64,000 bases of DNA from Prorocentrum cordatum (Eukaryota > Sar > Dinophyceae > Prorocentrales > Prorocentraceae). The notes beneath the pieces are model-generated. The model had not been told where the DNA came from. It was given only the letters and a program-made list of their open reading frames with translations, and searched no databases. Both the position numbers and the translations under genes were made by a program. The stretch is from the NCBI GenBank assembly GCA_963575745.1, contig CAUYUJ010017812.1, forward strand, positions 62,001 to 126,000, given 5' to 3'. Numbering within the stretch: the stretch's first letter is position 1; the number at the start of each line of letters is the position of its first letter. Of the stretch, positions 1-64,000 are shown one piece after another.

Positions 1-730
1 GCCGCTTGGGATGCTGGGCGCGTCTGCAGGCAGAAACGCGAGACCGCGCTTTGAACTTGCGCACGCCGATTCGGCGGTTGCGACACACTGTGAATCTGAA
101 TACGCCTGCGCACCAGAGTGGAGAAGGGAGCACAGAATCAATTCTGGGCGCGCGGACGCCCAGAAACGCTCAGATTGCGAACCTGGGTGCGCCTGGGAAC
201 CAGAACGCAGTAAGGCGCTCAGGATGCAATTCTTGACGCGCGGACGCCCAGGAGCGCTAAATCACGCTCAGATTCCGAGCCCGGGTGCTCCCGTGCACCA
301 GAACGCCGAAAGGAGCTCAGAATGCAATTCTGAGCGCGCGCACGCTGAAAAACTCTCAGACTGCGAATCTTGGCGCGCCCGGTCACCTGAATGCAGAACG
401 GAGCTCAGAATGCAACTCTGGGCGCGTTCAGAAGCGCGAAGTCGCGCACAGATTGCGAATCTGGGTGCGCCTGGGCAAGCACAAAATGCAATTCTGGGCA
501 CGCGGACGCCCACGACCGCCAAGTCGCGCTCAGATTGCGAATCTGGGTGCGCCTGGGCACCAGAACGCAAAAAGGAAGGAGCTCGCAATACCGGGCAAGC
601 GGACGCCGCCCGCAATGCGCAACTTCGCGCCCTGACCGCAGTTGCAAGGATTCGCTGCGATTGCACTCCTGGACGCGCCGACGCGCGCAGAATGCAATTC
701 TGGGCGTACTGGCGCCAGAACAACCCCAGC
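1..730. repeat. GCAATTCTG minisatellite, part 1
   Basis: Degenerate array of roughly 55-90 base units containing CTCAGAATGCAATTCTGGGC and CAGATTGCGAATCTGGGTGC alternating with GGACGCCCA. The core is near-palindromic (CAGAATGCAATTCTG), so it is seen in both orientations across the window. Reading frames are open on both strands here, but their translations are repeats and resemble no protein family. The same block, slightly rearranged, lies at 57236-57700, next to the 3' end of the minus-strand family-2 element. This stretch is therefore probably the same terminal region of a lost relative. Confidence 0.8.
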
Positions 731-1091
731 GCTTGCGAGGCGCACCAGCATGCGACGAACAAGGCGCTGGCCAGCAAGGGCGCGGGCCTGGGGTATGGCA
801 GCCAGGCCAGGGCCCACTTGTGCACGGCACTGGCCAGCACCCCGCAGGGCGCTTGCTCCGCGGCGGCCGTGGTGCCGGGAACTTGCTATCCCGCCCCCGA
901 GCCGGGCGGTGCCCCGATCGGCCTCCGGAGTTGTCGAAGACCACCGCTGCTCCGAGTTGGAGCCAACCAGGCTTTGGAAGAAATCTGCCGCTCCGTCGGG
1001 GGCCCAAGCCGTGACTGCCCACAAGTTTACGTACACGGTTAAAGCCATCAACTGATGAATCTACCAACCGTTCTACGTCAGGCGGGGCCTT

Positions 1092-1133
1092 AATATTTTC
1101 CTCCCCATCGAAACCTTTGGTTTAGGAGGTATC
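1092..1133 (-). other. Terminal hairpin of a DIRS-like element (inverted copy)
   Basis: Imperfect inverted repeat CCTCCCC...GGTTTAGGAGG with an AATATTTTCC flank. Read on the minus strand it is CCTCCTAAACC...GGGGAGGAAAATATT. It is the inverted twin of 7515-7556 and resembles the hairpins at 22439-22481, 29436-29476 and 58178-58230, which lie just 3' of recombinase genes. This suggests that a recombinase-bearing element once ended here. Confidence 0.55.
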
Positions 1134-1235
1134 AAAAACGACAAGAGCTCCAAAGCTCCCGCAGCGCCCAAGAGATCTGCAAGCTGACTGCGGGAGACCT
1201 CCGAAAAGCTCCAAGACGCTTCATTGCTTCCGCGC

Positions 1236-1254
1236 GAAAACGCGTAGCGTTTTC
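1236..1254. other. Perfect 8-bp-arm palindrome
   Basis: GAAAACGC - GTA - GCGTTTTC, extended outward by CGCGC/GCGCG with a one-base bulge. The inverted copy lies at 7394-7412. It sits about 110 bases from the hairpin at 1092-1133. Its role is unknown; it could be a protein-binding site or part of an element terminus. Confidence 0.5.
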
Positions 1255-2149
1255 AGCGCGAGAAAACAACGAGCGGCCGGAGTTGTCTATGTACTCCTCC
1301 GCTTCTTTGCTCACTCGCCTTATCCCAAAGTGGGTGCTCCTGGTGGAGCTGGTGGTGCCTGGGAGCGCAAAGCGTCCTACAGGGCTGCCCCAATGTCACG
1401 GTTTCTTGCGCAGGCGCGCCTGTTGTTGCATTGCGGGCGTCGGCCCCCCAGTTAGTGGCAATTCGGCTCAGAGGCGCGGCCGAGTGCACGTGGGTCTGCA
1501 ATCTGTGCTCGTATTTGCGCTCTGGGACGTCCGCGCGCTCTGTGTTCGGTTCCGCAGTCTCGAGGCTGGGGCGCTCGGCGTTTGCGGTTAGGGCGCGGAT
1601 GCGCCCCGAACCCACCCAAACATCCAGTTTTGCATTCTGTGCGGTTTTGGCGCTGTCATGGGCTCGGGTGTCCAGTTCGCGCTGTGACTCGCGCTGCAGA
1701 GCCCAGTTCCCATGCGGGAGCCAAGTGCGCCCAGGGCAGGGCGCCCGAAAGCCCTTCGCAGCGCCTGGTGCGCGCCGAGCCGCACGCGCGCCTCGGATTG
1801 TACTCTGTGCAGTCTTGTGCGCAGGCGCGTCCGTGGGCGCATGGGCGAAAGTTCGCCTTCCTGGGCAGGCGTGCGTCCAGTGTGGCAGTTTTGGCTCTTC
1901 TCCGCGGTTTGGCGTCCAACCGTCCAGGTTTGGACGGTGGGCTCTGTTTTGCGCTGGGGGGGCGTTTGCGCGCCCGGTTCTGCGTTCTGGGCTCTGTGCC
2001 CATGGTGGAGCCTGGCACGTCCACCTTCGCAGTCCGACTGCAAGTTCGTGCGTCGGGGACGCCTGCGCGCCTAACAATCGCATTTTGGGCTTGCAGGCCG
2101 CACGGGCCAGAGAGAGGGTCTACGGACACTCTTGGGCACTCCGGGTCGG

Positions 2150-2665
2150 ATGTGTGCAGGCGGCAGAAGCTAGTCCTTGATGGGGGGGCATTGGCTAACC
2201 CCCCACCTGCACACAACGGGGGCGGGGGTGCTGTGCACTTGTGCGGCACGCCCGCCCTCGACCGACTCCGGGGGGGCCCGCGCCCCAAACGGCGCGCAAT
2301 CGGAATATCCATGCTGACGCCCTTTCAACAGGGAACTCAGAATTAAATTCTGGTGTGGCTCGTGAAATTTGGGCTCCGGCCACTGAAAATTCGATCCACT
2401 GCGGACGGATTTGCTTGGAGCAATTTTTCGGGCAACCCGGGAAAATGTCCGACGATGGTCGGCCGAAGTAGCGTGGAATGAGCGGAAGCCCCCTCGCATG
2501 AAGTTACTTGGCCAAAACAGGCCTCGTTACGCTCAAAATTGCTCTCTCCTTGCTCTGGCCCGGCCTGGAGGAGGGGGAGGTGCAGGGGGACCCATATAGC
2601 TCCCCTGGCCGCTCGGCGGTCAAAGGAGTTCGACTGGGATTGGCGTGGCACCGCTGTAGCTTGCA
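2150..2665 (+). repeat. Copy of the nested-element pol leader block
   Basis: The sequence from GGCAGAAGCTAGTCC through TTGGCCAAAACAGGCC matches the pol leader at 10912-11310 and 46120-46530, and in reverse the block at 6187-6490. It contains a long hairpin-like run (TTGGCTAACCCCCCACC...). No ORF with family similarity is present. It appears to be a fragment of another nested-type element, cut where the family-1 element begins at about 2666. Confidence 0.65.
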
Positions 2666-3003
2666 TGGTTTCGCCCAAGGGTGACGCGAGTGGCCCCCCT
2701 GGCCGCGATTAACGTCAAAGGAGGGTCGCCGGGATGCGCAGCAGCGTCACTGTGCGAGTTGGTGCCGTTGGAGGCGGAGCGGAGCGGAGGACTCTCTTCT
2801 TTCCCTCCTTCTTGCTGGGTGGGGCTCTAGCCGCTGGCGCGCCGTCGGTGACAGCTGGGCGCGTTCGAAAAACTGGTTGCGGGACGCAGGTGCGGGCTCT
2901 CTGGGGCTGCAACGTTGCGTGCGCCCATGTCCCGGTGCAACAGCAGTATCGGTCATGATCCGTTGCAGCCAGTCATTGTTGTTGTGCGCGCAAGCATGCA
3001 GCA

Positions 3004-3024
3004 CCGTGGCTGTGTTGGCTCAGG
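3004..3024 (+). other. Spliced-leader-like motif upstream of family-1 gag
   Basis: CCGTGGC...TGTTGGCTCAGG matches the dinoflagellate spliced leader (CCGTAGCC...TTGGCTCAAG) at 16 of 21 positions without gaps, by eye. It lies 79 bases before the gag ATG at 3104, and the same motif is present at 37654-37674 in copy 2. It is either a relic of a reintegrated trans-spliced mRNA or chance; alone it is weak evidence. Confidence 0.4.
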
Positions 3025-3103
3025 CAAATCACACACTCAAGTGCTACAGTGCAGCAGCTGCGTTGCAGATCACCTGCAGGCTCCTGTCCTGTACTGCTGC
3101 GTC

Positions 3104-3460
3104 ATGGCTTCGTTCTCAGCAGATGAGATCAGCTCGGACCTCCCCGGCCTCCCGCAGGGAGCATTCGCAGGCGCTTCCACAGAAGATATTTTGGAGCTCG
3201 CCAAGTTCGTCTGCTCTGTAGACGAAAACGCCAAGGCTAAACATGACCTTCGCTTTTACACTGGCACGGCGCGTGCCATGGCAGAGGTCGCGCAGGGCGT
3301 CCAGATGGAGGATTACGCAGACGACTTCATCCGCGACTCCCTCAAGACTGGCTTGGTGCTCCACGACAAGCCGTTCGCCTCTTCCGGCCCTGAGGGTTAG
3401 AAAGAATTTGTTCTGGTGCCTGCTATGCTGTCGCTGGCTCTGCGTGCGCAGGGTAGGTTT
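3104..3460 (+). pseudogene. Family-1 gag, N-terminal 119 codons (copy 1, broken)
   Basis: The translation starts MASFSADEISSDLPGLPQGA and aligns along its length with the N-terminus of the intact family-2 Gag on the minus strand (MSFSAAEVEAFVRDLPQGAL), sharing LPQGA, VDE.PK.HHDL and the closing ALR.Q/AYRVQ segment. The role by analogy is structural: a capsid-like protein packaging element RNA. An in-frame TAG at 3398-3400 replaces the TGG (Trp) found at the matching place in copy 2, so this copy is dead. The frame then stays open to F119, where the nested element begins. The remainder of gag resumes at 17660 in the same frame. Confidence 0.75.
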
Positions 3461-3666
3461 GCGCAGTTTCTGAGGAGGCTGTGCATTCGGGAAACGAAGT
3501 TTTCGCGGACACCCCAAAACGGGTTATTCTTCGTATCAAATCATTGCAGGTTGCTCCCCTTATATTGCAATATCGATGGGCTTCGCCTTCATGTGGGGTC
3601 TTTCACCGTCGGTATTGTTTTCTCGAGCGCAGGCCCAGGGGTAGTTCCGCGCGCTTTTCGCGGACC
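3461..3666 (+). repeat. Nested element A1 terminal repeat
   Basis: Begins GCGCAGTTTCTGAGGAGGC and ends at CTTTTCGCGGACC. Near-identical blocks are at 17212-17418 (A2), 38111-38298 (A1 of copy 2, about 20 bases shorter inside) and 52437-52643. A diverged version starts at 30228. It contains the short palindrome GAAAC-GAA-GTTTTC. It is non-coding in the element's sense, although frames run through it. Confidence 0.8.
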
Positions 3667-3739
3667 TCCTGGTTGGGTTTTGATCGCACCCACGCTGCCG
3701 AGATCGTCCCCGCAGGCAGGTGCACGCCCCTGCTGACAA

Positions 3740-4130
3740 CCCGCGCCACGCTTGGCCTGGTTGCTGCAGTGCGGCATTCTTCGCCCCCTGCCTTGCGCAG
3801 TGCGGCGTGCCCCCTGCTGCCAACCTGCGCCACGCTTGGCCTGGTTGCTGCAGTGCGGCATTCTTCGCCCCCTGCCTTGCGCAGTGCGGCGTGCCCCCTG
3901 CTGCCAACCTGCGCCTCTCGTGGCCCGGTTGCTGCAGTGCGGCATTCTTCGCCCCCTGCCTTGCGCAGTGCGGCGTGCTGCTGCCAACCTGCGCCTCTTT
4001 TGGCCCGGTTGCTGCGGTGCGGCATTATTTTCGCGCCCTGCCTTGCGCAGTGCGGTGTGCCCCCTGCTGCCAACCAACCTGCGCCTCGCTTGGCCCGGTT
4101 GCTGCAGTGCGGCATTTTTTTAGCGTCCTG
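3740..4130. repeat. About 85-bp tandem array, copy 1
   Basis: Roughly five units, each with TTGGCCTGGTTGCTGCAGTG, CGGCATTCTTCGCCCCCTGC and CTGCTGCCAACCTGCGCC. The matching array is at 38370-38765, and a diverged one with about seven units at 34520-35060. Cys/Ala-rich frames open in it are by-products of the repeat and of high GC. Confidence 0.85.
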
Positions 4131-4139
4131 ACCCGACCC

Positions 4140-5205
4140 CATTTGCCTTGGGGGAGCGGTCCAGCAACCCTTGTGACGCTCAGGAGCGGCCCCCAGTCTT
4201 TTGGTGCGCGGTGCCAGCAACCCTGTGACGCTCAGGAGCCGCCCCCACTTGCACGTGGGAGCGCGGTCCAGCAACCCTGCGACGCGCAGGAACCGCCCCC
4301 ATTTGCAGTGGCGAGCGCGGCCCCAACACCCTGTGAGGCTCAGGAGCCGCCCCCATTTGCACGTGGGAGCGCGGTCCAGCAACCCTGTGACGCGCAGGAG
4401 CCGCCCCCATTCGCACGTGCGAGCGCGGTCCAGCAACCCTGTCACGCTCAGGAGCCGCCCCCAGTCTGCTGGTGCGCGGTCTCAGCAACCCTGTGACGCT
4501 CAGGAGCCGCCCCCCATTTGCATTGGGAAGCGGTCCAGCAACCCTGCGACGCTCAGGAGCCGCCCCAGTTGCACCGGGGAGCGGTCCAGCAACCCTGTGA
4601 CGCTCAGGAGCTGCCCCCTCTGCCGGTGCGCGGCCCAGCAATCCTGTGACGCTCAGGAGCCGCCCCCACTTGCACGTGGGAGTGCGGTCCAGCAGCCCTG
4701 CGACGCACAGGAGCCGCCCCCATTTGCAGTGGCGAGCGCGGCCCCAGCAACCCTGCGACGCGCAGGAGCCGCCCCCATTTGCACGTGGGAGCGCGGTCCA
4801 GCAACCCTGTGACGCGCAGGAGCCGCCCTCATTCGCACGTGCGAGGGCGGTCCAGCAACCCTGTGACGCTCAGGAGCCGCTTCCAGTCCCACACTGGAAT
4901 GCGGTCCTAGCAGCCCTGTGACGTTCAGGAGCCGCTTCCAATCTGCTGGATTGCGGTCCCAGCAACCCTGTGACGCTCAGGAGCCGCCCCCATTTGCATT
5001 GGGGAGCGGTCCAGCAACCCTGTGACGCTCAGGAGCCGCCCCAGTTGCCCTGGGCAGCGGTCCAGCAACCCTGTGACGCTCAGGAGCCGCTTCCAGTCCC
5101 ACACTGAATTGCGGTCTCAGCAGCCCTGTGACGCTCAGGAGCCGCCCCCAGTCTTCTGCTGGCGCGCGGTCCAGCAACCCTGTGATGCTCAGGCGGGTTC
5201 TAGCG
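4140..5205. repeat. 55-62-bp tandem array (GACGCTCAGGAGCCGCC), copy 1
   Basis: About 18 degenerate units built on AGCAACCCTGTGACGCTCAG followed by GAGCCGCCCCC and a variable part such as CATTTGCACGTGGGAGCG. The array is repeated at 8140-9200 and 38770-39845. The core CAACCCTGTGACGCTCAGG also forms the larger-unit arrays at 30590-34400. No protein-coding signal is seen. Confidence 0.88.
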
Positions 5206-5760
5206 GGGGATGCGCGAATGCTCCTTCGCATGGGCCAAAATGGCCACAGTGACCAAAAATACCTCCCGCCTTGTTCTGGTCCTGTGGCGGCGGAGGCAAG
5301 TCTGGAGGGGCGCTGGATTCCCGCCTCCCCATGACGCTCCCCGTCGGCCTGGGTGCTCCTCTCAGGCCACGGGGAGGGATAGGGAGCGGGTCGTTGCCAC
5401 GGCCGGATCCTTGTCGCCACGGCCCCTCCGAGCCGACCCAAGTGCCCTCCGTCTCCCGTTGCAGGGGGCACTGGGAGGATTGCATTCGACACCGGCTGCC
5501 CCCCTGCCCGCGTGAAACGCCGATGGGGAGCAGCGCTTGGTTTCGGCAGGAGGCGGAGGAGGAGTCCTCATCCCGCTAACCTTCCCTTCCGCAGAACGGT
5601 GGTCCTCGAGGGACGGCATCCGTCCTTCTAGCTTGCGTATGGTGAGGAATCACCGTTGTCGGAGAGAGGAGGTTTCTACGTCCATTCACGCTCGCGGACG
5701 CCGCCCCGCACAGGTTCGCAATCGCGGCGGGAGTTGGTCGGCCAGGCACCAGCGCGCCCA
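5206..5760. other. GC-rich spacer, no gene seen
   Basis: This is non-repetitive GC-rich sequence between two arrays, present also at 9202-9760 and 39842-40380. Frames are open in several registers, but none has a recognisable domain and differences between copies do not favour one frame (for example a CCCC insertion in the 9.4-kb copy shifts frame). I see no gene or site here. Confidence 0.5.
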
Positions 5761-6186
5761 GATTTGCATTCCGAGCTCGATTGTCATGCTTTTGGCGCCG
5801 CCGCGTGCAGAATTTCATTCCTATATTTTTTTGCAAGTTTGGGCGTGTGCTAGCCCAGAATTGCTTTCTAAGCCCTTTCGCGTTTCTGGGCCGCCGCGAG
5901 CACCCAGAATTGAGCCTGAATTTGTGCTGACTCCACCGCGCCCAGAATTGCATTCTGAGCTCTATTTCACGTGTTTGGGCACGTGCGCGCCCAGACTTGC
6001 AGTCTGCTTTATCTCGCATTTGCAGCGCCGCTGCGCCCAGACTTGCATTCTGAGCTCGTTTTCGCGTTTCCGGAGCCTCCACAACGAGATTCGCAATTGC
6101 GGCGAGTTGCTCATTCTGGCACCAGCGCGTGAGCTCGATTCTTTCGGCGCCTCTGCGCCCAGAAGTGCATTCTGAATTCGATTTCA
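5760..6186. repeat. GCAATTCTG minisatellite within segment C
   Basis: Units of about 55-65 bases with GCGCCCAGAATTGCATTCTG followed by AGCTC and a variable TTTCGCG/TTTCACG stretch. This is the reverse orientation of the motif seen at 1-730. It is repeated at 9760-10187 and 40385-40835. Confidence 0.8.
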
Positions 6187-7393
6187 CGGCCGACCATCGT
6201 CGGACATTTTCCCGGGTTGCCCGAAAAATTGCTCCAAGCAAATCCGTCCGCAGTGGATCGAATTTTCAGTGGCCGGAGCCCAAATTTCACGAGCCACACC
6301 AGAATTTAATTCTGAGTTCCCTGTTGAAAGGGCGCCAGCATGGATATTCCGATTACGCGCCGTTTGGGACGCGGGCCCCCCCGGAGTCGGTCGAGGACGG
6401 GCGTGCCGCACAAGTGCACAGCACCCCCGCCCCCGTTGTGTGCAGGTGGGGGGTTAGCCAATGCCCCCCCATCAAGGACTAGCTTCTGCCGCCTGCACAC
6501 ATCCGACCCGGAGTGCCCAAGAGTGTCCGTAGACCCTCTCTCTGGCCCGTGCGGCCTGCAAGCCCAAAATGCGATTGTTAGGCGCGCAGGCGTCCCCGAC
6601 GCACGAACTTGCAGTCGGACTGCGAAGGTGGACGAGGCTCCACCATGGGCACAGAGCCCAGAACGCAGAACCGGGCGCGCAAACGCCCCCCCAGCGCAAA
6701 ACAGAGCCCACCGTCCAAACCTGGACGGTTGGACGCCAAACCGCGGAGAAGAGCCAAAACTGCCACACTGGACGCACGCCTGCCCAGGAAGGCGAACTTT
6801 CGCCCATGCGCCCACGGACGCGCCTGCGCACAAGACTGCACAGAGTACAATCCGAGGCGCGCGTGCGGCTCGGCGCGCACCAGGCACTGCGAAGGGCTTT
6901 CGGGCGCCCTGCCCTGGGCGCACTTGGCTCCCGCATGGGAACTGGGCTCTGCAGCGCGAGTCAGAGCGCGAACTGGACACCCGAGCCCATGACAGCGCCA
7001 AAACCGCACATAATGCAAAACTGGATGTTTGGGTGGGTTGGGGGCGCATCCGCGCCCTAACCGCAAACGCCGAGCGCCCCAGCCTCGAGACTGCGGAACC
7101 GAACACGGAGCGCGCGGACGTCCCAGAGCGCAAATACGAGCACAGATTGCAGACCCACGTGCACTCGGCCGTGCCTCTGAGCCGAATTGCCACTAACTGG
7201 GGGGCCGACGCCCGCAATGCAACAACAGGCGCGCCTGCGCAAGAAACCGTGACATTGGGGCAGCCCTGTAGGACGCTTTGCGCTCCCAGGCACCACCAGC
7301 TCCACCAGGAGCACCCACTTTGGGATAAGGCGAGTGAGCAAAGAAGCGGAGGAGTACATAGACAACTCCGGCCGCTCGTTGTTTTCTCGCGCT

Positions 7394-7412
7394 GAAAACG
7401 CTACGCGTTTTC
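7394..7412. other. Palindrome, inverted twin of 1236-1254
   Basis: GAAAACGC - TAC - GCGTTTTC inside the right arm, about 105 bases before the 7515 hairpin. Function unknown. Confidence 0.5.
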
Positions 7413-7514
7413 GCGCGGAAACAATGAAGCGTCTTGGAGCTTTTCGGAGGTCTCCCGCAGTCAGCTCGCAGATCTCTTGGGCGCTGCGGGAGCTTTGGAG
7501 CTATTGTCGTTTTT

Positions 7515-7556
7515 GATACCTCCTAAACCAAAGGTTTCGATGGGGAGGAAAATATT
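7515..7556 (+). other. Terminal hairpin of a DIRS-like element
   Basis: GATACCTCC...GGGGAGGAAAATATT, an imperfect inverted repeat of the same type as the hairpins 3' of the recombinase genes at 22439, 29436 and 58230. It is followed by CCTGGTTGGCTCCAACTCGG and GGGATAGCAAGTTCCCGGC, which also follow the 58-kb hairpin and, less exactly, the 22.4-kb one. The conserved order supports common descent as an A-type terminal repeat. Confidence 0.55.
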
Positions 7557-8006
7557 AAGGCCCCGCCTGACGTAGAACGGTTGGTAGATTCATCAGTTGA
7601 TGGCTTTAACCGTGTACGTAAACTTGTGGGCAGTCACGGCTTGGGCCCCCGACGGAGCGGCAGATTTCTTCCAAAGCCTGGTTGGCTCCAACTCGGAGCA
7701 GCGGTGGTCTTCGACAACTCCGGAGGCCGATCGGGGCACCGCCCGGCTCGGGGGCGGGATAGCAAGTTCCCGGCACCACGGCCGCCGCGGAGCAAGCGCC
7801 CTGCGGGGTGCTGGCCAGTGCCGTGCACAAGTGGGCCCTGGCCTGGCTGCCATACCCCAGGCCCGCGCCCTTGCTGGCCAGCGCCTTGTTCGTCGCATGC
7901 TGGTGCGCCTCGCAAGCGCTGGGGTTGTTCTGGCGCCAGTACGCCCAGAATTGCATTCTGCGCGCGTCGGCGCGTCCAGGAGTGCAATCGCAGCGAATCC
8001 TTGCAA

Positions 8007-10187
8007 CTGCGGTGCGGCATTATTTTCGCGCCCTGCCTTGCGCAGTGCGGTGTGCCCCCTGCTGCCAACCAACCTGCGCCTCGCTTGGCCCGGTTGCTGC
8101 AGTGCGGCATTCTTTTAGCGTCCTGACCCGACCCCATTTGCCTTGGGGGAGCGGTCCAGCAACCCTTGTGACGCTCAGGAGCGGCCCCCAGTCTTTTGGT
8201 GCGCGGTGCCAGCAACCCTGTGACGCTCAGGAGCCGCCCCCACTTGCACGTGGGAGCGCGGTCCAGCAACCCTGCGACGCGCAGGAACCGCCCCCATTTG
8301 CAGTGGCGAGCGCGGCCCCAACAACCTGTGAGGCTCAGGAGCCGCCCCCATTTGCACGTGGGAGCGCGGTCCAGCAACCCTGTGACGTGCAGGAGCCGCC
8401 CCCATTCGCACGTGCGAGCGCGGTCCAGCAACCCTGTCACGCTCAGGAGCCGCCCCCAGTCTGCTGGTGCGCGGTCTCAGCAACCCTGTGACGCTCAGGA
8501 GCCGCCCCCCATTTGCATTGGGAAGCGGTCCAGCAACCCTGTGACGCTCAGGAGCCGCCCCAGTTGCACCGGGGAGCGGTCCAGCAACCCTGTGACGCTC
8601 AGGAGCTGCCCTTCTCTGCCGGTGCGCGGCCCAGCAATCCTGTGACGCTCAGGAGCCGCCCCCACTTGCACGTGGGAGTGCGGTCCAGCAGCCCTGCGAC
8701 GCACAGGAGCCGCCCCCATTTGCAGTGGCGAGCGCGGCCCCAGCAACCCTGCGACGCGCAAGAGCCGCCCCCATTTGCACGTGGGAGCGCGGTCCAGCAA
8801 CCCTGTGACGCGCAGGAGCCGCCCTCATTCGCACGTGCGAGGGCGGTCCAGCAACCCTGTGACGCTCAGGAGCCGCTTCCAGTCCCACACTGGAATGCGG
8901 TCCTAGCAGCCCTGTGACGTTCAGGAGCCGCTTCCAATCTGCTGGATTACGGTCCCAGCAACCCTGTGACGCTCAGGAGCCGCCCCCATTTGCATTGGGG
9001 AGCGGTCCAGCAACCCTGTGACGCTCAGGAGCCGCCCCAGTTGCCCTGGGCAGCGGTCCAGCAACCCTGTGACGCTCAGGAGCCGCTTCCAGTCCCACAC
9101 TGAATTGCGGTCTCAGCAGCCCTGTGACGCTCAGGAGCCGCCCCCAGTCTTCTGCTGGCGCGCGGTCCAGCAACCCTGTGATGCTCAGGCGGGTTCTAGC
9201 GGGGGATGCGCGAATGCTCCTTCGCATGGGCCAAAATGGCCACAGTGACCAAAAATACCTCCCGCCTTGTTCTGGTCCTGTGGCGGCGGAGGCAAGTCTG
9301 GAGGGGCGCTGGATTCCCGCCTCCCCATGACGCTCCCCGTCGGCCTGGGTGCTCCTCTCAGGCCACGGGGAGGGATAGGGAGCGGGTCGTTGCCACGGCC
9401 GGATCCTTGTCGCCACGGCCCCTCCGAGCCGACCCAAGTGCCCTCCCCCCGTCTCCCGTTGCAGGGGGCACTGGGAGGATTGCATTCGACACCGGCTGCC
9501 CCCCTGCCCGCGTGAAACGCCGATGGGGAGCAGCGCTTGGTTTCGGCAGGAGGCGGAGGAGGAGTCCTCATCCCGCTAACCTTCCCTTCCGCAGAACGGT
9601 GGTCCTCGAGGGACGGCATCCGTCCTTCTAGCTTGCGTATGGTGAGGAATCACCGTTGTCGGAGAGAGGAGGTTTCTACGTCCATTCACGCTCGCGGACG
9701 CCGCCCCGCACAGGTTCGCAATCGCGGCGGGAGTTGGTCGGCCAGGCACCAGCGCGCCCAGATTTGCATTCCGAGCTCGATTGTCATGCTTTTGGCGCCG
9801 CCGCGTGCAGAATTTCATTCCTATATTTTTTGCAAGTTTGGGCGTGTGCTAGCCCAGAATTGCTTTCTAAGCCCTATCGCGTTTCTGGGCCGCCGCGAGC
9901 ACCCAGAATTGAGCCTGAATTTGTGCTGACTCCACCGCGCCCAGAATTGCATTCTGAGCTCTATTTCACGTGTTTGGGCACGTGCGCGCCCAGACTTGCA
10001 GTCTGCTTTATCTCGCATTTGCAGCGCCGCTGCGCCCAGACTTGCATTCTGAGCTCGTTTTCGCGTTTCCGGAGCCTCCACAACGAGATTCGCAATTGCG
10101 GCGAGTTGCTCATTCTGGCACCAGCGCGTGAGCTCGATTCTTTCGGCGCCTCTGCGCCCAGAAGTGCATTCTGAATTCGATTTCACG
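8007..10187. repeat. Segment C', second copy of the 2.2-kb duplication
   Basis: Direct copy of 4012-6188 with few differences, containing the 55-62-bp array (8140-9200), the GC-rich spacer and the minisatellite. Past 10187 it continues into sequence (TGTTTGGGCCCCTGCACTCC) that matches copy 2 at 40829 onward. C' is therefore joined to the original right flank and C to the inverted insert. Confidence 0.85.
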
Positions 10188-10730
10188 TGTTTGGGCCCCT
10201 GCACTCCCAGAGTGCATTCTGAGCTCAATTTCGCGGCTCTGGCGCTGCAACGCCCAGATTCGCAAGTGGGGCACGTTCCCCATCATTCTGGCACCAGCGC
10301 GCCCAGCCAGCGCTGGCGGAAGCAGAATCGCATTCTGCATTTCGCTGTTCCAGCGCAATTTCGTCATTCTGGCACCAGCGCGCCCAGAATTGCATTCTGA
10401 GCTCTATTTTCCGGTTTGGGCGCCTGCGCGCCCAGAATTGCATTCTGAGCTCGATTTCGCGCGCTTGGGCGCTTGCGCGCTCAGATTTGATTCTGAACTC
10501 TATTTTCCGGTTTGGGCGCCTGCGCGCCCAGAACTGCATTCTGAGCTCGATTTCGCCTGCTCGGGCGCTTGCGCGCCCAGAATTGCAGTCAGAGCTTAAT
10601 TCCGCGGCGTGGGCGCTAGCACGCGCTGATTCGCAATTGCGGCGCGACTTCGCCCGCTGATTGGATTCTGAGCTCGATTCCGCACGTTCGAGTCTCGCGC
10701 GCCCAGATTTACAATCGCGGTGCAGATTTG
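10188..10730. repeat. Minisatellite continuing 3' of segment C'; contains Merlin empty site
   Basis: Further GCGCCCAGAATTGCATTCTG units, matching 40829-41242 and then 45775-45900. At 10596-10603 the sequence TTAATTCC runs on uninterrupted, whereas the homologous place in copy 2 (41235-41242) is followed by a 4.5-kb Merlin-OTU transposon. This is the unoccupied target site. Confidence 0.8.
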
Positions 10731-11597
10731 CCATTCAACGCTGGGCATCCAGAGTTGCATTCTGCGCGACATTTGGCCCCTGGCGCTGGCGCTCTCGCCT
10801 GGCGTTGCCACGCCATTTCGCACTCGAGCGCGCAGCTGCCCGAATTGCTTTCTTGGGCCGACGCGCGCTGCAGGGTCAACCCTTGGGCACTCGGGGTCGG
10901 ATGTGTGCAGGCGGCAGAAGCTAGTCCCTGATGGGGGGCATTGGCTAACCCCCCACCTGCACACAACGGGGGCAGGGGTGCTCGTGCAGCACGCCTGTCC
11001 TCGACCGAACCGCGGGGGGCCCGCGCCCCAAACGGCACGTAATCGGCATATCCATGCTGACGTCCTTTCACCAGTGAACTCAAAATCAAATTCTGGTGTG
11101 GCTCGTGAAATTTGAGCTCCGGCCATTGAAAATTCGATCCGCTGCGGACGGATCTGTTAGAGCAATTTTTCGGGCAACCCGGAAAATAGCAGTCCGACGA
11201 TGGTCGACCGAAGTAGCGTGGGATGAGCGGAAGCCCCCTCGCGTGCGGCCACTTGGCCAAAACAGGCCACGATACGCTCAAAATAACTCTGTCCTTGCTC
11301 TAGCCCGTTGCTGGCTTCGCCGCTCACGCCTGTGAAATTCGCAATAGAAGGCCCAAAAGCATTGCATAGAAGGCCCATGCCCATTGCGGGACGCCAAGGC
11401 GCTGTCATCTCGCAGTCGGTTTCGCTGGACTCGCCTTTGCACAGGTTGTCTGGCGGCAGCCCCAAAGTGACTGTGATGGCATTCTTCCGAGGCTGGCCGG
11501 TGCGCCAACGACCTTCAGACCTAGGTTGCTTGTAGTAGAGGCTTCCACTGTCAGCAGTCTGGCTCTGTAGACATTTGTGCCCAAGCAAGGCGGCATA
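10731..11597 (+). other. Leader region of the nested pol, copy 1
   Basis: Non-coding stretch between the minisatellite and the pol start. It includes the conserved block GGCAGAAGCTAGTCC...TTGGCCAAAACAGGCC (10912-11260), with a strong hairpin-forming run TTGGCTAACCCCCCACC, also found at 2150-2560, 6187-6490 (reverse) and 46120-46440. At 11565-11585 CTGTAGACATTTGTGCCCAAG matches the dinoflagellate spliced leader at 16 of 21 positions, 12 bases before the ATG at 11598. No ORF here has family similarity. Confidence 0.55.
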
Positions 11598-13751
11598 ATG
11601 GAAGACCGTCTCGAGAACCTGCGGTCTTTGATTCGCCAGACAAATGACACGATGGGCTGGTGGCAAGGCGTGCGCGGGTTGACTTTGCGTTTCGATTCTT
11701 GAAACAGTGTGGCGCCGCTCCAGAGTTTTTACAAACGTGGCGGAATGGGATCAGTCTCGGTGCCGCTGCGGCTCCGCCAGCCAACATTCCCAATCACCCT
11801 TCAGTTGCCCATCATAGCTCGTGGGCGACTGCCGAGTGGAGCAGGCTAGAGGCACTGGGAAAGGTTCGGTTCTTCAGCTCAAAGCCGCCGACTCCCCATG
11901 CCAACCCATGTGCTTTGCTGTTGAAACCAAGGGAAGGCGTGGACGCCAGTGCTGCGGAGCAAGAGCGCTTCAAAGCAAGGCTGATTTTGGACCTCAGACG
12001 GGGCAGAGTGAACGAGCGAATGCCTCAGGTGTCTGTATCATATGGCACAGTGGACCACGCAGTGTCCATGCTGCAGTCAGGTTCCTTCACGTTCGTCATC
12101 GATTTGCAGGATTGTTTTTTCAACTGGCGCGTGTCCACAGCTGATGCCAACCTCCTGGGTTTCTTTTGTCCTGCCAGGCAACTATACGGTCGATACGAAT
12201 ATCTTCCTTTCGGCCTTGCCCCGGCGCCCGGCCTCAATGATAGTTCCACGAAGGAATTGTTGCGCTTGTTGGGGATTGCAGCGGGCGCACACCTGCTCGA
12301 TTTCGTGGACGACATGTTCGGGGAAGGAAGCACCAAAGATGAAGCCTGGACGCGCCTCGAAAAATCAGTGCAATTTTTCCTGTCAGCTGGTGTGCCTGTT
12401 AGTGGGAAGCCCACTGGCGTTCGGCCCCCAAGCACGCGGCAGCGTTGGATCGGTTGGGTTTTCGATTCCGTTGAAATGGTGGTGACAGTTGAGCAAGACA
12501 AGTGTGATAAGGTGTGCCTCTCAATTGCGCAGACTCTGTCGGCAGACGAAGCCCGGACTCTTCGCGCGAAGGATCTGGCGACCACGGCGGGTTTGGCCAG
12601 CCACCTGGGCGAGATTTATCCACAAGCACGGCGGCGGTTGCATCCCATTTGGGCGGATATGAATGCAGCTGGTGTGTATGCGATGCGGGCGCGGAGCCCT
12701 GCAGCGAACCCGCCTGTGCAGCTATCCGAACTCAGCAGGAAGAACCTTGCATGGGCCTTGCGATCGCTGGCGTCGCCGCCTGTTCGCTCTCTGCATTGCC
12801 ACGCGGGTGCTCTGAGCAAGCGGGGCCACAAGTCTCCAGAGTTTTCTCGGTGGCAGGAATTGGCAGAAGCAGGCGCCATTCGAGTAATAGAGACAGACGC
12901 GTCTTCCCAACATGGCTGGTCATATCATATTTGCCACTTGGGAAAAGTAGTTTCAGGAACATGGCCGTCCGATTTCGCCACGTCACAGAACTTGTCACCC
13001 GGTGAAGATGAGATCAATTACAAAGAGCTCTGGGTTGTCGTAAAATGTTTGGAGGATTGCGGGGAAGAGTTAAGTGGCTGGCGCTTACTATTTCGAGTGG
13101 ACAACACTTGCGCTGCGATACGGCAACATTCCTCGAATGGAGACCCTGGCCGAAAAATTGGAAGCAGCAGAAAGACGGGCCTCCTGTTGGGCATTGGCGG
13201 TGCATTTGAAAGGCATCGCAAATAGAATTGCTGACTTGGGATCGCGAAATTCGGAATTTGCGTTTCAATGGAATTCCGATCAGTTCCAGCACGCCCCCAT
13301 CAAGGATAACATCTTTCGCGACATCCTCGCCAGGACAGGTGCCGAATTCTCCCTCGACCTTTTCGCGGACAGGGAAGGAATGACAGCCAGGGCTCCAACG
13401 CGGCGTTCGCCCGAGCGCACAGCATTCGAGGCGTGCTTGCTCAATGAAGTGGTGTGGGCTCATCCACCGCGCGCCTTGCTCCGGCCTGCGTTGGAATTCC
13501 TGAACGCCGCACTTGCACAGGAAAACCCGCCGAAGATCGTGCTGTTGTGCCCGGAAGATGTTGGGGCTCCGTGGTTCCGGCCACTTTTCCTGCAGCATTG
13601 GCACCGTGTCCGGTCGTGGCCCAAAGGCTCAGATTTGTTCAGGATTCGTGAAGGCATGGCCTGGCGGTCTGGCCCAAAAACTGATGTTCCTTACCTTTTG
13701 CTGCAGAGCTGGCAGCCAAACAGACGCAAGCGCAAGCTCGGGCGAGCCTGA
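11598..13751 (+). pseudogene. Nested-element pol, copy 1: RT, RNase H and C-terminal domain, frameshifted
   Basis: Reverse transcriptase: the ILDLRRGRVN segment, VIDLQDCFFNW (motif A Asp), then FVDDMFGEG, the metal-binding Y/F-x-DD motif. RNase H follows: IETDASSQHGW (first Asp), INYKELWVV (Glu), FRVDNTCA (Asp). After it comes a domain with SLDLFADREG, VWAHPPRALL and IVLLCPEDVGAPWFRPL, the DLFA...PP...P..W block that follows RNase H in many DIRS-type Pol proteins and is often called Dam-methyltransferase-like. Two lesions: one T missing near 11695 (CGATTCTTG versus CGATTTCTTG in copy 2), shifting the N-terminus out of frame, and a roughly 20-base deletion near 13112 inside RNase H. The frame is otherwise open to the stop at 13749-13751. 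Confidence 0.85.
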
Positions 13752-13935
13752 AAAAAAAAGGAAACATCATCTTCATCTGCTCTTCCTTTTCTTTCTTGTG
13801 TGTCCAGGTTGCCATTGCGGGTTCGCTGTGGTCTTGTCGAACATCTATTCTCGCAGCCGCGTCCAGCTCGCGAAGCGACTTGCCACAAACATCAGACCGT
13901 GCCCCTGTCTCGTGTTTCGCTTGCACTTACCAGGG

Positions 13936-15219
13936 ATGGCGGAAGCAGCGATCCGGGCGGCACTCGAGCAGGGCGGCGCCATCCGCACCGCCATCGTCGA
14001 GGAGATCGCCAAAACCTTCCAGCCAGGGGAACCAGGCTTGCGCGCCATTGAGAAAGCAGCGGGAGAGATCGTGCGCGACAAGGCCATTGAGGCAGTGACT
14101 GCGGTGTTGAAAGATCCTACGTCAGGTTTGTCGACGCTCATCAAGGACGAATACAACAGGCGCGCAGACACTGAGTTTCCGTACAGGGCGAAGCTCCGCG
14201 CACTTAGCATGGACGAGTGGGTGTCGGCCTGGCGCGATTTGGTCGTAGACCAGGACCAGGTATCGTGGACGCTCCAAGCCGTCGAGCAGAACAGTTCCCT
14301 GGCCACAATCCTGGCGCTGCAGGCGGCGCACCCCGAGAACGCCGACTTGCAGCAGCTTCGCCGCGCGTCTACAGCGCGCTATGCGGCAAAATTGTCATGG
14401 AAGCAGCTGTGCCTCCCCAGCCATGGCGGCTCGTGGGACAAGCTCAAGAACTTCCTTATGGAGAAAGCAGATTCACCATTGGACAATGTCAAGGCCCTGG
14501 CGCGATCGTTGCTGGTCTTGTTGAACCTCTTGGACCGCCGCTGCACTGTCGCGCAGTCCGCCAAGAAAACGGGGCCAGAGAAAGCTGCAGCGCAGAGGGA
14601 GCACCTCCTCGAGTTCATTCACCTGGCCATCAAGCAATACAAGCGGCGGACCACGAAAGCGAGTGCGTCTATCCCGGAGCACGAGCTCTTGTTGCGCGAC
14701 TTCGCCCAGGACCTCATTTTGGCGGAGGCAGCGCTGGCGGCCAAGGAACCCGGAAAAAGGCTGGGTGCGTCTGATGTGTCAGGGGCGCCGTCGGCGAAGG
14801 CACCTCGCTATGGCGAGGGGTCTGCGGGCGCCTCCCCCCAGGTTTCGGCGCGCTCCAGTGGTTCAGCCAACCAGGGCTTCACCACGAAGAAGGAGCCCGG
14901 CGACAAGCCCGACCGCAAGGCCTTGTTGGACACGCTGCTGCGCGAGCTGGAGCACGTGGTCCGGACCGGCAGCACCAAGAAGATCCAGTCTTGGGTTGAC
15001 AAGCAATACCTCGTGAGTGAGCAGCACAAGGGCACGATGACGTGCCTCTTCAGGGAGCACGTGTGCAAGAATTGCTTGTTCAGCGGCAAGGGCATCGTCA
15101 AACACACGCTGAAGCACTGCAAGGAACAGGGTAACGATTGCATGCTCCCGTGTTCTAAGTGCACGAAGGCGGGACGGACAAGCCATCTCCTGCACTGGAT
15201 GTCGGAGTGCAAGAACTAG
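13936..15219 (+). CDS. Nested-element Gag-like protein with Cys/His-rich tail
   Basis: Intact 427-residue ORF beginning MAEAAIRAALEQGGAIRTAI. I chose this ATG because the upstream frame is not conserved with copy 2. Helical, charged N-terminal two-thirds; a Ser/Ala/Gly-rich linker (about residues 275-320); then a tail with CLFREHVCKNC, HTLKHC, CMLPCSKC and HLLHWMSEC, a set of Cys and His typical of zinc-binding nucleic-acid modules though not a classical CCHC knuckle. Position between pol and YR is unusual for Gag. I do not recognise the family; Gag or an accessory nucleic-acid-binding protein are both possible. The copy-2 gene (49154-50445) has a 5-base insertion, so conservation of this frame across both copies supports coding. 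Confidence 0.7.
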   Translation: MAEAAIRAALEQGGAIRTAIVEEIAKTFQPGEPGLRAIEKAAGEIVRDKAIEAVTAVLKDPTSGLSTLIKDEYNRRADTEFPYRAKLRALSMDEWVSAWRDLVVDQDQVSWTLQAVEQNSSLATILALQAAHPENADLQQLRRASTARYAAKLSWKQLCLPSHGGSWDKLKNFLMEKADSPLDNVKALARSLLVLLNLLDRRCTVAQSAKKTGPEKAAAQREHLLEFIHLAIKQYKRRTTKASASIPEHELLLRDFAQDLILAEAALAAKEPGKRLGASDVSGAPSAKAPRYGEGSAGASPQVSARSSGSANQGFTTKKEPGDKPDRKALLDTLLRELEHVVRTGSTKKIQSWVDKQYLVSEQHKGTMTCLFREHVCKNCLFSGKGIVKHTLKHCKEQGNDCMLPCSKCTKAGRTSHLLHWMSECKN

Positions 15220-15429
15220 GCATCTCCAGCCACGCGCCAGAGCCATTCGATTTTCCATGGCGTTTAGCCGCCTGCTGCTGTTCCCGACGTGCAGGCCGCT
15301 TTTAAGAGATCCTTGAAAAATGAAACATAACAGGCCTCTATGGGGTGTCCGCCACGGCTGGTTTCAGAGGCTCCGAATTGATGGGGCCTTCCGTCTTTCA
15401 TGCGCCACATGAGTCTTCCCACTGCCGTT

Positions 15430-15448
15430 CCGTAGCCTCGGGCCCAAG
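15430..15448 (+). other. Spliced-leader-like motif before nested YR, copy 1
   Basis: CCGTAGCC then TCGGGCCCAAG, 3 bases before the YR ATG at 15452. The first eight bases equal the start of the dinoflagellate spliced leader and the last four equal its end. The copy-2 equivalent at 50656-50674 is nearly identical. Confidence 0.45.
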
Positions 15449-15451
15449 ACA

Positions 15452-17009
15452 ATGGATGATTTCGTGCACAGAAATGATTTCAATTCGCCCCCTTCCAAAG
15501 CAGCGCGCGCTGGATCGCGGCGGCCGCCCCTTCCGCTGGAACCGGCAGCTGCGCGTGCTGGTGCTGGCGGAGATGGCGCTGTGTCGGCGGTGGCGGTCCC
15601 CCTCGCAGGATGCAGCGGTTCCTGGGCGCTCGGGCATTGGAGTTGGGGTGCGGAAAGCCACGTCGTTCCTGAGCATGCTCGACATCAGCCGCGCTGCTTG
15701 GGCGTCTTCTGGTGCAGTTCCGCTGGACACGGCGCTGTGTCAGTCTCTTGTCGCCGACGGTGCTTCTGCGACCTCCGCAGGTAGCAGTGGCTCTCGGGGC
15801 AGCCCCGCCCGTGCGGCGGTACCTGTTGCAGAAGTTTCTAGCGGGTATCCCAGGCTGACGGTGGCGGCCGCCGCGGACACGCCGAGTGCGATTCACGCAG
15901 ACGGCCCTGGGGCTCGCAGCCTCGGTGCTCCCAGGGCTCCGCTTGCACTGGTTGCCGGCGAGAGCGCGCCGGTGCAGTTGGCCGCGCGTCGGAAGGCTGC
16001 CGCTGACATCGATCGCTGTTTGGCGGCGGCCTGGGAGCCGTCCACGCGCAGTCGCTACGACGCCACCTTGCGCAGCGTGGTGAGCACAGTCGAATCTGGC
16101 ACTGCGTTGGCCTTGCTGCCCTGCGACACGGAGGAAAAGGTCATGGTGTTGTTCGCTGGGATGATCGGCCAGCCTTGGGGCACTGTGGGCGCAGCAAGAG
16201 CTGCCGTCAGGGCTTGGCATGTAGAGCGTGATTTACTTGCTGCTTTCGATTTGGCTTGGACTCCTCGAGCCTGGCATTTCTGGCGAGGTCTCAAAAAGCT
16301 CGCTGACCATTCGCTGCGGCACGCCAAGCGGCCACTTTCGTTCGACGAGGCGCGTGTTGTGCAGCGTTGTCGCCTTGCCCAAGCCTCAGACGCTGGTTTG
16401 CGCGATGCTGCAATGGTTGCGACAGCATTCTTCGGGATCCGGCGCTTTGCAGAAGTACAAGGGCTTCTCACAGAGGATGTTGTCTTCCAAGAAGATGCTG
16501 TTGAGTGCCGTATCCGCCGGCAGAAGAACGATCCTTGCGGCGTGGGAATGCTCATCTGGCTCCCGCGGCTGCCAGAGTTGGGGCCGCTCTGCCCTCTGAA
16601 ACTTATGCAGTCGTGGGCTGCTCGCAGAGCAGCTTTGTGGCCAGCTTCCACTGGTTATTTCTTTTGCGTGACCGGCGCCGCCTCCCCGAGAGCAGCGTCC
16701 GCGGATACTTTCCGCAGAATGCTATCCCGACACGTGAAGGATCCCGCCTCGGTGGGGAGTCACTCACTGAGAAAAGGCGGCGCCTTGTGGTGGAAGCATG
16801 CCGCGGCGCTCCCGGAAACCCTTGTGCAAGCGCAGGGCGGGTGGTCGTCTCTCGATGTCATGAGAGCGTTTTACACGAAGCACCCAGACTCCGATCGCCG
16901 TCAATTGTTGTTGGGTGCTGCGGCGGCCGCTAACCCAAAGCAGGCTGCGCCCTCTGCAACTGCGCAGCGGCCGCTGCTGGCCTTACCTGTTTGGAAGCAG
17001 CCTCTGTAA
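15452..17009 (+). pseudogene. Nested-element tyrosine recombinase, copy 1 (one-base frameshift)
   Basis: Catalyses strand exchange for integration of the circular DNA copy. The catalytic segments are all present: FFGIRRFAEV (Arg), RIRRQKND (the beta-hairpin Lys), GSHSLRKGG (His-x-x-Arg), QGGWSS (Trp in the His/Trp position) and MRAFYTKH (nucleophile Tyr). The start MDDFVHRNDF is taken from copy 2, where the whole ORF is intact. Here one extra C in a C-run near 15600 (CCCCC versus CCCC) throws the first 50 codons out of frame with the rest, which is open from upstream of 15600 to 17009. It directly precedes B1. Confidence 0.85.
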
Positions 17010-17026
17010 TTAATTTAGGCCTCGGT

Positions 17027-17659
17027 GGGGTAAGGGCCCTCCCTGAAGGGATGCGCCCTGTGGCCTGCGGCTGAAGCAGCACTCCCGCCGAGCCACGGCT
17101 GTGGCATGAAGAAAATATTGCTACACGCTTCGCGTGCGCACTGCCTCTCCCGCGCCGTTCTTCGCCCCGGAGGCCTCCTTGGTGCTCCTGCTCGGCGGTG
17201 GTAGGCGGAAAGCGCAGTTTCTGAGGAGGCTGTGCATTCGGGAAACGAAGTTTTCGCGGACACCTCAAAACGGGTTATTCTTCGTATCAAATCATTGCAG
17301 GTTGCTCCCCTTATATTGCAATATCGATGGGCTTCGCCTTCATGCGGGGTCTTTCACCGTCGGTATTGTTTTCTCGAGCGCAGGCCCAGGGGGTAGTTCC
17401 GCGCGCTTTTCGCGGACCCGCCCGCCCGCCCTGGGTTCACACCTCGTGCTGGTCGCAATCCGCCCTTCCCGGGAGGGGTAAGGGCCCTCCCTGAAGGGAC
17501 GCGCCCTGTGGCCTGCGGCTGAAGCAGCACTCCCGCCGAGCCACGGCTGTGGCATGAAGAAAATATTGCTACACGCTTCGCGTGCGCACTGCCTCTCCCG
17601 CGCCGTTCTTCGCCCCGGAGGCCTCCTTGGTGCTCCTGCTCGGCGGTGGTAGGCGGAAA
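17027..17659 (+). repeat. Nested element B1-A2-B2 terminus, copy 1
   Basis: B1 (17027-17211) and B2 (17475-17659) are 185-base direct repeats beginning GGGGTAAGGGCCCTCCCTGA and ending GGTAGGCGGAAA. A2 (17212-17418) between them repeats A1 at the far left of the element. B1 abuts A2 exactly and B2 abuts the rest of gag exactly. Left-flank gag ends GGGTAGGTTT, and B1 and B2 also end with GGTAGG plus a few bases, possibly the short shared core used by the recombinase. Confidence 0.85.
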
Positions 17660-18661
17660 CAGTCCAAGATGAAGATGGCTTCGGATTCGGATGCTGCAGG
17701 GGTCTCGGCGTTCGCCAATGCCATGCAGCAGTTCGTCCAGGCGACGTCTCACACGGCCGCGGCGGGCTCTGCAAAGAAGGGTTTGTCTTTCGATTTGGCC
17801 AAGCGGATCCAAGAAATGGGTTTGGCGCACTTCCCGTCGGATGGGCTCCCTTCAGAAGAAACCTTGGCCAAATTCGAGCATGCTGGCAAAGTGGCCGCCG
17901 AGAAGCAGCGCAAGTGGATTGGCAGCGCGGACGGTGAGTGTCTGCAGACGCACCACCGACCGGAATGGTCGCGCACGCCTGTCGTGGCTGCGCCACCGAC
18001 TGGTTCATCTATCGAGGAGAAGCTCAAGCATGTGCTCGACGACAAGAAAGCCCGAGCGGACGAGTTGAAGCTCGATTATCAGAGCTACGCTACGTTCATG
18101 GGTCACGTGTTCCAGTGGGGGATGAAGTGCGTGCTGATGAAAGCGCGCTCGTCCACGGAGCTTTTGGCTTACCTGTTCAATTTGACCCACATAGCTGAGG
18201 AACACGGCGGGGTCCGGACGGCTTATCAGTACGACATCTTGCAGCGTAAGGCGATGGCGCGCTCGCTCGAGCGAGGCGAGGACCGGCTTTCGCATTACTT
18301 CAACGTGCTCGACGAGGACATGGCCCGGAAGGCCAAAGATAAAGTATCTCAGAAGATGAAGGAGACCACCGGCCGGACGACCCCTGGCCAGGCGCAGCGC
18401 GGCGGAGGCTCCCGGACCTACGGTGGCAGCAGCTCTGGTTACGGAGGCTGGGGCAATGCCAGCTCCAACGGGGCGGCGCCGAAGGGCCAGGGCAAGGCGC
18501 ACAAAGGGGCTGGGCCCGCGCCGAGCACCCCCAAGAAGAAATGGTCCAGGTCGCCAAAGCGCTCTGGCAACGGCGGCAACTCCAACGGCAAGGGAGGCAA
18601 GGGCGGCCATGGCAACAACCAGGGCAACAAGTCCTGGCAGGACAAGTGGTGGAACAAGTGA
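17660..18661 (+). CDS. Family-1 gag, C-terminal part (copy 1)
   Basis: Continues gag from 3460 in frame: QSKMKMASDSDAAG onward, 333 residues. It aligns with the family-2 Gag over KGLSFDLAKRIQEMGLAHFP (family 2: KALSFNLAARLTELGMDRFP), GSADGE.LQ..HRP.WSR, DYQSYATFMGHVF, EEHGGVRTAYQYD and the ALERG segment. The C-terminus is basic and Gly/Ser/Asn-rich (SRSPKR, GGNSNGKGGKGG), suiting RNA binding. It ends in TGA (18659-18661), followed at once by a perfect 6-bp stem (GGGGAA-GGACGA-TTCCCC, 18662-18679), and pol continues in the same frame. Without the upstream half this copy cannot make a whole Gag. Confidence 0.75.
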   Translation, partial: QSKMKMASDSDAAGVSAFANAMQQFVQATSHTAAAGSAKKGLSFDLAKRIQEMGLAHFPSDGLPSEETLAKFEHAGKVAAEKQRKWIGSADGECLQTHHRPEWSRTPVVAAPPTGSSIEEKLKHVLDDKKARADELKLDYQSYATFMGHVFQWGMKCVLMKARSSTELLAYLFNLTHIAEEHGGVRTAYQYDILQRKAMARSLERGEDRLSHYFNVLDEDMARKAKDKVSQKMKETTGRTTPGQAQRGGGSRTYGGSSSGYGGWGNASSNGAAPKGQGKAHKGAGPAPSTPKKKWSRSPKRSGNGGNSNGKGGKGGHGNNQGNKSWQDKWWNK

Positions 18662-20500
18662 GGGGAAGGACGATTCCCCGACACAGACGTGGAGGAACAA
18701 CTGCGCGAGGTTTCCGACGGGAGCTCTTCTCAGGGTACAGAGGAAACAATCGAGTTTCCAGGTAGTGGTGGAAAGGATTTTCTTGTCGAGATCCGTTCGG
18801 CCGTGCATGCTCTGCTACAGGATCGGGACGCCCGGTCTGCTATGACACCTGCGGCGCATTTTAAATGGGCGCAGTCTTTGCCGCACGTCGCGCGTGAGGG
18901 CTGCTTGCCTCCTTTGCTGCAGGATGCAATTGCGCTTGCGCGCCAAAGAAAGGAATGTAGACACTTTGCGCCGAATCTCCAGGCCCAGCAGGGCGCGGGG
19001 CGCTGTTCGTGCAGCTTTCGAAGCAAAGTGCGCGAAAGAAGTGGAAGCAGGGCACGCACGCTGGCGCCGTCTGCAGGATTCGTGCGTCCTCACAGCCCGT
19101 TTTCCGGTGCATGAGGGCTGGGTTCAGCTCGACGGCGCGTGGGTGCCCAAGGTCCGCTGCATTGACGATTTTACAGCCTCTGGCGTCAACGCAGCGGTTT
19201 CTGTAGGTGAAACCGTCGAACAGGATACTCTCGACAGCTTGCTGGCGCTTTTGCGGCGCGCCCTCCTTTCTGGGGAAGTGGGGGCGCGCTTAAGGAAGGA
19301 AGATTTTGTCCACGCCTTCATGTCAGGACTCTTCCTTTGGCGAGCTCGCACCTGCAGTTCGCAGCGGCGACCTGGGAACCGGCAGCGACCGAGGGCCAGG
19401 CGCTGCAGCTTCTAGCGTGCCCGTTTGGGGCATCGGCGTCTGTATATAATTGGGAGCGTTTCGGCTCTGCAGTGCGCGCAATTTTGGCGCAACTGTTATG
19501 CGTCGTGTTTTTACGCTTCGTCGACGACCTTTTCGGCGCTGACGCCGCGTTTGCTGGCGCGCCCCCACTGGCATCGCCAAGCGGCGCTTCTGAGGTCGTG
19601 CGCGAGGTCGTTTCCGACATCCTTGGCTGGGAGCTTGATGCTTCCAAGCGTGTGTCGGAGGCGAGCGCGGCCACCGTGCTTGGCGCCGACGTGGAGATTG
19701 CCCAGGACGCCTCCGAGGTGCACGTTTCCATTGGCCCGGCTAAGTTGTCACAGTGGAGCGCGCAGATTGTAGGAATTCTCGAGTCCGGGATTTTCCACCC
19801 TGCTGAAGCAGGAAAACTAGCAGGCAGGCTCAGCTGGGGTGCCTCAGCAGTTTTTGGCAAAGCAGCCCGCGTGCATCTGGCACCTTTGTTTTGGCATGCT
19901 TCCCGCAATTCGTCTCGCCTGTCTGGCCGCGTGGCCCGGGCGCTCGAGTGGTGGCTCCGATTCTTGGAGTGCGTGCCTTGCCGCGTTTTCCGGTGCAGGC
20001 AGCCTGTTGCCCGCGTTCGCTGCGTTCTTTATTCCGATGCGACTGGCCGGGGGAATCTCGGCTGGGTTGCGGCAATGCCCGGTGCCCGCGCGTGGGCGAC
20101 CTTCACTGTCCAGCCACCGCTGCTGCAGTGGGTGCGCCACAGGAAGAATCAAGTAGCGACCTGGGAATTGCTTGCAGCGATCTGCGTTTTGGAGTGGGTG
20201 CTGAGGCGCCAGAAGGGCGAACTGGAGGTTTGCCTGTTTGTCGACAACACTAATGCCCTCAGCACGCTGCTCCGCGGGTCATCCAGGCAACCCGACTGGA
20301 ATGATCTCGTGGGCGATCTCTGGCTACGCGTTGCCCGGTCTGGTCTCCTATTTTATTGCCTTTACGTGCCAAGCCATATGAACATGGCCGATGCACCTTC
20401 TAGGCCAGGCGAGAAGCAGCGCGAGCTGGAAGATATGCAGCGGGCTGGCTTTGCGCAAGTTTCTTGGGAGACGCCACCAGATGCACCATGGCCGCAGTGA
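18662..20500 (+). pseudogene. Chimeric pol (family-1 start, family-2-like RT/RNase H), frameshifted
   Basis: The first 90 codons after the gag TGA match the family-1 pol (EEQLREVSDGSSSQGTEETI). At 18931 the sequence switches to a relative of the minus-strand family-2 pol, omitting about 110 residues of the N-terminal region. Then come RCIDDFTASGVNAAVSVGE, KEDFVHAFMS, a frameshift near 19325, LQLLACPFGAS, FVDDLFGAD (RT catalytic motif) and RNase H with LYSDATGRGN, VATWELLAA, LFVDNTNALS and YVPSHMNMADAPSRPG. At least two frameshifts plus the deletion make it non-functional. The join is either an ancient recombination between two elements or a misassembly. Confidence 0.8.
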
Positions 20501-20896
20501 TAGTCGAAGCAGCACGCCTGGGCGCACGGAAAAAAAGAGCATCGCCAGCTCAGGTTGTCGACAACGGCTGCCCGATGGTCGGATCGGCGATTCGATTCCA
20601 TGCGCGTCGCAGGTGCGGGTCGTGATGTGCTGCGAATTCCGCGCCCCTACTCGGATTGCCGATTCGGGGGGGGTTCGATGCTCGAGCGAACCGTCCAGAG
20701 TTTCCGCGCTTGGATGGACGGGTCGAACCTGTCTCATCACGGTGTCGCTCGGATTGGGGTCCGATTCCGCGCCAATCGCCGATTGGCGCTTGGGTTGTTC
20801 ATTCACTCGCTTTTCCGCGTTTCCGTGCTCAGATGCCGCATCCTACCGCGCGTCTCATGTCTGCACTGCTCAGTAGTCATTTAGGCGCAAGCTGGC
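20501..20896. other. Pol-YR spacer with degenerate repeats, no gene seen
   Basis: Contains GATTGCCGATTCGGG and GCGTTTCCGTGCTCAGATGC motifs like those of the 30-bp array inside the Merlin elements (25985-26470). Unlike other YR genes in the window, no spliced-leader-like sequence is visible before the ATG at 20897; this upstream region looks replaced by repeat sequence. Confidence 0.5.
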
Positions 20897-22222
20897 ATGT
20901 TGGATTTCATTGCGCGCAGTCGTGAGGCCCACGCTGCGCTGCCTCCTGCTGCCGCGCAGGCTGCTGAAGGGTCTCCTGGTGCTGAGGGCGCTCCCAGCAA
21001 TATTGCCGCGGCTCCCACTCTGTTCCACAGCCTCATTCGGCAAGTGGCGTCTGCGAGTCCGCCAGGGCCAGCTGCTGACGTTCTGCACGCGGAGCTTCTC
21101 CGCGCCGGCGCCGACGGCGCGGCCGATTTCGATGGCTTGTCAGTGGAAGACGCGCAGGAGATCTGGCAGCCCCTGGCAGCTTGCTCGAGGCAGTTTGTGG
21201 CACGGTTTCTGCAGCTGTGCCAGGTGCAGGTGGCCAGGCCAGTTCGGCAGTCAGAGGCTTTGTCCAGCACAGTTGTCGGGGCAACGTCATCGCTAGTTTC
21301 GCAGGTGCAGCCTCATCAGGGTCGTTCCCAGTCCCCCACTCGGGATGCGCGTGGGCAGGCTGCGCTCGCTCTCGTTGCCCGGGCGCGGCGTGAAAGACAA
21401 CCCCTTCCCCCAAAACTGGCTGCTGAGGCTATCAGAGATCTGGCCCGGATGGCAGATTACCCCGCTGCTGGTGTCAACCTGCTGCCCCGTGCGGCTGCCA
21501 AGCGAGCGCGCGGTCAGGCGGCAGTGCAAGCGAATTTCGAGGAGCGTGCGACTTGGCTGGAATTCTGCAATTGGAGGAGGAGTGCTTCGTCGTATGCAGC
21601 TGCAGTTGAACTTTGGGGCGAGGCTGCTGCTCTGGCGGGCGCGCAGCCGTGGCCGCCACAATACCCGGCTGTGTGCGTTTTCAGCACGTTCTTTCGCAAT
21701 AGTGCATCCCTGGGGAGATATTGTTCGCATATTCGTTCTGTGCTGGCGCTGCAACGTGCTCCACTTGGCGATTTGGCGGACACTAGCCGGCTCGTGCGAG
21801 GAGCAGAAAAGGCATGTGAACGGCCGACCCGCCCCAGAGTGTGGGCCACAGCTGCCAAAACAATAGCCTTGACCACGTGGGCGAGAGCAGCAGGCCGCCA
21901 AGACATAGCATGGTCGTTGGTGGTTGCCAGGCATTTTTGCCTTCGGTATTCGTCTGAGTGCTTGGCGCTTGGAACAGAGACAGCGCCGTTCCGCATCGAG
22001 AGCGCTGGCTCCAGGGTGTCAGTCGGAACCCACTGCTTCCGCCGAGGGTGGGCCAACGATGCTCTACGGCAGGGCGGTGTGCCCGCGTTGTTTCACTCAG
22101 GTGGCTGGCGCGGATTAGCCGCGTTTGGCTACGCATCAGCGCAGACGAAAGGGGAAGTCGTGGCCGCAAAGTGGGCCGCTGATTTTTCGGATTCGTCAGA
22201 CAGCGGCGTCGTGGACTGTTGA
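20897..22222 (+). pseudogene. Tyrosine recombinase, family-2-like, internal deletion
   Basis: Open 441-residue frame from MLDFIARSREAHAAL, the same start as the family-2 YR (MLHFLEQSRARAAAS). Conserved stretches: RAAAKRARGQ, WLEFCNWRRSASSYAAAVELWGEAA, LADTSRLVRGAEKA, then HFCLRYSSECLAL (catalytic Arg), GTHCFRRGWANDALR (His-x-x-Arg) and HSGGWRGLAAFGYASA (Trp and probable nucleophile Tyr). Between the Arg and the His-x-x-Arg only about 35 residues remain, against about 110 in the family-2 gene. The missing piece includes a CxC...CxxC cluster. The deletion kept the frame, so a protein could be made, but the catalytic fold is probably broken. Confidence 0.75.
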
Positions 22223-22340
22223 AAGGAAAAAGAATGATTCTGCCGCGTCGAGGCCAGCGCTTTTCCAACGGGCGCGTGTGTGAAGGCTCGGGCCGCCGAC
22301 ATTGGGGCCCGGAGTGACGGGCGAGTCGAGCCTCAACAAT

Positions 22341-22983
22341 GGGCAGCCTCGCTTGGGGGCTTGCTCGCCCGTCACGCCGGCAGCGCCTTCTCCGCTGTCC
22401 CAATGCAGGCGCGCCCACCCCAACGGAGGCAGTGAGAAGATTTTCTCACCCCCTAAAGGTTCTTTCGTGGGGAGGAAAATCGGCGTTTCGGCCGTGGTTT
22501 CCCACGGTTGGTCGTTTGGTCCGTTTGGGGAGTTTCATGGTTTCCTCATGGCCTGGTTGGCTCCAGTAGGAGCGGCGGCGTTGGCGCGTGTCGTCGGGGT
22601 TCTGTGGTTTGCCGCCCGGCGCGGGAGCGGGGTAGCAAGTTCCCGGCGTCCTCGTCGCCACGTTCGCCATGGCTACGCAGGCGCGCTCCTGGCTGACTTG
22701 GTCTGTCCAGTGCGCGTGCCTCGTCTGTCCCTGCGGGGTGTGCCGCGGCTCGGCCGGGCTGGGGCTCTGGGCCCCGGCGGCTTTGATGCTGCCGCTTTTG
22801 CCCTCCCGCCCTCCCTGGTCTGGTGGGTGTGGTTCGCTGCTGGCCGCACGGGCAGCGGTGTCTGGTTGGGGTGTGGGTTCGGCGTGTCGGGCAGCCTCGC
22901 TTGGGGGCTTGCTCGCCCGTCACGCCGGCAGCGTCTTCTCCGCTGTCCCAATGCAGGCGCGCCCACCCCAACGGAGGCAGTGA
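22341..22983 (+). repeat. B1-A2-B2 terminus of the element carrying the 20.9-kb YR
   Basis: A 95-base repeat, GGGCAGCCTCGCTTGGGGGC to ACGGAGGCAGTGA, is at 22341-22435 (B1) and 22889-22983 (B2). The intervening 453 bases (A2) start with a hairpin at 22439-22481. This is the same split-direct-repeat plan as in the nested element. The last base overlaps the target duplication of the Merlin element that follows. Confidence 0.75.
22439..22481 (+). other. Hairpin at start of A2
   Basis: GATTTTCTCACCCC...GGGGAGGAAAATC: a 7-bp outer stem (GATTTTC/GAAAATC) and a CCCC/GGGG inner stem around CTAAAGGTTCTTTCG. Comparable hairpins start A2 at 29436 and lie 3' of YR at 58178-58230. Candidate recombinase or replication site. 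Confidence 0.6.
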
Positions 22984-22990
22984 AAATTCC
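22983..22990. other. Left 8-bp target duplication of Merlin copy 1
   Basis: AAAATTCC immediately left of the element, repeated at 27674-27681 immediately right of it. Eight bases fits the 8-9 typical of Merlin/IS1016 elements. Confidence 0.8.
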
Positions 22991-23109
22991 GGTGCAAAAC
23001 TGTCTACAGAAATTTTTGGTCGTTTCGACTGGTCCACCCCTCTACAGAGGAATGCCACCTCTAAAGGTTTTTGCCCGCGTCTAAAGCGCCACAGTGGCCC
23101 TGTCTAAAG

Positions 23110-23500
23110 GGGTTGCCCGGGGATTCTGAAAGCATTCTGAGAGGATTCTGAGAGGATTCTGAGAGGATTCTGAGAGGATTCTGAGAGCATTCTGCGAGGA
23201 TTCTGAGAGGATTCTGGAAGCATTCTGCGGGGATTCTGAAAGCATTCTGAGAGGATTCTGAAAGCATTCTGAGGGGATTCTGAAAGCATTCTGAGGGGAT
23301 TCTGAAAGCATTCTGAGAGGATTCTGAAAGCATTCTGAGGGGATTCTGAAAGCACTCTGAGAGGATTCTGAAAGCACTCTGAGAGGATTCTTAAAGCACT
23401 CTGAGAGGATTCTGAAAGCACTCTGAGAGGATTCTGAAAGCACTCTGAAAGCACTCTGAGAAGATCCCGAGGGGATTCTGAAAGGATTCTGAAAGCATTC
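23110..23500. repeat. 11/22-bp minisatellite in Merlin copy 1
   Basis: Alternating GGATTCTGAAA and GCATTCTGAGA units between the left terminal repeat and the transposase start. The copy-2 array at 41373-41815 has a different unit number. Frames open on the minus strand (ESSQNAFRIP repeats) are artefacts. Confidence 0.9.
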
Positions 23501-23565
23501 TAAGTGATACCGGAACGATCCCAAGCGATTCCGGGCCGATTTTCGCATGACGTAGCCTAAGCACG

Positions 23566-25857
23566 ATGGCTCAACCTCCGAGTTTGACTTCGTGCCCTTA
23601 CTGTGCTTTACCTATACCTGCAGAATTGTTGTTCGCTCACCTTGCGACTCATGAAGGATATGTGAATGCATTTTTTGGACGAGGTGGCTCTTCGCAGTCG
23701 CAATCTGCCCTGGTGCCAGCAGTGCCACAATCGGGGCCAGAGCCACCTGCACGTCGACTCGTTCCACTTGCAGCCGAGCCAGCTCCGCCGGCGCAACCGC
23801 CGCAAATTCCTTTACATGATGCGCCGCGATCGGTAGGTTTCCACCGATGTTCTAGCATGCAGCTTCCCGAACTTCTGCAACACCTCGACGATCGGAAAGA
23901 GGCCGGAATCCTTCAGGACCTTCTTTCTGAAGGTGTTGTCCGCCCGCTTGGGCACTGTGGCTGCAACGCTTCTCGGCCGACCCTGAGACCAAGCCAAAGA
24001 GCCAGCCAGGCAGTCAAAGGCAGAGGCCATGGCCCTATAGCTTCAGCCAGATGCACTCGTTGTCAAGCGCACCACTCTGTCGATTTCAGTGGAACTCCGT
24101 TTGAGGGGAGCCGAAATAAACTTGGCTTGGTTACAACGTTCAAACTGGCTGCACACTGGTTGGACGGGACTGGCGTCGGGAAAACCGCTCGGGCATTGAA
24201 GATATGTGACAGCACGGCATCTGCAATGTGGAGCAAGCTGAGACTCCCAGTGGCGTGGCAGCAGCAGAACTTACCCAGGATTGCCGATTCAGAGTGCATC
24301 GTGGATATCACGTGGGGCCCGCATCGGAGACAGGTTCGGTACGGCGTGCCAGCGCGTCCTCTCAAGTTCGAGAGCTACATCTTTCAAGTGGCAGTGGCAT
24401 TCAGGGTCTTCCAAGGCGTCCAGCGATTCCTACCTGGAACTCTTCGTGTGCAACGTGTCCTCAGCAAAGATGCCACGTACAACAAAAACGTGTTGTTGAC
24501 AATGTTGGACCCTTCCTGCGCAATAGTTTCGGACCAGGGCTCCGAATGGGCACGCCTCCCGCATTTCGTTGCCCGAGCCTCAACAGTCAACCATTCAGTA
24601 GAATGGGTTTCGGCCGACGGTACAACAACAAATTTGGGCGAATCCTTCAATGGACTATTGAAGAAAATGGGTAGCCAGCTGAGTATGTGGAAAGGCCGGG
24701 TTGCTGATTCAGAACTTGAAGTCCGATGGCAGGAATTGGCTTGGAGATCAATTCAAAACTAAACACAAGCGTCATCCCTGCTGGCGCGAAATTGGTCAAA
24801 TATGTGGCAGTTTTGGCAGAATACCAAGCGAGCACCCAGGGGAGACTACCAGCAGTGGTTCCTGAAGCGCGACGAGCGCTGGAAATGTCACGAATACCTC
24901 TCCCGACGGGGGAACACAGAGTGAGGCGATTTCCAGCGAAAAGGTCCGAGCTGCTGAAGGCGTGCTGGCGCAGACTACGGGAGTGGTTGCGGGGGGATGC
25001 CGATACTTTGGAATTGGAGGGGCTCTCGAGGCAAGAACGTTTCTACTGCCACAGGTGGTGTGAGTGCTGGATTGGCATCAGCCACACCTCCACAGGCCCT
25101 GAAAGCAATAGAGTCTTGCATCTCCAGAGAGCCTCAAAAGTATATCGTCGTCAGCTCCAGACTGCGGAGAGGCACCCCGACGACGCACAGAAAGATGACT
25201 CCGACCCGAGCGAAGACCAGGAGAGCTCAGGCGCCACCATCGTCGACTCAGATGACGCGCCGCTGGTCCACAAGGCGAGCTCTCGACGAAGCACGAAAGA
25301 GGCCCGCGGCAGACGTGCCAGAACAAGATAAAGACGTAGAGATCAGCATTGAGGAGCTCGACGAGGCTCTGGCTCCCTACGGCAAGCGCTGCGATCCGTC
25401 TACACCGAAGGACGGGCATTGCCTGTTCCACGCCCTCCGAAAACTTGGGATGACAGACTACAGCATCTCACGCATGAGGGCTCGTGTGATGGAAGAGGCA
25501 GACCCAGCAGCCCTAGCAGCGGCAGCTGCCAATCTTGGTCGTACTGTGCAGCAGCACAAGGCTAAGCAGCTGCGGGACGACTACGCAGACGACCTTGTGT
25601 TGGGCACTTTGGCGAGGATCTACGAAAAAACAGTGGTGGTGGTGAATACCGACAGCATTCGCACGTTTACCAGCATTGGTGTGGACCTCGACGGCGCAGT
25701 GCCCGACACACCCTTTTGGCCCGCCTACAACAGAGTGAATCATTACTATGGGACGCTCCCACAGACGCCCCCGAAGGAAGTGCCAGCAGGTGCGTCCAGT
25801 GCTTCACAATCTCTTGGATTGACAGGCTTTTTAGCTCAAAGGATCGAAAAACATTGA
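23566..25857 (+). pseudogene. Transposase-OTU fusion gene, copy 1 (two frameshifts)
   Basis: N-terminus: CPYCALP...HLATH, a C2H2-type finger (residues about 9-27). Then CTRCQAHHSVDFSGTPFEGS, as in the Zn-ribbon/linker of ISXO2-like transposases, and a DDE core with CIVDITWG (Asp), AIVSDQGSEW (Asp), VNHSVEWV and TTNLGESFNGLLKK (Glu), the TNxxE-type end of the Merlin/IS1595 group. The first 398 residues are open (to 24762). One base is missing near 24751 (GGAGATCAATT versus GGAGAATCAATT) and two near 25300 (AGCACGAAAG versus AGCACGCGAAAG), so the net frame is restored for the C-terminal OTU domain: PKDGHCLFHALRKL with the DG.C nucleophile and NRVNHYYG with the catalytic His. About 764 codons in all. 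CGTAGCCTAAG just before the ATG is a faint spliced-leader-like trace. Confidence 0.85.
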
Positions 25858-26480
25858 AGGAATCTGTGATTGAGCTAGAATGATCTATAGTTTCACACCC
25901 GTTTCACACAGAATGCCGTTGGAATGATTTCGCGCAACTGGTGTGAGAACAAAGATCATCACATCACATCTTCGATCACTGCGCCAGACGTTTGCATGCT
26001 CCGATTGCCGATTGAGGCGTTTCCGTGCCCAGATTGCCGATAGAGACGTTTCCGTGCTCAGATTGCCGATTCGCGCGTGTCCGCTTTGATTGCCGATTCG
26101 GGCGTTTCGGTGCTCAGATGCCCGATTCGAGCGTTGCAGTGCTCAGATTGCGGGTTCGTGCGTTTCAGGGCTCAGATTGCACATGCGAGCGTTTCGGTGT
26201 TCAGCTTGCCAAGTCAGGCGTTTCCGTGCTCAGGTTGCAGATTCGGGTGTTTGCTCAGATTGCGGATTCGAGCGTTTCAGCGCTCAGATTGCGGATTCGG
26301 GCGTTTCCGTACTCAGATTGCCTATTCGGGGGTGTCGTTGCTCAGATTGCCGTTCTGGGCGTTGTTGCGTTCAGATTGCCGGTTCGTGCCTTTCAGGGCT
26401 AAGATTGCTGATTCCGGCGTTGCGGTGCTGAGGTTGCGGATTGAAGCGTTTCTGTATTCAGATTGCCCTTTCTGGCGTTG
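25858..26480. repeat. About 30-bp array inside Merlin copy 1
   Basis: From about 25985: degenerate units TTCGGGCGTTTCCGTGCTCAGATTGC with GCGGATTCGAGCG variants. Copy 2 holds the same array at 44290-44780. Open frames rich in LR, SD and CRFG repeats come from the units and are not genes. Confidence 0.82.
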
Positions 26481-27500
26481 CACGACGTAGATTGCCATTT
26501 GGGCGGCTTGGATTGCAAATCTGGGCGGCCCTGGGGAAGCACGCAACAGCGCAAGAACGAGTTCAGATTGGAATTCTGGGCGCGCCTGCCTGAGAGAGCG
26601 CGGAATCGAGCTCTGATTGCAATTCTGGGCACGCCCGCTCGGGAAACACGAAAACTAATTCAGATTGCAATTCCGAGCGCGCCCCCTTGGGAGAGCGCGA
26701 AATCGAGTTCAGATTGGAATTCTGTGCGCGCCTGCTTGGGAAAGCGCGGAATCGAGCTGAAATCGCAATTCTGGGCGCGCCTGCCAAAGAGAGAGCGCAG
26801 AGTCGAGCTCAGATTGCAATTCTGGGCGCGATCGCTTCGGAGACGGCGAAAACGAGTTCAGATTGGAATTGTGGGCGCGCTTGCCTGGGAGCCGAGCTCA
26901 GATTGCAATTCTGGGCGCGCCCGCTTGGGAAGCACGAAAACAAGTTCAGATTGGAATTCTGGGCGCGCCTGCCTGGGAAAGCGCGAAATCGAGCTCAGAT
27001 TGCAATTCTGGGCGCGCCTGCCTGAGAGAGCGCAGAACCGAGCTCAGATTGCAATTCTGGGCGCGCCCTTCAGATTGCAATTCTGGGCGCGCCTGCCTGG
27101 GAGAGCGCGAAATCGAGCTCAGATTGGAATTCTGGGCGCCTGCCTGAGAGAGCGCGGAACCGAGCTCAGATTGCAATTCTGGGCGCGCCCGCTTGGAAAG
27201 CACGAAAGCAAGTTCACATTGCAATTCTGGGCGCGCCTGCCTGAGAAAGCGCGGAACCGAGCTCAGATCGCAATTCTGGGCGCGCCTGCCTGAGAGAGCG
27301 CGGAACCGAGCTCGGATTGCAATTCTGGGCGCGCCCGCTTGGAAAGCACGAAAACAAGTTCAGATTGCAATTCTGGGCGCGCCTGCCTGGAAGAGCGCGA
27401 ATTCGAGCTCAGATTGCAATTCTGGGCGCGGCTGCTCGGAAAACACGAAATCATATTCAGGCTGCAATTCTGAGCGCGCTTGCTCGGGATATACCCCGAA
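26481..27500. repeat. About 55-bp GCAATTCTG array inside Merlin copy 1
   Basis: About 18 units of GAGCTCAGATTGCAATTCTG followed by GGCGCGCCTGCCTGAGAGAGCGCGGAACC. It has the same core as the minisatellites at 1-730, 10188-10730 and 57236-57700, yet here it is part of a DNA transposon. Copy 2 (44810-45590) has fewer units. Confidence 0.85.
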
Positions 27501-27576
27501 AGCAGGTGCCGATCGGTATTATGGGCGCGCCTGTGCGGTTTGTTCCCTACACACTGTGGAGGTGTCCACCAGAGTA

Positions 27577-27681
27577 CTTTAGACGGGGCCAAAAACCTTT
27601 AAAGTGTGTGCTTCTCTGTGGGAGAGGTGGCCAGGTCTAAACGACCACCTTCTTCTGTAAACTGGATCCGCCCAAAATTCC
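27577..27681. other. Right terminal repeat and target duplication of Merlin copy 1
   Basis: Reverse complement of 27577-27673 aligns with 22991-23086. The terminal bases are ...GGATCCGCCC here against GGTGCAAAACTG at the left, so the outermost 12 bases are poorly matched while the inner part is good. AAAATTCC follows at 27674-27681. Confidence 0.78.
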
Positions 27682-27727
27682 TCGTCAGTGGCCTGAGATA
27701 GGGCGATCGTCTGCTCCGATGCGCATT

Positions 27728-27747
27728 CCGTAGCCGGGTTGGCTTAG
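27728..27747 (+). other. Spliced-leader-like motif directly before a YR ATG
   Basis: CCGTAGCC-GGG-TTGGCT-TAG ends one base before the ATG at 27748. The dinoflagellate spliced leader reads CCGTAGCC...TTGGCTCAAG, so 8 bases at the start and TTGGCT are exact with one base lost. This is the best match in the window. Confidence 0.6.
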
Positions 27748-29233
27748 ATGCTCAATTTGATTGCTGAGAGCCGCGCCCGGGCAGCAGCCGCCCATTCTGA
27801 TGCCGAAGGTCGCCCTGGACCGGGCCATGACTGTCTGAGTTTGCCACGCGCACTGGCTGATTTGTTCCGGCAAGCTGCGAGCGCGCACCCCCCTGGTCTA
27901 TCATTGGTCGTTGTGTGCGGCGAACTGGATAATCTAGACGCTCAGGATCCTTTGGATTTCGCTGGTTTGGGCACGGAGGATTGTCAAATTGTCTGGGCGC
28001 CATTGGCGCGCTGCTCTCCCACTTTTGTGGCGAGATTCCTGGCATTGTGCCGGAATGCGCGCAGCAGAGCAGAGCTGCAGACGACACCTCCCAAGAGCCC
28101 TTCCAAGCCCGCTGCTGGCATCCCAAACCCAGCTGGTAGAGCGGAGCAGATCCTCGACATCCACAGAAGAAGGCATGGCTGCCTTAGCGTTGGTGGCTAG
28201 GGCTCGGAGGGAACAGACACCCCTGCCTCCCGGCGTCCTTGCCGACGCGCTCCGCGACATGGCTCGATTGCCTGCTTATCCTTTTGGAGAGGTGGAAGCT
28301 GGCCCAAGGGCTGCTGCCAAGCGAGCCCGGACAGGCAGCGCCACGGCAGACGCTTTCGAAATCCAGGCTGCTTGGATCGAGTTCGCCGGATGGAAGCGCA
28401 GCGCAGCACAGTACGCCAGCGCAGCTGTGGGGCGAGGCTGCGGCGCTCGTTGGCGCACCGCCCTGGCCGCCCTCGCGCGCCGCTGTGGACGCCTTCTCCA
28501 TTCTTTTTCGAAGCAGCGCGTCGCTGGTGCGCTATTGCTCGCACCTCCGCTCCGTGCTGGCGCTCTCCGCGCCCCGGCAGGCGAGCTGGCGGACACAGCT
28601 CGGCTGGTGCGAGGAGGAGCCGAGAAGGCGGCAGCCAGTCAGCTTCGTCCTCGAGCGTGGGCGTCGACAACGCAAACAAGGGCACCAGTTGGACGTCTGG
28701 CGTGGAGCGGAGTGATCTGGCCTTGTCCCGGGCAGTGACAGGACATTTTTGTCTGCGGCACTCCGAAGCGTTATCTCTGGAGTCGGCTATGGCGCCATTC
28801 CGCTTTGCACGAAATGGCAGTGAGCGCGTTGATTTTCATGCGCAGGAAATGCCATGAAACCCCAGTCGATATTACAAGGAAGCGTCCGTGTGAAAACAGG
28901 GCCACGCCTTGTGCGGCGTCTGCGCGCTGGCAGAAGCAGTGAAGTCGGCCCCAGCACCATTTGCACACATCCGGTATGCAGATGCGCTGGGCTTCCTCAA
29001 AGCTGGCGCCAGGGCGCTCGGCTTTCCCAGGCGCAGCATTGGGGAACGCACGCGTTCCTGCGAGGATTTGCAGATGATGCGCTACGGTCTGGTGGGCCTT
29101 CGGCTTTATTCTGGTCTGGGGCTGGAGAGGGGTCGCTGCGTTCGGCTACGCGACGGCCCAGTCCAGGGGCATGGTCGCGGCCGCGCAGTGGTTGGCAGAG
29201 TACTCCGATTCGAGTGGCGAGGAGGACTGCTAG
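27748..29233 (+). pseudogene. Third DIRS-like element: decayed tyrosine recombinase
   Basis: Begins MLNLIAESRARAAAAHSDAE, parallel to the other YR starts. Recognisable pieces in shifting frames: LADLFRQAAS, IVWAPLARCSPTFVARFLALC, MAALALVARARREQTPLPPG, RAAAKRARTG, WIEFAGWKRSAAQYAS, HFCLRHSEALSLES (catalytic Arg region), LCGVCALAEAVKSAP (Cys cluster), YADALGFLKAGARALGF and SGLGLERGRCV in place of the SGGWRG..AFGYA end. At least four frameshifts or stops. It ends TAG at 29231-29233, matching the family-2 stop position. A dead relic of a recombinase distinct from the others. Confidence 0.8.
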
Positions 29234-29350
29234 CACGCTCAGATGCACTGGGCGCTTGAAAAAAAAATTATTCCTTCCGAGCGCGTCTTCGCGCATCTCG
29301 ACACCTGCTCGGTTTTTCCGCCATATTTGGCCCACCCTGGATGCATTGAG

Positions 29351-29972
29351 CCCCTTGGGGAATTCGCCAACTTTCCGTTCGCCCATAGACGGCGCGGGAA
29401 TGCCGCCGAATGTCTGCCAGCGCGGCCGGACCGAAGAGATTTTCATAGCCCGCAAACTGCGCAGCAGGAAAATCTCAGGGCAGGCCCTTGTGGGCTTCTT
29501 GGCTTTCGCCCCTCTCCGCTTCTCCGCTATGGCAGGGGAATCCTTATGGCCTGGTTGCTGCTGGACGGCAGGCGGTCCTTTTCCTCCAACCTCTTGCGCG
29601 GCTGAGTTGGTGATTGATTGGCTTCCTATCCGCCGGTGCCTTGGCACTCTGGACGGTGGCGGCGCTGTCGCTCCCCCCTTCGCTGGTTGGCAAGGTTGGT
29701 TGATTCTGGCCGCCATCTGTGCAGCGGCGCGGCCAAGGGACAAACCGCGGCCACCGCTGGCTGCTCTGCGGCGCAGGGCTCGAAGGCGAGGTGCCAGCAC
29801 CATTTCGTAACCCACCCACTGCCGCCCTTGTCTGGTGCTCTTTCGCGGCGGTGTTCCTGTCAGGCTGGCCCCTTGGGGAATTCCAGTGTGGGCCGGCCTG
29901 GCGGCGCCAACTTTCCGTTCGCCCATAGACGGCGCAGGAATGCCGCCGAATGTCTGCCAGGACGGCCGGACC
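29351..29972 (+). repeat. B1-A2-B2 terminus of the third element
   Basis: CCCCTTGGGGAATTC followed by CCAACTTTCCGTTCGCCCAT to GCCGGACC at 29351-29433 (B1) and, with a 21-base insertion, at 29869-29972 (B2). The A2 between them begins with the hairpin at 29436-29476 and contains GCCTGGTTGCTGCTGG like other A2 repeats. Same architecture as 17027-17659 and 22341-22983. Confidence 0.72.
29436..29476 (+). other. Hairpin at start of A2, third element
   Basis: GAGATTTTC...GAAAATCTC, a perfect 9-bp stem around 23 bases. It sits 3 bases after B1, the same place as the 22439 hairpin relative to its B1. Confidence 0.62.
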
Positions 29973-30227
29973 CCTGGTCGTAGAATGGGAGTTTGACTGC
30001 AACTGCACCGGCCGAGAGGTCCGACGATAGAAGCTGTCAGTAAATCAGACAAGAGACCTGCCTCACTTCTGTTTTTGATCCATACCAACAAATTCGTCAA
30101 GTCCATATCGACATAGCCTTGAAATCCAACAGAGGATGAGATACTGGAGCAGGGATAGCTGAAGCAGACAGGGGCGCTGCTATTGCGAGTGGGGGCGCCA
30201 TTGATCTAGAATCAGGACTCAAAGGGA
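29973..30227. other. Unique sequence, no gene seen
   Basis: Relatively AT-rich for the window, without repeats or an ORF of note. Possibly old host sequence between two elements. Confidence 0.4.
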
Positions 30228-30560
30228 CGCGGAGCTTCTGAGGAAGCTGTGCATTCGGGAAGCAAGGTTTTCGCGGGCACCCTTCGTTCTCCATCTGCTT
30301 CGCTCCAGGCTGGTTGGTTGGTTGGCATTGGCTGATCAGGAGTGTCTTTGCATTGATTCTCTCCAGGCTGACCATTGCCTGTCCAAGAGTTACCTCTTGT
30401 TACTTTACCATTGCTTCTGAATCGATGGATTCCTTGCGCGCAGGCCCAGGGGATGCTGCCGCGCGTCTCGCGGTCCCTCTGGTTGGGGTTCGGATCGTCC
30501 CCACGCGCCGAGATCCACGTCCTCTGTCGACGCAATCCCCGCGTTCTCTGTCTTGGGGCG
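30228..30560 (+). repeat. Diverged A1-like left end of a nested-type element
   Basis: AGCTTCTGAGGAAGCTGTGC, ATTCGGGAAGCAAGGTTTTC and GCGGGCACCC follow the A repeat; after about 130 unrelated bases GCGCAGGCCCAGGGGATGC and CGCGGTCCCTCTGGTTGGGG continue the A1-to-body sequence (compare 3640-3720). The arrays that follow also match the order of the nested element. This is therefore the left part of a relative without its coding half. Confidence 0.65.
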
Positions 30561-30589
30561 CTCGGGCCAGATCTCGTCGCTCATTGCTC

Positions 30590-31220
30590 AGCAATCCTGG
30601 GACGCTCAGATGCCGTCCGCTCGTGCAGAGCGGCATGGTGCTGTGCATCTTGGGTCGCGGTGTGCGGTCGGCCGCTGCGCCGGCGCACCGTGCGCTCAGT
30701 TGCGGGGCCAAGCAACCCTGTGACGCTCAGGTGCCGTCCCGTCCGCTCGCGCAGAGCGGCATGGAGCGATGCATCTTGGGTCGCGGTGTGCGGTCGGTCG
30801 CTGCGCCGGCGCACCGTGCGCTCAGATGCGGGACCAAGCAACCCTGTGACGCTCAGGTGCCGTCCGCTCACGCAGTGCGGCACGGAGCTGTGCATCTTGG
30901 GTCGCGGTGTGCGGTCGGCCGCTGCGCCGGCGCACCGTGCGCTCAGTTGCGGGACCAAGCAACCCCGCGACGCTCAGGTGCCGCCCGCTCGCGCAGAGCG
31001 GCACGGAGCTGTGCATCTTGGGTCGCGGTGTGCGGTCGCCCGTCGCGCTGTCGCACCGTGCGCTCAGTTGCGCGACCAAGCAACCCTGTGACGCTCAGGT
31101 GCCGTCCGCTCGCGCAGAGCGGGATGGAGCTGTGCATCCTGGGTCGCGGCGCGTGGTCGGCCGCTGCGCCGGCGCACTGCGCGCTCAGTTTTTCGCAACC
31201 AAGCAGTCCGCTCGCGCAGA
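30590..31220. repeat. About 122-bp tandem array
   Basis: About five units: CAACCCTGTGACGCTCAGG, TGCCGTCCGCTCGCGCAGAG, CGGCATGGAGCTGTGCATC, then TTGGGTCGCGGTGTGCGGTC and GGCGCACCGTGCGCTCAG. It shares the GACGCTCAGG core with the 55-62-bp arrays. Confidence 0.85.
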
Positions 31221-34200
31221 GCGGCTCGGAGCTGATATTCTGATGTGCTTTCTGAGTTTCTGTTGTCTTGCTATTTTGTTCTCGCTTTTCCTTGCTTGTT
31301 GTTTTCCTCGCGCGCGGGCTTGGGTTGGTTTGCCTGTGTTTCAGTCGGCCCGCGCTCTCTCGTTTGGGGGCCCGTGCCGACGCACTGCGCATGCAGTTGT
31401 CCGGAGCAACCCTGTGACGCTCAGGCGCCGCCCGCTCGTTCAGAGCGGCGTGGAGGTAGCACTTTCGGGTGGGCGGTGCACGGTCGGCCCCCTCGGCTGG
31501 GGGTCTGCGCTGGCGCACTGCGCACCCAGATGTCCCGGGCAACCCTGTGACGCTCAGGCGCCGCCCGCTTGCTCAGAGCGGCGTGGAGCTAGCACTTTCG
31601 GGCGGCGGTGTTTCAGTCGGCCCGCGCTCCCTCGTCTGGGGACCCATGCCGGTGCACGGTCGGCCCCCTCGGCTGGGGGTCTGCGCCGGCGCGCTGCGCA
31701 TCCAGATATCCCGAGAAACCCTGTGACGCTCAGGTGCCGCCCGCTCGCTCAGAGCGGCGTGGAGCTAGCACTTTCGGGTGGCGGTGCACGGTCGGCCCCC
31801 TCGTCTGGGGGTCTGCGCCAGCGCACCGCACACCCAGATGTGCCCAGCACCCCCGCGACGCTCAGGTGCCGCCCGCTCGCTCAGAGCGGCGTGGAGCTAG
31901 CTAGCATTTTCGGGCGGCGGTGCACGGTCGGATTCCTCGTCTGGGGGTCTGCGCCAGCGCACTGCGCATCCAGATGTCCCGAGCAACCCCGTGACGCTCA
32001 GGTGCCGCCCGCTCGCTCAGAGCGGCGTTGGAGCTAGCACTTTGGGTTGGCCGTGCACGGTCGGCTCCCTCAGCCGGGGGTCTGCGCCGGTGCACTGCGC
32101 ACTCAGATGTCCCGAGCAACCCTGTGACGCTCAGGCGCCGTCCGCTCGCGCAGAGCGGCATGGAGCTGTGCATCTTGGGTCGCGGTGTGCGGTCGGCCGC
32201 TGCGCCGGCGCACTGCGCGCTCAGTTTTTCGCAACGCAACCCCGTGACGCTCAGGTGCCGCCCGCTCGCGCAGAGCGGCTCGGAGCTAGCACTTTCGGGT
32301 GCCCGTGTTTCAGTCGGCCCGCGCTCTCTCGTCTGGGGGCCCGTGCCGAAGCACTGCGCATCCAATTGTCCGCAGCAACCCTGTGACGCTCAGGCGCCGC
32401 CCGCTCGTTCAGAGCGGCGTGGAGGTAGCACTTTCGGGTGGTGGTGCACGGTCGGCCCCCTCGGCTGGGGGTCTGCGCCGGCGCACTGCGCACCCAGATG
32501 TCCCGAGCAACCCTGTGACGCTCAGGCGCCGCCCGCTTGCTCAGAGCGGCGTGGAGCTAGCACTTTCGAGTGGCGGTGTTTCAGTCGGCCCGCACTCCCT
32601 GGTGGCCCGTGCCGGCGCACGGTCGGCTCCCTCGGCTGGGGGTCTGCGCCGGCGCACTGCGCATCCAGATATCCCGAGCAACCCTGTGACGCTCAGGTGC
32701 CGCCCGCTCGCTCAGAGCGGCGTGGAGCTAGCATTTTCGGGTGGCGGTGCACGGTCAGATTCCTCGTCTGGGGGTCTGCGCCAACGCACTGCGCATCCAG
32801 ATGTCGCGAGCAACCCTGTGACGCTCAGGTGCCGCCCGCTCGCTCTGAGCGGCGTTGGAGCTAGCACTTTCGGGTGGCAGTGCACGGTCGGCTCCCTCAG
32901 CTGGGGGTCTGCGCCGGCGCACTGCGCACCCAGCTGCCCCGAGCAACCCTGTGACGCTCAAGTGCCGCCCGCTTGCTCAGAGCGGCGTGGAGCTAGCACT
33001 TTCGGGCGGCGGTGTTTCAGTCGGCCCGCAATCCCTCGTCTGGGGCCCGTGCCGGAGCACTGCGCATCCAGATGTCCGGAGCAATCCTGTGACGCTCAGG
33101 CGCCGCCCGCTCGTTCAGAGCGGCGTGGAGCTTGCACTTTCGGGTGGTGGTGCACGGTCGGCCCCCTCGGCTGGGGGTCTGCGCCGGCGCACTGCGCATC
33201 CAGATATCCCGACCAACCCTGTGACGCTCAGGTGCCGCCCGCTCGCTCAGAGCGGCGTGGAGCTAGCACTTTCGGGTGGCGGTGCACGGTCGGCCCCCTC
33301 GTCTGGGGGTCTGCGCCAGCGCACCGCACACCCAGATGCGCCCAGCAACCCTGTGACGCTCAGGTGCCGCCCGCTCGCTCAGAGCGGCGTGGAGCTAGCT
33401 GGCATTTTCGGGCGGCGGTGCACGGTCGGATTCCTCGTCTGGGGGTCTGCGCCGGAGCACTGCACATCCAGATGTCCCGAGCACCCCTGTGACGCTCAGG
33501 TGCCGCCCGCTCGCTCGGAGCGGCGTTGGAGCTAGCACTTTCGGGTGGCGGTTTTCGGTCGGCTCCCTCAGCTGGGGGTCTGCGCCGGCGCACTGCGCAC
33601 CCAGCTGTCCCGAGCACCCCTGTGACGCTCAGGCGCCGCCCGCTTGCTCAGAGCGGCGTGGAGCTAGCACTTTCGGGTGGCGGTGTTTCAGTCGGCCCGC
33701 GCCCCCTCGTCTGGGGGCCCGTGCCGGCGCACTGCGCATCCAGATGTCTGGAGCAACCCTGCGACGCTCAGGCGCCGCTCGCTCGTTCAGAGCGGCTTGG
33801 AGCTTGCACTTTCGGGTGGTGGTGCACGGTCAGTTCCCTCGGCTGGGGGTCTGCGCCGGCGCACTGCGCATCCAGATGTCCCGAGCAACCCTGTGACGCT
33901 CAGGTGCCGCCCGCTCGCTCAGAGCGGCGTGGAGCTAGCACTTTCGGGCGGTGGCGCACGGTCGGCTCCCTCGTCTGGGGTCTGCGCGAGCGCACCGCAC
34001 ACCCAGATGTGCCCAGCAACCCTGTGACGCTCAGGCGCCGCCCGCTCGCTCAGAGCGGCGTGGAGCTAGCTAGCATTTTCGGGTGGCGGTGCACGGTCGG
34101 ATTCCTCGTCTGGGGGTCTGCGCCGGAGCACTGCACATCCAGATGTCCCGAGCAACCCTGTGACGCTCAGGTGCCGCCCGCTCGCTCAGAGCGGCGTTGG

Positions 34201-34400
34201 AGCTAGCACTTTTGGGCGGCGGTGCATGGCCGGATTCCTCGTCTGGGGCCTGTGCGGACGCACTGCGCACTCAGATGTGCCCCGCAACCCTGTGACGCTC
34301 AGGTGCCGCCCGCTCGCTTAGAGCGCCGCGGAGCTAGCACTTTCGGGTTGCGGTGCACGGCCGGCTCGTGCTCCCTCGTCAGGGGGGTTCGCGCCAGCGC
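31221..34400. repeat. About 130-140-bp tandem array
   Basis: More than 20 units with AACCCTGTGACGCTCAGG, GCCGCCCGCTCGCTCAGAG, CGGCGTGGAGCTAGCACTTT and CGGTCGGCTCCCTCGTCTGG. A short AT-richer stretch at 31240-31330 interrupts it. Long frames are open on both strands, but every one is repeat translation. Confidence 0.85.
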
Positions 34401-35060
34401 GCCGTGCATCTGGATCCTGCAACGCAGGTTTCAATGTTGCACCCAGAGCTTCTTCCTGTGCTCCCTGACAGGCCAAGCCCCTGGAAAGGAGCTGAGCTTC
34501 TGTGCTCCCAGACAGGAGCGCTGCCGTGCGCAGTGCGGCGCCTGCCCCCCTGCTGCCAACCTGCGCCACGTTTGGCCTGGTCGCTGCAGTGCGGCATTCT
34601 TTGCGCCCCCTGCCGTGCGCAGTGCGGCGCGTCTCCCCCCTGAGGCAGCGTTTCTTTGCGCCCCCTGCCTTGTGCGGGTGGCGTTTGCCCGCTGCTGCCA
34701 ACCTGCGCGCGCTTGGCCTGGTTGCTGCAGTGCGGCGTTTCTTTGCGCCTCCTGCCTTGCGCAGGGCGGCGTCTGCCCCCACGGCCAACCTGCGTCGGCC
34801 CGGTTGCTGCAGTGCAGCGTTCTGTGCGCCCCCTGCCCTGCGCAGTGCGGCATTTGCCCCCTGCTGCCAACCTGCGCCACACTTGGCACGGTTGCTGCAG
34901 TGCGGCGTTCTGTGCGCCCCCTGCCTTGTGCAGTGGGGCGTCTGCCTGCTGCCAACCTGCGCCACTCTTGGCCCGGTTGCTGCAGTGCGGCGTTCTTTAC
35001 GCCTCTGCCGCGCGCAGTGGCGCGTCTGCTCCCTGCTGCCAGCCTGCGCCACGCTTGCGC
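34401..35060. repeat. Diverged about 85-bp array (34520-35060) with leader
   Basis: Units with GTTGCTGCAGTGCGGCGTTC, TTTGCGCCCCCTGCC and CTGCTGCCAACCTGCGCC, related to 3740-4130. The frame 34222-36159 stays open for 645 codons through it, with a Cys/Ala-rich repetitive translation and no domain, so I do not call it a gene. Confidence 0.75.
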
Positions 35061-37315
35061 TGACCAATCCAGCTTTGCATTCTGTTCACGGTCTTGCACT
35101 TTTGGCGCTGGCGCGCGTAGCTTCGCAACTGTGGCGCAGCTACTCCAGCGTCAAGTTTCAGAATCACATCCTGTGCTTCCGCGTTTCTGGCGTGTGCACA
35201 CCCAGATTCGCGATCGTGGAACAGTCGTTTGGTGTTTCCAGCGGTGTGATTTTGGCCATTCTAACGCAAGGACTTGCATGCTGAGCCCGATTCGCATGCT
35301 CAGCGCCCGAGCGCTCAGATTCGCCATCGGCGCCCAATGTGCCGCGCGCTCTTCTTCAGAGCGGCGCAGAGCTTTCGACACACCAGGCTCCGTGGTGTAC
35401 AGGCGGCGGCCGCTCGCTCCCTGTTTGGGGGGCTGCGCCCGCCGCGTGCCTTCTGCCGAGCAGCCCTGTGACGCTCACGAGCTGCTCGCTCCTCTTCTGA
35501 ACGGCGCGGAGCTCTCGACGCAGGCTTCGTGGCGTACAGTTGGCGGCGGGCGGTGTCTGCAGCCAAACCGCGCGCCTCCTGCCAAGCAGCCCTGTGGAGC
35601 TCAAGTGCCGCGCGCTCTTCCTCAGAGCAGCGCGCAGCAGGCTCGCGCAGCGCTCCCCGCTTTGGAAGTCTGCAGCCACGCCACACGCGGTTTCTTCCTG
35701 GCACTCTGTGACCCTCAGGTGCTGCGCGCTTCTCATGCTTTGCCGCGCGCTCTTCATCAGACGAGGGCGGAGCTTTTGACGCACGCTCGCGGTACAGTTG
35801 GCGGCCGCTCTGTCCTTGGGTGTCTGCGGCAACGCCGCGTGGCTTCTGCCACCCCGGGGCCGCGCGCTCTTCGTCTGAGCAGCGCGGAGCTCTCGACGCA
35901 GGCTCCTGGCGCGCAGCCGGCGGCCACTCTCTTGTCTGGGGGCATGTGCCCACCTTCTTTCGAAACAACTCAAGTGCCGCGCGCTCTTCAGAGCCGCGCA
36001 GAGGTTTCGGCGCAGCAGGCTCATGGCGCCCAGTCGGCGGCCACGCCCTGCTTGGGAGTCTGGGTTCACGCCGCGTTCCATGTAACCAGGCAACCCTGTC
36101 ACGCTCAGGCTGCGCGCCGCGTGGGGCGTTCGACGCAGGCTGCACGTTCATCCCCCTAGGCGCTGCACCCAGAATTGCATTCTGAGGTCGGTTCCCCAGC
36201 GCCCACCGCCCAGACTCACAATGGCGCGTCAATTTCGCCTTTCTGGCGCTGACGCGCTCAGATTCCAACTCATGCAGTGCAGCCCTCTCGCGAGTGCAGC
36301 GTTTGGCCAGTCACCCTGTGCTCACTCAGGTTGTGGCAGCGCGTCATTCTGCACCCCGCCTGCCTTGCGCAGCGCAGCGCCTGGCCACGGTTGCCAACCG
36401 CGTGCAGCGCTCCATTGGCGCTGTGCCGTCTGGCCCCTTTGCACCCGCTGCCTTGCGCAGGTGGCGCGTGCTGCTCCACATAACAGCCTGGTTGCCGCAC
36501 GGTCGCCTTCCGTTGCACCTGCGCGGCCAGCAATGCATTTGGAGCACGGGGCCTGGGTTCTGGCGCCAGCGTGCCCCGAAGATTCGCGAGCGCAATTTAC
36601 TGCTTCCGCGTGCTCGCTAAGACTGCAGTCTGTGCTTTCATTGCTGGCGCAGCGTCGATGATGAGCGCGCAGCAGCAGAGCATTCGCTGGTTGCCAGGTT
36701 GCCATTCGGTGGTCAGGCCCCTGCGCTGCTTCTGGCGCTGGCGCGCCCAGGAATGCCTTCCGAGCTTCGTCGATTCAGCGCCGATTTCCGGCGCCAAGGT
36801 GTCCAGACCCGCATTCTCGATTTCGCGGTTCGCGCGCCTGCGCCGCGCATGATTAGCGATTGCCAGCGATTTGGCTTTCGTCTGAGGTGGCCGAGAATAG
36901 TGCGTCCATTGGTCTTGGGGCCTTCGCGCCATTTCGTGCAAACCTGCCGCTCAGGTGCCTCGCGCCCCACCGCTGAGCGATGGTGTGCGGCGGGGCCGCC
37001 TTCCGTGAGGGCTTTACTGTCAGGTGCCGTGCTTGTGCATACATCCCTGGCGGGCGATTTTGGCAAAGGGTTCGGGCGTTCGATCGGCCCAACCTCCTTG
37101 CTTTGGAGCTTGCGCTGGCGGGCCGCACCGCTAATCGCACCAATGCAGCGTGCCTCCGCCTTGTTTTGTACTAGTTCCTGTCCATGCGAAGCTTATAGAG
37201 GGATCCGTTCACAACACCGCACTGGATCAAGCAAATGAAACGCTCATTCGGAAGTTACCTGTTCGCGCAGGAGAGCGGACCACGCCGTGCCGTGCAAGCT
37301 GCGTTCGAACCAAGC
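35061..37315. repeat. Degenerate repeat-derived region, no gene seen
   Basis: 35340-36120 holds a decayed roughly 120-bp array (CCGCGCGCTCTTC.TCAGAGC with CTGTGACGCTCA remnants). From 36160 there are scattered GCACCCAGAATTGCATTCTG and TGGCGCTGGCGCG.. motifs like the minisatellites. None of the open frames carries a recognisable domain. The family-1 element starts at 37316. Confidence 0.55.
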
Positions 37316-37753
37316 TGGTTTCGCCCAAGGGTGACGCGAGCGGCCCCCCTGGCCGCGATTGACGTCAAAGGGGGGTCGCCGGGATGCGCAGCAGCGTCAC
37401 TGTGCGAGTTGGTGCCGTTGGAGGCGGAGCGGAGCGGAGGACTCTCTTCTTTCCCTCCTTCTTGCTGGGTGGGGCTGTAGCCGCTGGCGCGCCGTCGGTG
37501 ACAGCTGGGCGCGTTCGAAAAACTGGTTGCGGGACGCAGGTGCGGGCTCTCTGGGGCTGCAACGTTGCGTGCGCCCATGTCCCGGTGCAACAGCAGTATC
37601 GGTCATGATCCGTTGCAGCCAGTCATTGTTGTTGTGCGCGCAAGCATGCAGCACCGTGGCTGTGTTGGCTCAGGCAAATCACACACTCAAGTGCTACAGC
37701 GCAGCAGCTGCGTTGCAGATCACCTGCAGGCTCCTGTCCTGTACTGCTGCGTC

Positions 37754-38110
37754 ATGGCTTCGTTCTCAGCAGATGAGATCAGCTCGGACCTCGCCGGCCT
37801 CCCGCAGGGAGCATTCGCAGGCGCTTCCACAGAAGATATTTTGGAGTTCGCCAAGTTCGTCTGCTCTGTAGACGAAAACGCCAAGCCTAAACATGACCTT
37901 CGCTTTTACACTGGCACGGCGCGTGCCATGGCAGAGGTCGTGCAGGGCGTCCAGATGGAGGATTACGCAGACGACTTCATCCGCGACTCCCTCAAGACTA
38001 GCTTGGTGCTCCACGACAAGCCGTTCGCCTCTTCCGGCCCTGAGGGTTGGAAAGAATTTGTTTTGACGCCTGCTATGCTGTCGCTGGCTCTGCGTGCGCA
38101 GGGTAGGTTT
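37754..38110 (+). CDS. Family-1 gag, N-terminal 119 codons (copy 2)
   Basis: MASFSADEISSDLAGLPQGA to ALRAQGRF, with TGG (Trp) where copy 1 has TAG, so the frame is whole up to the insertion. It aligns with residues 1-120 of the family-2 Gag. The nested element's A1 starts right after the Phe codon; the coding sequence continues at 52885 (CAG) in the same frame. The remainder is 14.8 kb away, so a full Gag could not be made unless the insert is removed. Confidence 0.78.
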
Positions 38111-38369
38111 GCGCAGTTTCTGAGGAGGCTGTGCATTCGGGAAACGAGGTTTTCGCGGACACCCCAAAACGGGTTATTCTTCGTATCAAATCATTGCAGG
38201 TTGCTCCCCTTATATTGCAATATCGATGGTCTTTCACCGTCGGTATTGTTTTCTCGAGCGCAGGCCCAGGGGGTAGTTCCGCGCGCTTTTCGCGGACCTC
38301 CTGGTTGGGTTTTGATCGCACCCACGCTGCCGAGATCGCCCCCGCAGGCGGGTGCGCGCCCCTGCTGAC

Positions 38370-40835
38370 AACCCGCGCCACGCTTGGCCTGGTTGCTGCA
38401 GTGCGGCATTCTTCGCCCCCTGCCTTGCGCAGTGCGGCGTGCCCCCCGCTGCCAACCTGCGCCGCGCTTGGCCTGGTTGCTGCAGTGCGGCATTCTTCGC
38501 CCCCTGCCTTGCACAGTGCGGCGTTCCCCCTGCTGCCAACCTGCGCCTCTCGTGGCCCGGTTGCTGCAGTGCGGCATTCTTCGCCCCCTGCCTTGCGCAG
38601 TGCGGCGTGTCCCCTGCTGCCAACCTGCGCCTCTTTTGGCCTGGTTGCTGCGGTGCGGCATTATTTTCGCGCCCTGCCTTGCGCAGTGCGGTGTGCCCCC
38701 TGCTGCCAACCAACCTGCGCCTCGCTTGGCCCGGTTGCTGCAGTGCGGCATTGTTTTAGCGTCCTGACCCGACCCCGTTTGCCTTGGGGGAGCGGTCCAG
38801 CAACCCTTGTGACGCTCAGGAGCGGCCCCCAGTCTTTTGGTGCGCGGTGCCAGCAACCCTGTGACGCTCAGGAGCCGCCCCCACTTGCACGTGGGAGCGC
38901 GGTCCAGCAACCCTGCGACGCGCAGGAACCGCCCCCATTTGCAGTGGCGAGCGCGGCCCCAACACCTTGTGAGGCTCAGGAGCCGCCCCCATTTGCACGT
39001 GGGAACGCGGTCCTGCAACCCTGTGACGCGCAGGAGCCGCCCCCATTCGCACGTGCGAGCGCGGTCCAGCAACCCTGTGACGCTCAGGAGCCGCCCCCAG
39101 TCTGCTGGTGCGCGGTCTCAGCAATCCTGTGACGCTCAGGAGCCGCCCCCCATTTGCATTGGGAAGCGGTCCAGCAACCCTGCGACGCTCAGGAGCCGCC
39201 CCAGTTGCACCGGGGAGCGGTCCAGCAACCCTGTGACGCTCAAGAGCTGCCCCCCTCTGCCGGTGCGCGGCCCAGCAATCCTGTGACGCTCAGGAGCCGC
39301 CCCCAGTTGCACGTGGGAGTGCGGTCCAGCAGCCCTGCGACGCACAGGAGCCGCCCCCATTTGCAGTGGCGAGCGCGGCCCCAGCAACCCTGCGACGCGC
39401 AGGAGCCGCCCCCATTTGCACGTGGGAGCGCGGTCCAGCAACCCTGTGACGCGCAGGAGCCGCCCTCATTCGCACGTGCGAGGGCGGTCCAGCAACCTGT
39501 GACGCTCAGGAGCCGCTTCCAGTCCCACACTGGAATGCGGTCCTAGCAGCCCTGTGACGTTCAGGAGCCGCTTCCAATCTGCTGGATTACGGTCCCAGCA
39601 ACCCTGTGACGCTCAGGAGCCGCCCCCATTTGCATTGGGGAGCGGTCCAGCAACCCTGTGACGCTCAGGAGCCGCCCCAGTTGCCCTGGGCAGCGGTCCA
39701 GCAACCCTGTGACGCTCAGGAGCCGCTTCCAGTCCCACACTGAATTGCGGTCTCAGCAGCCCTGTGACGCTCAGGAGCCGCCCCCAGTCTTCTGCCGGCG
39801 CGCGGTCCAGCAACCCTGTGATGCTCAGGCGGGTTCTAGCGGGGGATGCGCGAATGCTCCTTCGCATGGGCCAAAATGGCCACAGTGACCAAAAATACCT
39901 CCCGCCTTGTTCTGGTCCTGTGGCGGCGGAGGCAAGTCTGGAGGGGCGCTGGATTCCCGCCTCCCCATGACGCTCCCCGTCGGCCTGGGTGCTCCTCTCA
40001 GGCCACGGGGAGGGATAGGGAGCGGGTCGTTGCCACGGCCGGATCCTTGTCGCCACGGCCCCTCCAAGCCGACCCAAGTGCCCTCCGTCTCTCGTTGCAG
40101 GGGGCACTGGGAGGATTGCATTCGACACCGGCTGCCCCCCTGCCCGCGTGAAACGCCGATGGGGAGCAGCGCTTGGTTTCGGCAGGAGGCGGAGGAGGAG
40201 CCCTCATCCCGCTAACCTTCCCTTCCGCAGAACGGTGGTCCTCGAGGGACGGCATCCGTCCTTCTAGCTTGCGTATGGTGAGGAATCACCGTTGTCGGAA
40301 AGAGGAGGTTTCTACGTCCATTCACGCTCGCGGACGCCGCCCCGCACAGGTTCGCAATCGCGGCGGGAGTTGGTCGGCCAGGCACCAGCGCGCCCAGATT
40401 TGCATTCCGAGCTCGATTGTCATGCTTTTGGCGCCGCCGCGTGCAGAATTTCATTCCTAGTTTTTTTTTTGCAAGTTTGGGCGTGTGCTAGCCCAGAATT
40501 GCATTCTAAGCCCTTTCGCGTTTCTGGGCCGCCGCGAGCACCCAGAATTGAGCCTGAATTTGTGCTGACTCCACCGCGCCCAGAATTGCATTCTGAGCTC
40601 TATTTCACGTGTTTGGGCACGTGCGCGCCCAGACTTGCAGTCTGCTTTATCTCGCATTTGCAGCGCCGCTGCGCCCAGACTTGCATTCTGAGCTCGTTTT
40701 CGCGTTTCCGGAGCCTCCACAACGAGATTCGCAATTGCGGCGAGTTGCTCACTCTGGCACCAGCGCGCGAGCTCGATTCTTTCGGCGCCTCTGCGCCCAG
40801 AAGTGCATTCTGAATTCGATTTCACGTGTTTGGGC
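38370..40835. repeat. Array region of nested element, copy 2
   Basis: In order: about 85-bp array (38370-38765), 55-62-bp array (38770-39845), GC-rich spacer without a gene (39846-40380), and GCAATTCTG minisatellite (40385 onward). It corresponds to one unduplicated copy of 3740-6188. Confidence 0.85.
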
Positions 40836-41242
40836 CCCTGCACTCCCAGAATGCATTCTGAGCTCAATTTCGCGGTTCTGGCGCTGCAACGCCCAGATTC
40901 GCAAGTAGGGCACGTTTCCCATCATTCTGGCACCAGCGCGCCCAGCCAGCGCTGGCGGAAGCAGAATCGCATTCTGCATTTCGCTGTTCCAGCGCAATTT
41001 CGTCATTCTGGCACCAGCGCGCCCAGAATTGCATTCTGAGCTCTATTTTCCGGTTTGGGCGCCTGCGCGCCCAGAATTGCATTCTGAGCTCGATTTCGCG
41101 TGCTTGGGCGCTTGCGCGCTCAGAATTGATTATGAGCTCTATTTTCCGGTTTGGGCGCCTGCGCGCCCAGAACTGCATTCTGAGCTCGATTTCGCCTGCT
41201 CGGGCGCTTGCGCGCCCAGAATTGCAGTCAGAGCTTAATTCC
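40836..41242. repeat. Minisatellite left of Merlin copy 2
   Basis: Continuation matching 10194-10603, ending TTAATTCC, which is the target sequence taken by the transposon. Confidence 0.8.
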
Positions 41243-41870
41243 GGTGCAAAACTGTCTACAGAAATTTTGGTCGTTTCGACTGGTCCACCCCTCTACAGAG
41301 GAATGCCACCTCTAAAGGTTTTTGCCCGCGTCTAAAGCGCCACAGTGGCCCTGTCTAAAGGGGTTGCCCGGGGATTCTGAAAGCATTCTGAGAGGAATCT
41401 GAGAGGATTCTGAGAGCATTCTGAGAGGATTCTGAGAGCATTCTGGGAGGATTCTGAAAGCATTCTGAAAGCATTCTGAAAGGATTCTGAAGCATTCTGC
41501 GAGGATTCTGAGAGGATTCTGGAAGCATTCTGCGGGGATTCTGAAAGCATTCTGAGAGGATTCTGAAAGCATTCTGAGGGGATTCTGAAAGCATTCTGAG
41601 GGGATTCTGAAAGCATTCTGAGAGGATTCTGAATGCATTCTGAGGGGATTCTGAAAGCACTCTGAGAGGATTCTGAAAGCACTCTGAGAGGATTCTGAAA
41701 GCACTCTGAGAGGATTCTGAAAGCACTCTGAGAGGATTCTGAAAGCACTCTGAAAGCACTCTGAGAGGATCCCGAGGGGATTCTGAGAGGATTCTGAAAG
41801 CATTCTAAGTGATACCGGAACGATCCCAAGCGATTCCGGGCCGATTTTCGCATGACGTAGCCTAAGCACG

Positions 41871-44166
41871 ATGGCTCAACCTCCGAGTTTGACTTCGTGT
41901 CCTTACTGTGCTTTACCTATACCTGCAGAATTGTTGTTCGCTCACCTTGCGACTCATGAAGGATATGTGAATGCATTTTTTGGACGAGGTGGCTCTTCGC
42001 AGTCGCAATCTGCCCTGGTGCCAGCAGTGCCACAATCGGGGCCAGAGTCACCTGCACGTCGACTCGTTCCACTTGCAGCCGAGCCAGCTCCGCCGGCGCA
42101 ACCGCCGCCAATCCCTTTACATGATGCGCCGCGATCGGTAGGTTTCCACCGATGTTCTAGCATGCAGCTTCCCGAACTTCTGCAACACCTCGACGATCGG
42201 AAAGAGGCCGGAATCCTTCAGGACCTTCTTTCTGAAGGTGTTGTCCGCCCGCTTGGGCACTGTGGCTGCAACGCTTCTCGGCCGACCCTGAGACCAAGTC
42301 AAAGAGCCAGCCAGGCAGTCAAAGGCAGAGGCCATGGCCCTATAGCTTCAGCCAGATGCACTCGTTGTCAAGCGCACCCACTCTGTCGATTTCAGTGGAA
42401 CTCCGTTTGAGGGGAGCCGAAATAAACTTGGCTTGGTTACAACGTTCAAACTGGCTGCACACTGGTTGGACGGGACTGGCGTCGGGAAAACCGCTCGGGC
42501 ATTGAAGATATGTGACAGCACGGTATCTGCAATGTGGAGCAAGCTGAGACTTCCAGTGGCGTGGCAGCAGCAGAACTTACCCAGGATTGCCGATTCAGAG
42601 TGCATCGTGGATATCACGTGGGGTCCGCATCGGAGACAGGTTCGGTACGGCGTGCCAGCGCGTCCTCTCAAGTTCGAGAGCTACATCTTTCAAGTGGCAG
42701 TGGCATTCAGGGTCTTCCAAGGCGTCCGGCGATTCCTACCTGGAACTCTTCGTGTGCAACGTGTCCTCAGCAAAGATGCCGCGTACAACAAAAACGTGTT
42801 GTTGACAATGTTGGACCCTTCCTGCGCAATAGTTTCGGACCAGGGCTTCGAATGGGCACGCCTCCCGCATTTCTCTGCCCGAGCCTCAACAGTCAACCAT
42901 TCAGTAGAATGGGTTTCGGCCGACGGTGCAACAACAAATTTGGGCGAATCCTTCAATGGACTATTGAAGAAAATGGGTAGCCAGCTGAGTATGTGGAAAG
43001 GCCGGGTTGCTGATTCAGAACTTGAAGTCCGATGGCAGGAATTGGCTTGGAGAATCAATTCAAAACTAAACACAAGCGTCATCCCTGCTGGCGCGAAATT
43101 GGTCAAATATGCGGCAGTTTTGGCAGAATACCAAGCGAGCACCCAGGGAAGACTACCAGCAGTGGTTCCTGAAGCGCGACGAGCGCTGGAAATGTCACGA
43201 ATACCTCTCCCGACGGGGGAACACAGAGTGAGGCGATTTCCAGCGAGAAGGTCCGAGCTGCTGAAGGCGTGCTGGCGCAGACTACGGGAGTGGTTGCGGG
43301 GGGATGCCGATACTTTGGAATTGGAGGGGCTCTCGAGGCAAGAACGTTTCTACTGCCACAGGTGGTGTGAGTGCTGGATTGGCATCAGCCACACCTCCAC
43401 AGGCCCTGAAAGCAATAGAGTCTTGCATCTCCAGAGAGCCTCAAAAATATATCGTCGTCAGCTCCAGACTGCGGAGAGGCACCCCGACGACGCACAGAAA
43501 GATGACTCCGACCCGAGCGAAGACCAGGAGAGCTCAGGCGCCACCATCGTCGACTCAGATGACGCGCCGCTGGTCCACAAGGCGAGCTCTCGACGAAGCA
43601 CGCGAAAGAGGCCCGCGGCAGACGTGCCAGAAAAAGATAAAGACGTAGAGATCAGCATTGAGGAGCTCGACGAGGCTCTGGCTCCCCACGGCAAGCGCTG
43701 CGATCCGTCTACACCGAAGGACGGGCATTGCCTGTTCCACGCCCTCCGAAAACTTGGGATGACAGACTACAGCATCTCACGCATGAGGGCTCGTGTGATG
43801 GAAGAGGCAGACCCAGCAGCCCTAGCAGCGGCAGCTGCCAATCTTGGTCGTACTGTGCAGCAGCACAAGGCTAAGCAGCTGCGGGACGACTACGCAGACG
43901 ACCTTGTGTTGGGCACTTTGGCGAGGATCTACGAAAAAACAGTGGTGGTGGTGAATACCGACAGCATTCGCACGCTTACCAGCATTGGTGTGGACCTCGA
44001 CGGCGCAGTGCCCGACACACCCTTTTGGCTCGCCTACAACAGAGTGAATCATTACTATGGTACGCTCCCACAGACGCCCCCGAAGGAAGTGCCAGCAGGT
44101 GCGTCCAGTGCTTCACAATCTCTTGGATTGACAGGCTTTTTAGCTCAAAGGATCGAAAAACATTGA
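41871..44166 (+). pseudogene. Transposase-OTU fusion gene, copy 2 (one-base insertion)
   Basis: The N-terminal part (MAQPPSLTSCPYCALP...) runs to 42410. One extra C near 42378 (GCGCACCCACTC versus GCGCACCACTC) shifts the frame, after which 577 codons are open from 42433 to 44166, covering transposase core and OTU in one frame. In that 577-residue numbering the putative catalytic residues are D60 (CIVDITWG), D136 (IVSDQGFEW) and E172 (TTNLGESFNG). Between about 210 and 400 is a basic, Arg-rich region and an acidic DDSDPSEDQESS linker. OTU: C433 in KDGHCLFHAL, H540 in RVNHYYG. This continuity is the direct evidence that the two domains belong to one protein. A single indel separates it from intactness. 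Confidence 0.88.
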
Positions 44167-45597
44167 AGGAATCTGTGATTGAGCTAGAATGATCTATAGT
44201 TTCACACCCGTTTCACACAGAATGCCGTTGGAATGATTTCGCGCAACTGGTGTGATAACAAAGATCATCACATCACATCTTCGATCACTGCGCCAGACGT
44301 TTGCATGCTCCGATTGCCGATTGAGGCGTTTCCGTGCCCAGATTGCCGATTGAGACGTTTCCGTGCTCAGATTGCCGATTCGCGCGTGTCCGCTTTGATT
44401 GCCGATTCGGGCGTTTCGGTGCTCAGATGCCCGATTCGAGCGTTGCAGTGCTCAGATTGCGGGTTCGTGCGTTTCAGGGCTCAGATTGCACATGCGAGCG
44501 TTTCGGTGTTCAGCTTGCCAATTCAGGCGTTTCCGTGCTCAGATTGCAGATTCGGGTGTTTGCTCAGATTGCGGATTCGAGCGTTTCAGCGCTCAGATTG
44601 CGGATTCGGGCGTTTCCGTACTCAGATTGCCTATTCGGGGGTGTCGTTGCTCAGATTGCCGTTCTGGGCGTTGTTGCGTTCAGATTGCCGGTTCGTGCCT
44701 TCCAGGGCTAAGATTGCTGATTCCGGCGTTGCGGTGCTGAGGTTGCGGATTGAAGCGTTTCTGTATTCAGATTGCCCTTTCTGGCGTTGCACGACGTAGA
44801 TTGCCATTTGGGCGGCTTGGATTGCAAATCTGGGCGCGCCTGGGGAAGCACGCAACAGCGCAAGAACGAGTTAAGATTGGAATTCTGGGCGCGCCTGCCT
44901 GAGAGAGCGCGGAATCGAGCTGCGATTGCAATTCTGGGCACGCCCGCTCGGGAAACACGAAAACTAATTCAGATTGCAATTCCGAGCGCGCCCCCTTGGG
45001 AGAGCGCGAAATCGAGTTCAGATTGGAATTCTGTGCGCGCCTGCTTGGGAAAGCGCGGAATCGAGCTGAAATCGCAATTCTGGGCGCGCCTGCCAAAGAG
45101 AGAGCGCAGAGTCGAGCTCAGATTGCAATTCTGGGCGCGATCGCTTCGGAGACGGCGAAAACGAGTTCAGATTGGAATTGTGGGCGCGCTTGCCTGAGAG
45201 AGCGCGGAGCCGAGCTCAGATTGCAATTCTGGGCGCGCCCGCTTGGGAAGCACGAAAACAAGTTCAGATTGGAATTCTGGGCGCGCCTGCCTGGGAAAGC
45301 GCGAAATCGAGCTCAGATTGCAATTCTGGGCGCGCGCCTGCCTGAGAAAGCGCGGAACCGAGCTCAGATTGCAATTCTGGGCGCGCCTGCCTGAGAGAGC
45401 GCGGAACCGAGCTCGGATTGCAATTCTGGGCGCGCCCGCTTGGAAAGCACGAAAACAAGTTCAGATTGCAATTCTGGGTGCGCCTGCCTGGAAGAGCGCG
45501 AATTCGAGCTCAGATTGCAATTCTGGGCGCGGCTGCTCGGAAAACACGAAATCATATTCAGGCTGCAATTCTGAGCGCGCTTGCTCGGGATATACCC
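44167..45597. repeat. 30-bp and 55-bp arrays inside Merlin copy 2
   Basis: 44290-44780 carries the GCGTTTCCGTGCTCAGATTGC array. 44810-45590 carries about 14 units with GATTGCAATTCTGGGCGCGC. Fewer units than in copy 1, as expected for tandem repeats. Confidence 0.83.
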
Positions 45598-45774
45598 CGA
45601 AAGCAGGTGCCGATCGGTATTATGGGCGCGCCTGTGCGGTTTGTTCCCTACACACTGTGGAGGTGTCCACCAGAGTACTTTAGACGGGGCCAAAAACCTT
45701 TAAAGTGTGTGCTTCTCTGTGGGAGAGGTGGCCAGGTCTAAACGACCACCTTCTTCTGTAAACTGGATCCGCCC

Positions 45775-46802
45775 ATTCCGGCGCGGGCGCTAGCACGCGC
45801 TGATTCGCAATTGCGGCGCGACTTCGCCCGCTGATTGGATTCTGAGCTCGATTCCGCACGTTCGAGTCTCGCGCGCCCAGATTTACAATCGCGGTGCAGA
45901 TTTGCCATTCAACGCTGGGCATCCAGAGTTGCATTCTGCGCGACATTTGGTCCCTGGCGCTGGCGCTCTCGCCTGGCGTTGCCACGCCATTTCGCACTCG
46001 AGCGTGCAGCTGCCCGAATTGCTTTCTTGGGCCGACGCGCGCTGCAGGGTCCACGCACAAGACCCGGTCAGCTTGCACTGGGCACCTTGGGCACTCGGGG
46101 TCGGATGTGTGCAGGCGGCAGAAGCTAGTCCTTGATGGGGGGGCATTGGCTAACCCCCCACCTGAACACAACGGGGGCAGGGGTGCTCGTGCAGCACGCC
46201 TGTCCTCGACCGAACCCCGGGGGGCCCGCGTCCCAAACGGCACGTAATCGGCATATCCATGCTGACGCCCTTTCACCAGTGAACTCAAAATCAAATTCTG
46301 GTGTGGCTCGTGAAATTTGAGCTCCGGCCATTGAAAATTCGATCCGCTGCGGACGGATCTGTTAGAGCAATTTTTCGGGCAACCCGGAAAATAGCAGTCC
46401 GACGATGGTCGACCGAAGTAGCGTGGGATGAGCGGAAGCCCCCTCGCGTGCGGCCACTTGGCCAAAACAGGCCACGGTACGCTCAAAATAACTCTCTCCT
46501 TGCTCTAGCCCGTTGCTGGCTTCGCCGCTCACGCCTGTGAAATTCGCAATAGAAGGCCCAAAAGCACTGCATAGAAGGCCCATGCCCATTGCGGGACGCC
46601 AAGGCGCTGTCATCTCGCAGTCGGTTTCGCTGGACTCGCCTTTGCACAGGTTGTCTGGCGGCAGCCCCAAAGTGACTGTGATGGCATTCTTCCGAGGCTG
46701 GCCGGTGCGCCAACGACCCCCAGACCTAGGTTGCTTGTAGTAGAGGCTTCCACTGTCAGCAGTCTGGCTCTGTAGACGTTTGTGCCCAAGCAAGGCGGCA
46801 TA
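45775..46802 (+). other. Minisatellite and pol leader, copy 2
   Basis: Matches 10604-11597. The 46120-46440 block is the conserved leader with TTGGCTAACCCCCCACC. A 32-base insertion near 46055-46085 (CACAAGACCCGGTCAGC...) distinguishes it from copy 1. A spliced-leader-like CTGTAGACGTTTGTGCCCAAG lies at 46770-46790, 12 bases before the ATG at 46803. No gene seen. Confidence 0.55.
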
Positions 46803-48972
46803 ATGGAAGACCGTCTCGAGAACCTGCGGTCTTTGATTCGCCAGACAAATGACACGATGGGCTGGTGGCAAGGCGTGCGCGGGTTGACTTTGCGTTTCGA
46901 TTTCTTGAAACAGTGTGGCGCCGCTCCAGAGTTTTTACAATCGTGGCGGAATGGGATCAGTCTCGGTGCCGCTGCGGCTCCGCCAGCCAACATTCCCAAT
47001 CACCCTTCAGTTGCCCATCATAGCTCGTGGGCGACTGCCGAGTGGAGCAGGCTAGAGGCACTGGGAAAGGTTCGGTTCTTCAGCTCAAAGCCGCCGACTC
47101 TCCATGCCAACCCATGTGCCTTGCTGTTGAAACCAAGGGAAGGCGTGGACGCCAGTGCTGCGGAGCAAGAGCGCTTCAAAGCAAGGCTGATTTTGGACCT
47201 CAGACGGGGCAGAGTGAACGAGCGAATGCCTCAGGTGTCTGTATCATATGGCACAGTGGACCACGCAGTGTCCATGTTGCAGTCAGGTTCCTTCATGTTC
47301 GTCATCGATTTGCAGGATTGTTTTTTCAACTGGCGCGCGTCCACAGCTGATGCCAACCTCCTGGGTTTCTTTTGTCCTGCCAGGCAACTATACGGTCGAT
47401 GCGAATATCTTGCTTTCGGCCTTGCCCCGGCGCCCGGCCTCAATGACAGTTCCATGAAGGAATTGTTGCGCTTGTTGGGGATTACAGCGGGCGCGCGCCT
47501 GCTCGATTTCGTGGACGACATGTTCGGGGAAGGAAGCACCAAAGATGAAGCCTGGATGCGCCTCGAAAAATCAGTGCAATTTTTCCTGTCCGCTGGTGTG
47601 CCTGTTAGTGGGAAGCCCACTGGCGTTCGGCCCCCAAGCACGCGGCAGCGTTGGATCGGTTGGGTTTTCGATTCCGTTGAAATGGTGGTGGCAGTTGAGC
47701 AAGACAAGTGTGATAAAGTGTGCCTCTCAATTGCGCAGACTCTGTCGGCAGACGAAGCCCGGACTCTTCGCGCGAAGGATCTGGCGACCACGGCGGGTTT
47801 GGCCAGCCACCTGTGCGAGATTTATCCACAAGCACGGCGGCGGTTGCATCCCATTTGGGCGGATATGAATGCAGCTGGTGTGTATGCGATGTGGGCGCGG
47901 AGCCCTGTAGCGAACCCGCCTGTGCAGCTATCTGAACTCAGCAGGAAGAACCTTGCATGGGCCTTGCGATCGCTGGCGTCGCCGCCTGTTCGCTCTCTGC
48001 ATTGCCACGCGGGTGCTCTGAGCAAGCGGGGCCACAAGTCTCCAGAGTTTTCTCGGTGGCAGGAATTGGCAGAAGCAGGCGCCATTCGAGTAATAGAGAC
48101 AGACGCGTCTTCCCAACATGGCTGGTCATATCATATTTGCCACTTGGGAAAAGTAGTTTCAGGAACATGGCCGTCCGATTTCGCCACGTCACAGAACTTG
48201 TCACCCGGTGAAGATGAGATCAATTACAAAGAGCTCTGGGTTGTCGTAAAATGTTTGGAGGATTGCGGGGAAGAGGAAGTGGCTGGCGCTTACTATTTCG
48301 AGTGGACAACACTTGCGCTGTTCATTACGTGAATGTGCGATACGGCAACATTCCTCGAATGGAGCCCCTGGCCGAAAAATTGGAAGCAGCAGAAAGACGG
48401 GCCTCCTGTTGGGCATTGGCGGTGCATTTGAGAGGCATCGCAAATAGAATTGCTGACTTGGGATCGCGAAATTCGGAATTTGCGTTTCAATGGAATTCCG
48501 ATCAGTTCCAGCATGCTTCCATCAAGGATAACATCTTTCGCGACATCCTCGCCAGGACAGGTGCCGAATTCTCCCTCGACCTTTTCGCGGACAGGGAAGG
48601 AATGACAGCCAGGGCTCCAACGTGGCGTTCGCCCGAGCGCACAGCATTCGAGGCGTGCTTGCTCAATGAAGTGGTGTGGGCTCATCCGCCGCGCGCCTTG
48701 CTCCGGCCTGCGTTGGAATTCCTGAGCGCCGCACTTGCACAGGAAAACCCGCCGAAGATCGTGCTGTTGTGCCCGGAAGATGTTGGGGCTCCGTGGTTCC
48801 GGCCACTTTTCCTGCAGCATTGGCACCGTGTCCGGTCGTGGCCCAAAGCTCAGATTTGTTCAGGATTCGTGAAGGCATGGCCTGGCGGTCTGGCCCAAAA
48901 ACTGATGTTCCTTACCTTTTGCTGCAGAGCTGGCAGCCAAACAGACGCAAGCGCAAGCTCGGGCGAGCCTGA
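46803..48972 (+). pseudogene. Nested-element pol, copy 2: RT, RNase H and C-terminal domain, frameshifted
   Basis: MEDRLENLRSLIRQTNDTMG starts an RT frame open to 48332, with VIDLQDCFFNW and FVDDMFGEG and the first two RNase H acidic residues (IETDAS, INYKEL). One base is missing near 48273 (GAAGAGGAAGTGG versus GAAGAGTTAAGTGG), shifting to a frame that carries FRVDNTCAVHYVNVRYG and the SLDLFADREG / WAHPPRALL / LLCPEDVGAPWF domain. A further missing base near 48846 shifts the last 40 codons (RREGMAW-type end, stop at 48970-48972). RNase H is complete here, whereas copy 1 has a deletion in it. Intact N-terminus here and intact middle in copy 1 together define a protein of about 720 residues. 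Confidence 0.85.
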
Positions 48973-49153
48973 AAAAAAGGAAACATCATCTTCATCTGCT
49001 CTTCCTTTTCTTTCTTGTGTGTCCAGGTTGCCATTGCGGGTTCGCTGTGGTCTGTCGAACATCTATTCTCGCAGCCGCGTCCAGCTCGCGAAGCGACTTG
49101 CCACAAACATCAGACCGCGCCCCTGTCTCGTGTTTCGCTTGCACTTACCAGGG

Positions 49154-50445
49154 ATGGCGGAAGCAGCGATCCGGGCGGCACTCGAGCAGGGCGGCGCCAT
49201 CCGCACCGCCATCGTCGAGGAGATCGCCAAAACCTTCCAGCCAGGGGAACCAGGCTTGCGTGCCATTGAGAAAGCAGCGGGAGAGGTCGTGCGCGACAAG
49301 GCCATTGAGGCAGTGACTGCGGTGTTGAAAGATTCTACGTCAGGTTTGTCGACGCTCATCAAGGACGAATGCAACAGGCGCGCAGACACTGAGTTTCCGT
49401 ACAGGGCGAAGCTCCGCGCACTTAGCATGGACGAGTGGGTGTCGGCCTGGCGCGATTTGGTCGTAGACCAGGACCAGGTATCGTGGACGCTCCAAGCCGT
49501 CGAGCAGAACAGTTCCCTGGCCACAATCCTGGCGCTGCAGGCGGCGCCCCCCGAGAACGCCGACTTGCAGCAGCTTCGCCGCGCGTCTACAGCGCGCTAT
49601 GCGGCAAAATTGTCATGGAAGCAGCTGTGCCTCCCCAGCCATGGCGGCTCGTGGGACAAGCTCAAGAACTTCCTTATGGAGAAGGCAGATTCACCACTGG
49701 ACAATGTCAAGGCCCTGGCGCGATCGTTGCTGGTCTTGTTGAACCTCTTGGACCGCCGCTGCACTGTCGCGCAGTCCGCCAAGAAAACGGGGCCAGAGAA
49801 AGCTGCAGCGCAGAGGGAGCACCTCCTCGAGTTCATTCACCTGGCCATCAAGCAAAGCAATACAAGCGGCGGACCACGAAAGCGAGTGCGTCTATCCCGC
49901 TTGAGCACGAGCTCTTGTTGCGCGACTTCGCCCAGGACCTCATTTTGGCGGAGGCAGCGCTGGCGGCCAAGGGGCCCGGAAAAAGGCTGGGTGCGTCTGA
50001 TGTGTCAGGGGCGCCGTCGGCGAAGGCACCTCGCTATGGCGATGGGTCTGCGGGCGCCTCCCCCCAGGTTTCGGCGCGCTCCAGTGGTTCAGCCAACCAG
50101 GGCTTCACCACGAAGAAGGAGCCCGGCGACAAGCCCGACCGCAAGGCCTTGTTGGACATGCTGCTGCGCGAGCTGGAGCACGTGGTCCGGACCGGCAGCA
50201 CCAAGAAGATCCAGTCTTGGGTTGACAAGCAATACCTCGTGAGTGAGCAGCACAAGGGCACGGTGACGTGCCTCTTCAGGGAGCACGTGTGCAAGAATTG
50301 CTTGTTCAGCGGCAAGGGCATCGTCAAACACACGCTGAAGCACTGCAAGGAACAGGGTAACGATTGCATGCTCCCGTGTTCTAAGTGCACGAAGGCGGGA
50401 CGGACAAGCCATCTCCTGCACTGGATGTCGGAGTGCAAGAACTAG
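49154..50445 (+). pseudogene. Nested-element Gag-like gene, copy 2 (5-base insertion)
   Basis: Same start MAEAAIRAALEQGG as copy 1. The frame is open until a 5-base duplication (AGCAA twice, near 49855) shifts it, so the protein would end in a different frame at 50242. The correct frame with EHELLLRDFAQDL and the Cys/His tail (CKNCLFSGKG, CMLPCSKC) runs to 50445. A few extra bases add a Leu codon before EHELL. Other differences from copy 1 are mostly substitutions. Confidence 0.75.
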
Positions 50446-50655
50446 GCATCTCCAGCCACGCGCCAGAGCCATTCGATTTTCCACGGCGTTTAGCCGCCTG
50501 CTGCTGTTCCCGACGTGCAGGCCGCTTTTAAGAGATCCTTGAAACATGAAAAATAACAGGCCTCTATGGGGTGTCCGCCACGGCTGGTTTCAGAGGCTCC
50601 GAATTGATGGGGCCTTCCGTCTTTCATGCGCCACATGAGTCTTCCCACTGCCGTT

Positions 50656-50674
50656 CCGTAGCCTCGGGTCCAAG
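50656..50674 (+). other. Spliced-leader-like motif before nested YR, copy 2
   Basis: CCGTAGCC-TCGGG-TCCAAG, 3 bases before the ATG at 50678. It keeps both ends of the dinoflagellate leader with a shortened middle. Confidence 0.45.
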
Positions 50675-50677
50675 ACA

Positions 50678-52234
50678 ATGGATGATTTCGTGCACAGAAA
50701 TGATTTCAATTCGCCCCCTTCCAAAGCAGCGCGCGCTGGATCGCGGCGGCCGCCCCTTCCGCTGGAACCGGCAGCTGCGCGTGCTGGTGCTGGCGGAGAT
50801 GGCGCTGTGTCGGCGGTGGCGGTCCCCTCGCAGGATGCAGCGGTTCCTGGGCGCTCGGGCATTGGAGTTGGGGTGCGGAAAGCCACGTCGTTCCTGAGCA
50901 TGCTCGACATCAGCCGCGCTGCTTGGGCGTCTTCTGGTGCAGTTCCGCTGGACACGGCGCTGTGTCAGTCTCTTGTCGCCGACGGTGCTTCTGCGACCTC
51001 CGCAGGTAGCAGTGGCTCTCGGGGCAGCCCCGCCCGTGCGGCGGTACCTGTTGCAGAAGTTTCTAGCGGGTATCCCAGGCTGACGGTGGCGGCCGCCGCG
51101 GACACGCCGAGTGCGATTCACGCAGACGGCCCTGGGGCTCGCAGCCTCGGTGCTCCCAGGGCTCCGCTTGCACTGGTTGCCGGCGAGAGTGCGCCGGTGC
51201 AGTTGGCCGCGCGTCGGAAGGCTGCCGCTGACATCGATCGCTGTTTGGCGGCGGCCTGGGAGCCGTCCACGCGCAGTCGCTACGACGCCACCTTGCGCAG
51301 CGTGGTGAGCACAGTCGAATCTGACACTGCGTTGTCCTTGCTGCCCTGCGACACGGAGGAAAAGGTCATGGTGTTGTTCGCTGGGATGATCGGCCAGCCT
51401 TGGGGCACTGTGGGCGCAGCAAAAGCTGCCGTCAGGGCTTGGCATGTAGAGCGTGATTTACTTGCTGCTTTCGATTTGGCTTGGACTCCTCGAGCTTGGC
51501 ATTTCTGGCGAGGTCTCAAAAAGCTCGCTGACCATTCGCTGCGGCACGCCAAGCGGCCACTTTCGTTCGACGAGGCGTGTGTTGTGCAGCGTTGTCGCCT
51601 TGCCCAAGCCTCAGACGCTGGTTTGCGCGATGCTGCAATGGTTGCGACAGCATTCTTCGGGATCCGGCGCTTTGCAGAAGTACAAGGGCTTCTCACAGAG
51701 GATGTTGTCTTCCAAGAAGATGCTGTTGAGTGCCGTATCCGCCGGCAGAAGAACGATCCTTGCGGCGTGGGAATGCTCATCTGGCTCCCGCGGCTGCCAG
51801 AGTTGGGGCCGCTCTGCCCTCTGAAACTTATGCAGTCGTGGGCCGCTCGCAGAGCAGCTTTGTGGCCAGCTTCCACTGGTTATTTCTTTTGCGTGACCGG
51901 CGCCGCCTCCCCGAGAGCAGCGTCCGCGGATACTTTCCGCAGAATGCTATCCCGACACGTGAAGGATCCCGCCTCGGTGGGGAGTCACTCACTGAGAAAA
52001 GGCGGCGCCTTGTGGTGGAAGCATGCCGCGGCGCTCCCGGAAACCCTTGTGCAAGCGCAGGGCGGGTGGTCGTCTCTCGATGTCATGAGAGCGTTTTACA
52101 CGAAGCACCCAGACTCCGATCGCCGTCAATTGTTGTTGGGTGCTGCGGCGGCCGCTAACCCAAAGCAGGCTGCGCCCTCTGCAACTGCGCAGCGGCCGCT
52201 GCTGGCCTTACCTGTTTGGAAGCAGCCTCTGTAA
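50678..52234 (+). CDS. Nested-element tyrosine recombinase, intact (518 aa)
   Basis: The only undamaged YR in the window. The N-terminal 170 residues are Ala/Ser/Gly-rich and poorly conserved. A SAM-like core-binding part follows (about 180-290, with RRKAAADIDRCL and WEPSTRSRYDATL), then the catalytic domain: R330 in FFGIRRFAEV, K358 in RRQKND, H437 and R440 in GSHSLRKGG, W464 in QGGWSS and Y474 in MRAFYTKH. That is the full R-K-H-R-W-Y set expected of an active enzyme. It would cut and rejoin the circular DNA intermediate at the split repeats. The ATG is chosen because it follows the spliced-leader-like motif and begins the frame shared by both copies. It ends 17 bases before B1. Confidence 0.9.
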   Translation: MDDFVHRNDFNSPPSKAARAGSRRPPLPLEPAAARAGAGGDGAVSAVAVPSQDAAVPGRSGIGVGVRKATSFLSMLDISRAAWASSGAVPLDTALCQSLVADGASATSAGSSGSRGSPARAAVPVAEVSSGYPRLTVAAAADTPSAIHADGPGARSLGAPRAPLALVAGESAPVQLAARRKAAADIDRCLAAAWEPSTRSRYDATLRSVVSTVESDTALSLLPCDTEEKVMVLFAGMIGQPWGTVGAAKAAVRAWHVERDLLAAFDLAWTPRAWHFWRGLKKLADHSLRHAKRPLSFDEACVVQRCRLAQASDAGLRDAAMVATAFFGIRRFAEVQGLLTEDVVFQEDAVECRIRRQKNDPCGVGMLIWLPRLPELGPLCPLKLMQSWAARRAALWPASTGYFFCVTGAASPRAASADTFRRMLSRHVKDPASVGSHSLRKGGALWWKHAAALPETLVQAQGGWSSLDVMRAFYTKHPDSDRRQLLLGAAAAANPKQAAPSATAQRPLLALPVWKQPL

Positions 52235-52251
52235 TTAATTTAGGCCTCGGT

Positions 52252-52884
52252 GGGGTAAGGGCCCTCCCTGAAGGGATGCGCCCTGTGGCCTGCGGCTGAA
52301 GCAGCACTCCCGCCGAGCCACGGCTGTGGCATGAAGAAAATATTGCTACACGCTTCGCGTGCGCACTGCCTCTCCCGCGCCGTTCTTCGCCCCGGAGGCC
52401 TCCTTGGTGCTCCTGCTCGGCGGTGGTAGGCGGAAAGCGCAGTTTCTGAGGAGGCTGTGCATTCGGGAAACGAGGTTTTCGCGGACACCCCAAAACGAGT
52501 TATTCTTCGTATCAAATCATTGCAGGTTGCTCCCCTTATATTGCAATATCGATGGGCTTCGCCTTCATGTGGGGTCTTTCACCGTCGGTATTGTTTTCTC
52601 GAGCGCAGGCCCAGGGGGTAGTTCCGCGCGCTTTTCGCGGACCCGCCCGCCCGCCCTGGGTTCACACCTCGTGCTGGTCGCAATCCGCCCTTCCCGGGAG
52701 GGGTAAGGGCCCTCCCTGAAGGGATGCGCCCTGTGGCCTGCGGCTGAAGCAGCACTCCCGCCGAGCCGCGGCTGTGGCATGAAGAAAATATTGCTACACG
52801 CTTCGCGTGCGCACTGCCTCTCCCGCGCCGTTCTTCGCCCCGGAGGCCTCCTTGGTGCTCCTGCTCGGCGGAGATAGGCGGAAA
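52252..52884 (+). repeat. Nested element B1-A2-B2 terminus, copy 2
   Basis: B1 52252-52436, A2 52437-52643, B2 52700-52884, closely matching copy 1. B2 differs by a few substitutions near its end (GGAGATAGGCGGAAA). B2 abuts the CAG codon of gag. Confidence 0.85.
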
Positions 52885-53886
52885 CAGTCCAAGATGAAGA
52901 TGGCTTCGGATTCGGATGCTGCAGGGGTCTCGGCATTCGCCAATGCCATGCAGCAGTTCGTCCAGGCGACGTCTCACACGGCCGCGGCGGGCTCTGCAAA
53001 GAAAGGTTTGTCTTTCGATTTGGCCAAGCGGATCCAAGAAATGGGTTTGGCGCACTTCCCGTCGGAGGGGCTCCCTTCAGAAGAAACCTTGGCCAAATTC
53101 GAGCATGCTGGCAAAGTGGCCGCCGAGAAGCAGCGCAAGTGGATTGGCAGCGCGGACGGTGAGTGTCTGCAGACGCACCACCGACCGGAATGGTCGCGCA
53201 CGCCTGTCGTGGCTGCGCCACCGACTGGTTCATCTATCGAGGAGAAGCTCAAGCATGTGCTCGACGACAAGAAAGCCCGAGCGGACGAGTTGAAGCTCGA
53301 TTATCAGAGCTACGCTACGTTCATGGGTCACGTGTTCCAGCGGGGGATGAAGTGCGTGCTGATGAAAGCGTGCTCGTCCACGGAGCTTTTGGCTTACCTG
53401 TTCAATTTGACCCACATAGCTGAGGAACACGGCGGGGTCCGGACGGCTTATCAGTACGACATCTTGCAGCGTAAGGCGATGGCGCGCTCGCTCGAGCGAG
53501 GCGAGGACCGGCTTTCGCACTACTTCAACGTGCTCGACGAGGACATGGCCCGGAAGGCCAAAGATAAAGTATCTCAGAAGATGAAGGAGACCACCGGCCG
53601 GACGACCCCTGGCCAGGCGCAGCACGGCGGAGGCTCCCGGACCTACGGTGGCAGCAGCTCCGGTTACGGAGGCTGGGGCAATGCCAGCTCCAGCGGGGCG
53701 GCGCCGAAGGGCCAGGGCAAGGCGCGCAAAGGGGCTGGGCCCGCGCCGAGCACCCCCAAGAAGAAGAGGTCCAGGTCGCCAAAGCGCTCTGGCAACGGCG
53801 GCAACTCCAACGGCAAGGGAGGCAAGGGCGGCCATGGCAACAACCAGGGCAACAAGTCCTGGCAGGACAAGTGGTGGAACAAGTGA
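52885..53886 (+). CDS. Family-1 gag, C-terminal part (copy 2)
   Basis: 333 residues, QSKMKMASDSDAAG to SWQDKWWNK, in frame with 37754-38110. Conserved with family 2 in KGLSFDLAKRIQEMGLAHFP, EEHGGVRTAYQYD and SLERGEDRLSHYFNVLDEDM. The basic Gly/Asn-rich tail with SRSPKR probably binds RNA; there is no CCHC knuckle. The TGA stop (53884-53886) is followed by the perfect stem GGGGAA-GGACGA-TTCCCC (53887-53904), and the pol frame goes on without another stop. Confidence 0.78.
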   Translation, partial: QSKMKMASDSDAAGVSAFANAMQQFVQATSHTAAAGSAKKGLSFDLAKRIQEMGLAHFPSEGLPSEETLAKFEHAGKVAAEKQRKWIGSADGECLQTHHRPEWSRTPVVAAPPTGSSIEEKLKHVLDDKKARADELKLDYQSYATFMGHVFQRGMKCVLMKACSSTELLAYLFNLTHIAEEHGGVRTAYQYDILQRKAMARSLERGEDRLSHYFNVLDEDMARKAKDKVSQKMKETTGRTTPGQAQHGGGSRTYGGSSSGYGGWGNASSSGAAPKGQGKARKGAGPAPSTPKKKRSRSPKRSGNGGNSNGKGGKGGHGNNQGNKSWQDKWWNK

Positions 53887-56040
53887 GGGGAAGGACGATT
53901 CCCCGACACAGACGTGGAGGAACAACTGAGCGAGGTTTCCGACGGGAGCTCTTCTCAGGGTACAGAGGAAACAATCGAGTTTCCAGGTAGTGGTGGAAAG
54001 GATTTTCTTGTCGAGATCCGTTCGGCCGTGCATGCTCTGCTACAGGATCGGGACGCCCGGTCTGCTATGACACCTGCGGCGCATTTTAAATGGGCGCAGT
54101 CTTTGCCGCACGTCGCGCGCGAGGGCCGCTTGCCTCCTTTGCTGCAGGATGCAATTCAAAAATCCTCGGCTCTCAGCCCGGGGGCTTTGCATAGATGGCG
54201 CGCTGACGCTTTAGAGTACTGGCAGGGGCGGAAACGTGACCTGGCTGTCCCCTGGGAGCAAATTCTGCAGGGATTACCGCTGCACGTGCAGCAGCTGGTA
54301 GGGCCGGGGAAGAATCTACTGCTTCTCGCGGAGATGCTCGAGAGCATCGCGTGGCCAGATAAAGAGCTTGTACATAACTTAGCTTTCGGGTTTCCGATCG
54401 TAGGTAGGTTGAATCCTTCCGGTACAATGCCTCCGAAGCGGCACGTGTCCGAACCAGCGGCCGTAAGTGCGCTGGAATCTTCGGTGGGCGCTATCAACGC
54501 CGACACTTTGTGCAAGGTGTGGGCCCGCGCGTCGCTGTGCCCCGCGGTAGAGGAGGCGTTTGAGAAGAAATGCAAAGAAGAGGTTGCGCAGAGGAAAGCT
54601 TTTTGGGTAAAGCTTTCCGCCGTAGATGCTTTGCTTGCAGTCCGCTTCCCTGTCGACGAAGGTTGGCGGGAACGTGCCGGGCAGAGGAGTAGGAAAGTAC
54701 GTCTGATCGACGATTTCAGTGGCAACGGTCTCAATTCTGCCACTTGCATTCCAGAGGAAATGCGTCACGACACGCTCGATACACTTGTTAGTGTGGCCCG
54801 GGCTTGTTTTGACGCTGCAGAGGGGGGTTCGCCTCTGCTCTTCCGCAAGGGTGATTTTAAGAGTGCGTTCAAGACGCTTCCTGTGCAGGAGAACCATCTC
54901 CGGTTTTCAGTTGCCACGTGGAGTAGTGCTGCGCAGCAGGACAAGGGATTACAGTTGCTCTCTTGTCCTTTTGGCGCGGCGGTCTCTGTCTTTGCGTGGC
55001 ATCGATTCGGTAGCGCGGTGCAAGCAATTTTGGCCCGTATATTTCTGCTTGCTTATCCGCGTTTCGTCGACGATTTGTTCGGCGCAGACGCGTGCACGAG
55101 CACCGCGGATCCCGGATCTTTGGTGGGTCCGCGAGGGTCGGCGGGGCTTGCGCGCACAGTGATCGTGGACTTGCTTGGCTGGCTGCTAGATGAATCCAAA
55201 GCAGTTGCTGAGGCGACACAAATGACCGTGTTAGGCGTAGAGGCGAAGGCCTGCCTGGAGGGCATTTGGTTTTGGATTGGGTGCGAGAAGAAAAATAAGT
55301 GGCTCCAGCAAATTCGTGATGCTTTGCGTAGTGACGCGTTGGCGCCAGCAGAGGCTGCTAAACTTGCTGGTCGCCTCAGCTGGGGGGCCACAGCTGTTTT
55401 TGGCCGCGGTGCGAGAGTTTTTCTGGCACCGCTCTTCTGGCAGAGCAGCCGACGGAAACGTGCGCTGGCAGCTCGCGTGCGCAATGCTCTGCAGTGGTGG
55501 GAACGGCCTTTAAGTTCTGACCCTTCCGTTTTCGCGCGGTTCAGCCAACCTCCGCTCCAGAGGCGCATCCTGTACACTGACGCCACTGGCGGAGGGAACT
55601 TGGCTGTAGTGCTTCAAACTCCGTCAAAGCGTGTCTGGGCGGCAGCAAAGATTCCGTCTAGAGCTTGGGCTTGGGCTCGGCCCAGGCGCACGCAGGTGAC
55701 CCTCTGGGAATTAGTGGCAGCATTGTGCGGCGTGCGGCTTTTCTTGGAGCAAGGAGTCGAGTCACCAGAGCTCATTGTGTTTATCGACAACACAGCGGCG
55801 TTGAGCGCACTTTTGCGTGGCAGTTCCCGGCTGCCTGATCTCAACGCAGTTTTGGGCACCATCTGGTTCGATCTAGCTGCAGCAAGTGTGCTTATGCACG
55901 CTCATTATGTCCCTTCTGCGTTGAATCTGGCAGATGGGCCTACTCGCGTAAGTAAAGCGGAGCAGAGCCGCGCTGAACTAGACAGCTTGTCTTTCCGGGA
56001 GACGGCTTGGCGTTGGCCAGCGCTCTCCTGGGACAGCTAA
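53887..56040 (+). CDS. Family-1 pol: RT and RNase H, intact
   Basis: Frame continues from the gag TGA and is open for 717 codons; no ATG lies near its beginning (first candidate is GTG at 53914), so it is probably made as a Gag-Pol readthrough product. Numbering from 53914: N-terminal extension 1-230; RT with KVRLIDDFSGNGLNSAT (about 261-277), D314 in RKGDFKSAFKTLP (motif A), FVDDLFGAD with the Asp pair at 386-387 (motif C) and the thumb-like LGWLLDESKAVAEATQMTVLG; RNase H with D556 (LYTDATGGG), E599 (VTLWELVAA), D625 (FIDNTAALSALLRGSSRLPD) and the closing YVPSALNLADGPTR. No protease and no DLFA-type domain. A TAA stop ends it 143 bases before the YR ATG. Confidence 0.9.
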   Translation, partial: GEGRFPDTDVEEQLSEVSDGSSSQGTEETIEFPGSGGKDFLVEIRSAVHALLQDRDARSAMTPAAHFKWAQSLPHVAREGRLPPLLQDAIQKSSALSPGALHRWRADALEYWQGRKRDLAVPWEQILQGLPLHVQQLVGPGKNLLLLAEMLESIAWPDKELVHNLAFGFPIVGRLNPSGTMPPKRHVSEPAAVSALESSVGAINADTLCKVWARASLCPAVEEAFEKKCKEEVAQRKAFWVKLSAVDALLAVRFPVDEGWRERAGQRSRKVRLIDDFSGNGLNSATCIPEEMRHDTLDTLVSVARACFDAAEGGSPLLFRKGDFKSAFKTLPVQENHLRFSVATWSSAAQQDKGLQLLSCPFGAAVSVFAWHRFGSAVQAILARIFLLAYPRFVDDLFGADACTSTADPGSLVGPRGSAGLARTVIVDLLGWLLDESKAVAEATQMTVLGVEAKACLEGIWFWIGCEKKNKWLQQIRDALRSDALAPAEAAKLAGRLSWGATAVFGRGARVFLAPLFWQSSRRKRALAARVRNALQWWERPLSSDPSVFARFSQPPLQRRILYTDATGGGNLAVVLQTPSKRVWAAAKIPSRAWAWARPRRTQVTLWELVAALCGVRLFLEQGVESPELIVFIDNTAALSALLRGSSRLPDLNAVLGTIWFDLAAASVLMHAHYVPSALNLADGPTRVSKAEQSRAELDSLSFRETAWRWPALSWDS

Positions 56041-56138
56041 GGCGGCAATGGCTGGGTGTCCGCGGAAGGAAAATGTGCGCAGCGCAGGCGCACTCAGTTT
56101 CCCACGTGCGGCTTCTGCCTGGCACTTCTGCTTTGTCT

Positions 56139-56159
56139 TCCGTAGCCTTCGGCTCAAAC
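56139..56159 (+). other. Spliced-leader-like motif before family-1 YR
   Basis: TCCGTAGCC-TTC-GGCTCAAAC, 24 bases before the ATG at 56184. Compared with the leader it lacks two bases in the middle and has one change at the end. Confidence 0.5.
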
Positions 56160-56183
56160 AGATTGCGGGTTGCAGGCCGCCGC

Positions 56184-57235
56184 ATGGCGTTGAGTTTTGT
56201 CAACGCAGAGCGGGCGCGATGGCAGCGCTTGCGAGAGGGGCTTCCTGAGGCCAGCGAGCCAGCACTGCCGCCTGTCGCTTCCCTTCCACGTCCTGGCCAT
56301 CCTGCGGATCGCTGGCGCGGTGAATTGGCGAGCGTGCTTCAGAGGGCCGGCGCCGCGAAGCAGGGCGTCCATGGCGCGGACGGCATTGCAGCAAGTCTGC
56401 AACGCGACGGCGCGAATTCCTTCAGTGATTTTGGCTCGTTGGACGCTTTCGAGGCGCAGGAGGTTTGGCCTGCTCTGGGCCAGCTGGACGTTGCCATCGT
56501 CAAGGTTTTTCTGTTGTTCTGTGGTCGAGCGGATAGGGGGATGCAGCAGCCAGCGGTGCAGGAATCGCAGACGGACCGCCAAGCTCACAGCCGTGAGCGT
56601 TCATTGGCGGGTCCAGCTGCGCCAGCCTCGGCGTCAGCCGAAGAAATGGCGCAAGCGCTCGCGGCATTGCGACTGGTAGCGGCTGCAAGGCAATCGGGTT
56701 GTGTCCCCCCGCCGCCGGTACTGGCACACGCCATACGCGTGCTCCACAAAGTGCCAGAGCCGCCCGTGGACATGCCTGGCCAGGCGCCAACAGCTGAAGC
56801 TCGCGAAGCTCAACGAAGCCCCGCTCCCGCCGCCGTCTTCGCGGAGCGGGCATGCTGGATTGAGTTTCAAGGCTGGCGAAAAAGTGCCTTGGGTTATGCG
56901 TCTGCTGTGGTTTTGTGGGGACAGGCAGCGGCTACGGTGCGCGTGGAGCCATGGCCCCCTCAGGAGTGCATCTTGGATTGCTTCGTGTCTCTCTTTCGGA
57001 GCGGAGCTTCGTTAGCGCAGTATGTGTCTCGTCTTCGAACAGTGTTGGCTTGGTTGAAAAATTCACCAGGTCCTTTGGCGGACACTTCCCGCTTGATTCG
57101 GGGCGCTGAGAAGGCCACGGATCCGGCGACTCGCCGCGTGAAGTTGAGGGCTTCGACAGGAGACACGCGCGCCCTGGCAAAGTGGGCTTCCGAGGCGGCA
57201 TCCAGGCCGGACGTGGCTCGGTCGTGCTCCCGGGC
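56184..57235 (+). pseudogene. Family-1 tyrosine recombinase, truncated before the catalytic domain
   Basis: From MALSFVNAERARWQRLREGL, parallel to the starts of the other YR genes. I prefer it to upstream ATGs because of that match and the motif just before. Shared segments: VLQRAGAAKQGVHGADGIAA, AQEVWPALGQLDVAIVKVFL, LRLVAAARQSG, CWIEFQGWRKSALGYASAVV, LFRSGASLAQYVSRLRTVLA, GPLADTSRLIRGAEKA and SRPDVARSC. The family homology stops just before the HFCLR segment with the first catalytic Arg. From about 57236 the sequence is GCAATTCTG minisatellite, so the catalytic part is gone. Confidence 0.82.
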
Positions 57236-58160
57236 ACCAGAACGCCGAAAGGAGCTCAGAATGCAATTCTGAGCGCGCGCGCGCCCAAAAGCTCTCAGAC
57301 TGCGAATCTTGGCGCGCCCCGTCACCTGAATGCAGAACGGAGCTCAGAATGCAACTCCGAGCGCGTGGACGCTCAGAAGCGCGAAGTCGCGCACAGATTG
57401 CGAATCTGGGTGCGCTTGGGCACCAAAACGCAGAAAGGAACACAAAATGCAATTCTGGGCGCGCGGACGCCCACGACCGCCAAGTCGCGCTCAGATTGCG
57501 AATCTGGGTGCGCCTGGGCACCAAAACGCAAAAAGGAAGGAGCTCGCAATGCTGGGCAAGCGGACGCCGCCCGCAACGCGCAACTTCGCGCCCTGACCGC
57601 AGTTGCAGGGATTCGCTGCGATTGCACTCCTGGACGCGCCGACTCCAGATTGTGCAGAATCGCGCGCAGAATGCAATTCTGGGCGCACTGGCGCCAGAAC
57701 GACCCCAGCGCTTGCGAGGCGCACCAGCATGCGACGAACAAGGCGCTGGCCAGCAAGGGCGCGGGCCTGGGGTATGGCAGCCAGGCCAGGGACCCACTTG
57801 TGCACGGCACTGGCCAGCAACGACGAAGGCGACGACAAACAACACCACGGGCGCTGTGAACAGCACCTGGCCCGCCTTGTGGACCACTGGGAGACTGCAA
57901 AAACCCCCGGTGGAGCGAGCGCACCCCGCAGGGCGCTTGCTCCGCGGCGGCCGTGGAGCCGGGAACTTGCTATCCCGCCCCCGAGCCGGGCGGTGCCCCG
58001 ATCGGCCTCCGGAGTTGTCGAAGACCACCACTGCTCCGAGTTGGAGCCAACCAGGCTTTGGAAGAAATCCGCCGCTCCGTCGGGAGCCCAAGCCGTGACT
58101 CTGCCAGGCAGCGACCGAATGCGATTCCACTGAGGCCACCGAGGCCAAGAAGCGAGGAGA
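57236..58160 (-). repeat. Minisatellite and A-type terminal sequence of the family-2 element
   Basis: 57236-57700 repeats the array of 285-730. 57700-58110 matches 745-1010 (GCGAGGCGCACCAGCATGCG, AGCAAGTTCCCGGC in reverse), with about 80 extra bases near 57815-57930. Read on the minus strand it follows the hairpin at 58178-58230 and so forms the 3' end of the minus-strand element. The long frames in it are not genes. Confidence 0.7.
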
Positions 58161-58177
58161 CCACTAGAGTCCTCCTG

Positions 58178-58230
58178 GAGATTTTCCTGCCCCCCAAACC
58201 GTTACACGATTTAGGGGCGATGAAAATCTC
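58178..58230 (-). other. Hairpin 3' of the family-2 YR
   Basis: GAGATTTTC...GAAAATCTC with 9-bp outer arms and an inner GCCCC/GGGGC-type stem around AAACCGTTACACGATTT. It lies about 220 bases 3' of the YR stop on the minus strand. It belongs with the A2-start hairpins of the other elements; no B repeats were found by eye here. Confidence 0.62.
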
Positions 58231-58450
58231 TGCGTGCGGCCACGCTCAAAACGCACGGGTCGGCGTCCCCGCGCCCGCGTTGGGCGGAGAGACAACCGGC
58301 GCCGCCAGGCAGGGCCCGACTGGACAACTCCAATGGCCCACTGCACCCAGGAGGGCACTGGCGGCCAAGCCGACAGGCGATGTCCACAGGGCAGAGGCAC
58401 GCCTCGGAACCGCTGTTTTACCGGCGCGCGCCCACTGCATGCGAGCGTGC
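58231..58450 (-). other. YR 3' flank of family 2, no gene seen
   Basis: GC-rich sequence between the YR stop and the hairpin, the expected place of B1. I could not find a matching B2, so the right end may be rearranged. Confidence 0.4.
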
Positions 58451-59995
58451 CTAGTTGCCCTCGTCCCCGCTGGACTGAGACTGCTCCACCAGCCACTGCG
58501 CAGCGGCCATCTCTCCACGCGACTGTGCCGTTGCATAGCCGAAGGCAGCGAGCCCTCTCCATCCGCCAGACCAAAACAACGAGGATACACCGCCTGCTCG
58601 AAGAGCGTCATCCGCAAACCCACGGCGAAAAGCATGCGTACCCCAGTTCTCCGAGTCCTGGAATCCAAGCGCCAAGGCGCCAGCCTTGAGGTACGCCAGT
58701 GCTTCAGAATATGCCACGTGACCGAATGGCACAGACTCTGCAGCCGCAGCTTCCTTCAAGCCGCACACCCCGCAAAGCAGCTGCTTCACATCTGAGCACG
58801 CGCACTTTCTCACAACCTCCACGGGTGCGCGGTGGCACTTTCTCTGGACGAAGGTAATGACGCATCGAAAATTTGGGCCACTCCCAACGAAGCGAAAGGG
58901 CGCTTTGCTCGAGCCCAGGAGCAGCGTCTCAGACGAATACCGCAGACAGAAGTGGCGAGAAACTACTCACGATAGACCAATATCGTGCCGCCCTGCCTGC
59001 GACACCCACTCTACCAAAGCGCGGGTCTGAGACGCAGACGCCCAAACTCTGGGCCGCTGGTGGCCCATCCCAGCTTTCTCCGCGCCACGCACAAGCTTCG
59101 ACGTGTCCCCAAGCTCGCCAGCCGGAGCCCGCAGCAGATGAAGCACTGACCGTAAATGTGACGAGTAGCGCCCGAGCGAAGTACTGCTGCGAAACAGCGC
59201 GCAAAACACGCACAGTGTAGAGTACTTGGGCGGCCATGGAGCTTCACCGCTGACAGCAGCCGCTTCACCCCAGAGCTCCACCGCGCTGGCATACTGCAGA
59301 GCGCTCCTGCGCCACCCACAGAATTCGAGCCAGACGGCGCGAATCTCGAATCCTGCGAGATCCGTGGCAGCGGCTCGTGCTCGTTTCGCAGCAGCGCGTG
59401 GCAGCACCCTGGCATCCACGAATGGCCACTCCGGCAGCCTTGCCAAATCCCTGATCGCACAAGCCAGCGCTTTGGGCTCGATAACTTGCTGTCGGCGCCG
59501 CGCGTCCGCAACCAGCGCCAGAGCAGCCATCCCCCTCTGCGCGGCTCCTGGACCAGGCCTGCGTTCTAATCCGAGCTCCTGCGCACTGCCGCCCGCCGCC
59601 TGGCTCGGCTGGGCGCCACTTGCAGCGGCAAAAGACGCCGACCGCTGACTCCGCTGCCGTTCTGCCTCACACACCTGCAGAAACCTCTGGAGGAATGGGT
59701 GCGCACACCCATCGAGGGGAGCCCAAATTTGTTGAATTTCAGCCAGACCGAGGCCGCAGAAATCCTCGGCCCGGCCAGCACCAGCAGCTGCCAAATCCGA
59801 ACATAAAGACTCGACTGCAGGCCCTGGCGGTGCTACCGCAGCCACTTGCCGCACAAAGCTGGCCAAGGGCTCGGGGAGCGGCGCTGTCGCAAACTGCTCT
59901 GGCACCGCCTCCACGACCGGCGCGGCCAGCGAAAGCGCATCTGCACCTGTTGACGCCGCTGCACGCGCCCGGCTCTGCTCCAGGAAATGCAACAT
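58451..59995 (-). pseudogene. Family-2 tyrosine recombinase with one internal TGA
   Basis: 514 codons in a single frame from MLHFLEQSRARAAASTGADA to SSGDEGN and TAG. An in-frame TGA at 58969-58967 sits in GLS-*-VVSRHFCLRYSSE, just before the first catalytic Arg. The relatives have Leu or Arg codons here, so CGA to TGA is a simple origin. Downstream all motifs are present: HFCLRYSSETLLL (Arg), a cluster CACSDVKQLLCGVCG that could bind zinc, GTHAFRRGFADDALR (His-x-x-Arg) and SGGWRGLAAFGYATA (Trp, nucleophile Tyr). It is either dead by one mutation or read through. The start is chosen by comparison with the starts at 20897 and 27748 and by the motif at 60027-60046. Confidence 0.85.
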
Positions 59996-60026
59996 GAAAA
60001 CATGCAAAAGCAACGCCAGCCCTTTG

Positions 60027-60046
60027 CCTGAGCCACGTGCTACGGA
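60027..60046 (-). other. Spliced-leader-like motif before family-2 YR
   Basis: On the minus strand TCCGTAGC-ACGT-GGCTCAGG, 31 bases before the ATG at 59995. The middle is two or three bases shorter than in the real leader; both ends fit except one base. Confidence 0.5.
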
Positions 60047-60239
60047 CAACTGCGTGAACAGCGCTGCGCCTCCAAGCACTCGCTGCCTGAAGCACGGCCC
60101 CGACTCGCAACCGCTCTCGGCTTCCAAAGGCACCGAGAACTGCAGGGCCGACAACGTGGTCACTTGACGCCAGCGTGCCAATCATGCGTATGACCACGAC
60201 GATGCAGCGCATTTTTCTCGCAGCACTTACCCAATCTGC

Positions 60240-62408
60240 TCAAAGCCACGGGGCGTCTGGCGGCTGGCTCCATGGCACTTGGATGAAGCCGGCTGATTGC
60301 ATCGCTTCCAGCGTTGCTGCCTTCTCGTGTGGCCTCGCAGGCGCATCAGCCAAATTCAAATGACTGGGCACATAAAAACCGTGCAACAGAACTGCAGCGC
60401 ACGCGGCGCGCAGCCAGAAGTCTCCAATTAGGTCATTCCAATCGGATTGCCTAGAGGAGCCGCGCAAAAGAGTGCCGAGGGCCGTTTGATTATCAACAAA
60501 CAACAAAACCTCTAGACGATCCCCGGCCTCTTGGCTGAGCAGCCAGTGGAGTGCGCAAATGGCCGCCATTAGCTCCCAGGTTGCTACCTGGTTTTTCCGG
60601 TGGAGCGCCCAACGCCACACTGCACGAGGCACCACAGAGGCAGACCAGACACGCCGCTCTGGCAAACAGATGGCCCATGCCAACCTGCCTTTGCCCGTGG
60701 CGTCAGAATATACAATGCACTGGCGCCGCTTAGCAGGCTCCGCGGACAACACTGCGCGCCGCGGCACAGAGTGGAGAAAACGCAGCCACCAGCGGAGGGA
60801 GCGCGCCAAACGGCCTGACAAAGCCGAGGACGCTCCAGACGCCTGCTTGAAAAGCGGCGCCAGATGCACCCTTGCCGCGCGGCCGTAGACAGCAGCAGCG
60901 CCCCAGCTCAGCCTCCCCGCAAGCTTTTTCGCTTCGGCAGGGCGAAGCGCGCTGCGCTCCAGAATGGCGCAGATTTGCGCTCTCCATTGCGCGATCTTGG
61001 CCGGGCCAATCTCTAAATGCACGGCCCCGCCAGCGAAGTCGATTTCGACCTCTACTCCCAAAATGGGAGCTTTCGCTGAACCAGATACCCGCTTCGTGGC
61101 ATCAAGTTCCCATCCAAGTAAATCTTCTACCACCTCGCGTGCAACTTCGCTGGCGCCTGCTGGCGTAGCCAAGAACGGAGCGCCTCCAACGACCCGATCC
61201 GCGCCAAACAGATCATCCACGAACCGCAGAAAAACTACGAGGAAAAGCTCAGCCAGAATGGACCTGACTGCTGCACCGAAGCGCTCCCAGTTGTAGACCG
61301 GCGCGACGGCCCCAAACGGGCACGCGAGAAGTTGCAGCCCCTGCCCCCGGGACTCAGCCGAATCCCAGGAGACGACTGCGAACGGCAAGTGCGAGCTCGC
61401 CAAGGGCAACGTCTTGAACGCTGCTACAAAGTCTTCTTTGCGAAGCGTGACTCCGTCACAACCTGCCGACATGACGTCGCGAAGCATCGCCACGAAACGA
61501 TCGAGAGTGTCGTGCTGGATGGCCTCTCCAACCGACACTGCGGCATTTATACGAGATGCCGAAAAGTCGTCAATGCAACGCACCCGGCGCGAATTCCCTT
61601 TCCAGCCTTCGTCGGCCGGGGACCTAGCAGTGAGGACGCAATTGCCTGACAAGGAACGCCACCTCGCATGCCCGTCGCGAACCTCTTTTTCGCACTTGCT
61701 CTCGAAAGCCGCTCGGACTGAATCCTCCAGATCCGTCTGACGCCGAACTCGGCGGAGCGTGGCTTCGTTTAAAGAAGCGGTCTGCGCACGCAAACTCGCG
61801 GCAGTTTCCGGGCACTGCAAAAACGGGAGGACAGGCAGGGCACCGCTGCGGGGAATCTCGCCGAGCAGCGGAAACCCATTCCTCAGATCAGCTACGAGAC
61901 GCGTGTCAGGCCAGCCAATCGCCTCAAGCATCTCGCCAAGCACAAGCAAATTTTTCTTCGGACCCAGGACGCCCTGGACGTGCGAGGGCAGCGCCCCGAA
62001 CTTGCACGCCCACAGCGGGTCCAGCACACGCTTGCGCTCACGCCAGTGCGCGAGACTGTCCGCCCGAACGTGGGCCAGGGCGGGCCCGTCTAGAGCCAGG
62101 GAGCGAGCCAGCGGCGCAGCGACGGCCCCGGGCACCACGGGGAAACCACTGCACGCAGGCAAACTGAGCGCCCAACCTAAATGATCGAGCGGAGTTAAAC
62201 TGGACGCCACTGGGTCCTGCAGAAAGCTATGTACAAGATCCCTAAGCCTGGCCACGCCAGGGGACTCGGGATATTCGTGGCGAAGCGTTCGCGAACAAAA
62301 ACGGGCATCGCCACTGCCGTCGCGATTGGCAACTGCGCCGGATTCGCCATCAAAATGGGCAGAATCGACGCTGGAGCCTCCTGAGCTCGCACTCCGGCTT
62401 GGGGCCGC
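60240..62408 (-). CDS. Family-2 pol: RT and RNase H, intact
   Basis: Open from the codon after the gag TGA (GCG at 62408) to the stop at 60240, 722 codons. The first 51 codons have no ATG, and the first usable start-like codon is GTG at 62255, which supports expression as Gag-Pol. Numbering from 62255: VRCIDDFSASRINAAVS (225-241), RKEDFVAAFKTLPL (motif A, D275), FVDDLFGAD with the Asp pair at 347-348, RNase H D518 (VYSDATGKG), E561 (VATWELMAA), D588 (LFVDNQTALGTLLRGSSRQ) and YVPSHLNLADAPARP. The RT-to-RNase H linker has KKLAGRLSWGAAAVYGRAAR, shared with family 1. No protease or integrase is present, as usual for DIRS elements. Confidence 0.92.
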   Translation of the reverse strand, partial: AAPSRSASSGGSSVDSAHFDGESGAVANRDGSGDARFCSRTLRHEYPESPGVARLRDLVHSFLQDPVASSLTPLDHLGWALSLPACSGFPVVPGAVAAPLARSLALDGPALAHVRADSLAHWRERKRVLDPLWACKFGALPSHVQGVLGPKKNLLVLGEMLEAIGWPDTRLVADLRNGFPLLGEIPRSGALPVLPFLQCPETAASLRAQTASLNEATLRRVRRQTDLEDSVRAAFESKCEKEVRDGHARWRSLSGNCVLTARSPADEGWKGNSRRVRCIDDFSASRINAAVSVGEAIQHDTLDRFVAMLRDVMSAGCDGVTLRKEDFVAAFKTLPLASSHLPFAVVSWDSAESRGQGLQLLACPFGAVAPVYNWERFGAAVRSILAELFLVVFLRFVDDLFGADRVVGGAPFLATPAGASEVAREVVEDLLGWELDATKRVSGSAKAPILGVEVEIDFAGGAVHLEIGPAKIAQWRAQICAILERSALRPAEAKKLAGRLSWGAAAVYGRAARVHLAPLFKQASGASSALSGRLARSLRWWLRFLHSVPRRAVLSAEPAKRRQCIVYSDATGKGRLAWAICLPERRVWSASVVPRAVWRWALHRKNQVATWELMAAICALHWLLSQEAGDRLEVLLFVDNQTALGTLLRGSSRQSDWNDLIGDFWLRAACAAVLLHGFYVPSHLNLADAPARPHEKAATLEAMQSAGFIQVPWSQPPDAPWL

Positions 62409-63689
62409 TCACTTCCTGCGCTGCTGCCAGCCTTTCTGCTTCCAGCTGCCTTGGTCGTTGCTCTGGTGCCAGCCGTCCTGGTTGCGCCAGGGGCTGCGGG
62501 ACCGCGGCGGCACAGCCGGCGAGAGCGACCGTGGCGGCGGCCTCGCTGCAGCGCTGCCCGAGCTGCGCTCGCTGCCCTTCACTCCAAAGGCGTCGCCCTT
62601 GCCGTGCTTGCCCTTGCCCGCGCCCTTACCTGCCAGCGCCCTGGCTGCTTCGGCCGCCCTGGCTTCCACCTTGCTCTTCGCCTGCTTGGCGAGATCGGCG
62701 TCCACTCTCGTGAAATGCAAGTTCCAATCGGGGTCGCCGCGCTCCAGGGCCTTCGCCATCGACAGGCGAGCCATGACATCATATTGGTACGCTGTGCGCA
62801 CGCCGCCCTCCTCCTCAGCGATCTTGCTGAGCAGCATCGAGTAACCGAGAATCTCGAGGGGGGTAGCGGTCTTCATCAGAATGAGCTTCAGGCCCCAATC
62901 CATGATGTGGGCATGGAAAGTGGCGTACCCGGGGTAGTCCAGCTCCGAGGTAGCCCTGACCCGCTTCAGCTCGGCCATTTGCCGCTGGCGGTCTGGCACC
63001 GACCCGTCGCCCACGGGCACGTCGATGCGAGGAATCCTCGACCACGCTGGGCGGAAGTTTTTCTGAAGATCTTCGCCGTCAGCGCTGCCTACATACAGGC
63101 GCCCTTTCTCTCTGGCGATGCGCCCTGCCGCCTCAAAGACAGCCGAGTTCTCCTCTGAGGGCAGGACGTCCTGGGGGAACCTGTCCATCCCCAGCTCGGT
63201 GAGCCTGGCTGCGAGGTTGAAGGACAGCGCCTTCACGGAGCGCTTGTGGCTCGCCGCCTGCGCCTCAAGGTAAGCATTCATCGTGCCCGCCAGGGTGCTT
63301 TCAGGCGTCGGAGCTTGAGGCACGACAGTGGCGCACTTGCGCTGGACCCTGTAGGCAAAGGCGACCTGCGCCGGCTGGACAACCCACGCCTGGAAGACGG
63401 AGGTCTCTGCCTCTGAAGTGTAAGGTTTCTCGCCGTGCCTGACAGTGGTCCCGATGATCTCGCGCATGCACGAATCGCCAATGTCGAGCTGCGAAAGCGT
63501 GCCAAGCTTCTCCGCCAGGAGCCTCCCGACGGAGAGGTACCAGAAGAGGTCGTGGTGAGCCTTTGGCGACTCGTCCACACTGAGCAAAAACTCGCACCAC
63601 TTGATCTGGGCAGCAACCTCCGCGCCGCACAGGGCGCCCTGCGGGAGGTCCCGCACGAAAGCCTCGACCTCTGCGGCGCTGAAGGACAT
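62409..63689 (-). CDS. Family-2 gag, intact
   Basis: 426 residues from MSFSAAEVEAFVRDLPQGAL, the same start as family-1 gag (MASFSADEISSDL.GLPQGA), although the frame is open further upstream. Conserved parts: SVDESPKAHHDLFWYLSVGR, KALSFNLAARLTELGMDRFP, VGSADGEDLQKNFRPAWSR, LDYPGYATFHAHIMDWGLKL, EEEGGVRTAYQYDVMARLSM and ALERGDPDWNLHFTRVDADL. The tail is basic with RSLSPAVPPRSRSPWRNQ and ends in KQKGWQQRRK, likely RNA binding. It is uninterrupted, which shows what family-1 gag looked like before the insertion. The TGA stop (62411-62409) is followed by a weak stem CGGC-CCCAA-GCCG and an open pol frame. Confidence 0.85.
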   Translation of the reverse strand: MSFSAAEVEAFVRDLPQGALCGAEVAAQIKWCEFLLSVDESPKAHHDLFWYLSVGRLLAEKLGTLSQLDIGDSCMREIIGTTVRHGEKPYTSEAETSVFQAWVVQPAQVAFAYRVQRKCATVVPQAPTPESTLAGTMNAYLEAQAASHKRSVKALSFNLAARLTELGMDRFPQDVLPSEENSAVFEAAGRIAREKGRLYVGSADGEDLQKNFRPAWSRIPRIDVPVGDGSVPDRQRQMAELKRVRATSELDYPGYATFHAHIMDWGLKLILMKTATPLEILGYSMLLSKIAEEEGGVRTAYQYDVMARLSMAKALERGDPDWNLHFTRVDADLAKQAKSKVEARAAEAARALAGKGAGKGKHGKGDAFGVKGSERSSGSAAARPPPRSLSPAVPPRSRSPWRNQDGWHQSNDQGSWKQKGWQQRRK

Positions 63690-64000
63690 GGCGCGATGCT
63701 CAGCTGCGGGTGGGTGCTGGCTAGTACCAGGGCGAAATGAGCAGGTGGATGCGCTGGAAAGCTGGAGCCAGAAGACTGCGGCAGCAGCAGGCCTGGGCGC
63801 AGCGCCGGCCAGGACGAAGCCGCGAACGGGAAGCCCAACCCACAAGCAACAAGAAACGATGCCACGAGAGACCACGGGACCACCCGAGCAGCCCCGCAGA
63901 GCGCCCGCGCCACAGGCCACGGCCAACCACAAGAGCCGGCCAGGCCGCCAGGGCCACCCCACGGAAGGCCGCGCCGACCCGCGCAAAACGCCAAACACAG
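63690..64000 (-). other. Family-2 5' leader (window edge)
   Basis: GC-rich sequence upstream of gag on the minus strand. The frame is open to the window end with a Trp/Gly/Cys-rich translation lacking similarity, so it is more likely leader or A1 repeat. No A1 match to the 58-kb end was seen by eye, and the true left end may lie outside. Confidence 0.4.

Follow-up and report, generated by a model that had tools for sequence, protein, structure and literature searches.

A Merlin-like transposon of Prorocentrum cordatum whose transposase gene joins DDE, R3H and OTU-type protease domains

One open reading frame in the genome of the dinoflagellate Prorocentrum cordatum carries the catalytic core of a Merlin/IS1595-type DDE transposase together with what appears to be an OTU-type cysteine protease domain. 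This raises the question whether both domains belong to one gene of a mobile element and, if so, what a protease of this class might do for a transposase. The locus lies in a window of 64,000 nucleotides, the whole stretch of DNA that was analysed (contig CAUYUJ010017812.1, positions 62,001 to 126,000). All coordinates refer to this window, and features lie on the + strand unless indicated otherwise.

The gene sits in a real transposon that inserted in the past. Two copies of the element are present, copy A at 22991..27673 (4,683 bp; ends GGTGCAAAACTG / ACTGGATCCGCCC) and copy B at 41243..45774 (4,532 bp), and both ends are common to the two; these shared ends agree with the element limits given in a preliminary description of the locus. 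The copies are 99.08% identical (4,424 of 4,465 aligned bases), and the 285 gap columns fall largely within tandem repeats. In copy B, Tandem Repeats Finder located such repeats inside the element both upstream of the gene (11/22-bp units, 41372..41806) and downstream of it (29-bp and 49/97-bp units, 44298..45584). The element runs from GG to CC, with GGTGCAAAACTG at the left and GGGCGGATCCAGT (reverse complement) at the right, so that 5'-GG is found at both ends. The ends form imperfect terminal inverted repeats of ~110 bp. In copy B the left repeat (41243..41352) and the right repeat (45665..45774, - strand) match at 82 of 104 aligned bases with a global alignment score of 84, which was reached by none of 500 random window pairs (random maximum 62); in copy A 81 of 105 aligned bases match. 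Copy A is flanked by a perfect 8-bp target-site duplication, AAAATTCC, at 22983..22990 on the left and 27674..27681 on the right (no strand assigned). The flanks of copy B have a paralogue without the element in the same window (10004..11169), to which the joined flanks are 95.6% identical across the junction, the uninterrupted site lying at ~10599-10604. At this site ATTCC is present once, whereas copy B has it to the left and again to the right; in further small details the right flank departs from the uninterrupted site. Comparison of the flanks with that site thus indicates that copy B retains five bases of its duplication (ATTCC), while the full 8 bp are demonstrated for copy A.

Merlin elements are defined by a DDE_Tnp_IS1595 domain with the residues D, D and E, 5'-GG ends, target-site duplications of 8 or 9 bp, terminal inverted repeats of 24-462 bp and the absence of a Zn_Tnp_IS1595 finger. 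The catalytic core of copy B is located at 42604..42951, with aspartate codons at 42610-42612 and 42838-42840 and the glutamate codon at 42946-42948 (D89, D165 and E201 of the encoded frame). The DDE_Tnp_IS1595 profile (PF12762) matched residues 132-210 of this frame with an E-value of 2.3e-6 (28.1 bits, cut-off 27) and copy A with 7.5e-7, above the cut-off in both copies. Three relatives share the DDE part, namely P0003 (73% identity), P0004 (60%) and P0002 (52%). A Pfam scan of copy A's 403-codon frame did not find the Zn_Tnp_IS1595 finger, yet cysteine pairs (CGC...CTRC, recognised by eye) occur where such a finger might sit. An assignment of the element to the cut-and-paste DNA transposons of the Merlin superfamily, which had been put forward earlier, is supported by the DDE profile, the GG ends, the 8-bp duplication in copy A and the uninterrupted paralogous site, and the ~110-bp repeats fit the published definition as well. 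Membership of Ginger1 was rejected, IS1595 being the only DDE profile found at E-values up to 1 and the target AAAATTCC differing from CCGG/CCGT. A Helitron was likewise set aside, as DDE core, inverted repeats and target duplication fit cut-and-paste transposition; no Rep or helicase family was found in Pfam scans of the element's frames. Bacterial elements of the IS1595 family (ISXO2, IS1016) share the DDE family and, to our knowledge, have one transposase gene, which lacks both OTU and R3H.

The frame in which the fusion had been noticed (42433-44166) is open and extends back to 42346, giving 606 instead of 577 codons (42346..44166). It encodes a helix-turn-helix recognised by eye, the DDE core, an R3H domain, an acidic linker and the OTU domain. 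The catalytic residues named previously as D60, D136, E172, C433 and H540 are all in place and correspond, with an offset of 29, to D89, D165, E201, C462 and H569. The frame is longer than any open run in 1,000 random sequences, 500 of each composition, of which the longest measured 312 codons (order-1) and 436 codons (order-2). Longer frames do exist elsewhere in the repeats of the window, for example at 34207-36159, where a repeat-rich frame measures 650 codons. For this reason frame length alone is no proof, and the relatives weigh more.

In copy B, the N-terminal part of the transposase (41871..42378, from the ATG at 41871) is encoded in another frame than the rest. It is 97% identical over 179 residues to its counterpart in copy A, which is continuous with the DDE part, and contains, as judged by eye, the motifs CPYC...HLATH and CGC...CTRC; a Pfam scan of the copy B part gave no match. 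In copy A the gene is spread over three overlapping frames, the first with the N-terminal part and the DDE core (23551..24762, 403 codons), the second with R3H and linker (24720..25331; PF01424, 2.2e-5) and the third with the OTU domain (24958..25857, resembling copy B from 25297 onwards; PF02338, 0.011, below the cut-off). The earlier proposal of a second copy with the same domain order therefore holds for the order, but not for a single frame. Frame breaks are found in both copies, in copy B upstream between the N-terminal part and the DDE part, and neither copy is intact.

The fusion is known here from two copies of one element. It could be argued that the DDE and OTU parts were joined by chance read-through into a neighbouring OTU gene, or by an assembly artefact, in a window of which the GC-rich repeats yield long open frames such as the one of 650 codons. 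This is highly improbable. The domains are ordered alike in two copies that lie at different places and have their ends in common; copy A has a perfect target duplication, and the insertion site of copy B has an uninterrupted paralogue. The 606-codon frame also exceeds all random sequences. Moreover, homology to P0002 extends into the linker from the DDE side, and homology to P0005, coming from the OTU side, ends slightly upstream of where the OTU profile matches. A chance open frame was rejected on the random-sequence comparison together with the relatives P0002-P0005, and split genes or an assembly artefact on the two copies together with the uninterrupted site. The joining of DDE and OTU in one frame was thus confirmed for copy B. 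That the domain order, catalytic residues, ends, target duplication and past insertion are as described here is held with very high confidence.

The OTU-type cysteine protease domain of copy B (43711..44061) has the motif DGHC, with its cysteine codon at 43729-43731, and a histidine codon at 44050-44052. By itself the profile evidence is weak. With the whole frame as query, the OTU family (PF02338) matched at an E-value of 0.0032, and with the isolated domain at 3e-4; neither match reached the cut-off (18.4-21.7 bits, and 16.7 bits in copy A, against 23.3). On the isolated domain the unrelated family VMAP-M2 came close to this with 4.8e-4 (20.3 bits), below its own cut-off. The relative P0005, which is 40% identical to the OTU stretch over 78% of it (E 3.2e-24), reaches 45.3 bits for OTU, well above the cut-off of 23.3, without a VMAP-M2 match, and through this relative the prediction of an OTU domain becomes firm. 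In the profile check that had been suggested earlier, the frame itself gave a match above the cut-off for IS1595, and for OTU such a match was obtained with P0005. DGHC and NHYY are kept in both copies, and DGHC and HYYG are aligned in P0005. Furthermore, OTUD5 was matched by profile at 4.3e-4 over a stretch spanning the cysteine and the histidine, with the histidine aligned, and in a Foldseek search with a model of the OTU part the best 36 of 50 listed matches were OTU-family domains. A search of phage records with the OTU part revealed no relative.

Between the DDE core and the OTU domain lie a predicted nucleic-acid-binding R3H domain (43261..43431; PF01424) and the acidic linker (43444..43659), of which residues 367-438 contain 24% D/E. 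The R3H score of copy B (E 1.2e-4, 22.5 bits) is below the cut-off of 26.8, as are those of copy A (24.8) and P0002 (21.8), and P0004 is above it with 27.3 bits. A search of the PDB with profile A2 returned four weak matches, one of them the R3H protein SMUBP-2 at 0.58. The structure model of the 606 residues has a mean pLDDT of 37 and is usable only at residues ~302-366, so that the DDE fold is not readable from it. No match was found in an NCBIfam search with three proteins or in a PDB sequence search with the 606-residue frame, and scans of viral contigs and genome contigs detected no relative. The preliminary description had mentioned neither the R3H domain nor the frame breaks, nor the uninterrupted paralogue of copy B's insertion site.

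Transposons with a protease of the ubiquitin or SUMO type were already known, as the preliminary description had stated. According to the accessible text of PMC2836005, Ginger1 transposases carry a C-terminal OTU or Ulp1 domain, never both, with one tabulated family having neither, and a role of this domain in DNA repair signalling was proposed. Ginger1 thus resembles the present element in its combination of a DDE transposase with a C-terminal OTU; it differs in its unrelated transposase family with a Gypsy-integrase-type DDE, in its CCGG/CCGT target duplications and in that the families tabulated there are from animals (PMC2836005, same parts). Mutator elements with Ulp1 and a transposase_11 protein with peptidase C19 from the protist Trichomonas vaginalis, both as cited in that portion of PMC2836005, likewise combine a DNA transposase with a ubiquitin- or SUMO-type protease, but differ in transposase family and in protease class. 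In Helitrons and Helentrons, some encode OTU and others VTD or both (PMC9741609 and PMC6431247, as far as their available text goes). These elements share with ours a deubiquitinase-type domain encoded by a transposon, but are rolling-circle elements with RepHel and without a DDE transposase. Deubiquitinase activity was measured for VTD, transposon OTU domains were reported as untested, and protection of the Helitron enzymes from proteasomal degradation was suggested (PMC9741609, available text).

Among dinoflagellates, the Merlin families Sy.m_F1, Sy.k_F1 and Sy.k_F2 of Symbiodinium are closest in character. They share with the present element the DDE_Tnp_IS1595 domain, GG ends, 8-bp target duplications, imperfect inverted repeats, tandem repeats inside the element and a dinoflagellate host (PMC8101967). 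However, the OTU and R3H domains distinguish the present element from these families, for which the accessible parts of PMC8101967 give proteins of 181-445 amino acids in S. microadriaticum, a ZZ finger at the C-terminus of certain copies from one S. kawagutii family, and an instance of WD40. The words OTU, protease, R3H and ubiquitin do not occur in the main text of PMC8101967. The same article, in the parts available, gives 8 bp as the usual target duplication of the bacterial IS1595 family (ISXO2, IS1016). The earlier statement that an OTU domain had not been described in Merlin is borne out, in that no report of a Merlin with OTU or R3H was found in literature searches, with Repbase reports, preprints and supplements lying outside their scope; the search on R3H yielded PMC3985635 alone. 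As far as searched, the OTU domain, and the R3H domain with it, are what is new in Merlin. The Merlin case, probably an alveolate one, adds one more transposase family to Ginger1, Helitron, Mutator and the Trichomonas transposase. Repeated gain of ubiquitin and SUMO proteases by unrelated transposases suggests that control over these modifiers is a general need of transposons.

The usual target of OTU enzymes is the ubiquitin linkage. The gene would encode, in this order, a Cys/His-rich N-terminal part, a helix-turn-helix, the DDE nuclease, R3H, the acidic linker and the OTU protease. The N-terminal part and the helix-turn-helix may bind the terminal repeats, the DDE domain would cut and join DNA, and R3H might provide an additional contact with nucleic acid. 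The OTU domain would ride along with the transposase as a putative deubiquitinase in cis. Most likely it would strip ubiquitin from the transposase itself, which could then escape the proteasome; alternatively, proteins of DNA repair or chromatin might be its substrates where the element is excised, with an effect on repair signalling. That the OTU domain acts in cis as a deubiquitinase on either of these is given about an even chance. The full proposal, a Merlin transposon with a DDE-R3H-OTU transposase and the OTU as cis deubiquitinase, its substrate left open, is likewise regarded as evenly balanced. In a cut-and-paste system as small as this, the role of the protease is testable by a single catalytic mutation.

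Alternatively, the OTU domain could be a passenger, a host OTU exon captured by one lineage and translated but useless for transposition, in copies that are decaying. Copies A and B differ by 2 nonsynonymous and 3 synonymous changes in the N-terminal part, 7 and 2 in helix-turn-helix and DDE, 3 and 1 in R3H and linker, and 4 and 1 in the OTU domain. Outside the N-terminal part, which is left out of this reading because five changes are too few, this is what is expected of neutral decay after insertion, and it gives no verdict on selection on the source gene. A passenger would agree with the near-neutral ratio in both DDE and OTU, with both copies being broken and with P0002 lacking OTU. However, two young dead copies that diverge neutrally are uninformative on selection at the source, DGHC and the histidine are kept in both copies, and similar pairings are found in Ginger1 and Helitrons (PMC2836005 and PMC9741609, available text). 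A passenger is therefore considered rather unlikely, although clearly less so than a third explanation, in which the OTU domain serves for processing, cleaving the fusion protein so that a DDE-R3H transposase is freed. The acidic linker, probably flexible, between R3H and OTU would suit such a cut, but the normal preference of OTU enzymes for ubiquitin linkages speaks against it. Self-processing is also unmentioned for Ginger1 in the accessible text of PMC2836005, and this third explanation is thought quite improbable.

The preferred reading, a deubiquitinase in cis, also draws on the relative P0002. Here DDE and R3H are retained and the acidic linker begins, after which the sequence continues with VERQEGSLCLKHALSNILKA instead of an OTU domain. 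All four PDB matches to the VERQEGSLCLKHALSNILKA piece at E-values up to 1 were Josephin domains of ataxin-3 or ataxin-3-like proteins (best 0.046), and the reversed piece, used as a control, had none. Pfam gave no Josephin match in P0002, of which the VanA_C (0.011) and Herpes_LMP1 (0.025) matches were taken as chance; in its remainder no domain was recognised, and the prediction there may be wrong. There is a tentative hint that P0002 ends in the start of a Josephin deubiquitinase, which would put another deubiquitinase class at the same place; we know of no other Josephin case in transposons. It is possible, if somewhat short of an even chance, that in a dinoflagellate Merlin lineage the transposase acquired first R3H and later, at its C-terminus, a socket for interchangeable deubiquitinases, OTU here and Josephin in P0002. 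If true, such an exchangeable socket would represent a further independent origin of ubiquitin- or SUMO-cleaving transposons, beside Ginger1, Helitrons and Mutator.

Four frames of the window, at 11648-13225, 15324-17009, 50639-52234 and 53887-56040, resemble reverse transcriptase and tyrosine recombinase. As a group they gave Pfam scores that were all below the cut-off (RVT_1, 1.2e-5; Phage_integrase, 0.0019 and 0.0021; RVT_3, 0.0037), and this sub-threshold likeness suggests the presence of DIRS-like tyrosine-recombinase retroelements. By reading, 46776-48332 is a repeat of 11648-13225 and 50639-52234 a repeat of 15324-17009; the frame at 60240-62408 (minus strand) likewise looks like 53887-56040 and had no Pfam match.

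Self-similarity of the window revealed further repeats. Inverted repeats of 1.4 kb and 0.45 kb (99% each) are present at 635-2465 and 6187-8013, as well as a direct repeat in three copies (4012-6126, 8007-10125 and 38648-40764; 99-100%) spaced by ~4 kb and then ~30.6 kb; these are recent duplications. ARAGORN made one tRNA prediction, a tRNA-Ala (cgc) at 62007-62085 (minus strand) inside a long frame, which is probably false because Rfam at curated thresholds found no match in the window.

At 29849-30130 (minus strand) lies a remnant that resembles the Merlin protein, the transposase of copies A and B, in its N-terminal part (MDLTNLLVWIKNRSEAGLLSDLLTASIVGPLGRCSC; 36% over 95 positions, E 6e-10, within this window). 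Pfam gave no match to it. It perhaps represents a third, diverged Merlin family, or else an N-terminal module held in common. In the protein collection, the gene model of the relative P0003 combines a Merlin transposase with the end of a peridinin-chlorophyll protein (PCP). Either the transposon inserted next to a PCP gene, or the transposase is fused to the host protein.

The left flank of the Merlin-like copy A carries a 95-bp direct repeat (22341-22435 and 22889-22983, 98.9%), and its second unit runs one base into the left target duplication.
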